This document shows, piece by piece, positions 1-64,000 of a DNA stretch of 64,000 nucleotides. Position numbers and translations under genes: made by a program. Source of the stretch: an uncultured Clostridia bacterium (GTDB taxonomy: Bacteria; Bacillota; Clostridia; Christensenellales; Borkfalkiaceae); NCBI GenBank assembly GCA_944367045.1, contig CALVWI010000005.1, positions 1 to 64,000 on the forward strand. The letters run 5' to 3'. The stretch's first letter is position 1. The number at the start of each line of letters is the position of its first letter. The notes beneath the pieces were generated by a model. That model ran no database searches. It was not told the DNA's origin and saw nothing but the letters and a program-made list of their open reading frames with translations.

Positions 1-141
1 TAAAAGAATTTCCTTTGCCTTACGTTTTCTTTTACTCGTAAATTACTTTCTTGCAATTCAGTTGTCAATCTTCGGAAGATCCGCTTCGGCGGAACGCTGC
101 TCTTTTTGGAAGAGGTGTTACCCTCGCGAGACAGCTTACAT
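1..141 (-). other. Structured leader, possibly of an rRNA operon beyond the left edge
   Basis: No open reading frame of note is present. Read leftward from the promoter at 142-170, the transcript would contain three short stem-loops in a row (CTCTT/AAGAG, TCCGC/GCGGA and ATCTTC/GAAGAT, roughly positions 75-120). They are followed by an AT-rich stretch containing TTGACAACTGAA, which resembles sequences found around rRNA genes in Bacillota. The likely reading is the leader of an rRNA operon whose 16S gene starts just beyond position 1. This is inference; a leader of another highly expressed gene is possible. Confidence 0.35.
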
Positions 142-217
142 ATATTAGCACGTCTTAGAGGAAACGTCAAGCGTTTTTCGGAAAAAATCTGACTTTTTTC
201 GGAAATTTTTTCGGAAA
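142..217 (-). promoter_or_regulatory. Strong leftward sigma-A promoter with phased A-tract upstream element
   Basis: On the minus strand the -35 box is TTGACG (165-170) and the -10 box TAATAT (142-147), 17 bases apart. Directly upstream lie three copies of TTTCCGAAAAA (about 174-184, 195-205 and 207-217), spaced about two and one helical turns apart. Such A-tracts act as UP elements at rRNA and other very strong promoters. The boxes are visible in the sequence; the UP-element role is inferred. Confidence 0.6.
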
Positions 218-282
218 GTTTTCCTTCCCTCCCCTTCTCCACAAGATGAGGGATCGCTCTGCGCTCTTTCCACAAAATACGC

Positions 283-308
283 AAAAAAGGGAGCTTCCGA
301 GCTCCCCT
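283..308 (-). terminator. Intrinsic terminator of the corA-fmdB unit
   Basis: A perfect 7-bp stem (GGGAGCT 289-295 with AGCTCCC 300-306, four-base loop) is followed on the minus strand by six T (283-288). It lies about 60 bases past the stop codon of the zinc-ribbon gene. Confidence 0.85.
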
Positions 309-366
309 CTTCTTACCATATTATATTGGCGGCCGAATTTTCAAAGACGGCGGCTGTTCGCAGGGC

Positions 367-564
367 TCACTTGCAGCCCGAACACGTCTTGCAGTTGCCC
401 GTGCAGTGCCTGACGGGCTTCCCCGTTGCGGAAAACATCTCGCCCGAATAGGAGCGCTTTGCCTCCGCGCCGCACTGAGGGCAGACCACCTTTTCGTCGT
501 ACTTTTTCACGAGCTCGTCGAACTGCTTGCCGCAGGACGGGCAGACATATTGGAGGAGCGGCAT
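367..564 (-). CDS. FmdB-type zinc ribbon protein
   Basis: A 65-residue protein beginning MPLLQYVCPSCGKQFD, with two CxxC knuckles (CPSC near residue 8 and CPQC near residue 28). This is the layout of the FmdB/CxxC_CxxC_SSSS putative regulatory zinc-ribbon family, which binds one zinc. The C-terminus has further cysteines (CTGNCKTCSGC), typical of clostridial members. Its ATG overlaps the corA stop codon by one base (TGATG), so translation is probably coupled to corA. The cellular role of the family is poorly known. The family call is good; a regulatory function is only a traditional label. Confidence 0.85.
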   Translation of the reverse strand: MPLLQYVCPSCGKQFDELVKKYDEKVVCPQCGAEAKRSYSGEMFSATGKPVRHCTGNCKTCSGCK

Positions 565-1556
565 CAGTGTTCACCTCCGCCGCGGCGCTTGCGCTTGACC
601 TGACGCGGCGTCTTGATGCGCACGGAGTTGGTCGCACGGACGATCCACACGGCGCAGACGATGGAGAGCACGATCGAGATGCCGATGACGATCCAGAACC
701 CCCACGGATTTCCCTGGAAGGGAACGGGGACGTTCATGCCCCAGAGGGAGGCAATGAGCGTGGGAACGGCGATGACGAAGGTGATGACGGCGAGCAGCTT
801 CATGACGCTGTTGACGTTGTTGGAGATGATGGAGGCGTAGGCGTCCATCGTGCCCGAGAGAATGTCGCGGTAGATATTACACATCTCGGCCGCCTGCTTC
901 GCCTCGATGAGGATGTCCTCGAAGAGTTCCTGATATTCCTCGTTCTCGGAGATGGTGGGGATGCGCCCCACCTTGGCGTAGACGCTGTTCGTCGCATTCA
1001 GCGCCGTCGAGAAATAGACGAGGGAATTTTCGAGGGAAAGGAGCTGGATGAGTTCCTTGTTCTTCATGGAGCGGTGCAGCTCGGCCTGCACGCGGAGGGA
1101 CTTCTTGTCGATCTGGCGCAGGTTGGAGAGGAAGGCCTTGGCGTTCCCCATCATGAAGGAGAGAAGGAAGGACGTGGGGCGCGTCGTATCGGCGCTCACG
1201 CGGTTGGAGACAAAGCCGCCGAGGACGGGGTTGCCGCGCAGACACACCGTGACGACGCACTCCTTATTGGAGAGAATGGAGAGAGGGATGGTCTCGTAGA
1301 TGTCGCCCTCGTCGGTATCGGTGATGACGGGGGTATCCATGAGGCACATGATGACGTTGTCGTCGCGTTCGAGACGGGCGGACTCCTCTTCATCGAGGGC
1401 GGCCTTTAGAAGCGTCTCGTCGATGCCCGTGATGGCAGCTATATCCTCGATCTCGTCATCGGAGGGGTTGACCATGTCTACCCAGCACGCCTTCTCGTAT
1501 GCGGAGAGGCGCTCCATACGGCCATTGACAGTCTTGAAGTAATTGATCATAAGCAT
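564..1556 (-). CDS. corA: CorA-family magnesium/divalent cation transporter
   Basis: A 330-residue protein of normal CorA length. A long, mostly helical cytoplasmic N-terminal domain is followed by two C-terminal membrane helices (about 250-272 and 286-308). The signature GMN motif sits at residues 273-275 (context LWGMNVP) in the short periplasm-facing loop, where it forms the ion-selectivity filter. The C-terminus is basic (KRKRR), as usual. CorA pentamers carry Mg2+ or other divalent ions into the cell. The gene is first in a unit with the zinc-ribbon gene and has an unusual leader: a strong promoter at 1809-1837, a 26-codon open reading frame and a terminator hairpin before the start codon, suggesting attenuation. 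Confidence 0.93.
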   Translation of the reverse strand: MLMINYFKTVNGRMERLSAYEKACWVDMVNPSDDEIEDIAAITGIDETLLKAALDEEESARLERDDNVIMCLMDTPVITDTDEGDIYETIPLSILSNKECVVTVCLRGNPVLGGFVSNRVSADTTRPTSFLLSFMMGNAKAFLSNLRQIDKKSLRVQAELHRSMKNKELIQLLSLENSLVYFSTALNATNSVYAKVGRIPTISENEEYQELFEDILIEAKQAAEMCNIYRDILSGTMDAYASIISNNVNSVMKLLAVITFVIAVPTLIASLWGMNVPVPFQGNPWGFWIVIGISIVLSIVCAVWIVRATNSVRIKTPRQVKRKRRGGGEH

Positions 1557-1598
1557 TTCCGCCTTGCGTTAGATTTCGTTTTTCCCGAAGAAGGCAGC

Positions 1599-1630
1599 AA
1601 AAAACGCACAGAAAAAGCCATCTGTGCGTT
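1599..1630 (-). terminator. Attenuator-type terminator in the corA leader
   Basis: A 10-bp perfect stem (AACGCACAGA 1603-1612 with TCTGTGCGTT 1621-1630, eight-base loop) is followed on the minus strand by a T tract (1599-1604). It lies between the leader open reading frame and corA, so full-length corA mRNA needs readthrough or an alternative fold. Position and shape are clear; the regulatory signal is unknown. Confidence 0.75.
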
Positions 1631-1664
1631 TCGGAAATGCAATATGGTGCGGGCGAACATTCGC

Positions 1665-1745
1665 TCACATGAAAAGCTTCCTGCGGACTCTGCGCACAGA
1701 GGGGTGACCGGTTGTCATAACGCATCGGTTATTTGGGTCGTCCAT
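1665..1745 (-). CDS. Putative 26-residue leader peptide of corA
   Basis: A short reading frame starts with ATG at 1743-1745 and ends with TGA at 1665-1667. It encodes a 26-residue peptide beginning MDDPNNRCVM and ending in an Arg-rich tail (VRRVRRKLFM). An AGGAG ribosome binding site sits a suitable distance upstream, and the frame lies 57-137 nt inside the transcript of the promoter at 1809-1837, ahead of the terminator at 1599-1630. By analogy with the leader peptides of Salmonella mgtA and corA, translation or stalling here could decide whether the terminator forms. There is no sequence similarity to those peptides; function is inferred from layout only. Confidence 0.5.
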   Translation of the reverse strand: MDDPNNRCVMTTGHPSVRRVRRKLFM

Positions 1746-1808
1746 TTTTTGCTCTCCTAAAAAGACTGCAGCGTGCGGGACTCGATATTCCCCTACGCTA
1801 ACGATTCT

Positions 1809-1837
1809 ATTATATCCCATCCGCGGCATTTTGGCAA
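1809..1837 (-). promoter_or_regulatory. Sigma-A promoter of the corA unit
   Basis: On the minus strand TTGCCA (1832-1837) and TATAAT (1809-1814) are separated by 17 bases. Transcription would start near 1802. A stem formed by AGCGT and ACGCT flanks the extreme 5' end of the transcript (about 1773-1802). Confidence 0.85.
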
Positions 1838-1907
1838 CCGTTTTATAAAATATTTTCCCCGATATTTTCGCGTCGATGCGCCCGCCCGCCGCTTTTTTGC
1901 GCAGGGC

Positions 1908-3311
1908 TCAGATGACCGCCGTTCCCTCTAAGAAAGACGTGAAGATGCCCGAGACGTCCACGCCCGCGGAGAGCGCTTCGATGAGCTCTTCGGGCTCCGC
2001 CGTGCGCCCATTCGCGGCGGAGAAACAGCGTTTAAGGCCCGAGAGCATCTTCTTCTCGCCGAGGACGGAGCAAAGACGGTCGAAGAGGATGAGGCTCTTA
2101 TCCTCGATGATGCAGCGATACTCGTACGCGCCCGAAAAGCCCGCAAGCGGGCGGTCCATCGAGGTGTCGACGGCGCCCGAGAGCTGCTCGCGCACCGAGA
2201 CGAACGCGCGGCACCGCCCCTCCGCCGCCGAAATGCGCGTGCGGTAGGCCTCCTCGTCCGCGTTCCCGAAGTACAGCGCCGCCGACCATGCGGCAAGCCC
2301 CTCGTCCTGCCACGGGTGGAGAGTGTGATCGCTCCCCGCCATTTCGCCCCACCACTGGCGCGCGGCCGCACGGACGACAGCCTCTTGAAGCTCCTCTCCC
2401 GCGAGCGAGGACGGCACGAGCGCAAGCCCCGACCCGACGAAGGCGAAGGGAAGGTCGGTCTCGACGACGGCAAAGGCGGGATAGCCGTACTTCCCGAAGG
2501 TCTCGGAAAAGAAGGCAAGGCTCCCCTCGGCGGCCGCAAGCTCTTCGGACGCGTCGCGGCGAAGGTGCCAATATTGAGCGGTCTCTCCCGCCGAACAGCT
2601 CATGTCCTCGGCAAGGACGAAGGAGACGCTTTGCACGTTCTCCGCCTGCATGGTGAAGGTCGTGCGGCCGTTCTGCCCGCTCGACTCCCCTTCAAAGCCG
2701 CAGATGACGCTATAAGACGCGGGCACGGTGAGCGAGACGGTGTAGTCGGCGCGGTCCGCGGGAAAGCCGCCGAACGGGGTGAACGCGGGGGCCTCGGCGC
2801 AGAGAGCGGGATAGAAGTGCAGAAGGTTGACGGTGTGCTCGCCGATGCCGAGAAGAAAGTTCATGCGCGGGAGCATGACCTCAAACTTCATGGAAAGTTC
2901 TGTACTCTCCCCCGCTTTCAGCGCGCGCGGAAGGGTGACGGTGAGCTGTTCGCCGTTTTCCGAGACTTCCCCCTCCCCGCCCGAAACTTCCCGCACATCG
3001 ATGCCGCCGAAGCTCTCGCCGTCGTAGTACGCCGCCGAACGGTACGCCTCGGGCAGGGGCGAGACGGGCGCGTCCTCGCGGAAGATGTTGGGATAGAGCG
3101 CGAAATTCAGCTTATCCTGCGGGATATCCGATGTATTGACGGCCGTGACGGTCATCTCGCCGTATAAAATGCCCGCCGCGGGGACGTACTCCAATGTGAG
3201 CGCATAGGAAGAGCGCGCCTCCCCCTTGCACGAGACGAGCCCCAGACACAGCACGGCGGCAAAGGGCACCGCCATGAGCACGCACACCGCTCTCTTCAAC
3301 CGTTTCCGCAT
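1908..3311 (-). CDS. Lipoprotein with inactive M1-aminopeptidase-like domain
   Basis: The start at 3311 gives a 467-residue protein with a lipoprotein signal (KRLKR, hydrophobic core, lipobox LVSC) and an AAGGGGG ribosome binding site; an ATG 27 codons upstream has no such support. The first ~200 residues are beta-rich like the N-terminal domain of M1 peptidases. The second part matches the gluzincin core, but HEXXH is replaced by RAAAR (residues 314-318). The third zinc ligand position is kept exactly (X18, then Glu337 in WQDEGLAAW). Both histidines and the catalytic glutamate are lost, so peptidase activity is not expected. It is probably a surface binding or scaffold protein. No partner gene is obvious. 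Confidence 0.75.
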   Translation of the reverse strand: MRKRLKRAVCVLMAVPFAAVLCLGLVSCKGEARSSYALTLEYVPAAGILYGEMTVTAVNTSDIPQDKLNFALYPNIFREDAPVSPLPEAYRSAAYYDGESFGGIDVREVSGGEGEVSENGEQLTVTLPRALKAGESTELSMKFEVMLPRMNFLLGIGEHTVNLLHFYPALCAEAPAFTPFGGFPADRADYTVSLTVPASYSVICGFEGESSGQNGRTTFTMQAENVQSVSFVLAEDMSCSAGETAQYWHLRRDASEELAAAEGSLAFFSETFGKYGYPAFAVVETDLPFAFVGSGLALVPSSLAGEELQEAVVRAAARQWWGEMAGSDHTLHPWQDEGLAAWSAALYFGNADEEAYRTRISAAEGRCRAFVSVREQLSGAVDTSMDRPLAGFSGAYEYRCIIEDKSLILFDRLCSVLGEKKMLSGLKRCFSAANGRTAEPEELIEALSAGVDVSGIFTSFLEGTAVI

Positions 3312-3396
3312 ATCCGCCCCCTTCGCGGGAAGTGCCCCGCCGAAGGTATGATATGCGCCCGCGCGCTCCCGTATGCTTCCCGCGTTTTTCAAGGCC

Positions 3397-3440
3397 GCCG
3401 CGGGCCGCCGCCCTTTGAGCTCGGGGCGGCGGCCCGCGGC
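3397..3440. repeat. 17-bp perfect GC-rich inverted repeat
   Basis: GCCGCGGGCCGCCGCCC (3397-3413) pairs perfectly with 3424-3440 around a 10-base loop. No T tract follows on either strand, so it is not a standard intrinsic terminator. It sits between the divergent lipoprotein and aconitase X genes and may insulate them. Confidence 0.8.
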
Positions 3441-3531
3441 TTCCCGACCCTCCGCTCCCCTATCTTGTGCCGAACGCCCCTCTCGCCCGCAAAAATTCGC
3501 GGTTTTCAGGGAAAAACTTTCCCATGCCCCC

Positions 3532-3560
3532 TTGAAAACGCGCGCGGGGTGTGATATACT
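3532..3560 (+). promoter_or_regulatory. Sigma-A promoter of the aconitase X operon
   Basis: TTGAAA (3532-3537) and TATACT (3555-3560) are separated by 17 bases. The start codon follows about 57 bases downstream of the expected start site, with an AAGGAGG ribosome binding site. Confidence 0.8.
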
Positions 3561-3624
3561 TAACTTGTAATTTACTCACACTTTCCGTGAAAAATATTTA
3601 CAAACAAATTGAAGGAGGACGCTT

Positions 3625-4902
3625 ATGCAACTCACCCCCGAACAGCAGGCCGTGCTCGACGGGAAGCGGGGCGAAACGCTATCTAAGGTGATGCGCACCA
3701 TCGTCATGTACGGCGACATCTTCGGTGCGGAGAAGCTCGTGCCCGTCACGCACCCCGAGGGGCACTTCGTGACGAGCTTCGGCATCTCGCTGATGAAACC
3801 GCTCTTTGCGACGATGGAGGAACTCATCCGCGCGAACGTGCACACCATCGGCAAGTTCACCGTCGACCCCCGTCCGCTCGACTACGCAAACGTCAAGTGC
3901 AATCTTCTCGAAAAGGTCGCCTTCGCCGTCATGTACGGCAAACAGGAGGAATACGAACAACAGCTCCTGCAGGTGGGCCTGCGCGATAAAAAGGCCTTCA
4001 CCTGTACGGCGTATCTGCCCGAAGTCGGCAATATCCCCAAGAAGGGAGACGTCCTCTCGTGGGCGGAGAGCAGCGCCGTCGTGTATGCGAACTCGGTGCT
4101 GGGCGCGCGCTGCAACCGCAACAGCGGCATGATCGACCTCTTCGGCAGCATCGTCGGATGGGTGCCCTACTTCGGGCTCGTCACGGACGAAGGACGAAAG
4201 GCGACGTGGAAAGTGTATGTGCGCACCACGAAGAAGCCCGAAGCGCAAGTCTTGGGCAGCGCCATCGGCATGAAGGTGACGGAGGACGTGCCCTATGTGT
4301 TCGGCCTCGACCGCTTCCTCGGCGAGGAGCTCAACGAGGACGTGTGCGCGTACCTCAAGGACTTCGGCGCGGCGACCGCCTCCAACGGCGCGGTGGGGCT
4401 CTACCACATCGACCGCCTCACGCCCGAGGCGAAGGAGCTGGGCGAAAGCCTCATCACGGACGACGCGAAGGAGTACGTCATCGACGACGAGGAGCTCGAG
4501 CGCGTCTACAAGAGCTACCCCGTGATGTGGAAAGACAAGAATGCCAAGCCGTCGCTGTGCTTCATCGGCTGCCCGCATTTGACGTACGGCCAGCTCATCG
4601 GGTGGACGCACACCCTCTCGGATGCCTTAAAAGAGACGGGCAAAAAGAAGGTCACGGTGCACACGGTGATGACGACGGCGCCCGAAGTCAAGGAAAAATT
4701 CATGCAAACGCCCGAATATAGAGAACTCATTGCGATGGGCGTCAAACTTTCGAGCATCTGCCCGCTCATGTACACCAACAACCCCATGACGAAGGGCAAG
4801 GCCATCCTCACGAACAGCAACAAGCTGCGCACCTACTCGGTGGCGCGGTACTGTAAGGATGAGAAGATCGCAGCGATCCTTTCGGGAAAGGAGGGCGTAT
4901 AA
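3625..4902 (+). CDS. Aconitase X (AcnX) large catalytic subunit, DUF521
   Basis: A 425-residue protein of the aconitase X family. Recognisable features are the N-terminal LTPEQQAVLDGKRGE segment, the conserved YANSVLGARCNRNSG region near residue 155, the GxxPYFG segment after it and the CFIGCPHLTYGQL segment near residue 315. Known bacterial members dehydrate cis-3-hydroxy-L-proline; archaeal members dehydrate phosphomevalonate. The enzyme works with a separate small subunit, encoded immediately downstream. The third gene encodes an enoate-type reductase, suggesting a dehydrate-then-reduce pathway on a hydroxy acid. The substrate cannot be fixed from sequence. The start is supported by an AAGGAGG site. 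Confidence 0.9.
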   Translation: MQLTPEQQAVLDGKRGETLSKVMRTIVMYGDIFGAEKLVPVTHPEGHFVTSFGISLMKPLFATMEELIRANVHTIGKFTVDPRPLDYANVKCNLLEKVAFAVMYGKQEEYEQQLLQVGLRDKKAFTCTAYLPEVGNIPKKGDVLSWAESSAVVYANSVLGARCNRNSGMIDLFGSIVGWVPYFGLVTDEGRKATWKVYVRTTKKPEAQVLGSAIGMKVTEDVPYVFGLDRFLGEELNEDVCAYLKDFGAATASNGAVGLYHIDRLTPEAKELGESLITDDAKEYVIDDEELERVYKSYPVMWKDKNAKPSLCFIGCPHLTYGQLIGWTHTLSDALKETGKKKVTVHTVMTTAPEVKEKFMQTPEYRELIAMGVKLSSICPLMYTNNPMTKGKAILTNSNKLRTYSVARYCKDEKIAAILSGKEGV

Positions 4903-4903
4903 G

Positions 4904-5344
4904 ATGAAGTCTTTTAAGGGCCGCGTGCTGGCGGGCGGCAAGTGGAAGGGCGAGGCCATCGTCTCGCACGGGGGCGTGAATACCCTCGCGACCTTCCAGA
5001 AGAGCGCCTTAAAGAACGCCAAGGAGGTCATCGCCTCCGACCAGAACAACCCCGACCTCTTCGGCAAGTGCCTGACGGGAAAGGCGCTGTGCCTGCCCGT
5101 GACCATCGGTTCGACGACGGGCGGCCTCGTCATTCAGACGGTGTGCGCGATGAAGATCGCCCCCGCCTGCTTCCTCTTTTCCGAGCACGTCGACTCCCTC
5201 GCGGCGAGCGGCATCGTGCTCGCGCGCGTGTGGGAGGGAAGCGACGTCATCGCCGTAGACCAGCTCGGCGAGGAATTCCTTTCCGCCGTCAAGACGGGCG
5301 ACACCCTCGAAGTCCTCGAGAACGGCACCGTCAACATTTTATAA
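4904..5344 (+). CDS. Aconitase X small subunit, DUF126 (swivelling domain)
   Basis: A 146-residue protein matching the DUF126/AcnX small subunit, including GGKWKGEAIVS, the central LCLPVTIGSTTGG loop and a C-terminal swivelling-domain segment. The small subunit closes over the active site of the large subunit as the aconitase swivel domain does. Its ATG at 4904 starts one base after the stop codon of the large subunit, so the pair is probably translated together in equal amounts. An in-frame ATG 15 codons upstream lies inside the previous gene and is less likely. Confidence 0.9.
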   Translation: MKSFKGRVLAGGKWKGEAIVSHGGVNTLATFQKSALKNAKEVIASDQNNPDLFGKCLTGKALCLPVTIGSTTGGLVIQTVCAMKIAPACFLFSEHVDSLAASGIVLARVWEGSDVIAVDQLGEEFLSAVKTGDTLEVLENGTVNIL

Positions 5345-5359
5345 ACAAGGAGATACACA

Positions 5360-7414
5360 ATGAGCATGAACGAACAATACGCTCCCCTTCTGACGAGCTG
5401 GAAGATCGGCAAGTGCGAGATCAAGAACCGCTTCGTCATGACCTCGATGGGCGGCACGTCCATCTTCGGGTGGATGGAGCCCAACCACTTCGACGAGGAG
5501 GCGGCAAAGTTCCTCTTGGACCGCGCCAAGGAGAACGTCGGCCTCATTCTCCCCGGCATCGCCCCCATCCGCGACATTCTCTTAGGCAAGTGGCTTTATA
5601 CGGGCACCAAGAAGTTTGAGCGCCTCAAGGAATACATGAAGGAATTCCACAAGACGGGCGCAAAGCTCTTCGTGCAGCTGACGGCGGGCTTCGGACGGTC
5701 GCTGGCCATCAACGACATCATGGTGAAGGCGCTGCACAACAAGGCGCTTGCGACGGTGCTGAAGCCCGTCCTCGACGTCTCCTACCTCACCGCGAGCGCG
5801 AGCGCCACCCCCAACCGCTGGGACGAGAGCTGCATCTCCCGCCCGCTCACGAAGGAAGAAATTCAGGAGATGATCGACGCCTTTGCAAAGACGGCGAAAC
5901 TTTTAAAAGACGCGGACGTGGACGGCGTTGAGATCCACGCCGTGCATGAAGGGTATCTACTCGATCAGTTCACGATGAAGTACACCAACCTCCGCACGGA
6001 CGAGTACGGCGGCAGCTTCGAGAACAGGTACCGCTTCCCCGTGGAGATCGTCAAGGCCATCAAGAAGGCGTGCGGCCAGGACTTCCCCGTCTCGCTGCGC
6101 TATTCCGTCCTCTCCAAGACGAAGGGCTTCTGCCAAGGGGCGCTCCCGGGCGAGGAATATACCGAAGTGGGCCGCGACATGGAGGAGAGCGAGCGCGCCG
6201 CGAAGTATCTGCAGGACGCGGGCTACGACATGCTCAACTGCGACAACGGCACCTACGACGCGTGGTACTGGGCGCACCCGCCGGCTTATATGCCCGAGAA
6301 CTGCAACTTAGAGGACGTCAAGCACATCAAGAAGTTTGTGGATATCCCCGTCGTCTGCGCGGGCAAGATGGACACGCTGACGGCGGCGAAGGCCGTCGCG
6401 CGCGGGGAGATCGATGCGATGGGCGTCGCGCGGCAGTTCCTCGCCGACCCCAAGTGGGTGACAAAGACGCTTGAAGGCAACGAGGACGACATCCGCCCCT
6501 GCATCCACTGCCACAACGGGTGCTTCAACATGGCGCACTACAAGGGCGTCGCCAACGACCAGACCCTTCACGACAACGCGGGCATGTCGCGCTGCGCCGT
6601 CAACCCCGAGACCATGCAGTCCAAGAAATATAAAATCATTCCCACGAAGAAGCCCAAGAAGGTCGCCATCGTGGGCGGCGGCATCGGCGGCATGGAGACG
6701 GCGCGCGTTTTGGCCCTGCGCGGTCACAAGCCCACCATCTTTGAAAAGTCAAGCTCACTCGGCGGCGTGTTCGTGCCTGCGGCGGCGCCCTCCTTCAAGA
6801 GTGCCGATAAAGCGCTCCTCAAATGGTATGAAAAGCAGATGAAGGACCTCAAGGTCGACATCCGCTTCAACACCGAGGTGCGCCCTTCGGACGCGCTGAC
6901 GGGATTCGACGAGATCGTCGTTGCGACGGGCTCGACCGCGAGGCGCGTGCCCGTGAAGGGGGCGAACAAGTGCATCGAGGCGTGCGACTATTTGAGCGGC
7001 GCACCCGTCGGGGACAAGGTCGTCGTCATCGGCGGCGGACTGACGGGCTGCGAGATCGCGCTGGATGCGCACCTCAAGGGCAAGACGCCCGTCATCGTCG
7101 AGATGAAGAACGACCTCATCGCCGTCAAGGGCGTGTGCCTTGCGAACTCCTCCTATCTCCGCGAATACTTCGCGCTCCACAAGGTGGAAGTGCACCTCGA
7201 GAGCACGGTGACCGAGGTGGGCGACGGGTATGTGCTCATCAAGGAGAAGAACGGAAACGAGGTCAAGATCACGGCGGATACCGTGGTGACCTCCATCGGC
7301 TACAACCCCGCTCCCCTCGAACTCAAGGGCGCCAAGTATGTGGGCGACTGCAAGGAAGTCGGGAACCTCCGCACCGTCATCTGGCGCGCATGGGACGTCG
7401 CCATGAAGATTTAA
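5360..7414 (+). CDS. NADH:flavin oxidoreductase / 2,4-dienoyl-CoA reductase-like Fe-S flavoenzyme
   Basis: A 684-residue enzyme with the three-part layout of bacterial 2,4-dienoyl-CoA reductase and enoate reductases. An FMN-binding TIM barrel covers residues 1-370. The 4Fe-4S ligands are C381, C384, C388 and C412 (CX2CX3C, then 23 residues; the last gap is longer than in FadH). A two-dinucleotide domain follows, with VGGGIGGME (FAD) and VIGGGLTGCE (NAD(P)H). Such enzymes reduce activated C=C bonds. Lying 15 bases behind the aconitase X pair with an AAGGAG site, it probably reduces the unsaturated product of that dehydratase. The substrate is unknown. Confidence 0.9.
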   Translation: MSMNEQYAPLLTSWKIGKCEIKNRFVMTSMGGTSIFGWMEPNHFDEEAAKFLLDRAKENVGLILPGIAPIRDILLGKWLYTGTKKFERLKEYMKEFHKTGAKLFVQLTAGFGRSLAINDIMVKALHNKALATVLKPVLDVSYLTASASATPNRWDESCISRPLTKEEIQEMIDAFAKTAKLLKDADVDGVEIHAVHEGYLLDQFTMKYTNLRTDEYGGSFENRYRFPVEIVKAIKKACGQDFPVSLRYSVLSKTKGFCQGALPGEEYTEVGRDMEESERAAKYLQDAGYDMLNCDNGTYDAWYWAHPPAYMPENCNLEDVKHIKKFVDIPVVCAGKMDTLTAAKAVARGEIDAMGVARQFLADPKWVTKTLEGNEDDIRPCIHCHNGCFNMAHYKGVANDQTLHDNAGMSRCAVNPETMQSKKYKIIPTKKPKKVAIVGGGIGGMETARVLALRGHKPTIFEKSSSLGGVFVPAAAPSFKSADKALLKWYEKQMKDLKVDIRFNTEVRPSDALTGFDEIVVATGSTARRVPVKGANKCIEACDYLSGAPVGDKVVVIGGGLTGCEIALDAHLKGKTPVIVEMKNDLIAVKGVCLANSSYLREYFALHKVEVHLESTVTEVGDGYVLIKEKNGNEVKITADTVVTSIGYNPAPLELKGAKYVGDCKEVGNLRTVIWRAWDVAMKI

Positions 7415-7430
7415 GAAACGGCCAAAACAA

Positions 7431-7466
7431 AACGCTGCAGCATCGACGCGGTGCCGCAGCGTTTTT
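7431..7466 (+). terminator. Terminator of the aconitase X operon
   Basis: AACGCTGC (7431-7438) pairs with GCAGCGTT (7456-7463), with an inner GCA/TGC pairing, followed by TTTTT on the plus strand. Confidence 0.85.
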
Positions 7467-7491
7467 CTATACAAAATATGCGTTTACTCGC

Positions 7492-8526
7492 TCAGAGGGG
7501 CATTTCGGGACGGGACAGGAGCCGACGACGGATCTCCTTCATCCATTCCTGCACGGCCGCGCGGTCGCCCGCCTCGACGGCATAGACGAGGCTGTCCTCG
7601 TCGAACACGAGGCTGCACCGCCAAAACGCCGAGATGAGGGCATAGAGATACGGGAACGTCTCCCGCTGCCGCTCGGTAAAGGGGCGCTCTCGATGGTATC
7701 CGCGCAAAAATGCGGAAAGAATAGCGTTCTCCTGCTTCCCTTCGAGCGTCTTCGGATAGTCCATGAGCCGCGCCTCGAACACCGCCTGCATGACCGCGTC
7801 GAAGCAGAGGACGTTGTCGCCGCAGCGGTTGAAGTCAAAGATGCCGACTTCGCCGTCCGTGAGATAGAGATTGCAGTTGCTGATGTCCCCCTGCACGGCG
7901 TACTTCGGCTCCCCTTTCATCACGCGGATGCGCTCCATGAGGCTCTCGTACTCCTTCACGATCTCCCGATAGAGCGGCTCGTCCACGGAAAGGAGCACCT
8001 CTTGATGCCGTTCGAAGTCGGAAAAGCGGAAGAGATCGTTCTCCCGAAGCGGGTCGAAGAGCACGGCGTTTTCGACATGGACATCGTTCGCTTCGGCAAT
8101 GTTGTGCATACGCGCGAGGAGGCTCCCCGTCTGTTCGGCGATATGTTCGCCGACTTCCCGCACTTCCCCCTCCGCGAAGGCCTCGACGGTGACGATGACC
8201 TCGTACCCGTGGATGAGATAGAGGCGGGCGTATGCGCCGTCCGACTTGAAGACCGCAGGCGTTATGATGCCGTTCTCTCTCAAAAGTGCCTGAAAGCCGC
8301 TCTGCGCTTCGACGAGCTCCGGTGTCACGTCCTCTTCATTCTTAAACCGTACGACGACGGACTGCCCGCCCGCCAAGTCGGCCCTGACGATGAGGCGGAC
8401 TTGCCGCGAGGCGGGGTCCTCGTTCTCATAGTGATAGCGCTGCAGCTCGGAAAAAGCGATGACTTCGGAAGGAAGTCCGAAGTCATGGCAGATCTTTGAA
8501 ATATCCTGTTTGTTGACCAAAAACAT
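7492..8526 (-). CDS. Aminoglycoside phosphotransferase (APH)-family small-molecule kinase
   Basis: A 344-residue protein with the kinase-like fold of the APH/choline kinase family. The catalytic loop reads QGDISNCN, where most members have HGD, and the metal-binding segment reads IFDFNRCG. A substrate cannot be assigned; relatives phosphorylate homoserine, methylthioribose, choline, sugars or antibiotics. The ATG directly follows the TAA of ppk (TAAATG), so it is translationally coupled to polyphosphate kinase and is the last gene of the pfk-ppx-ppk operon. That context favours a housekeeping kinase over antibiotic resistance. The His-to-Gln change in the catalytic loop is tolerated in some family members, because the Asp is the catalytic base. 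Confidence 0.8.
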   Translation of the reverse strand: MFLVNKQDISKICHDFGLPSEVIAFSELQRYHYENEDPASRQVRLIVRADLAGGQSVVVRFKNEEDVTPELVEAQSGFQALLRENGIITPAVFKSDGAYARLYLIHGYEVIVTVEAFAEGEVREVGEHIAEQTGSLLARMHNIAEANDVHVENAVLFDPLRENDLFRFSDFERHQEVLLSVDEPLYREIVKEYESLMERIRVMKGEPKYAVQGDISNCNLYLTDGEVGIFDFNRCGDNVLCFDAVMQAVFEARLMDYPKTLEGKQENAILSAFLRGYHRERPFTERQRETFPYLYALISAFWRCSLVFDEDSLVYAVEAGDRAAVQEWMKEIRRRLLSRPEMPL

Positions 8527-10590
8527 TTACATCACATGGTGCAGGAAGTAGTCCTGCGCGTCGAGGGGTTCCTCGTCGTTCTTGACGGGCGTGTAGCTGC
8601 CGTCGGGAAGGAGCTTTCTCGCCTTCACGTTGTCGCGGAACATCGTCTCCAAAATGGCATAGATGCGCTTTCTGATGTGCTTGTCGAGAATGGGCGTTGC
8701 GATCTCCACGCGCTTGTTGGTGTTGCGCGTCATGAGGTCGGCGCTCGAGATATACATCTCCATGTCCTCACCCTCGCCGAAGCAATAGACGCGGGAGTGC
8801 TCCAAGAACCGCCCCACGATGGAGATGACGGAGATGTTGTCCGTCTCGCCCTCGATGCCTGCGACGAGGCAGCAGATGCCGCGCACGATGAGCCGCACCT
8901 TGACGCCCGCCTTGCCCGCCTCGACGAGCTTTAAGATGAGCTCCTTGTCGGTGAGCGAATTCATCTTGGCCGTGATGAAGGCGGGTTTGCCCTCGCGGGC
9001 GAGCGCGATCTGCCCTTCGATGCGCTCGATGAGACCCTTCTTGAGCCCCTCGGGAGCAATGAGAAGGCGCTTGTAGTCGTACTCCGTGTTGCAGATGGCG
9101 ACGTTGCGGAAGAAGGCCGCGCCGTCCTCGCCGATCTCCTCGTCCGCCGTGATGACGTTGAGGTCGGTGTACTGCTTGCTCGTCTTTTCGTTGTAGTTGC
9201 CCGTGCCGAGGTGGGTGATATAGCCGATCTTGCCGCCGTCCGAAAGGAGAATGGAGATGATCTTGGAGTGCACCTTGAAGTTCTGCATGCCGTAGATGAT
9301 GGTGCAGCCCGCCTCCTTCAAAATGGAGGCGAAATACATGTTGTTCTCCTCGTCGAAGCGGGCGCACAGCTCGATGACGACGGTGACTTCCTTGCCGTTC
9401 TCGCTCGCCCGCTTGAGTGCCTCCACGATGCGGGAGTGGCGGTCGAGGCGGTAGATGGTGATCTTGATGGAGACGACGCGGCTGTCCTCCGCGCACTCGT
9501 TCAAAAGGCGGATGAGCGGCTCCATGCTGTCGTAGGGGTAGGAGAGGAAGATGTCCCCTTCCTTCACGCGGGTAATGAGGCTCTGCGGGGGAAGGAGATC
9601 CTCCGCGACGCGTCCCTTGAAGGGCGTATAGCGAAGGTCCGAAAGCTCGGACTCGGGGAAATACTGCTCGAGGGAGAAGAGGAACTTGTAGTCCATGTAG
9701 CTCTCCACCTTGAAGCAGTGCTGCTTTTTGAGCCCGAGGTTCTCCAAAAGGAAGGACTTGACCGCGCCGCCGTTCTTGTCGATCTCGACGCGCACGGCGT
9801 CCTGCCGCGAGCGGCTCTCCACCTTGTGCTTCATGTAGGTGGAGAAGTCGAAGTCGTGTTCGAGGTCGGTGTCGTCGACGCGCGTGTCAAAATCGGCGTT
9901 GCGCGTGACGCGGAGCAGCGTCTTGGAGACGACGGTGTAGCCCGGGAAGGCGAGCGTGCCGAACTCGGAGACGAGGTCCTCAAGCGTGATGAGGTTGACC
10001 TTCCTGCCGCCCGGGATGCGGAAGAGGCGCTCTGCGGAGGTGGGCACCGCCATGACGCCGATCATCGGCCTGCCGTCGCGGAGAAGTTCATAGACGAGGT
10101 AGATGTGCTGGTTCTCGAAGCGGATGAGCGGGTGCTTGGCGTCGAGGACCATCGGCGAAAGCAGGGGCAGCACCGCCGAGAGGAAGTAGTTGAGGCAAAA
10201 CGTGCGCTTGCGGGGAGAGAGCTCGTGCGGGCGCATGAGCCTGACGCCGCGGGCGCTCAGCTCCTTTGCGATGTTTGCGTAGACGGACGCGCTCTCCTTA
10301 TACAGCTCCTTGACTTCGGAGAGGATGATCTCGATCTGCTCCTCGGCCGTGAGCTCCGTCTTGTTTTCCCGCGCCGTAGGGGCGAGCCGCTTCTCGTTCA
10401 TGAGGCTCCCCACGCGCACCATGAAGAACTCGTCGAGATTGCTCTGGAAGATCGCGAGGAACTTGCAGCGCTCGAGGAGCGGGTTGGTGAGGTCGGAGGC
10501 CTGATCGAGCACGCGGCGGTTGAAGAGGAGCCAGCTGTACTCTCGGTTGCAATAGATGCCCTTGATGGGCGCTTGTAATTGTTTTGCCAT
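8527..10590 (-). CDS. ppk: Polyphosphate kinase 1
   Basis: A 687-residue protein of usual PPK1 length. It contains the N-terminal helical domain (YCNREYSWLLFNRRVL), the head domain and two phospholipase-D-like catalytic domains. The active-site histidine is in the VHSKIISI segment, near YNEKTSKQYTDLN. The second catalytic domain includes the SSADLMTRNTNKRVE segment. PPK1 reversibly transfers the gamma phosphate of ATP onto a polyphosphate chain through a phosphohistidine. It lies between ppx and a kinase gene in one operon, so synthesis and breakdown of polyphosphate are co-transcribed with phosphofructokinase. Confidence 0.95.
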   Translation of the reverse strand: MAKQLQAPIKGIYCNREYSWLLFNRRVLDQASDLTNPLLERCKFLAIFQSNLDEFFMVRVGSLMNEKRLAPTARENKTELTAEEQIEIILSEVKELYKESASVYANIAKELSARGVRLMRPHELSPRKRTFCLNYFLSAVLPLLSPMVLDAKHPLIRFENQHIYLVYELLRDGRPMIGVMAVPTSAERLFRIPGGRKVNLITLEDLVSEFGTLAFPGYTVVSKTLLRVTRNADFDTRVDDTDLEHDFDFSTYMKHKVESRSRQDAVRVEIDKNGGAVKSFLLENLGLKKQHCFKVESYMDYKFLFSLEQYFPESELSDLRYTPFKGRVAEDLLPPQSLITRVKEGDIFLSYPYDSMEPLIRLLNECAEDSRVVSIKITIYRLDRHSRIVEALKRASENGKEVTVVIELCARFDEENNMYFASILKEAGCTIIYGMQNFKVHSKIISILLSDGGKIGYITHLGTGNYNEKTSKQYTDLNVITADEEIGEDGAAFFRNVAICNTEYDYKRLLIAPEGLKKGLIERIEGQIALAREGKPAFITAKMNSLTDKELILKLVEAGKAGVKVRLIVRGICCLVAGIEGETDNISVISIVGRFLEHSRVYCFGEGEDMEMYISSADLMTRNTNKRVEIATPILDKHIRKRIYAILETMFRDNVKARKLLPDGSYTPVKNDEEPLDAQDYFLHHVM

Positions 10591-10611
10591 ATTTTCTGCC
10601 TTTATTTGGGG

Positions 10612-11589
10612 TTATTCGTGATCTTGCTCTTGCTGTTCGTTTTGTTCGGTCTTGTCATCGGCGGGTGCGGCGGGCTTTATGTTCCCGAGCGGGGTCTCCC
10701 TGCCCTCTCTGCCGCCCTTGGCGACGAGAAGCAGGTACCCCTCCTTGACGCCGTAGGGCGAGCGCACGGCGCGCTCGATGCCGTAGTACTTCAAAACGGC
10801 GCACAATGCGACGACGGACGTCACGAAGGTGTCCATGCGCTCGGGCGCGATCTTGACGATGAGAAGGCTCCTCTTCGACGAGGAGAGAAGGAAGTTCCTG
10901 AGCTTCTTTAATTTATCGTACTCGAGCTCGACGCTCTCCCCCTTGATGCCGTAGCGGTCTGCATACATCTCCGCAATGGCGTGGTCGACGGGGCCAAGAA
11001 GGAGCGCCAATTCGTACTCCCCGGGGGTGCCGAAGCCTAACTTTGCGAGCGACTTCTTGACGTGACGGCGGATGCGGACGGCCTCCTCCTCGCTCGGGTG
11101 GGTGTGGCGCACGAACTTGCGCTTTAAACCGATGGTGCCGAAGTCGAGGAAGGCGGAGGAACCCGTGCCCGCGGGGTCGCACACTTCGATGCTGCCGCCG
11201 CCGATGTCGACAAGCAGGCTCTTTTCGGGCGCGCCGCTGTTGGCGGTGAGGTCGCAGAAGGCCTCCTCTTCGCCGCTCAAGAGGTTGAGTTCGACGCCCG
11301 CAAGGTCTTTAAGGGCCGTTTCCACCTCTTCATAGTTTTTAAAGTTGCGCACGGACGCCGTGGAGATGACATAGCACTTCTCCGCGCCGTACTTTACAGC
11401 GACGTTCTTGAGGCGCTTGAGCCCCTCCGCGATCTTGCGGATGCCGCGCTCGGTGAGCTTGCCCTCCTCCGCATAGTGGAGCACGGAGAGCGTCTCGCGA
11501 TCGGTGAACTGCACTTTGAGCTCCCCGTTGATGTCCGCGACGAGAAGCGAGAGGCTGCTCGCGCTGATGTCGATGACTGCATATCTCAT
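10612..11589 (-). CDS. ppx: Ppx/GppA-family exopolyphosphatase
   Basis: A 325-residue protein of the ASKHA fold (short Ppx/GppA type, without the HD domain). The second phosphate-binding loop is well kept (LLVDIGGGSIEV), and the SGEEEA segment carrying the acidic catalytic region is present. The first loop reads VIDISASS, where the family usually has DIGSNS. The enzyme removes terminal phosphates from polyphosphate or acts on (p)ppGpp; the position beside ppk favours polyphosphate. A GGGAGG ribosome binding site supports the start. The C-terminus is Gln/Glu-rich and looks disordered. Confidence 0.88.
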   Translation of the reverse strand: MRYAVIDISASSLSLLVADINGELKVQFTDRETLSVLHYAEEGKLTERGIRKIAEGLKRLKNVAVKYGAEKCYVISTASVRNFKNYEEVETALKDLAGVELNLLSGEEEAFCDLTANSGAPEKSLLVDIGGGSIEVCDPAGTGSSAFLDFGTIGLKRKFVRHTHPSEEEAVRIRRHVKKSLAKLGFGTPGEYELALLLGPVDHAIAEMYADRYGIKGESVELEYDKLKKLRNFLLSSSKRSLLIVKIAPERMDTFVTSVVALCAVLKYYGIERAVRSPYGVKEGYLLLVAKGGREGRETPLGNIKPAAPADDKTEQNEQQEQDHE

Positions 11590-11606
11590 TGGTAAAACGC
11601 CTCCCT

Positions 11607-12677
11607 TCAGTCGCCGAAGTAGATGCCCGTCGACTTGGCGGCGAGATACATCGGGTTTTCGGGGGTGATGAACTTGGTGCGGCCTGCGATGTCGGAGAGC
11701 GGGTTGTAGGTGATCCTCCCCCCTTCCACGGCGACGGTGACACCAAACTTGCCGTTTCTCACAAGCTCGCCCGCGTACGCGCCCATCATGGTGCAGAGCG
11801 CCCTGTCGTGCGCGTTGGGCTCTGCGCCGCGCTGAAGATAGCCGATGACCTGCACGCGCGCCTCGGCGCCCGTCCTGTTCTCGATGGTGCGGGCGATGCG
11901 GCTCGTCGCGGTCGTGTATCCGAGCTCCTTGCGGCGGAGCGCCATCTCCTTGCGCTTCCAGGTGCTCTCCTCCTTGGTCATTGCACCCTCGGCGACGACG
12001 ATGACGTCGTAGCGCGCGCCGTTTTCGCGGCGGCGGGCGATAAATTCCGCAAGCGCGTTCTCATCGTAGGGGAATTCGGGAAGGATGCACGCGTGCGCCC
12101 CGCCCGCGACGGCGGCATAGAGGGAGAGCCAACCCGTCTTGTTGCCCATGACCTCGACGAGGATGGTCCTGCCGTGGCTCCAAGCCGTGGCGTGCATATC
12201 GCGCACGCACTTGGAGGCGACTTCGGCGGCCGTGTCGAACCCGAAGGTGAACTCGGTGCCCCAGATGTCGTTGTCGATGGTCTTGGGGAGGCCGACGACG
12301 TTGCAGCCCTCGGCGGAGAGCATGGCGGCCGTCTTGTGCGTACCCGCGCCGCCCAGCGTGATGAGGCAGTCGAGCCCGAGACGGCGGTAGTTCTCCACCA
12401 TCTTGTCGAGCTTGGAGGTGCCGTCCTCGGCAACGTCCGCCATGTTCTTGAAGGGCTGGCGGATGCTGCCCAAGATGGTGCCGCCCGTATAGAGCAGGTC
12501 GTCGAAGAAGTGTTCGTCGATGGGAATGAAGTTGTTTTCGATGAGCCCCGTGTAGCCGTCCTTAAAGCCTAAAATTTCGGGACGGGGCAGGTTTTGAAAC
12601 GCGAACCTCGTGAAGGCGCGCATCACGGCGTTGAGCCCCGGGCAGTCGCCGCCGCTTGTCAGCATACCGATCTTCAT
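11607..12677 (-). CDS. pfkA: 6-phosphofructokinase with altered nucleotide-site motif
   Basis: A 356-residue protein of the PfkA family. It has SGGDCPGLNA at the N-terminus, GFKDGYTGL, GSIRQPFKN, the catalytic PKTIDND motif (residues 131-137, with D135 and D137) and the MGNKTGWL substrate loop. ATP-dependent enzymes carry GGDGS and PPi-dependent enzymes GGDD at the phosphate donor site; here the site reads GGAGT (109-113), so the usual metal-linked Asp is Ala. Lys132 before TIDND resembles PPi-type and mixed enzymes. It may use ATP or PPi with unusual kinetics, or be weakly active. It is the first gene of an operon with ppx and ppk and has a long 5' leader. Confidence 0.88.
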   Translation of the reverse strand: MKIGMLTSGGDCPGLNAVMRAFTRFAFQNLPRPEILGFKDGYTGLIENNFIPIDEHFFDDLLYTGGTILGSIRQPFKNMADVAEDGTSKLDKMVENYRRLGLDCLITLGGAGTHKTAAMLSAEGCNVVGLPKTIDNDIWGTEFTFGFDTAAEVASKCVRDMHATAWSHGRTILVEVMGNKTGWLSLYAAVAGGAHACILPEFPYDENALAEFIARRRENGARYDVIVVAEGAMTKEESTWKRKEMALRRKELGYTTATSRIARTIENRTGAEARVQVIGYLQRGAEPNAHDRALCTMMGAYAGELVRNGKFGVTVAVEGGRITYNPLSDIAGRTKFITPENPMYLAAKSTGIYFGD

Positions 12678-12883
12678 ATTTTCTCCTTTTGCACGGCATG
12701 CGAATGCGCCGCGCGGTGATGACCTTCCCTGCGGCGCGGACGCAATACGCCCGTTACCTTCAGTTTACGGCCTGAATGTAACAAAATTCGCACGAAAGTG
12801 CAAAAATGCGGTAAAAACAGGCGCACATCGCCTAAATTCTGCCGCATTTGCCCCTCTTTCCCTGCAAAATTTCCGTTGAAAAG
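12678..12883 (-). other. About 200-nt structured 5' leader of the pfk operon
   Basis: No reading frame is convincing here. On the minus strand a two-part hairpin is visible: AAATGCGG/CCGCATTT (plus-strand 12842-12849 with 12804-12811) enclosing AGGCG/CGCCT, followed by a short T run as in an attenuator. A second small GCAC/GTGC hairpin follows. The gene start has AAAGGAG. I do not recognise a known riboswitch class. Confidence 0.5.
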
Positions 12884-12912
12884 ATTATACTCCTTTTTTA
12901 CGCCCTTGTCAA
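12884..12912 (-). promoter_or_regulatory. Perfect consensus promoter of the pfk-ppx-ppk operon
   Basis: On the minus strand TTGACA (12907-12912) and TATAAT (12884-12889) are separated by exactly 17 bases. Confidence 0.92.
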
Positions 12913-12937
12913 ATATAATTTATTGAATTGAAATACA

Positions 12938-12969
12938 AAAACAAAAGCTCCGCGAAAAAACGGAGCTTT
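12938..12969 (-). terminator. Terminator of the ATP synthase operon
   Basis: AAAGCTCCG (12944-12952) pairs with CGGAGCTTT (12961-12969) with an eight-base loop. On the minus strand it is followed by a T-rich run. It lies just past the atpC stop codon. Confidence 0.88.
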
Positions 12970-12978
12970 CCTTTTTAT

Positions 12979-13385
12979 TCAGCCGCCCAGATACTTGGTG
13001 CGGACACTGAGACGGGCGAGGGCACGCGCGAGGCGGGCCTGTGCGGCGCGGTATTCCTCGATGCTCTGCTTCTGAAGGAGCTGCTCGCGCGCATCGTCGG
13101 CCATGCGGCGGGCGCGGTCCATGTCGATGTCCTCGGGGCGGATGGCGGAGTCAACGAGGACGAGCACGTCCCCCTTCTCCACCTTCATGATGCCTGCCGC
13201 GACGGCCGCGACCTGCACCGTTCCGTCGGGGCGGGTGAAGTGCAGCTCCCCGGGCACCACGGCGCAGATGGTATCGCTGTGATTCGTGAGCACGCCATAG
13301 TCGCCGTCCACCGTGGGGATGACGAGGGAGCGGCACATGCCCTCGTAGAAGGGCGCAGTCGCCGTGAGAACATGGAGCGGGAACA

Positions 13386-13386
<1 letters not shown>
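12979..13386 (-). CDS. atpC: F1Fo ATP synthase epsilon subunit
   Basis: A 135-residue protein with the N-terminal beta-sandwich (FPLHVLTATAPFYEG, VDGDYGVLTNHSD, PGELHF) and a C-terminal two-helix domain (from about residue 90). Epsilon links the gamma shaft to the c-ring, and its C-terminal helices can inhibit ATP hydrolysis. It is the last gene of the atp operon; its ATG overlaps the atpD stop by one base (TGATG), and an intrinsic terminator follows. Confidence 0.95.
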
Positions 13387-15667
<2,281 letters not shown>

Positions 15668-15668
15668 G

Positions 15669-17405
15669 TTATGCCCCCCTTTGGGCGCGCTCGGCAAGGA
15701 ACTGGTCGGAAAGCGCCTCGATGCGCGCCTTATCCTCCTTCGAGAGCTTGCCCTCCTGGCGGATGTTCTCGGCAATTTCGGGCGCGGCATGCTCAAGGTA
15801 AGTGAGAAGTTCCTCGGTAAAGGCGGGAATGTCCTCCCCCTTCACGTGCTGCATGACGTGATGGAGCGCCGCGATGAGCGTCATGACCTGTCTGTGGCGG
15901 GGAATGGGGCTGCCCTGCTTCTGGCGAAGGAGCAGCATGAGCCCGTGGCCGTACTCGAGCTGGCTGCGGGTCGCTTCGTCGAGATCGCTCGAGAACTGCG
16001 TGAACACTTCGATCTCGCGGTACTGCGCGAGGTCGAGGCGCAAGGTACCCGAGGAGCGCTTCATGGCCTCCGTCTGCGCATCGCCGCCCACGCGCGAGAC
16101 GGAGAGCCCCACGTTGACGGCGGGGCGCTGGCCCGCGAAGAAGAGCGAGCTTTCGAGGAAGATCTGCCCGTCCGTGATGGAAATGATGTTGGTGGGAATG
16201 TACGCCGAGACGTCGCCGCCCTGCGTCTCCACGATGGGAAGGGCGGTCATGGAGCCGCCGCCGCGTGCCTCCGAGAGGTGCGCCGCCCGCTCCAAAAGGC
16301 GGGAGTGAAGGTAAAAGACGTCGCCGGGGTACGCCTCGCGCCCGGGGGAACGGCCCAAGAGCAAGCTCAGGGCACGGTAGGCAACGGCGTGCTTTGAAAG
16401 GTCGTCGTAGACGATGAGCACGTCCCTTCCGCGCTCCATGAAGTACTCGCCGAGGGCGCAGCCCGCGTAGGGCGCGATGTATTGCAGCGAGGCAGACTCC
16501 CCCGCCGAGGCATTGACGACGACGGTGTAGTCCATCGCCCCGTGCGAGCGGAGCGTCTCCGTGAGGCGGGCGACCGAACTCGCCTTCTGCCCGATGGCGA
16601 CGTAGATGCACACGACATTCTTGTCGCGCTGGTTCAAGATAGTGTCGAGGGCGATGGCGGTCTTGCCCGTGCCCCTGTCGCCGATGATGAGCTCGCGCTG
16701 CCCCCTGCCGATGGGGAACATGCTGTCGATGGCAAGGAGGCCCGTTTCGAGCGGGCGGTTGACGGGCTGGCGGTCGATGATGCCGGGCGCGGGCGCCTCG
16801 ACGGGGCGGTATCCCTCCGCCGAAATTTCGCCCATCCCGTCGATGGGCTCGCCGAGTGCCCCGATGACGCGGCCCAAGAAGCGCTCGCCGACGGGGATGC
16901 CCGCGCGGCGCTTGGTGCGGCGGACGGTGCTGCCCTCCGTGACGGAGCTGTCGTCGCCGAATAGGATGCAGCCCACGCTCTCCCTGTCAAGGCTTAAGAT
17001 CATGCCCGTGACGCCCGAGGAGAACATGAGGATCTCGCCGTATTCGGCGTGTTCGAGGCCGCTCACCTTGGCGATGCCGTCGCCCACCGAGAGCACGGTG
17101 CCCACTTCCTCGGCGACGGCCTCGGGGGTCCACTCCTCGAGACGGCGCTTTAAGAGCGGGATGATGTCCCCGCTCTCCCCGATGGTCTGCATGAGGGAGT
17201 CCTTGAGCTGACGGAATCTGCCGCTTAAAGACCAGTCGTAGACTTCCGCCCCCACTTCGAGGCGGAAGCCGCCCGAGTAGGCGCTGCTCTTGCGGTATTC
17301 AAGCTCAAAGTCCTCGCCGTAGCGCTCCTTCAGGAAGGCGAGAAAGCGCGCCTCCTGCTCCTTCGTGGGGGGCGCGGAGGCATAGAGATAGGCAATACGG
17401 GTCAT
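15669..17405 (-). CDS. atpA: ATP synthase alpha subunit with fused delta-subunit C-terminal domain
   Basis: A 578-residue protein, about 75 residues longer than usual. Residues 75-578 are a normal alpha subunit: EVGTVLSVGDGIA (100-112), Walker A GDRGTGKT (242-249) and the C-terminal helical domain. Residues 1-73 resemble the C-terminal domain of the delta subunit: EARFLAFLKERYG, then GGFRLEVGAEVYDWSLSG, then FRQLKDSL, matching delta's GG-(x)-vGd-v-D-Sv-grL pattern. The gene sits where atpH-atpA normally lie, and no separate delta gene exists in the operon. The ATG overlaps the atpF stop (ATGA), so the extension is in frame and translated. Delta normally ties alpha to the b stalk; here that tie appears covalent. 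Confidence 0.93.
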   Translation of the reverse strand: MTRIAYLYASAPPTKEQEARFLAFLKERYGEDFELEYRKSSAYSGGFRLEVGAEVYDWSLSGRFRQLKDSLMQTIGESGDIIPLLKRRLEEWTPEAVAEEVGTVLSVGDGIAKVSGLEHAEYGEILMFSSGVTGMILSLDRESVGCILFGDDSSVTEGSTVRRTKRRAGIPVGERFLGRVIGALGEPIDGMGEISAEGYRPVEAPAPGIIDRQPVNRPLETGLLAIDSMFPIGRGQRELIIGDRGTGKTAIALDTILNQRDKNVVCIYVAIGQKASSVARLTETLRSHGAMDYTVVVNASAGESASLQYIAPYAGCALGEYFMERGRDVLIVYDDLSKHAVAYRALSLLLGRSPGREAYPGDVFYLHSRLLERAAHLSEARGGGSMTALPIVETQGGDVSAYIPTNIISITDGQIFLESSLFFAGQRPAVNVGLSVSRVGGDAQTEAMKRSSGTLRLDLAQYREIEVFTQFSSDLDEATRSQLEYGHGLMLLLRQKQGSPIPRHRQVMTLIAALHHVMQHVKGEDIPAFTEELLTYLEHAAPEIAENIRQEGKLSKEDKARIEALSDQFLAERAQRGA

Positions 17406-17944
17406 GTCTTAGGTTCCTCGTTTTCAGACTGTTCCTGATCCGGCCCGTCCTTCTTTTCGACGACGTTGAGGAACTGATCGTATGCCTCATGCGCGGTCTC
17501 CTTTAAGACGAGCTTCTCCGTCGCGCTCGAGACGAGCGCGGAAATTTCCCGCCGTGCCGAGCGGATGGCGTGGCGTTTCTCCTCGGCGGCCTTCTTTCTG
17601 GCCTCGGCGAGGATGGCGTCCGCTTCCTCTTCGGCGGCGTTCTTTCGCATCTGCTCGTAGCCGTCCAGCTCTTTCTTGGCGGCCGCGCGCTTTTCCTCGA
17701 TCTCGTGATCGGCAGAGGCGAGCTTTCCCTCGTACTCCGTCTTGGCGCGGTCTGCGGCGGCGTTCTTTTCGGTGGCCGTCTTTTCCATCTCCTCATAGTG
17801 CGCCTTGCGCTTCTGCATGAACGCCTTGACGGGCTTATAGAGAAGGAGATACAGCCCCGCAAACAGAATGACAAAGTTCAATAGGTGCAGCAAAATTTGC
17901 TGCCAATCGATATTCAGCGGCACTGCCGCGATATCCCACTGCAT
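17402..17944 (-). CDS. atpF: F1Fo ATP synthase b subunit
   Basis: A 180-residue protein with one N-terminal membrane helix (WQQILLHLLNFVILFAGLY) followed by a long charged coiled coil (YKPVKAFMQKRKAHYEEME onward), the normal layout of the peripheral stalk b subunit. The Gln/Glu-rich tail is short and there is no fused delta domain, so this is not the b-delta fusion known from mycobacteria. It lies between atpE and atpA; its last four bases overlap the atpA start. Confidence 0.94.
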   Translation of the reverse strand: MQWDIAAVPLNIDWQQILLHLLNFVILFAGLYLLLYKPVKAFMQKRKAHYEEMEKTATEKNAAADRAKTEYEGKLASADHEIEEKRAAAKKELDGYEQMRKNAAEEEADAILAEARKKAAEEKRHAIRSARREISALVSSATEKLVLKETAHEAYDQFLNVVEKKDGPDQEQSENEEPKT

Positions 17945-17965
17945 AATCCTTTTCCCCCTCTTCCG

Positions 17966-18379
17966 TTATAGGACAAAGATGATGAGGATGGCGACGATGA
18001 GGGCGTAGATGATCGCCGTCTCGATGAACACGAGGCCGAGCATGAGGGAGGAACGGATCTTGCCCTCCGCTTCGGGCTGACGGGCCGTGGCTTCCGAGGA
18101 CTTCGCGACCGCGATGCCCATGCCGACGGCGCCCGCGGCTGCCGCAAGGCCGACTGCAATGCCCGCGCCGATGGCCTTGTCGCCGATGGCGCTGTCCTCG
18201 GTCTCGGCTGCCTGCGTATCGTCCGCGGCGGGTTCGGTGACTTCCTCCGCCGCAGCGACGACGGACGAAGGCGCGTTTTGAGAATTCATGACAAGGCCTG
18301 CCGTGACGAATGCCGCGGCGGCAAGGAAGATGGCGATCAGGACATAGAGTGCGATTTTTTTCAGGGTACGCTGTTTCAT
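17966..18379 (-). CDS. atpE: F1Fo ATP synthase c subunit with N-terminal extension
   Basis: A 137-residue protein. The last ~75 residues are a typical c subunit: Gly/Ala-rich helix 1, the conserved ARQPEA loop, and helix 2 with the ion-binding Glu in FIETAIIYAL. The first ~60 residues (a basic start, the segment IALYVLIAIFLAAAAFVTAGLV, then an acidic Glu/Ala/Asp linker) are absent from ordinary c subunits and look like a signal peptide or extra membrane helix. The Gln that Na+ enzymes have in helix 1 is Met here, which favours H+ as the coupling ion. The start has GGAGG and overlaps the atpB stop (ATGA). Confidence 0.92.
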   Translation of the reverse strand: MKQRTLKKIALYVLIAIFLAAAAFVTAGLVMNSQNAPSSVVAAAEEVTEPAADDTQAAETEDSAIGDKAIGAGIAVGLAAAAGAVGMGIAVAKSSEATARQPEAEGKIRSSLMLGLVFIETAIIYALIVAILIIFVL

Positions 18380-19230
18380 TTGGGATTGACCTCCGAAGGA
18401 ACTTTCTTTTGCTTTTGTTTTTTGGGTTTTAAGACGGGCGGCTCGCTCACCTCGCCGTAGAAGAGCGCCGTGAGCATGGTGAGGACGTACGTCTGAATGA
18501 GGGCGTGCAGAATGGTAAAGAGAACACCCACGATAACGGGCAGTACGAAGGAGAGCGCGAGATAGGAATAGACGAGCTCGGTGACGAGCAGGCCCGAAAG
18601 GAGCGCGCCGAAGAGACGGAAGCTCATGGAAATGGGCAGGGAGAACTCCTTCAACGTTCTTCCCACGCCGCGCAGGCCGTTGGAGAGGATGCCGCCCGAG
18701 AGGATGACGATGTAGGAGAGGCACCCCATCATGATGGCGCCGTTGATGTCCGCAAGGGGTGCGGGGAGCGTGACGGACGCGCCCGCCGCCGTCATCCAGG
18801 GGATGCCGATGAGTTCAAAGAGCGTGCCGACGCAGATGTAGGTGCCCGCCGCGAAGAGGTACGCGCCCAGAAAGCCGTTGCGGTGCGGGCTGTTGTTCTT
18901 CGCGAGGCCCTCGAACATTCCCACCGCCTGCTCCAAAAGGAGCTGGAATTTATTGGGGACATAGGTGAATTTCGGGATGACAAATAGTCGGACGGCCGCC
19001 GCAAACACGAGCAAAATGCCCGTGACGACGAAGCCCGAGATAACGGCGGGGTTGACCCGAAGGCCGAAGAAGTTGATCTTATCGCCTTCGTGCAGCACGG
19101 CATCCTGCATGGTCTCGTTGACGTTGCCCGTCTTTTCATAGAGGCCGTCCGTTAAGACGATGCCCGCAACGAGCGCGGCGATGATGACCGCCACGATGAA
19201 GAGAAAGACCAACGTGCGTTTTTTGGTCAT
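18376..19230 (-). CDS. atpB: F1Fo ATP synthase a subunit
   Basis: A 284-residue membrane protein starting at 19230 behind a perfect AAGGAGG site; upstream codons in the same frame are unlikely. It has an N-terminal helix, then five or six membrane segments. The essential stator arginine lies in SMSFRLFGALLSG, matching the RLFGN motif. The C-terminus is a basic Lys/Gln-rich tail. It is the first gene of the operon; no atpI-type gene precedes it. The a subunit forms the two half-channels that feed ions to the c-ring. Confidence 0.95.
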   Translation of the reverse strand: MTKKRTLVFLFIVAVIIAALVAGIVLTDGLYEKTGNVNETMQDAVLHEGDKINFFGLRVNPAVISGFVVTGILLVFAAAVRLFVIPKFTYVPNKFQLLLEQAVGMFEGLAKNNSPHRNGFLGAYLFAAGTYICVGTLFELIGIPWMTAAGASVTLPAPLADINGAIMMGCLSYIVILSGGILSNGLRGVGRTLKEFSLPISMSFRLFGALLSGLLVTELVYSYLALSFVLPVIVGVLFTILHALIQTYVLTMLTALFYGEVSEPPVLKPKKQKQKKVPSEVNPK

Positions 19231-19270
19231 ATTTCCTCCTTCCGAGGGGCGCGGAGGGAGCGCCGTCTCG

Positions 19271-19297
19271 AAAAATTTTCGGGGAAACCCCCGAAAA
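19271..19297 (-). terminator. Attenuator-like hairpin at the 5' end of the atp transcript
   Basis: TTTTCGGGG (19276-19284) pairs with CCCCGAAAA (19289-19297) around a four-base loop and is followed on the minus strand by TTTTT. It lies within the first 30 nt of the predicted atp mRNA, upstream of atpB. So close to the start site it may instead protect the 5' end. Confidence 0.55.
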
Positions 19298-19306
19298 ATC
19301 GCCTTT

Positions 19307-19335
19307 ATTATAGCGCGGCGAAAAAGTGCTGTCAA
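19307..19335 (-). promoter_or_regulatory. Perfect consensus promoter of the atp operon
   Basis: On the minus strand TTGACA (19330-19335) and TATAAT (19307-19312) are separated by 17 bases. Confidence 0.92.
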
Positions 19336-19459
19336 ACGCATTTCGCGCAAAATGTGCGTTCAAACTATCGGTTTTCCCGATATTTTCTATAATTTTTCCT
19401 GATGGCGACCGCAAAACGCCGCATTTTTTGGCATTTTTTTCACGCGGCCGCCCGTTTTC

Positions 19460-19488
19460 TTGCATTTTGCCCGCGGATGCGCTATACT
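19460..19488 (+). promoter_or_regulatory. Promoter of the HPP-like membrane protein gene
   Basis: TTGCAT (19460-19465) and TATACT (19483-19488), 17 bases apart. It places the transcript start near 19495, which decides against upstream ATG codons in the frame. Confidence 0.7.
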
Positions 19489-19521
19489 TTCACCGAATCC
19501 ATGCATCAGGCGGAGGAAACC

Positions 19522-20463
19522 ATGCACAAGGCGCGGCACAACTTCATTCCCCTCGTTCCCGCCCTTTGTTTCCTCCTCGTGATGGCGCTCATGACGGGCG
19601 CTTCCGAACTCCTGAATGAAAGGGAGATCATCTTCCCCGAGGCCGCCGCCATCGCCCTCGGTGCGCTCGCCGCCCCCAAATTCGCGTGGCGGACGACAAA
19701 GCCCGCTATCTTCTTTCTCATCACGGGGTGTGCGGCGCTCGGCATGGCCATCGTGCTGCTGCCCGTCCCCCTCCCCTATCGTCTCATCCTGGCCTACCTC
19801 GTCGGGCAGACGGTGCTGCTTCTTTCGAAAACCACCTTTGCGCCCCTCATCTCGGCGGTCGTGCTGCCCGTTCTGCTCGAGACGCGCTCGCCCGTCTACC
19901 TCGCGGCGGCCGTCTCCCTCACGGCGCTCATTCTCATCTTGAGAGGGATGTTGGAGAAGTGCGGCCTCAATGATAAGCCGCCCTTTATGCCCGTACCCGT
20001 GAAAGGGGCGGACGTTTGGGCGATGCTCCCGCGCACCCTGCTGATGGCGGCCCTCTGCCTTGTCGGGACGCTGACGGGGTGGCGGCTGCTCGTCTGCCCG
20101 CCCCTGCTCGTCGCATTCACGGAGTTCTCCCGCCGCGGGAACGGGGCGATGAAGAAACCCCTCATCGCCTTCCTCCTCCTTTCGCTGTGCGCCCTTGCGG
20201 GTGCGGCGCTCAGGCTCGTCACGGTCGCACTCGCCCTGCCCTTGACGCTCGCCGCCGTCCTTGCCGCCCTCGTCGTGCTCCTTCTGACGTCGCGCGAGAA
20301 GATGTACCTCCCCCCTGCCGCCGCCGTCGCGCTGCTCTCGATGCTCATTCCCGAGCGCGAGCTTCTCCTCTACCCCTTCGAGATCATCGTCGCCTCCGCG
20401 GTGTATGTCGTGTTTGCGCTCCTCGCCTTTCAGAGAAGGCGCGCCCCGCACCCCTATTTGTAA
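19522..20463 (+). CDS. HPP-like multi-pass membrane protein
   Basis: A 313-residue hydrophobic protein with about ten predicted membrane segments. The segment YLPPAAAVALLSMLIPE near the C-terminus and the early IIFPEAAAIALGALAAP segment recall the HPPAGA motif of the HPP family, some members of which carry nitrite in plants; bacterial functions are mostly unknown. The start at 19522 is chosen because GGAGG lies just upstream and the promoter at 19460-19488 excludes the frame's earlier starts. It stands alone between divergent atp and a shared terminator. Confidence 0.6.
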   Translation: MHKARHNFIPLVPALCFLLVMALMTGASELLNEREIIFPEAAAIALGALAAPKFAWRTTKPAIFFLITGCAALGMAIVLLPVPLPYRLILAYLVGQTVLLLSKTTFAPLISAVVLPVLLETRSPVYLAAAVSLTALILILRGMLEKCGLNDKPPFMPVPVKGADVWAMLPRTLLMAALCLVGTLTGWRLLVCPPLLVAFTEFSRRGNGAMKKPLIAFLLLSLCALAGAALRLVTVALALPLTLAAVLAALVVLLLTSREKMYLPPAAAVALLSMLIPERELLLYPFEIIVASAVYVVFALLAFQRRRAPHPYL

Positions 20464-20482
20464 AATTTCTATAAAAATATGG

Positions 20483-20516
20483 AAAGAGACCGCCCGAAAA
20501 GGCGGTCTCTTTTTTT
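20483..20516. terminator. Bidirectional terminator
   Basis: A 12-bp perfect stem (AAAGAGACCGCC 20483-20494 with GGCGGTCTCTTT 20501-20512) is followed by T on the plus strand (to 20516). It serves the HPP-like gene and possibly the convergent secreted-protein gene. Confidence 0.9.
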
Positions 20517-21034
20517 CAGTTTTCCCAAGACTCGACGAGGTTGCCGTTTCCGTCGAAGAGCATGGGGCCGACGAGCTTATCCTGCTTGCCCGAGCCGTCG
20601 ACGTTGCTCGTCATGCGGGCCATCCAGAAGCGCTGTTCGCCGTCCGTCGACGCCCGCGCCACGAGCTCCTTCCCTTGGTTGAGGTCGCCCTTGTAGATGC
20701 GCCGCTCCAACGTCATCTCCTCGTAGGAAGAGGGTAACTGCGTCGAGGAATACAGCTCGATCTGCACTTCCACCGTCCCCGGGAGAAGGGTGAACACATT
20801 CTTTGCGGTCGCCCAAACCTCGCCGTTGCCGCCCTCCAGCTCGATCGTGAGATAGGCGAGCAGCGCGCGGGGCTCGTTCGCCTCCACAGCGGCCGCCTGC
20901 ACTTCCTCCGCAGCGGACGTCTGTACTTCCGCCGCACTTGCGCGCTCCGCACCGAGGGGGAGCAGCGCCCCTGCAGCCGCCGTCATGGCGCACGCGAGCG
21001 CGCACACTGCGAACCGCCTTGTCTTGACCTTCAT
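20516..21034 (-). CDS. Secreted protein of unknown function
   Basis: The start at 21034, behind AAAGGAGG, gives 172 residues with a signal peptide (MKVKTRRFAVCALACAM, Ala-rich core, cleavage near ASA-AE). The mature part is an Ala/Glu-rich linker followed by about 115 residues with alternating hydrophobic pattern (LLAYLTIELEGGNGEVWATA, VEVQIELYSS), suggesting a small beta-sandwich. I do not recognise a family. It is convergent with the HPP-like gene and shares its terminator region. A weak TTGACG box lies upstream. Confidence 0.7.
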   Translation of the reverse strand: MKVKTRRFAVCALACAMTAAAGALLPLGAERASAAEVQTSAAEEVQAAAVEANEPRALLAYLTIELEGGNGEVWATAKNVFTLLPGTVEVQIELYSSTQLPSSYEEMTLERRIYKGDLNQGKELVARASTDGEQRFWMARMTSNVDGSGKQDKLVGPMLFDGNGNLVESWEN

Positions 21035-21136
21035 AATATGTACCTCCTTTGTGCGGATCTCTGCCCGCACCGCGATAAGCGTATCATAAAGAACGAGCCC
21101 CGTCAAGGGGCATATCTTGTCGAATTATGGGAAATT

Positions 21137-21523
21137 TCAGCGAAAACGGCGGGCGATCTCGCGCAGGATGTCCTCGTCGGCGGGACAAAAATCAAAACTT
21201 CCCGTTTCGGCGGGGGCGATCCATCGTGCGTCCTCGTGTTCCAAAAGGCGGATCTCGCCCGAGACGATCTCGGCAAAATACAGCGTGAGATGCACGGTCA
21301 TATCCGGATAGGCGTGCGTCACCTCCATGAACTTCTCTTTGACAAGCACGTCGACCCCGAGTTCCTCGCGGCACTCGCGCTTTAGGGCCGCCTCGGGCGT
21401 TTCGCCCTTCTCCACTTTTCCGCCGACGAACTCCCACAGATGCGCCCGCGCCTTGCCTTCGGGACGCTTGCAGATGAGAAATTTCCCGTTTTCAAAGATG
21501 AGCGCCGCAACGACTTCCGTCAT
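21137..21523 (-). CDS. MutT-type Nudix hydrolase
   Basis: A 128-residue protein with a full Nudix box (GX5EX7REUXEEXGU: residues from GKVEKGETPEAAL to REELGV). The start MTEVVAALIFENG lies behind GGAGGGG. The size and the WEFVGGKVEKGE context resemble MutT / 8-oxo-dGTP diphosphatases, which clear oxidised nucleotides. The alternative, a CTP pyrophosphohydrolase (NudG), cannot be excluded. It is divergent from xpt, another nucleotide enzyme. Confidence 0.88.
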   Translation of the reverse strand: MTEVVAALIFENGKFLICKRPEGKARAHLWEFVGGKVEKGETPEAALKRECREELGVDVLVKEKFMEVTHAYPDMTVHLTLYFAEIVSGEIRLLEHEDARWIAPAETGSFDFCPADEDILREIARRFR

Positions 21524-21560
21524 CTTCCCCTCCTTCGGCGCTCTTTGCGCCTTCCTTCCG

Positions 21561-21589
21561 ATTTTACCACGAAATGCCCCGCAAGGCAA
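21561..21589 (-). promoter_or_regulatory. Promoter of the Nudix gene
   Basis: On the minus strand TTGCCT (21584-21589) and TAAAAT (21561-21566), 17 bases apart. Confidence 0.6.
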
Positions 21590-21683
21590 CCACCCCTCCG
21601 CCGAGAGGAAAAATGTAAAATAGGAACATTCCGATAGGAAAAAAATGCACGCCCAAGAAAAATGACGAATTTTGGCCATTCGT

Positions 21684-21712
21684 TTGACATTCTTTTCCGT
21701 ATGTGATATAGT
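21684..21712 (+). promoter_or_regulatory. Promoter of xpt
   Basis: TTGACA (21684-21689) and TATAGT (21707-21712), 17 bases apart. The leader before the start codon is only about 20 bases, so no purine riboswitch is present. Confidence 0.88.
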
Positions 21713-21740
21713 TGAATTATATTTACAATAAGGAAAAGCA

Positions 21741-22316
21741 ATGAAGGCACTCGAAGAAAAGATTTTAAAGGAGGGCACCGTCCTCCCGGGGAACGTCCTC
21801 AAGGTGGGAAGTTTCTTAAATCAGCAGATGGATTCCGACTTCATCATGGAGATCGGGAAGGAGATCGCCCGCCTCTACGAGGGCACGGGCGTCACGCGCA
21901 TCCTCACCATCGAATCTTCGGGCATCGCGCTCGCCGTCGCGGCGGGTATCGCCATGCATGTGCCCACGGTGTTCGCAAAGAAGCACAGAAGCGCCAACAT
22001 GCCGAAAGCCGTGTATACCGCACCCGTCTACTCCTTCACCCATCACGAGACGTATGAGATCGCCGTCGCAAGGGAATACCTCCCTGCGGGCGAAAAAGTG
22101 CTCGTCGTAGACGACTTCCTTGCAAACGGCAATGCCGTGCGCGGCCTCATGCAGATCATCAACGAGGCGGGGGCAGAGCTCGTGGGCTGTGCCATCGCCA
22201 TCGAAAAGGGCTTTCAGGGGGCGGGCGACCAGCTCCGCAAGGAGGGCGTCCGCATCGATTCCCTTGCCATCATCGACGCCATGACGGACGAGAGCGTCAC
22301 ATTCCGCGCGCAGTAA
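21741..22316 (+). CDS. xpt: Xanthine phosphoribosyltransferase
   Basis: A 191-residue enzyme, the normal XPRT length. The PRPP-binding motif is VLVVDDFLANG (about residues 120-130), and the N-terminal KEGTVLPGNVLKV plus FAKKHRS segments are typical. It converts xanthine and PRPP to XMP in purine salvage. An AAGGA site precedes the ATG. It is followed by a terminator and then by a BMP-type nucleoside ABC transporter, which fits import and salvage of purine nucleosides. Confidence 0.94.
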   Translation: MKALEEKILKEGTVLPGNVLKVGSFLNQQMDSDFIMEIGKEIARLYEGTGVTRILTIESSGIALAVAAGIAMHVPTVFAKKHRSANMPKAVYTAPVYSFTHHETYEIAVAREYLPAGEKVLVVDDFLANGNAVRGLMQIINEAGAELVGCAIAIEKGFQGAGDQLRKEGVRIDSLAIIDAMTDESVTFRAQ

Positions 22317-22333
22317 AAAAGCGCGGTTTTTTT
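22304..22333 (+). terminator. Terminator overlapping the end of xpt
   Basis: CCGCGC (22304-22309) lies inside the last codons of xpt and pairs with GCGCGG (22321-22326); seven T follow (22327-22333). The 5' arm is coding sequence, so ribosomes finishing xpt could affect termination and readthrough into the transporter genes. Confidence 0.8.
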
Positions 22334-22386
22334 GTTCATTTCGGTACTAATTTTTGATGCATTTTTTAATGCAAAGGAGAAAAGAT

Positions 22387-23610
22387 ATGAAGAAACTTTT
22401 GGCTTTGGGTCTGGCTGCAGCTATGACGGTCACGGGCGCAGCCCTGCTCGCTTCCTGCACCGACGACGGAGACGACACCGTAAAGGTCGGCTTCATCGCC
22501 CTGCACGACAGTAACTCGACGTACGACAAGAACTTCATCGACGCCATCGAGGCCGCCTGCGACGCAAAGGGCGTGGAGCTCGTCATGAAAACGGGCATCC
22601 CCGAGGACAACACCTGCTACGACGCGGCTGCAGACCTCGTCGACCAGGGCTGCGACGTCATCTTCGCAGATTCCTTCGGCCACGAGCAGTTCATCCTTCA
22701 GGCGGCTCAGGAATTCCCCGACGTCCAGTTCTGCCACGCAACGGGTACGCTTGCGCACACCGCGGGCGTTGCCAACCACCACAACGCATTCGCGCACATC
22801 TATCAGGGCAGATACCTCGCAGGCGTCGCAGCCGGCATGAAGCTCGTCGAGATGTACGAGAATGACGAACTCACGGAAAAGAACTTTGACGAAGACGGCA
22901 ACATCATGATCGGCTACGTCGGCGCATACCCCTATGCGGAAGTCATTTCGGGCTTCACCTCCTTCTTCCTCGGCGCTCAGTCCGTCGTCGAAGAGGAGAT
23001 CGAAGGCGTCTCCATCTCCATGGAAGTGCAGTACACGAGCAGCTGGTTCGATGAGACGGCAGAGCGCAACAGCGCAGAAAACCTCATCAGCCGTGGCGCC
23101 GCGCTCATTTCCCAGCACGCAGACTCCATGGGCGCTCCCTCTGCCTGCGAGTCAGCCGGCGTTCCCAACGTCTCCTACAACGGCAGCACGGAATCTTCCT
23201 GCCCCAACACCTTCATCGTTTCCTCCTACGTCAACTGGGAGCCCTACTTTGAGTACATGATCGACTGCGTCATGAACGGCGAGGAGATCGAGGCAGACTG
23301 GACGGGCACGCTTGAGACGGGTTCCGTCGCCCTCACCGAGCTCGGCGCAGCTGCTGCAGAAGGCACCGCGGAAAAGATCGAGGAAGTCAAGGCACAGCTC
23401 GAAGCGGGCACGCTCAACGTGTTTGACTGCTCCAAGTTCACCGTGGACGGCAAGCACCTCACCACCTACATGGCAGACGTCGACACCGACGACAACTACA
23501 CCCCCGACCACGAGGCCATCGAGAACGGCGTGTTCTACGAGTCCAAGCACCGTTCCGCGCCCTACTTCGATATCATCATCGACGGCATCACCGAACTCAA
23601 CAGATCCTGA
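22387..23610 (+). CDS. BMP-family ABC transporter substrate-binding lipoprotein (nucleoside)
   Basis: A 407-residue lipoprotein: signal MKKLLALGLAAAMTV with lipobox LLASC, AAAGGAG before the start at 22387. The mature protein is a periplasmic-binding fold of the basic membrane protein (BMP/Med/PnrA) family, with KVGFIALHDSNSTYDKNF near the N-terminus and GVANHHNAFAHIYQGRYLAG in the middle. Relatives bind purine nucleosides such as guanosine or inosine. The downstream ATPase and two permeases complete the importer. Confidence 0.9.
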   Translation: MKKLLALGLAAAMTVTGAALLASCTDDGDDTVKVGFIALHDSNSTYDKNFIDAIEAACDAKGVELVMKTGIPEDNTCYDAAADLVDQGCDVIFADSFGHEQFILQAAQEFPDVQFCHATGTLAHTAGVANHHNAFAHIYQGRYLAGVAAGMKLVEMYENDELTEKNFDEDGNIMIGYVGAYPYAEVISGFTSFFLGAQSVVEEEIEGVSISMEVQYTSSWFDETAERNSAENLISRGAALISQHADSMGAPSACESAGVPNVSYNGSTESSCPNTFIVSSYVNWEPYFEYMIDCVMNGEEIEADWTGTLETGSVALTELGAAAAEGTAEKIEEVKAQLEAGTLNVFDCSKFTVDGKHLTTYMADVDTDDNYTPDHEAIENGVFYESKHRSAPYFDIIIDGITELNRS

Positions 23611-23644
23611 CGGCTGCGGCCCTACAGGTCTTAAAGAACTTTGA

Positions 23645-23685
23645 ACAAGACGGCGAAGATATCCTCTCCGCCGCTTGTCCTTTTT
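23645..23685 (+). terminator. Intercistronic hairpin after the binding-protein gene
   Basis: ACAAG and CGGCG (23645-23655, one bulged A) pair with CGCCG and CTTGT (23669-23678), followed by CCTTTTT. A leaky terminator or 3'-end stabiliser here would leave more binding-protein mRNA than permease mRNA, as in many ABC operons. Confidence 0.55.
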
Positions 23686-23712
23686 AGAAGAATTTTTTTG
23701 CGAGGTGCTCAA

Positions 23713-25377
23713 GTGGACGAAACCGCCGCTTTGGAACTCAAACACATCAGCAAGTACTTCGGCTCCGTCGCCGCCAATAAGGACATCGACCTCACCTTAA
23801 AGAGGGGGGAGATCCTGGCCCTTCTCGGCGAAAACGGCAGCGGCAAGACGACGCTCATGAACATGATCTCGGGCATCTACTACCCCGACGAAGGGCGCAT
23901 CTTCGTGAACGGAGAGGAGGCGGTCATCTCCTCCCCGCAGGACGCCTTCCGCTACAGGATCGGCATGGTGCATCAGCACTTCAAGCTCATCGACATCTTC
24001 ACCGCCGCCCAGAACATCGTGCTCGGCGCGGGCGGGAAGCGCGGCATCTCCCACATCAACGAAGAAGTCAAGGAGATCGCCGAAAAGTACGGCTTTGAGA
24101 TCGACCCCAAGAAGAAGATCTACGATATGTCCGTCTCCGAAAAGCAGACGGTGGAGATCGTCAAGGTGCTCTACCGCGGCGCGGACATCCTCATTTTGGA
24201 CGAGCCCACCGCCGTGCTCACCCCGCAGGAGACGGAGAAGCTCTTTGCCGTCATGCGGGCGATGAAGGCGGACGGCAAGTCCATCATCATCATTACGCAC
24301 AAGCTCAACGAGGTGATGGCCATCTCCGACCGCGTCGCCGTCCTCCGGAAGGGCGAGTACATCGGCTGCGTGGATACCGCGGGGACCGATCCCGCCGCCC
24401 TCACCGAGATGATGGTGGGCGAAAAGGTAACGCTCAACATCGCCCGTCCCAAGCCCCACCTCGAGCGCCCGCTCCTCGAGATCAGAGACCTCACCATCAA
24501 CAATGACGAGGGCAGCCGCGCCATCGAAAACCTCAGCTTCTTCATCCGCGGCGGCGAAATTTTGGGCGTCGCGGGCATCGCGGGCTGCGGGCAGAGGGAG
24601 CTGTGCGAGACCATCGCAGGGCTTCGGAAGGCGGAGTCGGGCGGCATCTACCACGAGGGCGAGAGCATCTTAGGGCTTTCTCCCCGCGCCATCACCGCGC
24701 GCGGCGTTGCGATGAGCTTCATCCCCGAGGACCGCCTCGGCATGGGCCTCGCGCCCTCCATGTCCGTCACGGACAACATGATGCTCAAGAACTATCAGGA
24801 CCACGGCTACGGCCTCAAAGAGGAACCCGTTTCGGAGGACGATCCCCCCGAAGTTGCCAAAAAGAAGGCCGCGCGGAACAAGTTCATCTCCTTCCTCAAC
24901 CGCCACTGCCCCTTCGTGGACAGGAAGAAGGCGCGCGCGGAGGCAGAGCACATCATCGAGGAGCTCGACATCGTCACGCCCTCGACGGAGACGCCCGTAA
25001 GGCGCCTCTCGGGCGGCAACGTGCAGAAGGTGCTCTTGGGACGCGAAATTCTGACCGAGCCCAACGTGCTCATCACGGCGTACCCCGTGCGCGGGCTGGA
25101 CATCAACTCCTCCTACCTCATCTACGACATTTTGAACCGTCAGAAGGAGGCGGGCACGGGCATCCTCTTCATCGGCGAGGACCTCGACGTCATGCTCGCG
25201 CTGTGCGACAAGATCATGGTGCTCTGCCACGGGAAGATGATGGGCGTCGTGCACGCCGATAAGACGACGAAGGAGCAGCTCGGTCTCATGATGGCGGGCG
25301 CGCTCGACCTCGAAGAGGAGAAGGGCAAGCCGATGGGCGTCGCGAAGGACAGCCGTATCGGGGAGGATCAGGCATGA
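23713..25377 (+). CDS. Nucleoside ABC transporter, double ATPase subunit
   Basis: The GTG start at 23713 behind GAGGTG gives 554 residues; a TTG at 23641 in the same frame lacks a good site. There are two ABC domains. The first has Walker A GENGSGKTT and Walker B ILILDEPTAVLTPQE, but its signature reads SVSEKQ. The second has a degenerate Walker A (GIAGCGQRE), signature LSGGNVQK and a weak Walker B, the usual asymmetry of this sugar/nucleoside subfamily (RbsA/YufO-like). It powers uptake with the two following permeases; its stop overlaps the next ATG (ATGA). Confidence 0.93.
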   Translation: MDETAALELKHISKYFGSVAANKDIDLTLKRGEILALLGENGSGKTTLMNMISGIYYPDEGRIFVNGEEAVISSPQDAFRYRIGMVHQHFKLIDIFTAAQNIVLGAGGKRGISHINEEVKEIAEKYGFEIDPKKKIYDMSVSEKQTVEIVKVLYRGADILILDEPTAVLTPQETEKLFAVMRAMKADGKSIIIITHKLNEVMAISDRVAVLRKGEYIGCVDTAGTDPAALTEMMVGEKVTLNIARPKPHLERPLLEIRDLTINNDEGSRAIENLSFFIRGGEILGVAGIAGCGQRELCETIAGLRKAESGGIYHEGESILGLSPRAITARGVAMSFIPEDRLGMGLAPSMSVTDNMMLKNYQDHGYGLKEEPVSEDDPPEVAKKKAARNKFISFLNRHCPFVDRKKARAEAEHIIEELDIVTPSTETPVRRLSGGNVQKVLLGREILTEPNVLITAYPVRGLDINSSYLIYDILNRQKEAGTGILFIGEDLDVMLALCDKIMVLCHGKMMGVVHADKTTKEQLGLMMAGALDLEEEKGKPMGVAKDSRIGEDQA

Positions 25378-26555
25378 AAAACATCAAGGAACCGTTCATC
25401 CACATCACCCGCCGCGAGCACATGCCCCTCTGGCAGGGACTTTTGATCCGCGTCGCGGCCGTCGTCGTCGCACTCGTCTTGAGCGCCATCCTCATCTCGG
25501 CGGCAGCGCCCAAGTCGCAGGGCTTCTTCGGCTTCTTCGGCTCCCTCTTTTCGGGCGCCTTCGGCACCGAGCGCCGCATCTGGCTGCTCTTCCAGAACAC
25601 CTTCCTGCTGCTCGGCGTTGCGGTCGCGCTCGTCGTTGCGTTCAAGATGAAGTTCTGGAACCTCGGCGGCAACGGCCAGATCCTCATGGGCTGCCTCGCC
25701 TCCGCCATCTGTATGTATTACCTCGGCGGCAAGCTCCCCGACCCCGTCGTATGGCTTCTGATGCTCGTCTCGAGCCTCGTCGCAGGCGGGCTCTGGGCGG
25801 TCATCCCCGCCATCTTCAAGGCGTTCTTCAACACCAACGAATCGCTCTTCACGCTGATGATGAACTACATTGCAATGTACCTCGTGTCGTTCTTCATCTC
25901 GCTGTGGTACCCCAACGGCACGGGCGCGATGCCTCCCCTCACGGACGGCGCGCTGCCTGCCATCGGCGAAGGCGCAATGTCGAGGGCCATCCTCCCCGTC
26001 ATCGTGTTCGCCATCGTCACCCTCGTCATCTACGCCTACCTCCGCTTCTCCAAGCACGGGTATGAGATCGCCCTCATCGGCGACAGCAAGAACACCGCGC
26101 GCTATGCGGGCATCAACGTCAAAAAGGTCATCATCCGCACGCTCATCCTCTCGGGTGCGCTGTGCGGGCTCGTGGGCTTTGTGCTGACGGGCTCCGTCAA
26201 CCGCATGGTGAGTACCTCGATGGACGGCAACATGGGCTTCACGGGCATCATGGTCGCGTGGATGGGCAAGCTCGATCCCCTCATCATGGCGGGCGTGTCG
26301 CTGTTCATCAACTTCCTCGAGCGCGGCATGGCGCAGGTCATCACCGACTTCGGCTTCACGAGCGAAGCGCTCTCGGACATCGTCGTCGGCCTCATCTACT
26401 TCTTCTTCATCGGCTGTGAGTTCTTCATCCTCTACCGCGTCCACTTCGCGGGCAGCAAAAACAAGCGGACGCCCTCTCCCGAAATAGCGGAGGGCGAAGC
26501 GCCCAAGGAAACGCCCCTCCCCGAGGAGGAGGGCGCAAAGGAGGCTCGTTCATGA
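25374..26555 (+). CDS. Nucleoside ABC transporter permease 1
   Basis: A 393-residue permease of the RbsC/YufP type with eight to ten membrane segments. Conserved features include KFWNLGGNGQILMG, NYIAMYLVSFF and the cytoplasmic coupling segment GDSKNTARYAGINVKKV. The Pro/Glu-rich tail is cytoplasmic. It overlaps both neighbours by four bases (ATGA), so stoichiometric translation with the ATPase and second permease is likely. Confidence 0.93.
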   Translation: MKNIKEPFIHITRREHMPLWQGLLIRVAAVVVALVLSAILISAAAPKSQGFFGFFGSLFSGAFGTERRIWLLFQNTFLLLGVAVALVVAFKMKFWNLGGNGQILMGCLASAICMYYLGGKLPDPVVWLLMLVSSLVAGGLWAVIPAIFKAFFNTNESLFTLMMNYIAMYLVSFFISLWYPNGTGAMPPLTDGALPAIGEGAMSRAILPVIVFAIVTLVIYAYLRFSKHGYEIALIGDSKNTARYAGINVKKVIIRTLILSGALCGLVGFVLTGSVNRMVSTSMDGNMGFTGIMVAWMGKLDPLIMAGVSLFINFLERGMAQVITDFGFTSEALSDIVVGLIYFFFIGCEFFILYRVHFAGSKNKRTPSPEIAEGEAPKETPLPEEEGAKEARS

Positions 26556-27529
26556 TCTCATTCCTGACAAGTGCCATTGAATTCGGCGTCATCTTCCTTC
26601 TCGGCTGCGTGGGCGAGATCCTCACCGAGAAGTCGGGCCACCTCAACCTCGGCATCCCCGGCATCATGTGCATGGGCGCGGCGGGCGGATGTCTCGGCGT
26701 CAAGCTGTGCTACCTCGCCTCCCCCACCCCCAATGCCTTCCTCGTCGTGCTCATGGGCATCCTGTTTGCAATGCTGTTCGCGGGCGCGCTCGGAGGCATC
26801 TACGGCGTGCTCACGGTGTCCCTGCGCTCCAATCAGAACGTGACGGGCCTTGCCTGCACCATCTTCGGCGTCGGGTTCACCTCCTTCTTCCTCAACAACG
26901 CCGTCTTGACCGAGGGCGTGAGCGCCAACCTCTCCCAGGCGGGCCTCAACTTCTTCAACGCGCCTCTTCCGGGAGCGAACTCCCTCGGCTGGTTCGGCAC
27001 CATCTTCCTCAACCACGGCGTTTTGGTGTATCTTGCCATCGTCATCGCCGTCATTGCAGCAGTCACGCTGCGCTATACCAAGGCGGGCCTCAACCTCAGA
27101 GCCATCGGCGAGAGCCCCGCAACGGCGGACGCCGTCGGCATCAACGTCACCCGCTATAAGTACACGGCCATCATTCTGGGCGCGGCGGTCGCGGGCCTCG
27201 GCGGTCTCACCTACGTCATGGACTACATGAACGGCATCGTCGGCTCTACCGTCGACCAGACCATCCAGGGCATCGGCTGGCTGTGCATCGCGCTCGTCAT
27301 CTTCACGATGTGGCGCCCCGCGCTCGCCATCCTCGGCTCCATCCTGTTCGGCGCGCTGTACATCCTTGCCTCCTACATCAAGGGCATCTCCTTCGTGCAG
27401 ATGTCGCTCCTCAACATGATCCCCTTCGCCGTGACCATCCTCGTCCTCATCGTGACGAGCATCATCGGCAACCGCGAGACGCAGCCCCCCGCAAGTTTAG
27501 GCCTCTCCTACTTCCGCGAGGACAGATAA
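26552..27529 (+). CDS. Nucleoside ABC transporter permease 2
   Basis: A 325-residue permease of the YufQ type with about eight membrane segments. It shows the typical GEILTEKSGHLNLGIPGIM segment after the first helix and the coupling loop GESPATADAVGINVTRYK. It is the last gene of the transporter operon and is followed by a strong terminator. It pairs with the preceding permease to form the channel. Confidence 0.93.
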   Translation: MISFLTSAIEFGVIFLLGCVGEILTEKSGHLNLGIPGIMCMGAAGGCLGVKLCYLASPTPNAFLVVLMGILFAMLFAGALGGIYGVLTVSLRSNQNVTGLACTIFGVGFTSFFLNNAVLTEGVSANLSQAGLNFFNAPLPGANSLGWFGTIFLNHGVLVYLAIVIAVIAAVTLRYTKAGLNLRAIGESPATADAVGINVTRYKYTAIILGAAVAGLGGLTYVMDYMNGIVGSTVDQTIQGIGWLCIALVIFTMWRPALAILGSILFGALYILASYIKGISFVQMSLLNMIPFAVTILVLIVTSIIGNRETQPPASLGLSYFREDR

Positions 27530-27541
27530 CGTTCACACACA

Positions 27542-27573
27542 AAAAAACAGGCATCCGAAGATGCCTGTTTTTT
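27542..27573. terminator. Bidirectional terminator between convergent operons
   Basis: A 14-bp perfect stem (27542-27555 with 27560-27573, loop CGAA) carries A6 on one side and T6 on the other. It ends both the rightward transporter operon and the leftward eight-gene operon. Confidence 0.93.
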
Positions 27574-27585
27574 GATGCCTTTTTT

Positions 27586-29553
27586 CTATGCGTCTTTGAT
27601 CCACGAAAGCGTGCCTAAGTCGAACGTGACCTCATAGTAATCCTGCACGCTGTTGCCGTACCTGTCCTGGATCATATAGGCGATGATGAAGTTGGCTGCC
27701 TCATCTTGCGTCAGCTCCAGGACCCCGCCCACGTCCACCGTAAGCGTCTGCCCCGGAGCAAGGGAGCCGTAGGAGATCCAGTACGGGAGCGCGAGTTCCG
27801 CGCCGATGAGCGGTTCGCCCGTCGGGTAGACGGAGACGGAGGGCGTCTTGATGGTGATGGGACGGGGCAGCACCTCTAGGACGGGCACATCCCCCGCCGC
27901 CTCAAAGCGCAGGCGGTTGTCCGCATATGCGTCCCTGCCCGTCGAAGGGTCGGTGATGTCGACAACGCGCCCGACGTTCTCGTTGATCCAGGAGATGTAC
28001 TCGATGCGGATGGCGCCCGTTCCTTCGATCGAAGGGACCATATTGAGATTCACCTCCACGGCGGCGTCGGGCGGCTTGACGACGGAATAGTCCTCCTCCC
28101 CGATGGAAAGCAGCGTGCCGTCGTAGTAGCGGCTCGTGCCGTAGAAGGTGACGATGACTTCCGTCTTGATGCGGAGCTCCCCCCTGTCATAGACGATGGC
28201 GTAGTTGTCCGTCACGTCCCTGCCCTCCTCGCTGAGAACGCGCAGGATGAGCGGGTTTTCGACGGTGACGACCTCGGTCTCGGTATCGGTGATCTCCGTG
28301 AGCTGTTCGCTGTCGGGATCGGGGGAGAGATAGTGCCCGTCAAGGAGCGGATAGGGAGACGAAGCGGCGATGCCGTAGCCCCCTTCATATGCCGTGTCGT
28401 GCGGCTGACCGTCGTAGATCCACGTGCGGGAATCCGTCCACACGGTGATGGGACGGGGCACCACGGCGAGCGCCGCGCCGCCGAAGTCGAGCGCGTAATT
28501 CGCGGTGACGTCCCTGCCCTCCCCGTCGTCGACGTAGAAGAGGTCCTCGTAGAGGTAGGTGCCTGGTTCAAACGAGGAGACGTCCTGCGTGAGGGCGAGC
28601 GAATGTCCCCGCACGAGGGAGCCGGACAGACGCGCGGGCGCACTCAGATAGACGTCCCCGTACGTCCTGCTCACGCCCTGCGGGCGGAAGGACACTTTGC
28701 GCGGGGTCACGGAGAGGGAGCCGAGCTCCCATTCGATGTCGTAGTGCGCGGTGACGTCCTCCCCCTCCGAATTGTAGATGACAAGTTCGGGCATATTGTC
28801 CGCCGTACCGACATTGGTCAGCGAGACGGGATAGTTGATCTCGATGCGGTCATAAAAGGCGAGCGAGCCCGAGACGAGCTCATAGCCTGCCGCCGTCAGC
28901 GGCGTACCGTCGTATTCCTTCTCTGCATCCGCCGTGCGCACGGTGATGGGACGGGGCGTGATGTCGATCCCCTCCTGCGGGAACTCGAGCGTATAGCAGT
29001 CCGTCACGTCGGCGTCCTCTTCACTGCGGATGAGCGCCGAATCCACCGAGACGAGACAGCGGACGCTTGTCTGCCACTCGTAGTCGAACGAGACGGCCGA
29101 GAGACGGTCCCCATAGACGAGCTCGGCAGAGGCAGAGGGCGTTTCGCCGTACACGATGTCTTCGGAAGAGACGGCGACGGCGACGGCACGGGGCTCGATG
29201 GTGAAGCGGACCGCCTCGCCGTAGCGCTTGCCGCCCGTGACGGACTCGGAGACGCCGCGCGCCTCGTATTCGCCGACGAGCCTCGGCTCCTCGCGCGACC
29301 AGCTCCCACCGACTTTGCGGTATTCGACGCTCGCGTCGCGGAAGATGGCCTTTGCCTCGAAGTTGAGCGCCTCCCCGTAGGTGACGGCCGTCGGGAACTC
29401 CTCGCCAACGACGATGCCCGTGATGCCGAGCAGCGTCCCGATGATGGCAAGGAGCAGGATAAGGCCTCCCAGAATGAAGAAACGGACCTTCCACAGCTTT
29501 TCGAGAAAATCGAGCCGCTTTTGATTCTTTTGTCTGTATTCCTGATAGAGCAT
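27586..29553 (-). CDS. Membrane-anchored surface protein with MBG-like repeats
   Basis: A 655-residue protein. A basic N-terminus and one membrane helix (about residues 26-48) anchor it; the rest is extracellular. The ectodomain holds about six repeats of 80-100 residues of the MBG/YDG type, marked by PRPITV, EYDGTPL or similar, EGxDVTxxYxIxxxxGxLxV, and then the next PRPI. MBG-like domains are structural beta-domains of bacterial adhesins and cell-surface proteins. It is the last gene of the eight-gene locus, starting 12 bases after the giant transglutaminase-like gene, which ends in the same domains. It may bind or extend that protein. No cell-wall sorting motif is seen. Confidence 0.8.
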   Translation of the reverse strand: MLYQEYRQKNQKRLDFLEKLWKVRFFILGGLILLLAIIGTLLGITGIVVGEEFPTAVTYGEALNFEAKAIFRDASVEYRKVGGSWSREEPRLVGEYEARGVSESVTGGKRYGEAVRFTIEPRAVAVAVSSEDIVYGETPSASAELVYGDRLSAVSFDYEWQTSVRCLVSVDSALIRSEEDADVTDCYTLEFPQEGIDITPRPITVRTADAEKEYDGTPLTAAGYELVSGSLAFYDRIEINYPVSLTNVGTADNMPELVIYNSEGEDVTAHYDIEWELGSLSVTPRKVSFRPQGVSRTYGDVYLSAPARLSGSLVRGHSLALTQDVSSFEPGTYLYEDLFYVDDGEGRDVTANYALDFGGAALAVVPRPITVWTDSRTWIYDGQPHDTAYEGGYGIAASSPYPLLDGHYLSPDPDSEQLTEITDTETEVVTVENPLILRVLSEEGRDVTDNYAIVYDRGELRIKTEVIVTFYGTSRYYDGTLLSIGEEDYSVVKPPDAAVEVNLNMVPSIEGTGAIRIEYISWINENVGRVVDITDPSTGRDAYADNRLRFEAAGDVPVLEVLPRPITIKTPSVSVYPTGEPLIGAELALPYWISYGSLAPGQTLTVDVGGVLELTQDEAANFIIAYMIQDRYGNSVQDYYEVTFDLGTLSWIKDA

Positions 29554-29565
29554 GCCGTTTCTCCG

Positions 29566-32500
29566 TCAATACACCCGCAAAGTGCCTATGGTGACTTCGA
29601 TCGAATAGTTGCTCGTGACGTCGCGGCCATCCTCGTTCCTGATCACGATGCTTTCGATCGTGTTCAGGCTGGAGCCGCGCTCCGTCTGCGAGCCCGAGTA
29701 ATCGATCGAAATAGTCTCATTGCCGATGAACCCGCCCCTGTGCGCGCTCTCGGCGGTGAGCGGCGTGCCGTCGTACGGTTTGGAGGCGGAGAACGTCTCG
29801 ATGGTGACGGGGCGCGGCAGCACGGTGAGCGTGCCGCAGATCTTGGTGATGCTGTACTCGTCCGTCACGTCGTTCCCGTAGCGGTCGTAGACGGTCACTT
29901 CGATGTCGTTGCTAACGACGCCGACATCCGTAGGACCCGACATGAAGGAAACCATGATCCAATGGTCTGACTGCAGATCGCCCTCCCATTCAAAATTACC
30001 GGCTTCCCAATACCAAAGAGGCGTGCCGTCATACACCTTGGTGGCCGAACCGACCGTCACGGTGAGCTCATACTTCGACTGCTCGTCGCCGCCGCCTCCG
30101 CCGCCGGAGCCTTCTCCGCCGCCGGAGCCTTCTCCTGAACCACCTCCGCCGCCCGGCTGTCCGGAGGAGGGCGTCACTTCGACATTCACCCAGCCGAGGC
30201 CGTCGATGTAGACCTCGACCCAGGCGTGCGCATTTTTTGTCGTCACATCGACCGTCTCCCCCGCTTTCGTCTGCGCGGCATAGCCGATGGTGTAGCGGGC
30301 GGGGATGCCGAGCGCGCGGTAGATGAGCGTCGCCGCCGAGGCGAAGTGCTGGCAGATGCCCTCCTTGTAGTCGCGCAGGAACGCAACGACGATGTCATCC
30401 GACGCATCGAGCGAGTGGTCATAGCCCATGTTATACACCGCGACGTTCTGCACATACTCGGCAACCTTTTGAATGATGGCGGGATCGGAGGCATCCCATC
30501 CCTCCTCGCGGATGATGCCGTTGAGGTATCGAAGCGTCGATGTGGTCACGCCTCGGTAGTTATCGTAGACAAAGTCTCGGTAGGCGCGCTCGGCCGAAGC
30601 CCACTCTCCCGTCAGAGAGCCGACCGGCAGCCCGTCGCGCAGATAGTCGTAATCGAAGAAGGAGGCGCTGTAGGGCGTTGAAGTATCGCCGTAGTTGGTG
30701 ACGTCGTCCCTTTGAACGATGCCGCCGCTCCCCAATACCGTATAGTACGGGAAGAGGAACTGCGAGCTGAGGATCTCCACGGTGACGGTATAGGTATCCG
30801 CGCCCGAGCGCGCAAGCCGCTGAGACGCCGTATTCTGCAGACCGTAGCCCTGCACCGTGCCGCCATAGGAGACGGCCTCATTCCAGCCGCTGTAGCGGTA
30901 CTCGCCGAAACTCATCAGACGGAAGTAGCTGTAGACGGATTTGTCCGAATAGACATGGAATGCCACGGGCGTTTCCCCGCCAACGCCGCCGCCGGAATTC
31001 GGCTGCGATCCGATATCCCCGCTGGTATCGAGTTCGGGCGGGCTACTGTCTCCACCGCCGCCACCGCCGGGACCGCCGCCGGGCTGTCCGGAGGAGGGCG
31101 TCACTTCGACGTTGACCCAGCCGAAGCCGTCAAGATAGACCTCGACCCAGGCGTGCCCGGGCGTCTTTACCTCGACCGTCTGCCCTGCCTCGAGCGGGGC
31201 GGCATAGCCGATGGTATAGCGGGCGGGAATGCCCAACATGCGATAGATGAGCGTCGCGGCCGAAGCAAAGTGCTGGCAGATGCCCTCCTTGTAGTCGCGA
31301 AGGAACGCAACGACGATGTCGTCCTCATAGTTGAGAGCGTGATCGAATTCAAGGTTGTACGTCGCGGCATTCTGCACATAGCGGGCAACTTTGTTGATGA
31401 TGTCGGGATCGCCGGGATCGAACCCCTGCTCGGCAATGATCCGATTGATGTACCCGGCCGTCGAAGTGGGCGCGGTGAGATAGTTCGCGTAGACAAAGTC
31501 GCGGTAAACGCGCTCGTTCTCCGCCCACACGCCCGTAAGAGAGCCGCTCGGCAGCCCGTCTTGCTGATAGTTGTAGTCATAGAAGGACGCGCTGTAGGGC
31601 TGAGAGGTGTCGCCGTAGTTGGTGACGTCATCCGCCTGCACGATGCCGCCGCTGCCCAAGACGGTGAAGTACGGGAAGAAGAACTGCTTGCCCTTGAGCT
31701 CCACGGTGATATTGTACGTCGCCGTACCCGCCTGTGAGAGCAGGGCGGACGTCGAATTCTGCATGCCGTAGCCGTCCGTCAGGCCGCTGCAGACGGGCGC
31801 CTCATTCCAGCCGTTCATGCGGTAATCGCCGTAGCTCATCAGGCGGAAATAGCTGTAGGTGGTGGTATCCGAATAGACGGTGAACGCGACGGTAGGATCG
31901 CCGTCCCCATCGCCTGATCCCGCAAAGATATCTCCGCTGGTATCCAGATCACCGCCGCCGCCCGAGCCGCCGCCACCGCCGCCGGGGATGTCCTCCACGG
32001 GCGTCGCGTCCACGGCGACCCAGCCGAACCCGTTGATATAGACCTCGACCCACGCGTGTGCGGACTCATCCGTCACGTCCACGGTCATGCCGCTCTCCGT
32101 CTTTGCCGAATATCCCTTGGTATAGCGGGCGGGGAAGCCGAGCGTCCGCAGCATCAGCGTCGCCGCCGAGGCGAAGTGCTGGCTGTCGCCCTCCTTGTAG
32201 TCGCTGAGGAAGGCAACGACGATGTCATCCGACGCATCGAGCGTCGCATCGTAGTCCTTGTTGAATTTGGCGGCGCCGCGGACGTAGTCGATGACTTTTT
32301 GGATGTTGGAATAGCTCGTCCCCGAGATGCCCTCGCCCCGCAGGAGGCCCTTCAGATAGCTCTCGGTCGCATCGGGAACGGAGAGGTAGTTCTCTTGGAC
32401 GAACTTGTGGTACGCGCGCTCATACGACGCCCACGTCGCCGAAAGGCTGCCGCTCGGGATGCCGTCCCGCTCGTAATCATAGTTGTAGACGGACAATCCG

Positions 32501-34842
32501 TAGGAAAAATAGAGATCGCCCTCGTTCACGACGTCGTTTCCCTGAATGAGGCCGCTGCCCATCACATTGTAATAGGGAAAGACGAACTCGTAGCCGTACA
32601 GCGTCATCATGATATCGTACATCTCCTCGCGCGAATTGCCGAGCGCGTTGGAGATGATGTTCTGCATGCCGTAGCCGTTATACGTGATATCGTAGACCTT
32701 CGTGCTGTCCCAGCCCTGCCCCGTGTAGTCGCCGTAGCTTGCGCTGCGGTAGTAGTTGAACCGCTCCACATCCGAATAGAGCGAGAAGATGACCTTGCCC
32801 GTATAATCGGGCTTGTCGATGACCGTCGTCTCCCCCGAGTCCTCATATTCCTTCTCGGGCTCGTCGGGGAAGGGAATGGGCGGCACATTGCTGTCGTTCA
32901 GATAGCCCGTGCCCGTCGACTCGATGTTCACCCAGCCGAACCCGTCGAGATAGACCTCCGTCCAGGCGTGGCCGTCATAGTCCGTCACATCCACGGTCTC
33001 GCCCGCCGAAGTATGGCAGACATACCCCACCGTATAGCGGGCGGGGATGCCCAGCGTTCTCAAGAGCAGCGTCGTCGCCGAGGCGAAGTGCTGGCAGACG
33101 CCCATCTTATAGTCTCTGAGGAAGGCGACGACGATGTCCGACGCACTGTCGAGCGAACTGTTATAGTTCAAGTTATACGCCGCGGCGTTGTGCACATAGC
33201 CGGCCACCCTCTCGATGATGTCGGGGTCGGAGGCGTCGAAGCCCTCCTCGCGGATGATCGTCTGAAGATAACTCTTCGTCCCGCTCGGCACGTCGAGGTA
33301 GTTCTCGTAGACAAATTCACGGTACTGCCGCTCCGCCGCCGCCCATTCGGCGTCGAAACTGCCGTAGAGCCGCCCGTCGAGCTGATACATGTAGTCGTAG
33401 AAGGTGCCCGTGTACGGCTCGGAGGAATTCCCCTTGTTCACGACGTCGTTGGTCTGACGGATATCGCCGTCTCCCAGCACGGTATGGTAGGGATACGGGA
33501 AGGAGGACGTATAGAGCGTCACTTCGACGCCGTAAGTCGGGATCGCAAGCGATGAGAGCTGTGCGGACGTGGAATTCTGCAGGCCGTAGCCGTCCACCGT
33601 CTCATCGTAGACGAGCGTACTGCCCCAACCGCGGCCCGTGTAGTCGCCGTAGCTGCTCGTTTTGAGATAGGTATAGACTGACGAGTCGGAATAGACGGAC
33701 AGCATGACCTCCCCCGTGGGGTGTGGCTTGGAGATGTTCGTCGTCTCCTGCGAGTCCTCATACTGTTGGGGCTCCTCATAGGTGAACTCGAAGGGAGGGA
33801 CAAAGGAGGGGCCGTTTTCAGGATTGGTCGCATCGACATTCACCCAGCCGAACCCGTCGATATAGACCTCCGTCCAGGCGTGCGCGTTGTAGGCGTACAC
33901 ATCCACCGTCTCTTCTGCTCTCGTGCGGCAGACGTAGCCAACGGTATAGCGCGCGGGAATGCCGAGGGTGCGGAAGAGCAGCGTCGTAGCCGACGCGAAG
34001 TGGGCGGAATTCCCCACCTTATATTCGCTCAAAAATGCCCTGACGACATCGGACTCCCCGTCGAGGGCGGTATTATAATCCGTATCATACCGGGCCGCAT
34101 AGTGGACATAGGACAGAACGCGGTCGATGATATTCGTGTCGGAGGCATCGAACTTCATCGAGTCGATGATGGTCTGAAGATAAGATCTCGTTGTCGAAGG
34201 GACATAGAGATATTCGTCGTAGACAAAGTCGCGGTACTGTCGCTCCGCAGTCCACCAATCGTAGGACAGAAGCCTGTGAGGGTTGCCTTCGAACTGATAG
34301 AAATAGTCGTAGAAGGAGGCCGAATAGGGGTCGGTGATGTGACCGTCGTTGACGACGTCGTTCGCCTGCACGACTTCCCCGCTTCCGAAGACGTTGTGAT
34401 AGGGATAGACATAGGGAGCGCTGTGCAGCGTCACCTCCAGCCTGTAGCTGCTCGCCCTCGCAGTCTCGAGGACGTCGGACGTGGAATTCTGCATGCCATA
34501 GCCGTCCACCGTCTCCTGATAGCTCTCGGCGCCGCCCCAGCTCTTTCCCATATAGTTCCCGTAGCTGCCCGCGCGGAAGTAGACATAGGCCGCCTTATCC
34601 GAGTAGACGGAGAGAACGGGGTCGCCTTGAGAACCGCTCTCCCCGTCGCCGCTGCCGCCTCCGTCGCCGAACCAGCCGCCCCCGATGCCGATGCTGCCGC
34701 CCGATTCATCGATGGGCGTATCGATATCGGGACCGACGGGGTCTGCAAGCAGGAACAGGATCCCGAACGTGACCGCGACGATCAAGGCGATCATGATCGT
34801 CATCGCTCCGAATGTATACAGCCATTTTGAACGCAATCTCAT
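29566..34842 (-). CDS. Giant surface protein: five transglutaminase-like domains plus MBG repeats
   Basis: A 1758-residue protein with a membrane helix at about 10-32 and a Gly-rich linker. Five modules of ~304 residues follow, each opening with (L)SVYSD and ending in a transglutaminase-like core (HFASA, RxLGxPARYT, GY, HAWxEVYxxGxGWV). The nucleophile position is Ser279, Cys583, Ser887, Cys1189 and Cys1497; the histidine is kept in all. The acidic residue after GWV is Asp in the two Ser modules and Glu in the three Cys modules. Poly-Gly linkers separate later modules; two MBG-like domains end the protein. Bacterial relatives cross-link or cut peptides at the cell surface. It lies between the AAA ATPase gene and the MBG protein. 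Confidence 0.88.
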   Translation of the reverse strand: MRLRSKWLYTFGAMTIMIALIVAVTFGILFLLADPVGPDIDTPIDESGGSIGIGGGWFGDGGGSGDGESGSQGDPVLSVYSDKAAYVYFRAGSYGNYMGKSWGGAESYQETVDGYGMQNSTSDVLETARASSYRLEVTLHSAPYVYPYHNVFGSGEVVQANDVVNDGHITDPYSASFYDYFYQFEGNPHRLLSYDWWTAERQYRDFVYDEYLYVPSTTRSYLQTIIDSMKFDASDTNIIDRVLSYVHYAARYDTDYNTALDGESDVVRAFLSEYKVGNSAHFASATTLLFRTLGIPARYTVGYVCRTRAEETVDVYAYNAHAWTEVYIDGFGWVNVDATNPENGPSFVPPFEFTYEEPQQYEDSQETTNISKPHPTGEVMLSVYSDSSVYTYLKTSSYGDYTGRGWGSTLVYDETVDGYGLQNSTSAQLSSLAIPTYGVEVTLYTSSFPYPYHTVLGDGDIRQTNDVVNKGNSSEPYTGTFYDYMYQLDGRLYGSFDAEWAAAERQYREFVYENYLDVPSGTKSYLQTIIREEGFDASDPDIIERVAGYVHNAAAYNLNYNSSLDSASDIVVAFLRDYKMGVCQHFASATTLLLRTLGIPARYTVGYVCHTSAGETVDVTDYDGHAWTEVYLDGFGWVNIESTGTGYLNDSNVPPIPFPDEPEKEYEDSGETTVIDKPDYTGKVIFSLYSDVERFNYYRSASYGDYTGQGWDSTKVYDITYNGYGMQNIISNALGNSREEMYDIMMTLYGYEFVFPYYNVMGSGLIQGNDVVNEGDLYFSYGLSVYNYDYERDGIPSGSLSATWASYERAYHKFVQENYLSVPDATESYLKGLLRGEGISGTSYSNIQKVIDYVRGAAKFNKDYDATLDASDDIVVAFLSDYKEGDSQHFASAATLMLRTLGFPARYTKGYSAKTESGMTVDVTDESAHAWVEVYINGFGWVAVDATPVEDIPGGGGGGSGGGGDLDTSGDIFAGSGDGDGDPTVAFTVYSDTTTYSYFRLMSYGDYRMNGWNEAPVCSGLTDGYGMQNSTSALLSQAGTATYNITVELKGKQFFFPYFTVLGSGGIVQADDVTNYGDTSQPYSASFYDYNYQQDGLPSGSLTGVWAENERVYRDFVYANYLTAPTSTAGYINRIIAEQGFDPGDPDIINKVARYVQNAATYNLEFDHALNYEDDIVVAFLRDYKEGICQHFASAATLIYRMLGIPARYTIGYAAPLEAGQTVEVKTPGHAWVEVYLDGFGWVNVEVTPSSGQPGGGPGGGGGGDSSPPELDTSGDIGSQPNSGGGVGGETPVAFHVYSDKSVYSYFRLMSFGEYRYSGWNEAVSYGGTVQGYGLQNTASQRLARSGADTYTVTVEILSSQFLFPYYTVLGSGGIVQRDDVTNYGDTSTPYSASFFDYDYLRDGLPVGSLTGEWASAERAYRDFVYDNYRGVTTSTLRYLNGIIREEGWDASDPAIIQKVAEYVQNVAVYNMGYDHSLDASDDIVVAFLRDYKEGICQHFASAATLIYRALGIPARYTIGYAAQTKAGETVDVTTKNAHAWVEVYIDGLGWVNVEVTPSSGQPGGGGGSGEGSGGGEGSGGGGGGDEQSKYELTVTVGSATKVYDGTPLWYWEAGNFEWEGDLQSDHWIMVSFMSGPTDVGVVSNDIEVTVYDRYGNDVTDEYSITKICGTLTVLPRPVTIETFSASKPYDGTPLTAESAHRGGFIGNETISIDYSGSQTERGSSLNTIESIVIRNEDGRDVTSNYSIEVTIGTLRVY

Positions 34843-34851
34843 GATGTTCTC

Positions 34852-36333
34852 CTATCCGTTCTGCACGATGCGCCTGATCACGTCCTTGCACCGCGGCATC
34901 CTGTCCTCGCCGAAGAGGTCGTCCAGGAACTTGGAAAGCGTCTCCGCCTCGCTGCGCACATAGGCAGCGTTCAGGGAGGCGAGCTTGCGCATGACCTTCT
35001 TGCTTAAGATATCGTCGAGGGCATCCAGCTCCTCGCCGCCGCAGGCGACGTAGACGGAGATGTAGCTCCTGATCTGCCGCATGATGCGGTTGCCGAAGGT
35101 GATGCGGAATTTTTCGATAAGATACTCGTCGAGCGCCTTTAAGCGGTTCTTGTTGCGCGCCGTGATCTCGAACCACTCCTCCTCTTCCGAGACCATCGTG
35201 CGGAAGCGCTCGGCGGTAAAGCCGACGCGGCCCGTGGGGGCGTCCTCGTCGGGCGCAAAGTACTCCGCCTTGTTGTTGAGGTCCATGATCATGGCGCGGT
35301 CGTACACCTTGTCCGAGATAGCAAACGTACTGTCGTCGTTGTTGGCGGTACCGATGAACCACATGTTATCGGGCAAGTGGATGCGCCCGTTCCTCAACCC
35401 CTTGGGGTCGTTGACCCAGACGTCGGGAACGACGTCGAGATAGCGGGACTCCGAATCGGGGATCTCGAGAAGGGACAGAAACTCTGCAAAGTAGTACTCG
35501 ACGCGGGCGATGTTGAGCTCGTCCAGAACGACGACATACATCTTGTCGCTCATGTCCGCCTCGTACATCTTCTCAAGGAGCAGCGTCTCGTTGTATTGAC
35601 GGGTAAATTCGTTGTAGTAGCCGAGAAGGTCCGTCCGCTCCTTCCACATGGGCTGCACGGGCACGATGACGGAGGGATTGCCCATGAATTCGCCGAAGGC
35701 GTAGGCAAGCGACGTCTTGCCCGTACCCGACATGCCCTGCAGGATGAGCACGCGCGAGACGGCCATCCCCGCAATGAAGGCGCGGATATCGTCGATGCTG
35801 TAGTAGAGGCCGAGACGAGCCGCTGCGAAGTCGCGGAAGCGGTCGCACAGTTCCTTGAGTGACTTCACGCCCGAAGCGGAGCGGTCCCTTGTCTCCCCTC
35901 TCCCCATTCCGTCGATGCGGTTGAGGACGGAAAAGCGCGGTTCGGGCACGGCATCCCGCTTTGCCTGTTCGGCGGCGCGTTCCTCGGCCTCCTTTTTGGC
36001 AAGTTCCGCCGTGGCCCTGCGCCAGAGAGCCGCCATCTCCTGAAAGCGCCTGCGGCGCAGGCTGTTGAGGATGAGCAGGCCGATGAGCATCACGGGGATG
36101 ACGATCATCCAGAAGATCGCCATGACGGAGAGGAACTTGGAGCGCGAGAGGAAGTCGCGCAGCTCCTCGAGCATGGGGTCGAGAAGGCCCTGAAGCTTGA
36201 GATAGACGAGCACGCCGATGAGCGTTCCGCCGATGATGAGCAGCAGGGCGAGCAGGAAGATGGCGCCACCGTACTTCTTTTTGACTTTCCCGTACGCGGC
36301 GGGGCTTTCAAACAGATAATCCCTATTTCTCAT
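34852..36333 (-). CDS. Membrane-anchored McrB-like AAA+ ATPase, two-helix form
   Basis: A 493-residue protein. Two membrane helices (23-45 and 67-91) are followed by a charged linker and an AAA+ domain of the McrB/dynein-related type. Walker A is GMSGTGKT (200-207), PMWKERTDLLGYYNEF follows, Walker B is VVVLDELN (267-274), and sensor 1 lies in WFIGTANNDDSTFA (325-338). All catalytic motifs are intact. The C-terminal helical region (FGNRIMRQIRSY, GGEELDALDD) is shared with the 38105-39379 protein and with the dead copy in the 39385-42609 protein. The ATPase should face the cytoplasm. Its start overlaps the DUF2357-like gene (ATGA). I infer that it drives or gates the surface module. Confidence 0.88.
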   Translation of the reverse strand: MRNRDYLFESPAAYGKVKKKYGGAIFLLALLLIIGGTLIGVLVYLKLQGLLDPMLEELRDFLSRSKFLSVMAIFWMIVIPVMLIGLLILNSLRRRRFQEMAALWRRATAELAKKEAEERAAEQAKRDAVPEPRFSVLNRIDGMGRGETRDRSASGVKSLKELCDRFRDFAAARLGLYYSIDDIRAFIAGMAVSRVLILQGMSGTGKTSLAYAFGEFMGNPSVIVPVQPMWKERTDLLGYYNEFTRQYNETLLLEKMYEADMSDKMYVVVLDELNIARVEYYFAEFLSLLEIPDSESRYLDVVPDVWVNDPKGLRNGRIHLPDNMWFIGTANNDDSTFAISDKVYDRAMIMDLNNKAEYFAPDEDAPTGRVGFTAERFRTMVSEEEEWFEITARNKNRLKALDEYLIEKFRITFGNRIMRQIRSYISVYVACGGEELDALDDILSKKVMRKLASLNAAYVRSEAETLSKFLDDLFGEDRMPRCKDVIRRIVQNG

Positions 36334-38090
36334 CGGCGTTCCTCCGCGGACGGCTCATCGTCCGTCTCTTCGCTGTCCGTCTCCCGTGCCGTTCCGTCCG
36401 TCCCTTCGGGCGGCTCCGCGGCGGGCGGGGGCGTTTCCTGCGTCTCTTTTTGCTTTTTCTTGAATTTCTGTGCAAAGAATTGCTTGATATCGGCCATGAG
36501 TTCGCCGCGCAGGATCTGCTTGGCGGTCTTCCATTCGCCGCGCGCGTAGAAGGCGAGCACTTCGAGCTCGTGCTCGAGCTCGCCGAACGCCTCCTCCGAC
36601 GTGTAGTCGTCGACGTCCGTCAGAAGCCCGTGCTCCTTGCGGATGGCTAAAAGACGCGCCCTGTCGAGCGCCCGCGTGCGTTCCAGCTCCTTCATCTCCG
36701 CCTGCAGCTGTTCCTGCATGCGGCTGCTCTCCTGAACGCGCTCGTCCGCCGCACGGACGGCTTCGTCGCGCTCCGTCAGGATGCGGGCGATCTCGTCCTC
36801 CTTCTTGCGGTTGACGTCGGCCATCTCCTCGGCATGGGCGGCGGACTCCTCCGCCATCTGACGCCCGAGCTCCTCGATGCGCCCGTTGAGCGCCGCGGCC
36901 TTCTCGGCATGCGTCCGTTCGAGCGACTCGATCTCTGCGGCGTGCGCCGCGGCCTGCTGTTTGAGAGCGGTGTTCTCCGCCTCGAGCGAGGGGATACGGT
37001 CCGCCTCTCTTCCGAGGGTGCGCACCTGCTGTTCGAGCAGGAGGATGTATTCCTCGGGCGAGACGCCCTCCTCCTTCACGCGGCGGCGCATGCGCTCGAG
37101 CTCCTCGGCTCTCCTGCGCTTCTCCTCCTCGGCGCGGCGGCGGTTCTCCTCCTCATACGCCTGTTTTAAGGACTCCTGAAGCCCCAGCCCGTACTCATAC
37201 CCCAAAAAGGAGAGGAGCAGCACGGGTTCGACGAATTCGGCGGCGACGCGCCTGTCGGCCGTGTCCGCCTCGACGATCTCCTCTTCGACGGTGAAGCCGT
37301 CCCCTTCGTAGGAGGAGATGTAGTCGTAGAGGACGACCACCTCCTTGAAGTTCTTGTCCATCCGAAGGACGTTGGTCTTGGTGATGGGCGGCTTGAGCTT
37401 GTCCGCCTTGGCGACTTCCACCATGAGCGGCGTGCGGAGATAGGCGAGCGTGATGCGAAGGAGGCGCTCGATGTGGTCGAGTTTCTCCCCCATGCCCCCG
37501 CGGGCGCGGAGGACGGGATCGTCCGGCCGTGATTCGGTCATGTGCAGCTCGTAGGAGAGCGTCGTCTTGCCCTCCGTGAACGTCTTCTTCATGTCCGTCT
37601 CGCCGCGGTAGGTGTTCGTCTTTTTGACGATGGCATTGTAGCGGACGGAGATGAAGTCGCGCAGGTGGCAGAGCACCATGTAGAGGAACCTGTTCTCGTA
37701 CACGGCGTAGTTGCTCAGCCGCTCGACGGTATATAACTTTTCGGGGACGAGCTCGCCGTCCTCGCGTTCGCGCGTCAGAAGATTGCTGTGCCGCGCGAGG
37801 TGTTCGACCGACTCACGCGAGACGCGCTTGACCTTTTCGATGGGGTCGACTTCGCCGACGGAGCGGATGAACTGCCGTTCCTCGTCGATGGCCTTGCCGA
37901 TAAAGACGAGCCCCCTGTCGATCGCCTCCACCCAGTCCTCAGAAATATGGCAGGTATAGCCGATGCGGCGGATCTTATCGCGGCTCTCGGCATTGATGGC
38001 CGCCTCGCGGAGAGCGCTGCTCTCGCGCTCGCCCTCGATCGCCTTGAGGTACTCGGTATAGGCGCGGAATAATACGTCCGTTCGAGACAT
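36330..38090 (-). CDS. DUF2357/McrC-like coiled-coil protein without nuclease domain
   Basis: The start at 38090 behind GGAGGG gives 586 residues. The N-terminal half resembles the DUF2357 domain found in McrC-like partners of McrB ATPases: YTVERLSNYAVYENRFLY (the YENRF signature) and NVLRMDKNFKEVVVLYDYI. Where McrC-like proteins carry a PD-(D/E)XK nuclease, this one has a long Glu/Arg-rich coiled coil (about 307-480), a short helical domain and an acidic, probably disordered tail. No membrane helix is seen. It lies between two McrB-like ATPase genes, so it probably is their cytoplasmic partner or adaptor. The DUF2357 match is by eye and moderate. Confidence 0.72.
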   Translation of the reverse strand: MSRTDVLFRAYTEYLKAIEGERESSALREAAINAESRDKIRRIGYTCHISEDWVEAIDRGLVFIGKAIDEERQFIRSVGEVDPIEKVKRVSRESVEHLARHSNLLTREREDGELVPEKLYTVERLSNYAVYENRFLYMVLCHLRDFISVRYNAIVKKTNTYRGETDMKKTFTEGKTTLSYELHMTESRPDDPVLRARGGMGEKLDHIERLLRITLAYLRTPLMVEVAKADKLKPPITKTNVLRMDKNFKEVVVLYDYISSYEGDGFTVEEEIVEADTADRRVAAEFVEPVLLLSFLGYEYGLGLQESLKQAYEEENRRRAEEEKRRRAEELERMRRRVKEEGVSPEEYILLLEQQVRTLGREADRIPSLEAENTALKQQAAAHAAEIESLERTHAEKAAALNGRIEELGRQMAEESAAHAEEMADVNRKKEDEIARILTERDEAVRAADERVQESSRMQEQLQAEMKELERTRALDRARLLAIRKEHGLLTDVDDYTSEEAFGELEHELEVLAFYARGEWKTAKQILRGELMADIKQFFAQKFKKKQKETQETPPPAAEPPEGTDGTARETDSEETDDEPSAEERR

Positions 38091-38104
38091 GATGCCCTCC
38101 GTCC

Positions 38105-39379
38105 TCAGATGGTCGCGGCGATCCTGCGGACGTACTCCTTGCATTGGAGCATCCTGTCTTCGCCGAAAATGCTGTCGATGTATGCGATGAGCGCTTCCGA
38201 TTCACTGCGCACGTAGGCGGCGTTCTGCGTCTCCAACTTGCGGAACACCTTCTTGGCGATGATGTCGTCGAGGGCGTCGAGCTCCTCCCCGCCGCAGGCG
38301 ACGTAGATGGGAAGATAGGCGCGGATCTGACGCATGATACGGTTGCCGAAGGTGAGGTGGAACTTTTCGATGAGGTAGCTGTCGAGCTTCTGCAGATGTT
38401 CCATGCATTCGTCGCTGACGGGGTACTTTTCGACGGCCTCGGCCGCGAGAGCGGTGAACTGTTTGGCGCGGAGGGGCACGTTGCGGCTGCCCGACGCCTG
38501 GAAGGGCTCGAACTTTTTGTCGAGGTTGAGGACCATCGCACGGTCATACACCTTATCGGAGATGGCGAAGGTACTGTCGTCGTTGTTTGCCGTGCCGATG
38601 AACCACATGTTCTCGGGCAGGCGGATGCGGCCGTTCACGAGGTCCTTGGGGTCGCCCTCGGTGCGGTCGCTCACGACGTCGAGATAGCGCGACTCGGGAT
38701 TGGGGATCTCGAGCATGGACAAAAACTCCGCGAAGTAATACTCGACGCGGGCGATGTTGAGCTCGTCGAGGATGACGATATACATCTCCTCCCTGCCGTT
38801 CGCCTCGTACATCTTCTCAAGGAGCAGCGTCTCATTGAAGTGCTTGGTGAACTCGTTGTAGTAGCCGAGAAGGTCCGTTCTCTCCTTCCACATGGGCTGC
38901 ACGGGGATGATGGCGGAGGGATTGCCGATGAATTCGCCGAAGGCGTACGCGAGCGACGTCTTGCCCGTGCCCGACATGCCCTGCAAAATGACGATGTGCG
39001 AGACGGCGAGGCCGGCGATGAACTCACGGATGGCGGCGATGTCGTAGTAGAGGCCCAATTTCCCTGCCGCGAAGATGCGGAACTCCTCGCAGAGATCGCG
39101 AAGGGAGATCTCGACGCGCGGAGGTGCGGGAGGCTTGGGGTGTTCGTCGTATTCCTTGAGCATGGAAAAGCGGGAGGTCTTCTCCTCTTCGTCCCCCTTC
39201 TCCTGCGTCTCCTCCGCTTTCTGAGCGGCGCGGACGATGCGCTTGGACGCCGACTGAAGGCGGCTTTCGTTGACCATGACGAGAACGACGACCGCGATCA
39301 TGATGGCGACGATGATGACGACATAGGCGATGATGTAGGACGGCTGCGTGATCTGTTCCAAAAATTGCTCAAAATCCAT
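38105..39379 (-). CDS. Membrane-anchored McrB-like AAA+ ATPase, one-helix form
   Basis: A 424-residue protein with one membrane helix (15-37), a charged linker and an AAA+ domain nearly identical in its motifs to the 34852-36333 protein: Walker A GMSGTGKT (134-141), PMWKERTDLLGYYNEF, Walker B IVILDELN (201-208) and TANNDDSTFAISDKVYDRAM. All catalytic residues are present. The two ATPases differ mainly in membrane anchor and linker, which suggests a hetero-oligomeric ring or two rings. McrB relatives form hexamers that use GTP or ATP together with an McrC-type partner; the candidate partner gene lies immediately downstream. Confidence 0.88.
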   Translation of the reverse strand: MDFEQFLEQITQPSYIIAYVVIIVAIMIAVVVLVMVNESRLQSASKRIVRAAQKAEETQEKGDEEEKTSRFSMLKEYDEHPKPPAPPRVEISLRDLCEEFRIFAAGKLGLYYDIAAIREFIAGLAVSHIVILQGMSGTGKTSLAYAFGEFIGNPSAIIPVQPMWKERTDLLGYYNEFTKHFNETLLLEKMYEANGREEMYIVILDELNIARVEYYFAEFLSMLEIPNPESRYLDVVSDRTEGDPKDLVNGRIRLPENMWFIGTANNDDSTFAISDKVYDRAMVLNLDKKFEPFQASGSRNVPLRAKQFTALAAEAVEKYPVSDECMEHLQKLDSYLIEKFHLTFGNRIMRQIRAYLPIYVACGGEELDALDDIIAKKVFRKLETQNAAYVRSESEALIAYIDSIFGEDRMLQCKEYVRRIAATI

Positions 39380-39384
39380 AACTC

Positions 39385-42300
39385 TTATTCCTCCCTGTTG
39401 ACGGATGCGGCAAAGCTGTTCAAGCCGATGATCCTGCGGCAGCAGGCGATCGGCCCGCCCAGGATATCTTCCAGGATGATGGCGCCGCGGCCTTCCTCAT
39501 CGGCGGCGGCGAGACGGGGCTGAATGGACGGCAGCAGTTCCGCCGCAATGGCGGAATCGAGCGCGTCGTCCTCGCTTCCCCCCGAGGCACAGTAGGTCGA
39601 GGCGTGCATCTCGAGCTTGGTCCACGCGCGGTTGCCGAAGCGGCAGGGCGCATTTTCGCTCCCGAGCTGCGCTTCGAGGCGATCGAGCTTCTTCCAATAC
39701 CCCTCGCGCAGGGGGAACTGCTCGCGCACGAGCGCGCACAGGTTGTAGAATTGGTAGCTGCCGAGCGGCCTCATGGGGGTGCGTTCCTCGCGCGGGGGAG
39801 TCAGTTCGACGGCGGGCGAGAGCACGGCCGCGATGCTCAAGATCTCCTCGGGGACGGGCCCCTCCTCCGTGCCGACAAACACCCAGAGGTTGGGCGGTGT
39901 GACGCCCTGTTTCTGCACGGGGCGGCCCTCCGCGAGCAGGCGGGTATGCCCGACGCGTCGCACCGGGCGGAGCTCCGAGAGCCCCTCGGGAGGCTGATGA
40001 CGGATGAGGGCGAGGTACATGAGCGAAGGCTTGCGTTCCGCCTCCGTCACGGCCTCCGCAAGAGCGCTCCGCCGCCAGCCCGAGCGCTCATTCACGAAGA
40101 AGGGCGTCCCGGTCCCGGCAGCGCTGTCTGCCATGAATTCGGTCCCGAAATACTCCGAGATCACTTTCGAGAGTACGTTGAGCTTTTCCTCGGGATACTC
40201 CGGGAAGAGCAGCAGCTGCGCCGAACCCATCGCCGAGAGGAGGTCCCTCACGTCGCGCTCGGGCATGACGACGCCGCGCTCTGCGGCAAAGGTGTGAAGG
40301 TCCCTGCACACGTCCGCAAAGGTGAACTTTTTATCGAAATAGCGGGGTTCGTCCGGCTCGTTCCCCTCCTCGCCGCTCTCGGAAGTCTTTGCCTCCGCGG
40401 CGGATGCGTTCTGCTCCGAAAGGGTATCGTCGTCCGCAAAGGTGACGTTGCGCCTGACGAGCGCCTCTTCCGCGGCACGCCGCTTCCATGCGCTCGATTC
40501 CGCGCCCAGCGTCAGCGCGGCGACGGCGGCGATCGCAATAAACACGATGGTGGTGACGAGTTCGGACTCCGTGAGATCGGCGTCGGACAGGAAGGACGAA
40601 CCCGTGACGACGGCGATGAAGAGCGCCAGGATGAGCACGCCCAACGCGATGCCCCGCACCAGCTGCAGGCTCAGCGGGCGGGCGATGGCCCCCTTCCCGA
40701 GGGCAAACCCCCGCGAGGCGTTGCCGTACTCGCGGAAGTAATCGCAGGGCTTTGCCTTGGAGCGTTCGGGCTCCTCTCCCTTTAAAAGGCGCACGCCGCA
40801 CAGGCGGACGTCGGATGCGGAGGAGCCGATATAGACGGTATAAACGCCCGCTTTCACCGCTTCGAGGCGGGTCACGCCATCGTAGACAGAGAAGGCGTCG
40901 GGCGGGAGCACGATGGTCAGCTGCCGCGACTCCCCTGCCCGGAGAAAGACGCGCGAAAAGGCGACGAGCTGCTTTTTGGGGGCGGGGAAGAGTTCCCTCG
41001 GCAGGCCGACATACACCTGCACGACCTCCGTGCCGTCGCGCTCCCCGCAGTTCTTCAGGGTGAAGCGCACGCGGTTGCCCTCCAGCTGAAGGGATGTATA
41101 GGAAAAGCGGGTATAGCCCAGCCCGTGGCCGAAGGCGTAGTGCGCGCGCACGCCCGACGTCTCGGTATAGCGATAGCCGATGAACGCGCCCGCCCTGAGG
41201 CGTCCCTCATGCTTTTCGTTCCGTAGTGCGCGGAAGGAGCGGTCGGGCTGCTCGAAACAGGTGCGCGTGAGCCTTCCCGTCGGCTCGCGCTTCCCCGAAA
41301 GGATATCCGTGAGCGCCTCCGAGCAATATCTGCCGCGCGGCGGCGCAAGCAGCACGGCCGCAAAACTGCGGTCGAAGGAGCAGTCGGGCGGAAGGGTGTC
41401 CGTCACCACGGCGATGAGCTTGCGCTTATAGCGGCGCAGCGCCTCGATGAGGGCGAGCTCATCGGACGGCAGGGCGAGCGTACGGCGCGGGCCCTCCGCG
41501 GGATGCAGGAAAAAGACGACGGCGTCCGCCTGCGAGGCGAGCTGCACGGCGGGCTCGGTCTCCTTGGCTTCCCCCGCAAGAGAGAGCGCCTTCCCGGACG
41601 GAAAGGCGGGATATCCCTCCCCGATGACGGCGATGCGCGTCCCCTCCTTGAGGGGCAGGAGCCCGTCGTTCCTGAGGAGGACGAAGCTCTCCTCGGCGGC
41701 ACGGCGCGCCTCCTTCTCGATGTCGGCAGATTTTCCGCTCGCCGAGCGCGCCCGCACGGAGAGTGCGAAGTCGACGGTCCTGTCGACGGCCTCGTTCACC
41801 GCCTCCATGGGGATGGCGGAACCCACCTCAACGGCGCCCGTCAGTTCGCGTTCGCTCGCGCCGCCCGCATCATAGGAGGCGGCGAGGCTCTCATAGCGGC
41901 CGATGGCGCGGTCCAAAGAGACCGTCGCACCGCCGATGCACGCCCCCTCCGCGAGCAGTGTATGATAGTCGACGTCGGCGGAGATGTCCTCGCCGAACAT
42001 AAACAGCTTTTTGCCGAACGCTCCGTCCTGTGCGGCACGGAAGAGTTCGCCGTTGGTCTCATAGTATCCGCCCGGGTCACGGCGCAGCGTGGAGACGGCC
42101 GCATCGAAGGGCTCCTCCGCCATCGCATAGCGGAAGGGCGCGCGCACGAAGGTCTCCATCGCGAGCGGATCGGGCGATTCGTCGAGCGGGGCGATGTCCT
42201 CCCCCGAGAGCGCCGCACGCGAGAGCGCTGCCGCAGCCCCCGCGGCATGGATGCCCCGCGCCATCGCAGCCCCGAGGGCGCCGTTCAAGCGGGGGTCCTC

Positions 42301-42609
42301 GGAAAGCCCGGGCTTATAGGCATTGACCGCGCACTTGAGATCGGGCGTCACGATGACGTTCTGCCCCACGCCGCGCGCAGGGGCGGCAAGGGCGAGGGCG
42401 GCGCGCTCGGTGAGCTCGGTATCCCACGAGCAGGCCATGCTCTCGCACGGGGGGAAGCCGGCCGTCTCCATGAGGCCGGACAATTCCGAAAGGCGCACGG
42501 CGGGCACGCCCGCCAAGTTGATGTTTGCGTCGGCGAGGCTCTCCCGCTCGGTCAGAAGGGCCACCTTCTGGCGGCGCGAAAGCCTCTCGACGATACTCGA
42601 ATGTTTCAT
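39385..42609 (-). CDS. GH3-like domain fused through a membrane hairpin to a dead McrB-like AAA domain
   Basis: A 1074-residue protein. Residues 1-640 follow the GH3 beta-glucosidase layout: a reduced N-terminal barrel, the second domain beginning near AAEESFVLLRNDGLLPL, and a fibronectin-like part (AFGHGLGYTRFSY, NCGERDGTEVVQVYVG). The canonical nucleophile motif SDW is not visible; the region reads FMFGEDIS, so activity is doubtful. Two close membrane helices (about 651-673 and 680-701) follow, then a domain (758-1074) homologous to the two AAA proteins: CRDLHTFAAERG, NLWVFVGTE, FGNRAW, GGSEDDALD. Walker A and Walker B are lost. With no signal peptide and a hairpin anchor, both large domains should be cytoplasmic. 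Confidence 0.82.
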   Translation of the reverse strand: MKHSSIVERLSRRQKVALLTERESLADANINLAGVPAVRLSELSGLMETAGFPPCESMACSWDTELTERAALALAAPARGVGQNVIVTPDLKCAVNAYKPGLSEDPRLNGALGAAMARGIHAAGAAAALSRAALSGEDIAPLDESPDPLAMETFVRAPFRYAMAEEPFDAAVSTLRRDPGGYYETNGELFRAAQDGAFGKKLFMFGEDISADVDYHTLLAEGACIGGATVSLDRAIGRYESLAASYDAGGASERELTGAVEVGSAIPMEAVNEAVDRTVDFALSVRARSASGKSADIEKEARRAAEESFVLLRNDGLLPLKEGTRIAVIGEGYPAFPSGKALSLAGEAKETEPAVQLASQADAVVFFLHPAEGPRRTLALPSDELALIEALRRYKRKLIAVVTDTLPPDCSFDRSFAAVLLAPPRGRYCSEALTDILSGKREPTGRLTRTCFEQPDRSFRALRNEKHEGRLRAGAFIGYRYTETSGVRAHYAFGHGLGYTRFSYTSLQLEGNRVRFTLKNCGERDGTEVVQVYVGLPRELFPAPKKQLVAFSRVFLRAGESRQLTIVLPPDAFSVYDGVTRLEAVKAGVYTVYIGSSASDVRLCGVRLLKGEEPERSKAKPCDYFREYGNASRGFALGKGAIARPLSLQLVRGIALGVLILALFIAVVTGSSFLSDADLTESELVTTIVFIAIAAVAALTLGAESSAWKRRAAEEALVRRNVTFADDDTLSEQNASAAEAKTSESGEEGNEPDEPRYFDKKFTFADVCRDLHTFAAERGVVMPERDVRDLLSAMGSAQLLLFPEYPEEKLNVLSKVISEYFGTEFMADSAAGTGTPFFVNERSGWRRSALAEAVTEAERKPSLMYLALIRHQPPEGLSELRPVRRVGHTRLLAEGRPVQKQGVTPPNLWVFVGTEEGPVPEEILSIAAVLSPAVELTPPREERTPMRPLGSYQFYNLCALVREQFPLREGYWKKLDRLEAQLGSENAPCRFGNRAWTKLEMHASTYCASGGSEDDALDSAIAAELLPSIQPRLAAADEEGRGAIILEDILGGPIACCRRIIGLNSFAASVNREE

Positions 42610-43208
42610 ATCCTCTCCATCTCCCCCAAGGGATGTATCTCAGTCATCTCCGCGGAGACCGTCGGCTCTGCGGGGTCTGTCGGTCCAACGGGCTGCCTGC
42701 TCTCAAGATCGGCGAGGAACAGGCTCAGAACGCCCAGTCCCAGAATGACGACCGCCGAGATGACCGCCGCCCAGATCGCCGTCTTTCTGCAGAAGGCGAC
42801 GCGGTCGCGCATCTGCCGTTTGCCGTGCACCACGGCGTGACCGACGGGCGGGAGCTTTCCGTACGTCCGTTCGACGGTCCCGTCCTCCGAAAGGCGACAG
42901 ACGGTATCGCCCGCGCGCACGAAGGCAACTTCGGCCTCCAGCCCGTTCCACTTCGACGGGATCGGGACGGGCGGGAGGGAGACGTCCTCCCCCGGCCCCA
43001 CCGAGAGCCCCGCGAATTCCTGCAGCGGGAGGTAGATCTTCTTGCCGTTGATGCCCTTGCCGCTCAGCCGCAGCGCGGCGCCGCTCACCGTAAAGCCGCA
43101 GCCGTTGTGCAGGCGGATGACCGCCGTGTTCCTGCCCTTTTCGCTCACCGTGCGGACGTTCCCGATCGTGACGAACGCCTCGGGCGGAAGGGTGTCTGTC
43201 TTGCTCAT
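42606..43208 (-). CDS. Small membrane protein with cytoplasmic beta-rich domain
   Basis: A 200-residue protein. Residues 10-115 alternate hydrophobic and polar positions like a beta-sandwich (TAVIRLHNGCGFTVSGAAL, KKIYLPLQEF, EAEVAFVRAGD). A basic stretch (KRQMRDR) and one membrane helix (143-167) follow, with a short Pro/Glu-rich outer tail. By the positive-inside rule the beta domain is cytoplasmic. Its centre resembles that of the upstream 43205-44107 protein (EVAFVRAGD versus SVAFCRTGK), so the two may be paralogous. Its start and stop overlap both neighbours by four bases, showing tight coupling. I do not recognise a named family. Confidence 0.7.
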   Translation of the reverse strand: MSKTDTLPPEAFVTIGNVRTVSEKGRNTAVIRLHNGCGFTVSGAALRLSGKGINGKKIYLPLQEFAGLSVGPGEDVSLPPVPIPSKWNGLEAEVAFVRAGDTVCRLSEDGTVERTYGKLPPVGHAVVHGKRQMRDRVAFCRKTAIWAAVISAVVILGLGVLSLFLADLESRQPVGPTDPAEPTVSAEMTEIHPLGEMERI

Positions 43209-44107
43209 GCCTGTTTCCCTCCCTCGCGGGCGGCGTCCTCGTCGTCATCGCGGGCCTGTTCGGAGGTCTTTCCTCCCGCCAACATGTTCTGAAGTGCGCA
43301 AAAGCGCGCACGCAGGAAATATTCGGCCTTTCGCCATATCCTGTGCACGCGCATCCTGATATTCCGATAAAATTCTTTGAACCGCCTGAAGTCGATGAGC
43401 CTTTTGAGCGCCGAAAGCGCACGCCTCAGATAGGGACGCGCGAACAGATCGAATGCCGCCGCAAGGAGCGGGATGCCCGCCATACAGGCGACGACCCCGC
43501 CGACTGCCCCGCCGACGGGAAGGCGTTCGGTGATGCCGAGGGCTTCGAGGGCGATCGCCTCCGCAAAGCGCATGGAGCAGCCGAGGAGCAGCCCCGCGGC
43601 CGTCGCAGCCGCAAGGCAGAGAAGGCAGGTCCACAGCCAGAAGAAGGGCGTGCGCTCCGAGCGCCGCGCGCTCCCCTTCCCCGTGCGGCAAAAGGCGACG
43701 GAGACGGACACCGTCTCTTCGGGAAGGACGGCGGGGAGCGTAAAGCGGCGGTAGGCGTTGCCCGGCTCATTGATGTGAAGAACGGCGCAGGGAACACCAT
43801 TTGCCCCGTAGGCGATGAGGCGGTACTGCGCCGCGGCGACGGGCTGCGCCCACTCGCCGATGAATTTCGTCCGCTCCGGCCCGTTGCTGCGCGTGATGAC
43901 ATAGCGGCGCATCAGCGACGAGACGGGATCGGCCGTCTCAAAGAGGACGGAAATGCCGTCCTGAAGGTCATGTTTTGCGATGCCGCGGTCACGCGGCGGA
44001 TGGAGGGCGGCATACGCCAGCATCCAGAGGCGCGGGATGACGGCTCCCGCCAATATGAGCGCCAAAATGACGCCCGCCAAAAACCAAGCTCCCCAAAAAA
44101 ACAGCAT
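43205..44107 (-). CDS. Membrane protein with beta-rich cytoplasmic domain, first gene of the locus
   Basis: A 300-residue protein with a membrane helix at the very N-terminus (about 4-28), a beta-rich domain of ~115 residues (RYVITRSNGPERTKFIGEW, RRFTLPAVLPEETVSVSVAF), two further membrane helices (about 155-180 and 198-222) and a basic, helical C-terminal tail ending in an acidic stretch. It is the first gene behind the consensus promoter at 44221-44249, with GGGGAGAG before its ATG. It probably organises the complex in the membrane. No known family is recognised. Confidence 0.7.
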   Translation of the reverse strand: MLFFWGAWFLAGVILALILAGAVIPRLWMLAYAALHPPRDRGIAKHDLQDGISVLFETADPVSSLMRRYVITRSNGPERTKFIGEWAQPVAAAQYRLIAYGANGVPCAVLHINEPGNAYRRFTLPAVLPEETVSVSVAFCRTGKGSARRSERTPFFWLWTCLLCLAAATAAGLLLGCSMRFAEAIALEALGITERLPVGGAVGGVVACMAGIPLLAAAFDLFARPYLRRALSALKRLIDFRRFKEFYRNIRMRVHRIWRKAEYFLRARFCALQNMLAGGKTSEQARDDDEDAAREGGKQA

Positions 44108-44220
44108 TCTCTCCCCTTTTTTTTGCCCGCACAGGGCAGACTACGGCCTCAAGCACGGCAGACGCTTCTCTCGCACGCCGCCGCGCCTCGGGTGCAAACA
44201 CGCCCGAATTATGTAGTTTT
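44108..44220 (-). other. 5' leader of the eight-gene operon
   Basis: About 107 nt separate the predicted start site (near 44214) from the first ATG. It holds a small GCCC/GGGC hairpin just before the ribosome binding site and no convincing reading frame. The stretch from 44250 to the terminator at 44381 holds nothing that I recognise. Confidence 0.5.
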
Positions 44221-44249
44221 ATTATACTTTAGAATGTTTTCCATGTCAA
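44221..44249 (-). promoter_or_regulatory. Perfect consensus promoter of the eight-gene AAA/transglutaminase operon
   Basis: On the minus strand TTGACA (44244-44249) and TATAAT (44221-44226) are separated by 17 bases. No obvious palindromic operator overlaps it, so strong constitutive transcription is possible. Confidence 0.92.
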
Positions 44250-44380
44250 GGGTATTTTACATGATTTTATAGACCGGGTCAAATTCCATATAGTTTGCCT
44301 GCATCACGCCCACGGCGGACGCAACCCTTCCCGCAGCGGCTGCTCCCGTACCGGAGCCGCATCTGCATCGGACGGCATAG

Positions 44381-44413
44381 AAAAAAGCCGAGGCACCTCC
44401 TCGGCTCTCTTTT
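44381..44413. terminator. Terminator of the 44435-44941 lipoprotein gene
   Basis: AGCCGAGG (44386-44393) pairs with CCTCGGCT (44399-44406), with A run on one side and T run on the other, so it can work both ways. It isolates the lipoprotein gene from the downstream operon promoter. Confidence 0.88.
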
Positions 44414-44434
44414 TTGGTTTTATGGAAACCGCCC

Positions 44435-44941
44435 TCATTCTTCCGCCCACACGCGAAGAAACGCGGAGACGTAGTCGTAAAAGGTGACGCCGCCGATCTC
44501 ATGTTCGGGCTCGAACACATAGTCGTATTGATGATAATTGTCCGAAATATCCACGACGACGCAGCCATTGTAAGTTCCGAAATAGCCGCGGATGACGACC
44601 TCGTCGGGCGACCCGTCGGGCATTTTGATGACCTCGTTGAGGTACGTCCGCCTGAGCTTATTTTGGGTGTCCTCGCTCAGCGTTTCGGGGGTCTTGGTCG
44701 ACGGTTCAAACGACGCGTCGACGTGCTCCGTCTCCCCGTATCGCGTATGATAGTAATAGGCGATGTTCCGAAGGTCGTCCTGCGTCAGGAGTTCGTCCTC
44801 ATACGCCTCTTCAAGCGAATAAAAGCTGCCATCGGAGCTTGTCTTCTGCCGCTCGGGAGCACACCCTGCACACACCGCCGCCACAGCCGCCGCGACGAGC
44901 GAAAGCACGATCGCCAATATTGCCACTTTCTTCTTTGTCAT
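44435..44941 (-). CDS. Small lipoprotein of unknown function
   Basis: A 168-residue protein starting at 44941 behind GGAGGGG (an ATG five codons upstream is possible). The signal (MTKKKVAILAIVLSLVA) ends in a cysteine (AVCAGC). The mature part begins SFYSLEEAYEDELLTQDDL and contains IAYYYHTR, a pattern that I associate with lipoproteins common in Clostridia, followed by VVIRGYFGTYNGCVVVDIS, probably beta-rich. Function is unknown. It has its own consensus promoter and terminator, so it is a single-gene unit. Confidence 0.8.
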   Translation of the reverse strand: MTKKKVAILAIVLSLVAAAVAAVCAGCAPERQKTSSDGSFYSLEEAYEDELLTQDDLRNIAYYYHTRYGETEHVDASFEPSTKTPETLSEDTQNKLRRTYLNEVIKMPDGSPDEVVIRGYFGTYNGCVVVDISDNYHQYDYVFEPEHEIGGVTFYDYVSAFLRVWAEE

Positions 44942-44983
44942 ATGCCCCTCCGTCACACTTTATTCCCCGTCCTTGACGATCCC

Positions 44984-45012
44984 ATTATATCAAAACATAC
45001 ACGCGCTGTCAA
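44984..45012 (-). promoter_or_regulatory. Perfect consensus promoter of the small lipoprotein gene
   Basis: On the minus strand TTGACA (45007-45012) and TATAAT (44984-44989) are separated by 17 bases. Confidence 0.92.
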
Positions 45013-45208
45013 AAGGGAATTTGATTTTTTAGCATTTTTTTTGTTGTATTGCAAGGCCCCCTCGAGGGCGAATGCCTTCGGGGAGTTCTGCATTTTCCGA
45101 AATTCTTACAGCCGGCGGCGCATTGCCCTCCTTCGTCCGGCCCGCGAGGGAGCCGACCGCCTTCTCGAACCCGCCGCTGCCCGAGCCGCCGCCCGGCGTA
45201 AAATGCAA

Positions 45209-45273
45209 GCGGAGCCCGAAGGCTCCGCCGCATATGGAAAGGACAAAAATAGGGGGAAAGAGTGTTGTCCTTT
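45209..45273 (-). ncRNA. Two-hairpin 3' RNA element, copy 1
   Basis: Directly after the GH32 stop codon, on the minus strand, a 9-bp stem (45265-45273 with 45238-45246) carries an 18-nt loop containing TTTCCCCCTATT. After CCATAT, a second 8-bp stem with a TTCG loop follows (45209-45228). The same layout and loop recur at 56160-56226 behind the other fructan locus. One closing pair changes from A-T to G-C between copies, and a second change is tolerated only as G-U on the minus strand. The second hairpin may act as a terminator; the first has no obvious terminator role. The rest of 45013-45286 holds no recognised feature. Confidence 0.6.
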
Positions 45274-45286
45274 GCCGTCCTTGATG

Positions 45287-46762
45287 TCATACGACGATGT
45301 CGTATTTTTTGAGGTCGAGAAGGGCTGCCTCGCCGCCTTCCGCAAAGAAGACGATGCCGCTTCCTTCCGAATAGACGTTGCCCGTCATCGTGCGCTCGCC
45401 GCCGTTCAAGAACACTTCGCAGCTCGAGACATCGAGGAAGATGCGCATCGAAATGCGGCCGTCCTCGTGGCTCACCCTGACGCTGCGAACGCTTGCGTCG
45501 CGCTCCTTGACGTCGCAGGCGATGTCGATGCCCATGCGGGAGCGGTCGAACACCACCTTGTCGCTCGCGCGGTCATAGTAGATGCGGGCGTCGTGCGTGC
45601 CGTCGCTGAACACTTTGATGCCGGCGCGCTCGGCCGTGCCGAGCTCGAGCGTGAAGCAAAGCTCGACGCAGGTGCCCTTGACGTCGGGGAGGGCGACCTC
45701 TTCCGAAAGGGGAACGCGGTCCGCCTTCACTTCTCCCCAGCGGTAGCGCTCGATCTCGCGGACGGGCGCCTGCCAGAGCTTGCCGTCCTTCAGGGTGAGC
45801 TCGCGCGGCAATATCATGCTGCCCACCCAGCCGTGCTGTGCGGTGGGCGTGGTGCGCGACCACATCTGCATCCAGGCGATCATGACGGTGCGTCCGCCGG
45901 GCGCCTGAAGCGTCTGCGGGGCGTAGAAATCCATGCCGCCGTCGATCTCGTCCTCGTCGTCGATGTGGAAGCTCCCCTTCCCGGTATCGAGCTCTCCCAC
46001 CATGTAGATGGAGGAATGGAGGTTCTCGTACCGCCAGTCCTGCGTCTCGTACCCCTGCGGGCTCGCAAGGAGGATATCCTTGCCGCCGAGGGAGAAGAGG
46101 TCGGGGCACTCATAGATGCCGCGCGTCGTGAGCGTATCCCGCCGCAGCGTGCCGACATACTCCCACTTGAAGAGGTCGGGCGAACGATAGAGAAGGATCT
46201 GCCCCTCCTCCTGCGTCGAGAGCGAGCCCATCACGGCGTAGTACATATCTCCCCGCTTGAACACCTTGGGGTCGCGGAAGTCGGAGCGGGCGCAGTTCTT
46301 GGGGAGCTGGTCGCTCTTGATGACCTCGCCGAGCTTCTCGAAGTGGACGCCGTCCGAAGAGACGGCGAGAGACTGCGTCTGACGGCTGCCGAGGACGGAG
46401 GTATACATGAGGTAGAGCTTGCCGTCCTTGACGATCCCCGAGCCGGAATAGCAGCCGTCGCGGTCCGCCGTGCCGCTCGGGGCGAGCGCGGTGGGCTGGA
46501 GCTGCCACTTGACGAAGTCCTCCGAGGTATAGTGCCCCCAGTGCATGGAGTTCCACGCCGCGCCGTAAGGATAGAACTGGAAGAAGAGCTGATACTTGCC
46601 GAACGCATAGCAGAAGCCGTTCGGGTCGTTCATCCAGCCGACGGGCGGCATGACGTGATAGGTATGACGGTATCCTTTGTTGACGGATGCGAGACTGTGT
46701 ACGATGTACGAATCTGCGACGTTCGTCGCATTGGCATTGCCTGTCTGCTGTTTGGGTTTCAT
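45287..46762 (-). CDS. Cytoplasmic GH32 beta-fructofuranosidase
   Basis: A 491-residue GH32 enzyme without signal peptide. The three catalytic blocks are intact: GWMNDPNG (nucleophile Asp), SDFRDPKVF (transition-state Asp) and YECPDLF (acid/base Glu). A C-terminal beta-sandwich (from about residue 340) completes the fold. It should split imported sucrose or short fructans into fructose for the fructokinase encoded in the same operon. It is the last gene of the first fructan operon, 16 bases behind the GH32-like lipoprotein gene, with a GGGAG site. Sucrose-6-phosphate hydrolase activity is less likely, because the importer is an ABC system. Confidence 0.93.
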   Translation of the reverse strand: MKPKQQTGNANATNVADSYIVHSLASVNKGYRHTYHVMPPVGWMNDPNGFCYAFGKYQLFFQFYPYGAAWNSMHWGHYTSEDFVKWQLQPTALAPSGTADRDGCYSGSGIVKDGKLYLMYTSVLGSRQTQSLAVSSDGVHFEKLGEVIKSDQLPKNCARSDFRDPKVFKRGDMYYAVMGSLSTQEEGQILLYRSPDLFKWEYVGTLRRDTLTTRGIYECPDLFSLGGKDILLASPQGYETQDWRYENLHSSIYMVGELDTGKGSFHIDDEDEIDGGMDFYAPQTLQAPGGRTVMIAWMQMWSRTTPTAQHGWVGSMILPRELTLKDGKLWQAPVREIERYRWGEVKADRVPLSEEVALPDVKGTCVELCFTLELGTAERAGIKVFSDGTHDARIYYDRASDKVVFDRSRMGIDIACDVKERDASVRSVRVSHEDGRISMRIFLDVSSCEVFLNGGERTMTGNVYSEGSGIVFFAEGGEAALLDLKKYDIVV

Positions 46763-46778
46763 GTTGCTCCCGGATCAC

Positions 46779-48290
46779 TCAATATGAGTAAGTGAATTGT
46801 TTGAGATCTGTGAAGGTGACGCCGCCGTCCTCCGAATACAGCTTGACGGCTCTCCCGCTCACGCCGTAGATGCGCACGGTGAGCGCGGCCTGCCCGTCGA
46901 GGTAGAGGATGCCCACGGAGCCCTCCTGCACATAGGTGAAGGTGTACGTGTTTCCCGCTTGAAGGGAGACGGGCACCGAGGTGATGGGCGTCGTGCCGAG
47001 GTTGAAGGAGAGCGTCATCGCCTGCTGCTCGGGCGAGAAGGAGACGAGCTTGTAGCGGTCCTTCCTGCCGTTGTAGTCAAAGGCGAAGCCGAAGTCGCCC
47101 GTGCCATCGAAGGTGAAGCTGCCCGTCACGACGTAGCGTTCCTGGCAGGTGAAGCTGTCCACATACTCGCCCGCATCGGGCGTGACTTCGCTCTTGGAGA
47201 GCAGCGTGCGCTGAATGTCGGCTGCAAGGTAGACGTCGAGGGGCGCAAGGACGATGCCGTCCTCCGTCTCGACCACCTTCTGCGCGACGAGGTTGCCCGC
47301 CCATGCCTTGACGTCCTGCGTCGAGGAGGGAGACTCCGAGCGGCGCGCCCAGCCCACCATGTAGGTGTCCTCGCCGTCCGTCACCGACTTGGCGGCGTAG
47401 AAGAGGTGCCCGTCGAGGGGCTTGGGCTCGGCCTCATACACGCCGTAGCGCGTATCCGCCGAGGTGTACCACAGAACGCCGTCCTGCGCGGAGAAGGTGA
47501 GGTACCACTTGTCGCCGATTTGGAAGGTGTCCGAGCACTCGAGGTTCCACACGTCGCCCACGATCTCCTCGGGGTTGGTGAAGATGACGCCGCCGTACTG
47601 CGGGTCGCTCAGATCGCCATTCAAGGTGTACTTGACGACCCTGCCGATATCGTTCTGCGCCGCCGTGACGGTGAGCGTGATGGTGTCCGTCGCCTCGTCG
47701 TAGTAGGCCTGCGGGTCGCGGAAGTCGTTCTTCTGCCCGAGTTCTGCGGGAGGTTGGATCTCCCAGCCCGCCTTCTTTTCAAAGGACGTGGGGCTCGTGC
47801 CCTCGGCGACCATGATGGTCTCGTGGATGTCGCGGCCGTCGTTGTGACCGGTGTAGAAGAGGTAGTACTTCTCCCCCACCTTGACGACGGAACCCGTGCC
47901 CACCCACGCATCCTGTTCGGAGCCGCGCGAGGCCTCGAGGATGGGCTCCTGCACCTCTTCAAAGGTGACGAAGTCCTCCGTGGTCGTAAGGTAGAGCGAG
48001 TGGTTGTAGGAATCGCCGCCCTCCTTCAGATAGTAGATGTAGTAGACGCCGTCCTCGTAGTAGGGCATGGGGTCGCCCACATAGGGCTGTTCGCCGTTAT
48101 CTTCCTCGGGAAGGAAGAAGTGGCTGTAGTCGTAGGCCTCCTCCATCGCCCCCGCCGTGCGGTAGGGAGAGAAGTCCTTGTCGTGCTCGTCATGATCGAC
48201 GGTCGGCTCCCCGCCCCCGCCGCAGCCTGCGGCAAAGCAGAGTGCGAGCGCGGTGAGGACGGCTGCCGTGATGAGATGTCTCTTTTTCAT
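46779..48290 (-). CDS. GH32-like fructan-active lipoprotein
   Basis: A 503-residue lipoprotein (signal MKKRHLITAAVL, lipobox FAAGC) that should sit outside the cell. The beta-propeller blocks are divergent: the first reads VGDPMPYYEDG in place of WMNDPNG but keeps the Asp; the second is NDFRDPQAYY; the third is NLECSDTF with the Glu. A C-terminal beta-sandwich binds or packs against the propeller. All three catalytic acids seem present, so it is probably an exo-fructanase with altered specificity. It overlaps the fructokinase stop by four bases. Confidence 0.82.
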   Translation of the reverse strand: MKKRHLITAAVLTALALCFAAGCGGGGEPTVDHDEHDKDFSPYRTAGAMEEAYDYSHFFLPEEDNGEQPYVGDPMPYYEDGVYYIYYLKEGGDSYNHSLYLTTTEDFVTFEEVQEPILEASRGSEQDAWVGTGSVVKVGEKYYLFYTGHNDGRDIHETIMVAEGTSPTSFEKKAGWEIQPPAELGQKNDFRDPQAYYDEATDTITLTVTAAQNDIGRVVKYTLNGDLSDPQYGGVIFTNPEEIVGDVWNLECSDTFQIGDKWYLTFSAQDGVLWYTSADTRYGVYEAEPKPLDGHLFYAAKSVTDGEDTYMVGWARRSESPSSTQDVKAWAGNLVAQKVVETEDGIVLAPLDVYLAADIQRTLLSKSEVTPDAGEYVDSFTCQERYVVTGSFTFDGTGDFGFAFDYNGRKDRYKLVSFSPEQQAMTLSFNLGTTPITSVPVSLQAGNTYTFTYVQEGSVGILYLDGQAALTVRIYGVSGRAVKLYSEDGGVTFTDLKQFTYSY

Positions 48291-49237
48291 GCCTTGTCCT
48301 CCCCGTAGAGTTCCGCCCGCGTGGGCATGGCGGGGATGGCGCCCTCGCGCGAGACGACGATGGTGGCCGCACGGTTGGCGGTCTTGAGCATTTCCGAAAG
48401 GTCCTCACGCGAGAGCTCGATCCCCTTTTCAAGGATGAGCGAGAGGATGGTGCCGATGAAGCTGTCGCCCGCGCCCGTCGTATCGACGACGGGGGAGGAA
48501 AGGTCAGTGGGCTCCCACGCCTCCGTGTCCTTGGTGTAAGCGGCCGCGCCTCCCTTGCCCTTGGTGACAAAGACGAGCTTGACTTCGCCCTTCATAAGGC
48601 TTTGAACGGCCTCTTTCTCGTCCTCGATGCCCGTGATGTCGAGAAGTTCCTCGTCGCTCACCTTGACGATGTCGGCAAGGGGCAGGAATTCGCGCACGAC
48701 GCGCAGGAGTTCCTCGGCGCTCTCCCAGAGGTTGTAGCGGAGGTTGGGGTCGAAGCTGACGAGCGCGCCCGCCGCCCGCGCCCGCTCGATGGCGACGACG
48801 TGGGCGAGCCGCACGGGTGCGTCACACAAATCGACGCTGCAGAAGTGCAGGATATCGCCCTCCTTGAAGGGAATGGTGCGCACTTCCTCCTCTTCGAGCA
48901 GCATATCCGCCGAGGGATTGCGGTAGAAGGAGAAGCTCCGCTCGCCGCGCTCGTCGCGGGCGACAAAGGCGAGCGCCGTGTTCGCCTTGCCCGTGCGGAA
49001 GACATACTGCGTGCCGACGTTCTCGCTCGCGAGGGTGTTGGCGAGGAAGTTGCCGAAGGGGTCCTTCCCCAATTTGGTGATGACGCTCGCGGGGCAGCCC
49101 AGCCGAGCCGCGCACACCGCAACGTTGGCGGGTGCGCCGCCCGCGTTCTTGCGGAAGGTATTTGCAAGCTCCAAGACGCCCGGCTCCTGCGCCGTAAAGT
49201 CGATGAGCATTTCCCCGATCGCATAAAGGGTGTTCAT
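48287..49237 (-). CDS. PfkB-family fructokinase, copy 1
   Basis: A 316-residue ribokinase-family sugar kinase. It begins YAIGEMLIDFT and has NAGGAPANVAV near residue 31, SFDPNLRYNLW in the middle and the anion-hole/catalytic motif DTTGAGDSFIG near residue 250. These are the features of bacterial fructokinases. It makes fructose-6-phosphate from fructose released by the two GH32 enzymes encoded downstream. AAGGAGG precedes its ATG. A close paralog lies at 56280-57245 in the second fructan locus. Confidence 0.93.
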   Translation of the reverse strand: MNTLYAIGEMLIDFTAQEPGVLELANTFRKNAGGAPANVAVCAARLGCPASVITKLGKDPFGNFLANTLASENVGTQYVFRTGKANTALAFVARDERGERSFSFYRNPSADMLLEEEEVRTIPFKEGDILHFCSVDLCDAPVRLAHVVAIERARAAGALVSFDPNLRYNLWESAEELLRVVREFLPLADIVKVSDEELLDITGIEDEKEAVQSLMKGEVKLVFVTKGKGGAAAYTKDTEAWEPTDLSSPVVDTTGAGDSFIGTILSLILEKGIELSREDLSEMLKTANRAATIVVSREGAIPAMPTRAELYGEDKA

Positions 49238-49279
49238 GGTATCCTCCTTATTCCCCGCCCTTGCGGGCGGGGACAGCCG

Positions 49280-51163
49280 TTAAATGAGTTCGCTCTGCAG
49301 GACGGTGATCTCGGAGACTTCGATGACGACGTCGCCGATGGCCGCAAGTGCCGCCGAACCGAACTGGAAGAGCATTTCGTAGTCGCTCTCGCCGATGGGC
49401 GCGTTGGTGGTCGTGTATTCGAGGGTGACTTCCTCGGTGCCGATGGAGACGCCGTTCTCACGGACGAGAAGGCCGCTGTCCCAATCGATGGCGTTGAGGT
49501 CGTGCACATAGAAGTTGAACGTGACGGGCGCGCTCGCCTTGATCTTGATGCGGAAGGTGTAGTAGGAGTTGCCGGGAAGGACAAGCGGGTTGGCTTTGTA
49601 GCCCAAGACGAGCTTGTTGTGCCAATCTGCCTCGCCCGCCTCTTCGATGTGGTAGACGAGCTTGCCGCCCTCGACATACATGGTGCCGATGCCCAGCTGC
49701 GATGCGGAGTCATCCGAGCCGTTGAACACTTCGTAGGGCTTCTCCTCGTTGAGTTCGTTGGAGGAACCCGCGCCGAAGAGGAGGAATCTGTCGAGGAGCG
49801 TCCTGTCGGTGCGCTTGTCGCCGTCGAGACGGTAGAACACGAGATCGTCCAGCGTCAGAACGTTGGAGGTGACGCCCGCCTCGGGGTTGCCGATCTGGAA
49901 GCGCAGCACGGGGTCGGAGGCGATGCCCGCCTCTGCCGTAAAGACGCCCGTCACCTCTTTGGTCTCGCCCGCCGCAACGGAGAAGGAGTTGAAGTTGGCG
50001 CGAAGCCCTGCATCCCTGCTCTCGACGAGCAGTTCGCCCGCCTGCGCACTCTCTGCGGTAACTTTGAGCGAATAGCCGTACTTGGCGCCCTCTTCGATGG
50101 TGACGTTTGCAAGGGAGAGGTCGACTTTAAGGCTCCACACGCCGCCCGCGCCCTCGTCATGGTAGGAGGCGATGTCCACTTTGGCCGCACCGCCCTCAGC
50201 GGTAACGGTCGCCGCTGCGCCGTCGCCCGCCTGCGTCGTGACGGAGGAGGCGTCCGTATCGAAGGTCTGGGAGTAGAGGTCGACACGCGTCTCGGTGCCC
50301 GTCGTACAGTAGAGCGCGATCTTCTCGATGGAGAGCGTGAAGGCGTCTGCCGAGGTGTCGGCGGGGTTCTCGGGGTTGGGGGTGATCTTGCCCATGTGGA
50401 GGCGAAGGTCGAGGGCGTCCGTCATGTTGTCCTCGCCGAGGGTGAACTTGGCGGAGAGCGCCTGCGTTTTCTCCCCTACCATGAGATTATACCCGCCGCC
50501 GATACCCTTCCAATCATCCGTGGAGGCATCTTCTGCGATGACGTGCATATAAGTGGGAACGGTGGACTTCGCCCAGACGAAGAGCTCGTAGTCGCCCGCG
50601 ACGGGGTCCTCGATGACCTTGTTGAGCGTCACGCTGCCGTCGCCCGCCGTACCGAGGGAGGCGATGTCGAAGACGTACGCGCCCTGCTTGAGTTCGGCGG
50701 TGCCGTCGACGCTCTCGTCGATATTGGCCGTCCAGCCGCGCTTGTCGCTCTCTGCGGGGGTGACGTCGGAGAAGTCGAAGGAGTAGAGTTCCTTGGCCTC
50801 CGCGGCCGCCCGCGTGACGGTGAGGGTGCAGTATGCGTTGCCCTCCGCGCCGTCCGAGTCGACGACGGAATAGATGAGTTCATAGCTGCCCGGCATGGAG
50901 GGCGTCGCGACGCCGTCCGTGAAGGTGAGGTCGGGGATGGATTCCACCGTGACGCTCGCCGTGAGGTCGCCGTCCTCCGCGTCGGAGGCGGTGACGCCCT
51001 CAAGGGCGTCGAATTCCTCGCCTGCGACGGTGGTCGCCGTGTTTGCGACGCCCGAGATGACGGGCGCGACGTTGTCCTCGTTGTCGGTGCCTGCGGGCGT
51101 GCAGCCCGCGAGCGCACCCAGCGAGAGCGCCGATGCAAGAAGCAATGCGAATGTCTTTTTCAT
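49280..51163 (-). CDS. Lipoprotein with Ig-like and carbohydrate-binding-like domains
   Basis: A 627-residue lipoprotein (lipobox LGALAGC). An Ig-like domain of the DUF5011 type (about 34-115: DAEDGDLTASV, PGSYELIYSVVDSDG) is followed by three jelly-roll-like modules of ~150 residues, each opening with a strand such as LYSFDFSD or LYSQTFDT and containing GDYELFVWAKS-like strands, as in CBM4/9-type carbohydrate-binding modules. There is no catalytic domain. It lies between the importer's binding protein and the fructokinase gene, so it probably holds fructan at the cell surface. Module boundaries are estimated by eye. Confidence 0.75.
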   Translation of the reverse strand: MKKTFALLLASALSLGALAGCTPAGTDNEDNVAPVISGVANTATTVAGEEFDALEGVTASDAEDGDLTASVTVESIPDLTFTDGVATPSMPGSYELIYSVVDSDGAEGNAYCTLTVTRAAAEAKELYSFDFSDVTPAESDKRGWTANIDESVDGTAELKQGAYVFDIASLGTAGDGSVTLNKVIEDPVAGDYELFVWAKSTVPTYMHVIAEDASTDDWKGIGGGYNLMVGEKTQALSAKFTLGEDNMTDALDLRLHMGKITPNPENPADTSADAFTLSIEKIALYCTTGTETRVDLYSQTFDTDASSVTTQAGDGAAATVTAEGGAAKVDIASYHDEGAGGVWSLKVDLSLANVTIEEGAKYGYSLKVTAESAQAGELLVESRDAGLRANFNSFSVAAGETKEVTGVFTAEAGIASDPVLRFQIGNPEAGVTSNVLTLDDLVFYRLDGDKRTDRTLLDRFLLFGAGSSNELNEEKPYEVFNGSDDSASQLGIGTMYVEGGKLVYHIEEAGEADWHNKLVLGYKANPLVLPGNSYYTFRIKIKASAPVTFNFYVHDLNAIDWDSGLLVRENGVSIGTEEVTLEYTTTNAPIGESDYEMLFQFGSAALAAIGDVVIEVSEITVLQSELI

Positions 51164-51174
51164 GGCGTCACTCC

Positions 51175-52863
51175 TCAGTTCTCGGCGATGTATCTGTCGT
51201 AGGCCGCCTGATACACCTTCTGGACTTCATTCAGGCCGACGCGCGTGCTCTGAAGTTCGGTCTTGAACGCCTCCCAATCGGCATCGGTGAGACCGCCTCT
51301 CAGCCAGGTGATGAGGTGCTGGTTGATGTAGTTGACGATGTTGGTCTCGTAGAGGGTGAGCGTGTTGAGCTCCTCCTGCGTGAACTGAAGGTTGGGAACG
51401 GGCTGCACGCCTTCGGGAACGAAGGGCGTTGCGTACGCTTCGAGGCGCTCGAGGCGCAGCTGGGCGCGGGGCTCCATGTGCACGACGTTCTCCCATGCGT
51501 AGTCGCTCAAATAGCAGATGCCGAGGGGCGCGTTCTCAAGGCGCAGCTCGTCCGACGTCTTGCCTTCGGGCAGCTCCTTCTGCACGAGCATGCCGTTCTC
51601 GTCGAGCTCTTCCTCATAGACGATGCCGATGGGACCGTAGTTGATCTGCGCGGAGATCATGGGGTCGTAGTAGCGGTCGAAATAGGTGAGCAGCACCTCG
51701 ACGTTGGGCGTGCCCGCGAAGATGACGACTTCGCCCGTGCCCACTTCGGGGTTGTTGGAGACGCACACCGTCTGGTCGCCGTTGGGGCCGACGAGGGGCT
51801 CACAGACGACGTAGTTCTCGGGGTTGCTGACGACCGTCTCGCTCTCCCACCAATAGAACGCGCCGTAGAGCTCGGTGCCCTTGCCGTTTGCGAGGAAGTT
51901 GTCCTGCGTCTGCTCGAAGGAGACCTCGTCGATGAGGCCCTTCTCCACCCAGCCGTTGATGAACTGCGTGGCTTCCTTGAAGCGGTCGTCGAGCACCGTG
52001 TAGGTCACCTTGCCGTCGACGATGACGCGGTGGTCGGTGTTGTCATTGAGACCGAACATGCCGTAGAGGTCGCACTGATTGCCCTGCCAGTTGTTGTAGA
52101 CGAAGGTCATCGGGCGCTCATCGTTCTGGCCGTTGCCGTTCATGTCGTTGTTGAGGAAGTAGGTGAGAAGGCTCTCCATCTGCGCCGCGGTGAGACGGAT
52201 GCCGTCCTTGACGTCCTCGGCGGTGAGACCCGTGACCGCGCCCGCTTCGATGGCCTCGAGCGTCCAGTTCTTGTTGAGGAAGAGAAGGTTGGGGTTCTGA
52301 AGAAGGCCCATCTCCTCGACGCGGGGAAGGGAATAGATCTTGCCGTCCTCGACGTTGGTGATCTGCTTGCGGATGTCGGGGCGCTCCTCCAGGATCTTGC
52401 TGAAGTTGGGCATGTACTCCAAATAGTCGCTGATGGGCAGCAGCACCTTTCTCGAGGCATAGCGGATGATCTCGCTCGCGCTCATGCCGGCGTGGTAGAT
52501 GGCGTCGGGGCGGTTGTTGGTGTTGCTGAAGATGAGGTTCTTCTGCTCCGCGTAGATGGACTCGGAGACGTTCTCCCACTCGACAAAGACGTTGGTGTCC
52601 TCATAGAGCTGCTGCATGATGTCCATGTCGTTGTAGTCCTTCGCGGACGCGTTCTTGGAAGAGTAGATGCGGAAGGAGATCTCCTGCGCGCCCGTCTCGT
52701 TGAGGATGGGTGCGGAAGTGTCCTCCCACTGATAGCCGTAGTTTTCGACGAGCGCATCGACAGAGTTGCTCTCGCGGTCGTCCCCGCCGCCGCAGGCGGT
52801 GAGGGCGGTAAGTGCGAACATGGCCGCGCAGCTAAGCGCGATCGCCGCAACAGTTTTTTTCAT
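51175..52863 (-). CDS. Extracellular solute-binding lipoprotein (LplA-type, oligosaccharide ABC importer)
   Basis: A 562-residue binding protein with lipobox ALTAC. Two adjacent ATG codons exist; the second (52863) has better spacing from AAGGAG. The length and segments such as DGKIYSLPR and LLFLNKNWTLEA match the large LplA/YtcQ-type family that works with LplB and LplC permeases. The genomic context (fructokinase, GH32 enzymes) points to fructo-oligosaccharides as ligand. No ATPase gene is in the operon, so a shared MsmK-type ATPase elsewhere is expected. Confidence 0.9.
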   Translation of the reverse strand: MKKTVAAIALSCAAMFALTALTACGGGDDRESNSVDALVENYGYQWEDTSAPILNETGAQEISFRIYSSKNASAKDYNDMDIMQQLYEDTNVFVEWENVSESIYAEQKNLIFSNTNNRPDAIYHAGMSASEIIRYASRKVLLPISDYLEYMPNFSKILEERPDIRKQITNVEDGKIYSLPRVEEMGLLQNPNLLFLNKNWTLEAIEAGAVTGLTAEDVKDGIRLTAAQMESLLTYFLNNDMNGNGQNDERPMTFVYNNWQGNQCDLYGMFGLNDNTDHRVIVDGKVTYTVLDDRFKEATQFINGWVEKGLIDEVSFEQTQDNFLANGKGTELYGAFYWWESETVVSNPENYVVCEPLVGPNGDQTVCVSNNPEVGTGEVVIFAGTPNVEVLLTYFDRYYDPMISAQINYGPIGIVYEEELDENGMLVQKELPEGKTSDELRLENAPLGICYLSDYAWENVVHMEPRAQLRLERLEAYATPFVPEGVQPVPNLQFTQEELNTLTLYETNIVNYINQHLITWLRGGLTDADWEAFKTELQSTRVGLNEVQKVYQAAYDRYIAEN

Positions 52864-52891
52864 CATAATTCTCCTTATCAAAAAATATTTC

Positions 52892-53833
52892 TTAGTCCTT
52901 GAGCGAGCCGACCATGACGCCCTGTGCGAAGAACTTCTGCACGAAGGGGTAGATACAGAACACGGGAAGGCTCGAGATGATGACCGTGACGTACTTGAGC
53001 TGGTTTGCAAGGCGGAACTGTTCGAGAATGGTCTCGCCCGAACCGCCCGTCGTCGACTCGGAAGCCGTCAGGATCTCCTTGAGCACGAGCTGCAGGGGAT
53101 AGAGATTCTGGTCGGTCAGGAAGATCATGGCGTTGAAGTAGCTGTTCCACTGCCCCACCGCATAGTAGAGCGCGAGCACCGCCACGATGGGCATAGAGAG
53201 GGGCAGGATGACGGAGACGAAGAGACGCAGCCTGTTCGCGCCGTCGAGTTCGGCCGCCTCGATGATGCTGTCCGGAACACCCGTCTGGAAGAAGGTCTTG
53301 GCCATGAACAAATTCCACGCCGAGACCGTTCCCGGAAGGATGATGGAGAGCGGGTTGTCGAGCATGCCGAGATCGCTGACCACCTTGTAGAAGGGAATGA
53401 GGCCGCCGCCGAAGAACATCGTGATCGTGAAGAAGATCATGAAGAACCTGCGGAAGGGCAGCGTCTTGCGGGAGAGCGCCCACGCGGCCGTCACCGTAAA
53501 GACGACGGAGAGGATGGTGTAGGCTGCCGTGTACCAGATGGTGTTGCCGTAGCCGATCCAGATGTCCGTCCGCTCGAAGCAGCGGATGTAGCCCGTGAAG
53601 TCGATGTCGACGGGGAAGAGATACACTTTGCCCGCGAGGACGGCGTCCGCACTCGAGAAGGAGGCGATGACGACGAAGTAGAGCGGGTAGACGACGATGA
53701 TCGCAAGGAGCGCCAGGATGATGTAGACGATCGCATAGTAGACGCGGTCCCCCTTGCTCTCCTTGACGTGGTGTTTTTTCTGCTTTTCGTGCTTTTGAAC
53801 GCGTTCGGAGATGTTTTCTGTTGCCGTAGTCAT
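52892..53833 (-). CDS. Carbohydrate ABC transporter permease, LplC type
   Basis: A 313-residue permease with a charged N-terminal tail and six membrane segments. The coupling EAA-like loop reads EAAELDGANRLRLFVSVILPLS (about residues 200-220). It pairs with the LplB-type permease encoded just upstream and takes substrate from the binding protein encoded just downstream. GAGGAGG precedes its ATG. Confidence 0.93.
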   Translation of the reverse strand: MTTATENISERVQKHEKQKKHHVKESKGDRVYYAIVYIILALLAIIVVYPLYFVVIASFSSADAVLAGKVYLFPVDIDFTGYIRCFERTDIWIGYGNTIWYTAAYTILSVVFTVTAAWALSRKTLPFRRFFMIFFTITMFFGGGLIPFYKVVSDLGMLDNPLSIILPGTVSAWNLFMAKTFFQTGVPDSIIEAAELDGANRLRLFVSVILPLSMPIVAVLALYYAVGQWNSYFNAMIFLTDQNLYPLQLVLKEILTASESTTGGSGETILEQFRLANQLKYVTVIISSLPVFCIYPFVQKFFAQGVMVGSLKD

Positions 53834-53845
53834 GATTCCACCTCC

Positions 53846-54883
53846 TCAGAAGAGCGAGTTCTCGGAGAACTTGCGCGAGACCGTGTTCGCAATGACGAGC
53901 AGGACGAGGTTGATGACCGAGTTGAAGAGACCGACCGCCGTCGCATAGCCCTGACGGAGGTTCTTGATGCCCTGCTTGTAGACGTAGGTCGCGATGATCT
54001 CACTCGTCTCAAGGTTGCCGTCCGTCTGCATCAGGAGCACCTTCTCGTAGCCGACGCCCATGAGACCGCCGATGGACATGATGAGCATGACCGAGACGAT
54101 GGGCGCGATGGCGGGGAAGTCGACGTGCAGCACGCGCTGGAAGCGGGAAGCGCCGTCGATGGTGGCTGCCTCATGCTGCGCCGTGTCGACGCCCGAGAGC
54201 GCCGCAAGGTACACGATGGAGCTCCACCCGAAGTCCTGCCAGTTGCTCGAAAGGATGTACATGGGACGGAACGCTTCTGCCTCGAGGAAGAAGGAGTACC
54301 GCTCCCCGCCCGCGCTCTCGATGATGTTGTTCACGAGCCCGTAACGCCCGAAGAACAGGTACAGCATACCGACAAGCACGACGAGCGAGATGAAGTGCGG
54401 CCCGTTGAAGAGCGTCTGCAGCAGCTTGCTCAGCTTCTTGTTCTTCGTGGAGTTGAGCATGAGCGCCACGATGATCGGCAGCGGGAACCCGATGATAAAT
54501 CCCAAGATACACAAAAGGAACGTATTCCCCATCAGATTCCAGAACACATAGTTTCCGAAGAATTCTTTGAAGTTGTCGATTCCGATCCAATAGCCGTGCA
54601 GAATGGAGTCACCCGGCATATAGTCCTGAAATGCGATCAGAAGACCGTAGATCGGGATATATGCAAAGATGAAGGTGACGACCACCGCAGGGATCAGAAA
54701 GAGCAGATACGTCCAGTTCCGCTTGAAGTTTCGCGCAAAGTCCGTCTTTTTGAATTTGTTCCAAAGCCCGTCCTTCGCGCCCTGTCCGACTTCCGCGACC
54801 GCCTCGGCCGCCGCGCCCGTCCCGGAGACGTCCTCCGCAGGCATATCGGCAGCTTCCGCATCGCGGGAAAGTCTCTTCGCCAT
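53846..54883 (-). CDS. Carbohydrate ABC transporter permease, LplB type
   Basis: The start at 54883, behind GGGAGG, gives 345 residues; an ATG 11 codons upstream overlaps the operator and lacks a site. A long Ala/Glu-rich cytoplasmic N-terminus precedes six membrane segments. The coupling loop ATIDGASRFQRVLHVDFPAI is present near residue 240. It is the first gene of the first fructan operon, downstream of the promoter and palindrome at 54910-54965. Confidence 0.93.
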   Translation of the reverse strand: MAKRLSRDAEAADMPAEDVSGTGAAAEAVAEVGQGAKDGLWNKFKKTDFARNFKRNWTYLLFLIPAVVVTFIFAYIPIYGLLIAFQDYMPGDSILHGYWIGIDNFKEFFGNYVFWNLMGNTFLLCILGFIIGFPLPIIVALMLNSTKNKKLSKLLQTLFNGPHFISLVVLVGMLYLFFGRYGLVNNIIESAGGERYSFFLEAEAFRPMYILSSNWQDFGWSSIVYLAALSGVDTAQHEAATIDGASRFQRVLHVDFPAIAPIVSVMLIMSIGGLMGVGYEKVLLMQTDGNLETSEIIATYVYKQGIKNLRQGYATAVGLFNSVINLVLLVIANTVSRKFSENSLF

Positions 54884-54909
54884 ACGCTTACCTCCCTTAT
54901 CTTTGTTTT

Positions 54910-54927
54910 GAAACATCGCAATGTTTC
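54910..54927. promoter_or_regulatory. Palindromic operator GAAACAT-N4-ATGTTTC
   Basis: A perfect 7+7 palindrome lies between the -10 box and the start of the LplB-type gene, about 10 bases downstream of the -10. Further upstream another GAAACA half-site occurs (minus strand, about 54931-54936). The adjacent divergent LacI-family regulator is the obvious candidate to bind it. Confidence 0.65.
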
Positions 54928-54937
54928 GTGTGTTTCC

Positions 54938-54965
54938 ATTATATCGTTATGTGAAAATCTGTCAA
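54938..54965 (-). promoter_or_regulatory. Promoter of the first fructan operon
   Basis: On the minus strand TTGACA (54960-54965) and TATAAT (54938-54943), 16 bases apart, directly upstream of the palindrome at 54910-54927. Confidence 0.88.
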
Positions 54966-55045
54966 TATTTGTGAAAAAATATCTTAAAAATTTTTACATT
55001 TGCCCAAATTCTGTGCGGAAATTTTGACAAAAAGCAAAATAAATC

Positions 55046-55073
55046 TTGACAAACCCGTAAAGTGTGCTATAAT
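55046..55073 (+). promoter_or_regulatory. Promoter of the LacI-family regulator gene
   Basis: TTGACA (55046-55051) and TATAAT (55068-55073), 16 bases apart; the start codon follows at 55091 with GAGGG. Confidence 0.88.
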
Positions 55074-55090
55074 CGGGATGAGGGAAAATC

Positions 55091-56113
55091 ATGGGAAAAA
55101 AGGACCGCATCACGGTGCAGGACATCGCGGACGCGCTCTCGCTTTCGCGCAACACCGTCTCAAAAGCGCTCAACAATCAGTACGTCCCGCCGCGCACGCG
55201 CGAGCGGGTGCTTGCGGCCGCCATCGAGATGGGCTACAAGAGCTACAGCACCGTCGCCTCGACGGATCTGGACAAAAAGCACCTGCGCATCGTGCTCATC
55301 ACGTCCAAGCATCTCATGACGATGACCTTCTTCATCCAGCTCGTGCGCGCCATCGAACTGAGGCTGGACGAGATGGACAACGTCGAACTTCTTCAGTTCA
55401 CCGTCTCCAAGGCGTTCTTCTTCGACCGGCTCGTCGACTATCTGCACGAAAACGCGGTGGACGGCATCATCTGCATCGAGCTGTTCGGCGCGGACTATGT
55501 GCCCCGCCTCATCTCGCTGGGCTTCCCCACCGTGTTCTTCGACTTCCCCATCTACCTCTCCGTCTCGGGGAACTACGACGTCGTCCTGCCCGAGAGCTTC
55601 ACCTCCGTCAAGAACTTCTGTTTGACGCTCATCCGCGAGCGTAATATCCGCTCCCTCGGGTTCGTGGGCGACTACACCCACTGCACCTCCTTCTACGAGC
55701 GCTTCCTCGCCATGCGCGAGGCCCTCTTCCTCGCGGGCATGCAGTACGACGCCGACTGCTCCTTCATCGAGAAGGACTCCTTCCCCTACGGCGACCCCGA
55801 GGAGCTGGCGCGCGCCCTCGCCCGCACCAAGATCCCCGAGTGCTACATCTGCGCCAACGACACCATCGCCGTCAGCGTCATCCGCGCCCTCAGGCTGCTG
55901 AGAAAGCGCGTCCCGCGCGACGTCATGGTGGCTGGGTTCGACAACCTGCCCGAAGCAAAGAACTGCGACCCCGCGCTCACCACCTTCAACGTGGACAAGA
56001 CGGGGCTGGGGCGAAAGCTCCTCGAAGTGCTGCTCGCCCGCATCAACCGCCCGCGCGAAAAATCGCAGGTCATCTACCTGCAATCCAAGCAAATCCTCCG
56101 TCAGACGACATAG
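55091..56113 (+). CDS. LacI-family transcriptional regulator
   Basis: A 340-residue protein with an N-terminal LacI helix-turn-helix (ITVQDIADALSLSRNTVSKALN, about 8-29) and a periplasmic-binding-like sensor domain (about 65-335) that ends with the usual LacI features (DVMVAGFDNLPEA). It is divergent from the fructan ABC operon, with the promoter regions back to back, and probably represses that operon in the absence of fructose or a fructan-derived inducer. The ligand cannot be read from sequence. Confidence 0.92.
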   Translation: MGKKDRITVQDIADALSLSRNTVSKALNNQYVPPRTRERVLAAAIEMGYKSYSTVASTDLDKKHLRIVLITSKHLMTMTFFIQLVRAIELRLDEMDNVELLQFTVSKAFFFDRLVDYLHENAVDGIICIELFGADYVPRLISLGFPTVFFDFPIYLSVSGNYDVVLPESFTSVKNFCLTLIRERNIRSLGFVGDYTHCTSFYERFLAMREALFLAGMQYDADCSFIEKDSFPYGDPEELARALARTKIPECYICANDTIAVSVIRALRLLRKRVPRDVMVAGFDNLPEAKNCDPALTTFNVDKTGLGRKLLEVLLARINRPREKSQVIYLQSKQILRQTT

Positions 56114-56117
56114 AAAA

Positions 56118-56149
56118 AGCCGAGGTCCTCCCTCGGCTCTCTTTTCTTT
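56118..56149. terminator. Terminator after the LacI-family gene
   Basis: AGCCGAGG (56118-56125) pairs with CCTCGGCT (56131-56138), followed by a T-rich run on the plus strand; an A run on the other side allows use by the convergent operon. It closely resembles the terminator at 44381-44413. Confidence 0.85.
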
Positions 56150-56159
56150 ATACAAACAA

Positions 56160-56226
56160 GCGGAGCCGAAAAGCTCCGCCGTATATGGGAAAAGAACAGA
56201 GAATAGGGGGAAAACAACCTGTCCTT
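56160..56226 (-). ncRNA. Two-hairpin 3' RNA element, copy 2
   Basis: On the minus strand, downstream of the second fructokinase, an 8-bp stem (56219-56226 with 56192-56199, one G-U pair) carries a loop containing TTTTCCCCCTATTC. After CCATAT, a 7-bp GC stem follows (56160-56166 with 56173-56179). It matches copy 1 at 45209-45273 in order, spacing and loop sequence. A T-rich stretch follows the second hairpin, as in a terminator. Confidence 0.6.
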
Positions 56227-56279
56227 AGCCATCCTCGTTATTTTACGATGACACGGCGCGCTGTAACGCCCGCCTCTCC

Positions 56280-57245
56280 TTATTTGACAAAGTCCAAAAA
56301 AACATCTTTATAATACGGCATGGACGGGATCGCTCCCCGCTTTGTCACCGAAAGGGCCGCAGCGTGGTTCGCATACGCCAAAAACCGATACAGCAGCCCG
56401 GCCGAATCGGCCAGCGTTTCCGCCGTAAGTCCCTGTGCGAGGATCTGATACAGGAACGTTCCGATAAAGACGTCTCCCGCGCCCGTGGAATCGACCTGTT
56501 CGGCTTTTTCGCCCGGCACGGAAAACTCTTTGCCGTCCCGCAAAAAGATGCTCGCCCCTCGGCTGCCGCGCGAGACGACGACGGCCGCGGCCTTTCCGCA
56601 GAGCAGTTCGCTCAATGCGTCTTTCTCCGACGTCTTGCCCGAGATCTCCGCAAGTTCCTCCTCGCTCACCTTCAAAATGTGGCAGCAGGGCAGAAATTCC
56701 CTCACCGCGGAGAGCATCTCCTCTCTGCTTGGCCACAGATCGGGCCTGAGGTTCGGATCGAACGAGATGATCGCATCGGCATCGACGGCATATTCGATGA
56801 TCCTGCGGTGCGCCTCCCGGACGGGTGCGTCGACGAGGTCTACGCTGCAAAAGTGCAGGATATCCCCCTTTTGCAGGAGATGAGGCGGGATCTCGTCCGC
56901 CGAAAGCAGCATGTCCGCCGAAGGATTGCGGTAGAACGAAAAACTCCGCTCACCCTTCTCGTCCAACGCCACAAACGCAAGCGCCGTATTCGCACGGTCG
57001 GTGCGCAGGATATTGGACACGTCCACATGATTTTCCGACAGGACCGAGATGAGATAATCGCCGAACGCATCCTGCCCCAATTTTGATACCAACGCCGCGC
57101 GGCCTCCCAGCCGTGCCGCACAGACGGCCACATTCGCAGGCGCGCCTCCGGCGTTCTTTTCAAAAGAACGGACGGAAAGCAGATCTCCCTTTTCCAAAGC
57201 CGTGAAGTCGATCAAAGCCTCCCCGATCGCGACTAACTTGTTCAT
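56280..57245 (-). CDS. PfkB-family fructokinase, copy 2
   Basis: A 321-residue sugar kinase closely similar to the 48287-49237 protein. It begins LVAIGEALIDFT and has NAGGAPANVAV, SFDPNLRPDLW and the catalytic DSTGAGDVFIG. The start at 57245 lies behind GGAGG; the frame's earlier codons overlap the regulator gene. It is the last gene of the second fructan locus. With two fructokinases in two operons, fructose from different substrates may be handled separately. Confidence 0.92.
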   Translation of the reverse strand: MNKLVAIGEALIDFTALEKGDLLSVRSFEKNAGGAPANVAVCAARLGGRAALVSKLGQDAFGDYLISVLSENHVDVSNILRTDRANTALAFVALDEKGERSFSFYRNPSADMLLSADEIPPHLLQKGDILHFCSVDLVDAPVREAHRRIIEYAVDADAIISFDPNLRPDLWPSREEMLSAVREFLPCCHILKVSEEELAEISGKTSEKDALSELLCGKAAAVVVSRGSRGASIFLRDGKEFSVPGEKAEQVDSTGAGDVFIGTFLYQILAQGLTAETLADSAGLLYRFLAYANHAAALSVTKRGAIPSMPYYKDVFLDFVK

Positions 57246-57282
57246 CGATACCTCCGCGGCGCGCAAAAACGCACCCATTCTA

Positions 57283-58215
57283 TCATTTCGTGCTGACATA
57301 GTCGACATCCATCAGGATGTTCTGCGCATAGTTGCCGAATTTCTTTCCGAAAATATTGATCCCGCCGATATTCTTCGCCGTCGATTTTACGCCGATCTTA
57401 AAGGAGATAAAATCTTTTTCTCCGATCTTCAGCGCCTGCAGCCCCGCGGGGTTGACATAGCTGCTGTCCAGATAGCAGCCGCGCTCTGTGACGGAGATCT
57501 TTTTCATGATCCCGAATTGCGTCGAATTGATCGGCCACCATTCGGGCGAATACTGCCCCCGCACGCCGCCGAAGTCGCCGGGACTTGTCCATTGGCAGAC
57601 CTCGGTCCCGTTCACCCAGAAGGTGATGTCGGAGGGAAATTCATTGCGGTACCCGGGCGCTTCCGAGCAGCATTCCAGGGAAAACTGTATCTTTCGTATG
57701 GCGTTTCGGTCGACTTCGAGCGGAAAGCGATATTCCAAAAAGCCGGCGCGGAACCAGATCAGCTGCGCCTGAAAGCGCTTTGCGCTGTAAAAGGTGCGGG
57801 TATCGTCATCTTTGCCGATATAACTGAACTCATCGGCGATCCCGCAGGTAGGCACGATATCCAGGTCGAAATACCCGCCGATGGGCATATCGACGGTATA
57901 ATGGCTGAGCTGATCATCCCCGGTCTCCTTCGCAAGTTCGACGATAAACCGTTCAAAGCAGATGGAGCACAATTTCATCGACCCGTGTTTGCCTGCCTGA
58001 TAATTTGTTCTGATCAGCCCGGCGTCCTCCAGAATTTTGATATTGGCGGACGCCGTTGAAAGAGGGATGTTCAATTTGAACGCCAACTCCTTGACGCTCA
58101 TTGAATTGCCGGACAATTCGCGCATGATGTTGATCCGCAGCGGAGAGGAAAGCGCCGCTGCAAAAGTTAAAAGTTTTTCATCATCTTTATACGGGATCGT
58201 ACAATTTTTTTCCAT
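57283..58215 (-). CDS. ArsR-type regulator with C-terminal sensor domain
   Basis: A 310-residue protein. An N-terminal winged helix (about 14-95: LSSPLRINIMREL, SVKELAFKLNIPLSTASANIKILEDAGLI) is of the ArsR type but lacks metal-binding cysteine pairs. The C-terminal ~200 residues are Trp/Tyr-rich and beta-like (LIWFRAGFLEYRFPLE, ITFWVNGTEVCQW), a layout seen in sugar-linked ArsR-like regulators of Bacillota; it probably binds a sugar. It lies between the GH32 gene and the fructokinase gene, so it may autoregulate this operon. Confidence 0.82.
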   Translation of the reverse strand: MEKNCTIPYKDDEKLLTFAAALSSPLRINIMRELSGNSMSVKELAFKLNIPLSTASANIKILEDAGLIRTNYQAGKHGSMKLCSICFERFIVELAKETGDDQLSHYTVDMPIGGYFDLDIVPTCGIADEFSYIGKDDDTRTFYSAKRFQAQLIWFRAGFLEYRFPLEVDRNAIRKIQFSLECCSEAPGYRNEFPSDITFWVNGTEVCQWTSPGDFGGVRGQYSPEWWPINSTQFGIMKKISVTERGCYLDSSYVNPAGLQALKIGEKDFISFKIGVKSTAKNIGGINIFGKKFGNYAQNILMDVDYVSTK

Positions 58216-58217
58216 GT

Positions 58218-59795
58218 TTATCCCTGCTGAACTCTGATCGTCTGTTTTTCGAGGCGCAAAACCGTCTCCCCTTCGCTCACGAACCGTATCGCGGACGCCT
58301 CGGCAGGGTTATAGCTGAGCGAGGTCATCGTCAATTCCCCTTCCCCGAAAAACACCTCGACGCTGCTCTTATCCAGAAAGATCTCCATTGTGAGGACATT
58401 GCCGTCGAGCTCGTATTGCGCGCTGCGCAGCCTTGCCCGCGAGGCCTCCCGCGGGTCGCTCGCGATCGCGATGCCGCTCTCCGAACGGTCGAAGGTGACG
58501 ACGCCCCTGCGTTTATCGTAGGTGATGTCCGTGCGGACGTCCCCGCCGCAGAAGACGGAAACGGTGAATTTTTCGGAGGAGGTCATATCGGCCGTCAGCT
58601 TTATGCGGACAGAAGTCCCCTCCACGCCCTCATATTCCCGCGTGCCGCTCAGGGTATCCTCGACGCGCACTTCGTCTGTATAGTATGCGGAGATCGCAGG
58701 GACAGGCTGCTGCAGCAGCTTCCCGTCCCGCACGGTCAATAAGCGGGGCAAGATCAGCGAGCCGGACCAACCGTGCCCGAGCTCGGACGTGACATAGCTC
58801 CTCCCCCACATGTTCATCCACGCGGTCATGATCTTCTCGCCGCCGTGAACGAGGATCTGTTCCGCATAGAAGTCCAGCCCCGCGTCCAGCTCATAAAACG
58901 GCCCCGTCTCCATGGTGCCGCTCGCAAGATCGGCATGCCCGAGGGCATATACGGCGGAGTCATAGTTTTGAAAGGCATCGCCCGACGCGGGGAAGTCCAC
59001 GCCGGAAAACGCGAACAGCTGCGTCTGCCCGAAATCGACAAAGTTGGGGCATTCCCAACAATAGCCGGCATTGGTACTGCGGAGGAAATCGCTCTTGTAC
59101 CGCCAGGAAAAGAGATCGTCCGATTCGTACAGCTGCACTTTCGCGGCGCCCGTCTCCATGGTGCCCACCAGAATATAATATTTTCCGTCCTGCGCCCAGA
59201 CGAACGGGTCGCGAAAGTCGGCGGCGCTCGTTCCCTCCGGCAGCTGTTCCGGCCCGATCACGGGATTGTTTTCATACTTCGTAAAGTGGATCCCGTCGTC
59301 GGAGTACGCCATGTTCTGCGTCTGCACGCGCGTGCCTCCGCGGTCGTAGTGCCCCGTATAAAAGAGGTAGAGCCGCTCCCCGACCACGATCGCCGAACCC
59401 GACCAGCAGCCGTCCGCATCGTAGCTCCGATCGGGCGCCAGCGCGACGGGCAGATGCGTCCAGCGAATGAGGTCTTTGCTCGTCGCATGGCCCCAATACA
59501 TCGCACCGGCATTTGTGCTGCCGTACGGGTTATACTGATAAAAGATGTGGTATTCGCCCTTATAATAGGTGAAGCCGTTCGGGTCGTTGATCCAGCCGAT
59601 CTGCGGCGTAAAATGATACTCGCCGCGATAGGAAGAGTCGGTTTCAGAGGCATTTTCCTCTATATATCTGTTTGCATTCTCAAGCATATCGGTTTCTCCC
59701 GTTGTATTTGTCCTTCTCGGGGCACACCCCGCCGCGGGAAGCGCCCAGATACAAACCAACATCAATATTAAACCAAACAATCCGATCTTTTTCAA
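58218..59795 (-). CDS. Extracellular GH32 fructanase/invertase lipoprotein
   Basis: A TTG start at 59795 gives 525 residues beginning with a clean lipoprotein signal (KKIGLFGLILMLVCIWAL, lipobox PAAGC); another TTG lies eight codons upstream. All GH32 catalytic blocks are intact: GWINDPNG, ADFRDPFVW and WECPNFV. A C-terminal beta-sandwich follows. As a surface enzyme it should release fructose from levan, inulin or sucrose. It lies two bases upstream of the ArsR-type gene. Confidence 0.9.
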   Translation of the reverse strand: MKKIGLFGLILMLVCIWALPAAGCAPRRTNTTGETDMLENANRYIEENASETDSSYRGEYHFTPQIGWINDPNGFTYYKGEYHIFYQYNPYGSTNAGAMYWGHATSKDLIRWTHLPVALAPDRSYDADGCWSGSAIVVGERLYLFYTGHYDRGGTRVQTQNMAYSDDGIHFTKYENNPVIGPEQLPEGTSAADFRDPFVWAQDGKYYILVGTMETGAAKVQLYESDDLFSWRYKSDFLRSTNAGYCWECPNFVDFGQTQLFAFSGVDFPASGDAFQNYDSAVYALGHADLASGTMETGPFYELDAGLDFYAEQILVHGGEKIMTAWMNMWGRSYVTSELGHGWSGSLILPRLLTVRDGKLLQQPVPAISAYYTDEVRVEDTLSGTREYEGVEGTSVRIKLTADMTSSEKFTVSVFCGGDVRTDITYDKRRGVVTFDRSESGIAIASDPREASRARLRSAQYELDGNVLTMEIFLDKSSVEVFFGEGELTMTSLSYNPAEASAIRFVSEGETVLRLEKQTIRVQQG

Positions 59796-59825
59796 GGATT
59801 TTTCCGCCCTTTTCGCCAAAAACCT

Positions 59826-60503
59826 TTACTCGGCATCCAATCCCAGCGCGCTGCGGACGATCCCCGTAAGGACCTGATAGCCCTTCGCGCTGAAATGCAG
59901 ATAGTCGTTCACAAAGTACTCGGCGGCGGGCTTTTCGTCGTAATTCGTATCGTTGTAGAACGCCGTCTCCGTCTCCACCATCTCCGCCCAATCGAGCGTT
60001 TCGCAGTACGCGCGCATGAGGCGGTTGCAGGTGCGGATCTCTTCGCGGTTCTCCCAGCGGATGCTCTCTCCGCAAATATTGATCGTGAGTAAATACAGGT
60101 GCGCGTCGGGGCAATTATCATGAAGGACTTCCAGCAGTTCCTGAATGCCCTTTTCGCCTTCCGCGGCCTCCTGCCCGCTCTGATGCAGGTCGGCAATGTT
60201 GTTCGTGCCGATGGAGATGACGATCTCGGTCGGGGCCTGCGCCACGACCATCTTGATGCTGTTCACCCAATAATTGCTCGTCGTGCCGCCGACCGCGATG
60301 TTCGTCAGATTTTCCGCGCCCGCAAGGTCGGTATAGCAAGCGGGCTTCCACAGATCGAACAGAGAGTCGCCGATCATAAGCACCTTTTCCTCGGCGGGGG
60401 TCTCAGGCTCTTTTTTCTCCTCCCCGCCCCCGCAGGCGGCGAAGCAGACAGCTCCCAACAAAGACACCAACACGCAGCACAATCCTTTCGTAAATTTCTT
60501 CAT
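59826..60503 (-). CDS. SGNH/GDSL hydrolase lipoprotein, copy 1
   Basis: A 225-residue lipoprotein (lipobox FAAC) with the SGNH blocks: IGDSLFDLW (nucleophile Ser), the Gly of block II, GTNNI (block III Asn) and DYLHFSAKGY (Asp-X-X-His). Such enzymes remove acetyl or other ester groups from polysaccharides. It is a tandem paralog of the 60518-61219 protein. Long stretches of the 3' halves are nearly identical in DNA, for example around 59962-60010 and 60660-60710. It lies 30 bases upstream of the GH32 start. Confidence 0.87.
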   Translation of the reverse strand: MKKFTKGLCCVLVSLLGAVCFAACGGGEEKKEPETPAEEKVLMIGDSLFDLWKPACYTDLAGAENLTNIAVGGTTSNYWVNSIKMVVAQAPTEIVISIGTNNIADLHQSGQEAAEGEKGIQELLEVLHDNCPDAHLYLLTINICGESIRWENREEIRTCNRLMRAYCETLDWAEMVETETAFYNDTNYDEKPAAEYFVNDYLHFSAKGYQVLTGIVRSALGLDAE

Positions 60504-60517
60504 TTCAATTTCTCCCT

Positions 60518-61219
60518 TCAGGCGGTCTCATCCTGCAGGCCCAGCGCCTCGCGCAGAATACCCGCCAGCACTTTGTAACCGCTCTCGGAAAAATGCAGGT
60601 AATCGGGCTGGAAATAGACGGCGGACGGCTTTTCCTCGTAATTCGTATCGTCGTAAAACGCCGTCTCCGTCTCCACCATCTCCGCCCAATCGAGCGGCTC
60701 GCAGTACGCGCGCATGAGCGTATTGCACTCACGCACCTCGTCTCTCAGCCCCCAGCGGACGGTCTCGCCGCAGAGGTTGACCGTCAGCAGCCAGATATGC
60801 ATATCGGGGTACTTTTCGTGCAGCAGCTCCAGAAGATCCTGAAGTCCGTTCTCTCCTTCCGCGGCCTGCTGCCCGTCCTGCTGAAAGTAAATATCGTTGG
60901 TGCCGAGGGAGATCACCATCCCCGTCACGTCGTAAGACTTGGAGATGCGCTCGACCTGCTTGTCGACGATGCCGATATTTTCGATCCAATATTCGCTCGT
61001 CGTCCCGGAGATCGCCATATTGAACACATCGTTTGTGCCCAGATCTTCAAGGCAGGTATCCTTCCAGAAATCGAAGAGGGAATCTCCGATCATAAAGATC
61101 TTTTCGCCGCGCTCGAGTGCTCCAGGATCGCTCTCTTCCGATGAGCAAGCCATTGCGCCGCCCGCGCAGAACAGCGCGACCAACACGCAGCACAGGCTCT
61201 TCAAAACACGTTTCATCAT
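60518..61219 (-). CDS. SGNH/GDSL hydrolase lipoprotein, copy 2
   Basis: A 233-residue lipoprotein (lipobox AMAC) with the same catalytic blocks as its tandem paralog: IGDSLFDFW, GTNDI and DYLHFSESGY. Two Met codons begin the frame; either may start. It is probably an ester hydrolase acting on decorated plant or microbial polysaccharide before the glycosidases. Confidence 0.87.
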   Translation of the reverse strand: MMKRVLKSLCCVLVALFCAGGAMACSSEESDPGALERGEKIFMIGDSLFDFWKDTCLEDLGTNDVFNMAISGTTSEYWIENIGIVDKQVERISKSYDVTGMVISLGTNDIYFQQDGQQAAEGENGLQDLLELLHEKYPDMHIWLLTVNLCGETVRWGLRDEVRECNTLMRAYCEPLDWAEMVETETAFYDDTNYEEKPSAVYFQPDYLHFSESGYKVLAGILREALGLQDETA

Positions 61220-61247
61220 TTTCTTCCCCGCTTTTTGCTTATTTGGT

Positions 61248-61275
61248 GGAAAAGGCGGTCAACGCCGCCTTTTCC
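61248..61275. repeat. Intercistronic 11-bp perfect hairpin
   Basis: GGAAAAGGCGG (61248-61258) pairs perfectly with CCGCCTTTTCC (61265-61275). On the transcribed minus strand no T run follows, so it is more likely an mRNA stability or processing element between the MORN and SGNH genes than a terminator. Confidence 0.7.
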
Positions 61276-61285
61276 GTCACTTGCC

Positions 61286-62236
61286 TTATCGACCGATTTG
61301 CTCCAACTGCTCGAAGAGGGCGCTCCCTTGGATCTCTTGAAGGGCCGCCGCCGCTTCCTGAGAGACCGCACCGGGATCCGCCTGCGTGGTGGAGATCACT
61401 TCCACGCACTCCGTGCCTTCGAAAATGCCGTGCACGACGGTCCCGTCCTCGTAATACATCGTGCCCTCTCCGTTGATCCAGCCGCCGCTGTAGTCCTTGT
61501 CGAACGTGCCGACAAATTTGATGCAGCCCGCTTCACTATCCTCGCCGAAGTAGCAGATGCCCTGCCCGTCTCTCGCACCGCTCACCCAGTTGCCGACATA
61601 CAGGTCGCCCGGGCCTGCAAAGTGCATGATACCCCAGCCTTCGGGCAGGTTATTCACCATATAGCCCATATACTGGTTGTACGTCCTGTAATTACCCTGT
61701 GTGGAGATGGATGCATCGTAGAAGAGCTTGAGTCCGAACCCGTTGGGGTTGCCCGCGCTCCATTCGCCGAAGTAAAGATCGCCGACGGGCCACGTCATCC
61801 AGCCGAAGCCGTCCATATATCCGTCGACCCAGCCGCCCTCATAGTCGCATTCGGTGGTATAATCCATGCGGCCGACGCCGTTCTGCTTGCCGCCCGAAAA
61901 CATTCCGCTGTATTCGTCGCCGTTGGAGCCGATCCAATGGCCGTACCCTTCGAACAGGCCGTCCTTGAAGAAGCCCTCGTATTCGACCAGGTCGTACCCG
62001 AGATACGTCCCGTAGCCGTTGAGTTTTCCGTCCACAAAGGTGCCCGTCCAGACGCTTCCCATCAGATCGGTCAGCGTCCCTTCGCCGTTGGGAACGCCGT
62101 CGACCGCCTCGCCGACATAGACGCTGCCGTCGTCCAGCGTGATCGTCTCCGGCCCCTTTTCCGAACAGCCGACGAACGTCATGGCAGCCATCGCGCACAG
62201 CGCAAGGACCAGCAATATCTTTTTCAGATGTTTCAT
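61286..62236 (-). CDS. MORN-repeat lipoprotein, longer form
   Basis: A 316-residue lipoprotein (lipobox TFVGC). About ten MORN-like repeats of 20-23 residues cover the mature part, for example YVGEAVDGVPNGEGTL, GTFVDGKLNGYGTYL and WINGEGTMYYEDG. MORN repeats form an elongated beta-sheet often used for binding or as spacer. The C-terminal 35 residues form a helix. With the neighbouring 62255-63013 protein it may display or organise the operon's surface enzymes. A specific ligand is unknown. Confidence 0.85.
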   Translation of the reverse strand: MKHLKKILLVLALCAMAAMTFVGCSEKGPETITLDDGSVYVGEAVDGVPNGEGTLTDLMGSVWTGTFVDGKLNGYGTYLGYDLVEYEGFFKDGLFEGYGHWIGSNGDEYSGMFSGGKQNGVGRMDYTTECDYEGGWVDGYMDGFGWMTWPVGDLYFGEWSAGNPNGFGLKLFYDASISTQGNYRTYNQYMGYMVNNLPEGWGIMHFAGPGDLYVGNWVSGARDGQGICYFGEDSEAGCIKFVGTFDKDYSGGWINGEGTMYYEDGTVVHGIFEGTECVEVISTTQADPGAVSQEAAAALQEIQGSALFEQLEQIGR

Positions 62237-62254
62237 GTCTCTCTTCCTCCGTTT

Positions 62255-63013
62255 TTATTCCGCCTGAACGACCTGCCCGTTTTCAACGAGGGTGCCGTCC
62301 TCCAATTCGCCCGTGTACCAGCTCCATGCGCCGTCGTCGCCGATGGCGATATAGCCCTGAACGCCGTCCATCTGTCCCGCGCCGTAGGAACCCGTCTTCG
62401 GGCTGCCGTTCTCGAAAGTGCCCGTCCAATAGTTGCCGCCCGTCCAATGGAAAGTCCCCTCTCCGTTGATCCAGTCATTCGCAAACTCGCCGTAGTAATA
62501 GCAGCCGTTGTTGAACTGATAATAGCCCTGTCCGATGCGCATCTGCCCGACCCAGTCGCCATAGTACCAGTCGTAAGCGCCTTCTCCCTGCGGCCACACG
62601 AAAAACGCCTTGCCGTCGATCTGCCCGTTTTTAAATTCGCCGATGCCCAGGCACCCGTTGGCATAGCGCACCGTGCCGTAGCCGTTGAGCGCGCCGTTCA
62701 CGAACGTTCCTTCCGTCACGTCTCCGCCCGAGTTCGTCATCGTTCCCGTGCCGGTGATCTTATAGCCGTCCTCAAAGGTTCCGACATAAGTAAACCCTTC
62801 CGCAACGACCGTTCCCTCCGTGGGGACGCCGTCGGTCGTTGTGCCCGTGAACGTACCCCAACCCTCGTACACCTTGTCTGTCACCGTTTCGATGACAGGC
62901 TGCGTTTCGCCGCCCTCGTCCGGAACTTCCTGCTCGGTGCACCCGGCAAGCAGCAGGGAAGCCGACAGCCCCGCGGTAAGCAGAGCGGAGAACAGTAAAA
63001 ACTTTGCCTTCAT
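62255..63013 (-). CDS. MORN-repeat lipoprotein, shorter form
   Basis: A 252-residue lipoprotein (lipobox LLAGC) with a short acidic linker and about eight MORN-like repeats (VYEGWGTFTG, GTFVNGALNGYGTVRYANG, FANDWINGEGTFHW). It is related in layout to the 61286-62236 protein but not a close copy. AAGGAGG precedes its ATG. It lies between the arabinofuranosidase gene and the other MORN gene. Confidence 0.85.
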   Translation of the reverse strand: MKAKFLLFSALLTAGLSASLLLAGCTEQEVPDEGGETQPVIETVTDKVYEGWGTFTGTTTDGVPTEGTVVAEGFTYVGTFEDGYKITGTGTMTNSGGDVTEGTFVNGALNGYGTVRYANGCLGIGEFKNGQIDGKAFFVWPQGEGAYDWYYGDWVGQMRIGQGYYQFNNGCYYYGEFANDWINGEGTFHWTGGNYWTGTFENGSPKTGSYGAGQMDGVQGYIAIGDDGAWSWYTGELEDGTLVENGQVVQAE

Positions 63014-63042
63014 AACTTTTCCTCCTTATCTTTTTTATTCTC

Positions 63043-64000
63043 TCATCCGATGCGGATGACCAGAATCTGAACACTTTGCGGTCTGATGACCGCAAGGGCG
63101 GGCGCATCTTCCACGATACACTGCGCGGCGTCTGCGCCGACGGCATCGATCGCTTGCGCTGCGTTGCCCGCAATGCTCACCGATCTTTCGATGGTGTAAC
63201 TTTCGTCTTGCATCCCGATCGCGATCGAACGGTCGGACGGGTTGACGATCGCCAAAGACACCGTTTTGCCGTCCTCGCTGATGGTCGCCTGATAATCGAG
63301 CGCCGTGTCGCGATCCGTCTGGCGGATGTATGCCGTAAGGGCATATTTCTGCATATACTTCGCGTACGCCTGCAGCACCAGGCCCACGGGCGAGAACGCA
63401 GCTCCCGTACCGTCGGCATAGATCGCCGCGGGAGCGTCCTCCCTTGCCGCACTGAATACCGCATCCGAGTAGTTCGCCATGCCGACGATGTCGGCATTTT
63501 CAATGAACAGGTTGAGCGAAGCCGCGATCCCAAGCGCGTCGCGCATCGTAGCCTGCGCGCTCCATGCGAATGCGTACTCGTCGAACGCGATCCTAACATG
63601 AGCGGCGTCCGGGTATTTTTCCAACAGGGCGCGGTGATTGTTCAGCCGCAGCGTGAAGTTCCCCGTGATGGATACGATATGCGAAGCGTTTGACTTTTCC
63701 GCGTCGTTGACGGCATAGAGGTGCTCGCCGATATAGTCGAGGTTTTCCGCGCAATTTGCAAGCATCCCCTCCGACCAAAGGCTCGCGTTGTCGCCGCAGC
63801 CCGTGATCAGGATATCGGCATCGACGGCCTTCATCGCCTCGGCAAACGCATTGTGCCGCACGACGTATTCATCGATCTGGACGTGTCCGATCTGCCAATC
63901 TCCCTGCATCTCGTTCCCGACGCACCAATAGCGGATGCCATAGGGTTCCGGATGCCCGTTCTCGGCGCGCAGAGCCCCGTATTCCGCAGCGGTACTCCCG
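63043..64000 (-). CDS. GH51 alpha-L-arabinofuranosidase, C-terminal part (cut by window edge)
   Basis: The reading frame is open to the end of the window; about 319 residues are visible. They include YWCVGNEMQGDWQ with the acid/base Glu and IAFDEYAFAW with the nucleophile Glu, the two catalytic motifs of GH51. The C-terminal beta-sandwich (from about 63350 leftward) is complete and ends SVQILVIRIG. It removes arabinofuranosyl side groups from arabinan, arabinoxylan or related polymers. It is the earliest visible gene of the second fructan locus, so that locus may act on mixed arabinose- and fructose-containing material. Confidence 0.88.
   Translation of the reverse strand, partial: GSTAAEYGALRAENGHPEPYGIRYWCVGNEMQGDWQIGHVQIDEYVVRHNAFAEAMKAVDADILITGCGDNASLWSEGMLANCAENLDYIGEHLYAVNDAEKSNASHIVSITGNFTLRLNNHRALLEKYPDAAHVRIAFDEYAFAWSAQATMRDALGIAASLNLFIENADIVGMANYSDAVFSAAREDAPAAIYADGTGAAFSPVGLVLQAYAKYMQKYALTAYIRQTDRDTALDYQATISEDGKTVSLAIVNPSDRSIAIGMQDESYTIERSVSIAGNAAQAIDAVGADAAQCIVEDAPALAVIRPQSVQILVIRIG

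Follow-up and report, generated by a model that had tools for sequence, protein, structure and literature searches.

McrBC is a textbook restriction system, in which McrB ATPases normally pair with McrC nucleases. In MoxR/DUF58/TgpA clusters, an AAA+ ATPase is encoded beside a membrane-linked transglutaminase-like protein. The closest kind that has been described is the CoCoPALM class, which PMC11090510 names and leaves for later work and which is uncharacterised as far as the accessible part of that article goes. The same part of the article defines an NxD motif for its NxD clade, usually followed by an aspartate or a glutamate.

The window (the whole stretch of DNA that was analysed, 64,000 nucleotides) contains a cluster of eight co-directional genes on the minus strand, running from 44107 down to 27586 and transcribed in the order H, G, F, E, D, C, B, A. 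The first-pass annotation had described eight co-directional genes behind one consensus promoter, and this description held: the promoter scan gave 12 matches out of 12 and the genes overlap by 4 nt at three junctions. The features are as follows, the topology of the proteins being deduced from hydropathy alone.

44221..44249, minus strand: sigma-70-type promoter TTGACA-17-TATAAT (consensus scan, 12/12; a consensus match only)
43205..44107, minus strand: H, membrane protein of 300 aa, 3 hydrophobic segments in relatives
42606..43208, minus strand: G, small membrane protein of 200 aa; relatives have a single hydrophobic segment around residue 150
39385..42609, minus strand: F, 1,074 aa, dead GH3 fold (residues 1-613), two-helix TM hairpin and dead AAA copy
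38105..39379, minus strand: E, McrB-type AAA+ ATPase of 424 aa, one N-terminal TM (AAA_5 and McrB matches, intact motifs)
36330..38090, minus strand: D, DUF2357/McrC-like protein of 586 aa, long coiled coil, no nuclease domain (Pfam, structure model)
34852..36333, minus strand: C, McrB-type AAA+ ATPase of 493 aa, two N-terminal TMs
29566..34842, minus strand: B, 1,758 aa, N-terminal TM, large ectodomain, five transglutaminase-like repeats and YDG-like C-terminus
27586..29553, minus strand: A, predicted surface protein of 655 aa, short cytosolic tail followed by a TM, MBG/YDG-like repeats
27542..27573, plus strand: terminator-like hairpin between A and convergent ABC-transporter genes (consensus scan)

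The ORF of D opens at 38144 (604 aa) and its profile match begins at 38090 (586 aa). Among the 10 flanking proteins scanned, one side comprises ABC-transporter genes, including one for a BMP/PnrA-type binding protein, and the other a PfkB kinase gene and two GH32 genes; no DNA-modification gene was found among them. Rfam gave no family at or above its gathering score within the window. Beside the sugar genes, positions 49280-51163 encode a protein of 627 aa that has a Bact_surface_Ig-like domain.

In Pfam, E and C both score above the cut-off of AAA_5. Their best NCBIfam match is an McrB model, far below its cut-off, and the solved structures matching the E/C profile at E <= 0.01 were McrB proteins only, the best being E. 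coli McrB (3.2e-5). In the window the two proteins carry the motifs GMSGTGKT (Walker A), LDE(L/M)N (Walker B) and GTANNDD (sensor). The three motifs are intact in 51 of 51 relatives of E (one ORF shorter than 300 aa being left out); in relatives of C, Walker A and the sensor are intact in 52 of 52 each and Walker B in 51 of 52 (six ORFs shorter than 300 aa being left out). Hydropathy predicts one N-terminal TM for E in 53 of 54 loci and two for C in 52 of 54. Thus the first reading of two ATPases with intact Walker motifs and membrane anchors was correct, and so was that of a DUF2357-like protein free of a nuclease: D matches Pfam DUF2357 at 2.1e-6, over the cut-off, and its structure model ends in a coiled coil and one long helix, the nuclease domain being absent. 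Fold comparison gave no confident McrC match for D, so that its kinship with McrC rests on one Pfam profile. F had been read as a GH3 fold joined to a dead AAA copy; its GH3 part has, in addition, lost its catalytic residues. Judged by its sequence, F is a catalytically dead GH3 fused to an AAA copy with dead motifs.

In encoding an AAA_5/McrB core together with DUF2357, the cluster resembles McrBC type IV restriction. It differs from it by predicted membrane anchors, by constant surface-type partners and by the lack of a nuclease. No nuclease Pfam match was obtained among the eight cluster proteins, and a type IV restriction system was rejected because a nuclease domain, PD-(D/E)xK or other, was found in none of them.

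A and B are the predicted surface proteins. A yields a YDG match at 1.7e-4, below the cut-off. Its tail bears the motif MLYxxYxxK, a pattern that persists across the taxonomic groups named below (39 of 42), and in the tail alignment Y3, Y6 and G46 are invariant in the 32 sequences aligned (32/32). The N-terminus of A occurs in one copy in its own genome. The window B matches Transglut_core at 5.4e-108 over 5 stretches, and YDG below its cut-off; TgpA_N-like stretches lie before the repeats (34.1 bits for a cut-off of 30), the best of which spans profile positions 208-307 of 333 only. Three of the five repeats have a Cys at the catalytic place (with HAW) and two a Ser; at the third catalytic place of these repeats (29566-34842), Glu goes with Cys and Asp with Ser. 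Across 46 relatives of B, the matches at E <= 0.001, not all of them over cut-off, were Transglut_core (18), AgI_II_C2 (15), YDG (7), TgpA_N (3) and DUF1542 (2). All relatives with the transglutaminase-like repeat pattern (18/18) have at least one Cys repeat.

The ATPases beside a membrane-linked transglutaminase-like B, with TgpA_N over its cut-off, recall the MoxR/DUF58/TgpA clusters. The ATPases here are McrB-type, however, and a transglutaminase is found in only 18 of the 46 relatives of B. MoxR (AAA_3), DUF58 and VWA gave no match among the eight proteins at E <= 0.1, and an identity with MoxR/TgpA was rejected since the cluster has no such partner. The first-pass view that the gene content fits neither of these two systems is therefore confirmed.

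H gave no Pfam or NCBIfam match at E <= 0.1 and is accessory, not all relatives showing it. G in some relatives carries a long added ectodomain after its single TM, with LRR_5 (BspA-type) in L105. Such long G-type proteins lie at L105:1226-6604, L110:626-6715 and L101:1126-6438, the starts of the latter two looking similar to that of L105. Upstream of H, L085, L090, L094 and L106 encode a multi-TM protein of about 500 aa; that of L094, the sole one tested, has a Colicin_V match below cut-off.

An 84,980-species collection was scanned for E and C. At least 571 relatives were confirmed, the best 80 of which were kept, as 70 loci. The titles of the kept loci name Clostridia, Oscillospiraceae, Bacillales/Bacilli, Anaeroplasma/Anaeroplasmataceae and Acholeplasmatales, among others; one MAG bears the label Haloplasma contractile, the isolate Anaerocaecibacter muris is included, and the nearest loci are from uncultured Clostridia, Candidatus Gallimonas among them. 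Anaeroplasma and Haloplasma are devoid of a cell wall. Peptidoglycan therefore cannot be the general substrate of the system, if the labels are right.

Of the 70 kept loci, 59 have an ORF for D. Around it, where the stretch leaves room, we recovered E in 49 of 53 cases, C in 49 of 50, A in 40 of 40 by both position and homology, and B in 44 of 44 by position, 43 of these (all but L068) also by homology to the window A or B. F or a dead third AAA was present in 40 of 46. Where no third ATPase was detected, a multi-TM protein of 266-327 aa lies before E (L074, L077, L078 and L084) or an unlabelled ORF with TM segments takes its place (L112 and L126). The cluster had been proposed to be a single module, to be doubted if its homologs lay consistently apart. 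They largely do not: the genes stay linked, and six of the eight are a core common to many relatives. In the sequence covered, L123 is a true counter-example to this linkage, its dead ATPase and E being followed by 4.5 kb without D, B, A or any other family gene.

Among 103 genomes of the genus, D was detected in 32 and the N-terminal part of A in 35, in one copy each. All 32 genomes with D also have A (hypergeometric P 1.5e-23, relatedness ignored). In the genomes with A and without D (G859, G860 and G872), the assembly is split into 110-460 contigs, and the match in G872 is weak. As D is found in a minority of the genus, the system is dispensable. In 396 sampled genomes of the same order, 109 encode an ATPase of the family at E <= 1e-30, and in 20 of these 109 both twins lie on a single contig. 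In 397 other genomes across the phylum, 51 have a distant ATPase relative at E <= 1e-20 (best 9.8e-47). Five such phylum-wide distant ATPases (L174-L178) have no TM. Two further membrane forms of the ATPase were seen in L165-L167, L168 and L169, one having four predicted TMs in about 600 aa, the other at least seven in 886-939 aa; most of these genes are followed by a DUF2357-like gene.

A match to a characterised system with the same eight components would have made the cluster a known one. The closest described kind is CoCoPALM, itself uncharacterised according to the accessible part of PMC11090510. As described there, it shares with the cluster an McrB-type NTPase with an N-terminal TM, a DUF2357 partner with a coiled coil, and a surface-protein context. 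In CoCoPALM the TM segment fused to the NTPase is FtsB-like and both partners bear coiled coils; of these features, the cluster shows the TM of the ATPases and the coiled coil of D. The cluster departs from that description in having two ATPases and a dead third, a dead GH3 and two predicted type-II surface proteins; it also lacks a signal peptidase, its transglutaminase is optional, and its ATPase pair is near-identical in many relatives. The NNDD of the window and of 51 of 51 relatives of E can be read as NxxD, or as NxD followed by D, and does not separate McrBC from CoCoPALM on the published definition available to us.

The nearest relatives are 10 single-ATPase loci of the same order (L058, L159-L164 and L171-L173). 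In all 10, D occurs with an ATPase that is about 500-526 aa long and has an N-terminal TM, and SipW-like signal peptidase genes, either one or two, are also present. Of the four tested, TIGR02228 is over its cut-off in L159, L160 and L171 and below it in L164, and the SipW model NF046067 is below its cut-off in all four. In the other eleven loci (L165-L170 and L174-L178) no SipW-like gene was listed at E <= 1e-3. Several single-ATPase loci also encode small secreted-looking proteins with a TYAWFS-like start and no Pfam or NCBIfam match where tested. In a midpoint-rooted tree with long branches, the single-ATPase group (81/89) stands beside the twin-ATPase clade (99/99). These ten clusters fit CoCoPALM, to which they were assigned by the published description in its accessible part. 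As for the cluster under study, none of its eight proteins is a signal peptidase; the TIGR02228 (signal peptidase I) matches of its own genome are on other contigs, two of them close to each other (G000:C2:69538-72685, one over cut-off). The cluster is a real variant of the McrBC/CoCoPALM kind; it is widespread, and its evolutionary signature is unusual. Its arrangement was not found in the portion of the open-access literature covered.

This signature lies in the two ATPases with intact motifs. A 300-residue core of E and C was compared in 54 unique loci including the window, 6 refetched duplicates being dropped. Within 26 of the 54 loci the DNA identity between the E and C cores is 98.4-100%; within the remaining 28 it is 60.1-93.3%, that is, below 95%. 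In all 26 near-identical loci the identity within the locus exceeds the best E-E identity to the other loci of the set (66.7-88.3%), the nearest of which differs by 12-33% in core DNA. The N-terminal anchors behave in the opposite manner: that of E is closest to the E of another locus in 26 of 26, that of C to another C in 26 of 26, and with a stricter cut on the anchors like still matches like in 52 of 52. The identity stops 0-8 nt past the stop codon in 18 of the 22 near-identical loci examined and continues 22-58 nt beyond it in the other 4. Partial tracts were detected in L069 (191 codons, 97.7%) and L076 (194 codons, 99.8%), and intermediate core identities in L108 (93.3%) and L188 (81.7%). 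Copies with real differences are found in L117 (an isolate, 98.4%), L082 (98.7%) and L183 (98.9%). In an ATPase tree of 58 rows, E and C of the same genome repeatedly group together because their cores are near-identical in DNA within loci; the labels need 14 and 13 changes, forced by the starred branches.

From the E-to-E and C-to-C matches of the anchors, combined with the identity of the cores, it follows that the two genes are old and orthologous and that only their 3' 1.1 kb has been homogenised. Read from the sequences, the pattern is one of concerted evolution, probably caused by gene conversion. What is new with respect to the known systems is this near-identical ATPase pair, in about half of the compared loci. 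The identity of the cores suggests one mixed ring that both proteins would have to fit, and would provide a rare genetic argument for such a ring. It is not needed everywhere, as shown by the window pair, which has diverged to 74.7% in DNA and 60% in protein.

The anatomy of the cluster is firm, and from it we infer a function. Our preferred reading, which we hold tentatively, is that E, C, F and D would form one ring under the membrane for the nucleotide-driven extrusion or assembly of the giant predicted surface proteins A and B. E and C would alternate in this ring, their cores kept alike by gene conversion, and would be held below the membrane by two different types of anchor. D would insert into the ring as McrC does into McrB and stimulate hydrolysis, its coiled coil serving as a rod or docking arm, while F would fill a fixed position as an inactive subunit, with its GH3 fold acting as a cytoplasmic scaffold or sugar-sensing domain and not as an enzyme. 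The ring might grip the cytosolic tail of A (MLYxxYxxK) and, by acting on the tails of A and B, cause their ectodomains to be exported, extruded, folded or polymerised. In those B proteins that have them, the transglutaminase-like domains could cross-link, trim or process the surface assembly. This retains the earlier proposal of a transmembrane machine serving surface proteins. The other half of that proposal, a cross-linking or proteolytic module as its purpose, does not survive as a general one: both the GH3 and the transglutaminase domains are optional to the system, Transglut_core being found in 18 of 46 B and GH3 missing from 5 complete third-ATPase proteins, so that neither belongs to the core. 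If the preferred reading is true, a nuclease-free membrane branch of McrBC is a ring motor recruited for building the cell surface, wall-less bacteria included. Anaerocaecibacter muris (L117), a cultured carrier, makes the system testable. A fuller version, possible if rather doubtful, is that of a restriction machinery turned surface motor, in which recurrent gene conversion in many lineages would keep identical the motor domains of two differently anchored ATPases, a dead subunit would break the symmetry of their ring, and the same repeats could excise the activator D, turning the machine off.

The main rival is a membrane-based phage defence, in which infection would be sensed by the McrB/DUF2357 ring and answered through surface or membrane proteins. 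The McrBC origin of the family and the patchy presence in 32 of 103 genus genomes agree with it, and C and E match the PADLOC candidate PDC-M26A at 2e-47 and 5.3e-50. The best stretch of these matches, however, has a length of 116-117 residues and lies in the shared ATPase core, and A, B, D, F, G and H have no PADLOC match at E <= 0.1. Moreover, the cluster has no detected nuclease, its partners are of surface type, and the scanned neighbours are mostly sugar and nucleoside-type uptake genes. In 72,556 plasmid and 50,697 phage records no close copy was found, all matches having less than 60% identity and none covering 80% of the query. We consider this defence role unlikely.

A complex responding to envelope stress or sugar, in which the dead GH3 would bind a cytoplasmic glycan or glycoside and set the activity of the ring on the surface proteins, is quite unlikely too. 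F shares fold and sequence with GH3 beta-glucosidases; it differs from them in lacking the catalytic Asp and KH and in its fusion to a TM hairpin and a dead AAA. Its GH3 fold is retained nearly full length despite the lost catalytic residues, so that binding may be selected, and two GH32 genes lie beside the cluster. Against this, the catalytic-site columns vary widely (the nucleophile Asp is kept at its column in 4 of 38 GH3 relatives and the Lys of KH in 0 of 38), and the GH3 part, present in 39 of 46 third-ATPase proteins, is missing from 5 complete ones, the remaining 2 being truncated by the start of their contig.

In the 26 near-identical loci, for instance L107, L083 and L112, the ATPase cores make direct repeats of about 1.1 kb that flank D. 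Recombination between them could excise D and turn the machine off in part of a population, as in a device for surface variation. Such a device seems improbable to us. D is absent from 11 of the 70 kept loci. Among these, L086, L101, L102 and L113 end at or near an ATPase, L103 and L121 start inside one, and L123 is the counter-example described above. In the other four (L080, L085, L110 and L116), a single ATPase gene encodes an E-type anchor and the next downstream gene begins 16-52 nt after it, as excision predicts. In 10 of the 11 genomes D was not found in the contigs of at least 3,000 bases that the search covered; the genome of L103 has D genes on two other contigs, close to their ends. 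Assembly collapse gives the same picture, however, and an excised loop could be missed. Since contigs below 3 kb are outside the data, excision of D and collapse are indistinguishable here.

That the E-C identity itself is an artefact, one collapsed repeat having been copied into both places, is very improbable: nearly all loci are MAG contigs by their titles, the identity is exact in several, four D-less loci resemble collapsed repeats and the L103 genome has its D genes near contig ends, yet collapse needs prior near-identity where the nearest other locus differs by 12-33%, truly differing copies exist (L117, L082, L183, L108 and L188), the tracts of L069 and L076 are partial, and the borders of identity follow genes. 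Collapse alone cannot make the pattern; in some pairs, it may have removed the last differences. Assemblies may tend to break or collapse at this locus, and a near-identical pair would explain its breakage in metagenome assemblies. Several MAG contigs end inside E or C genes.
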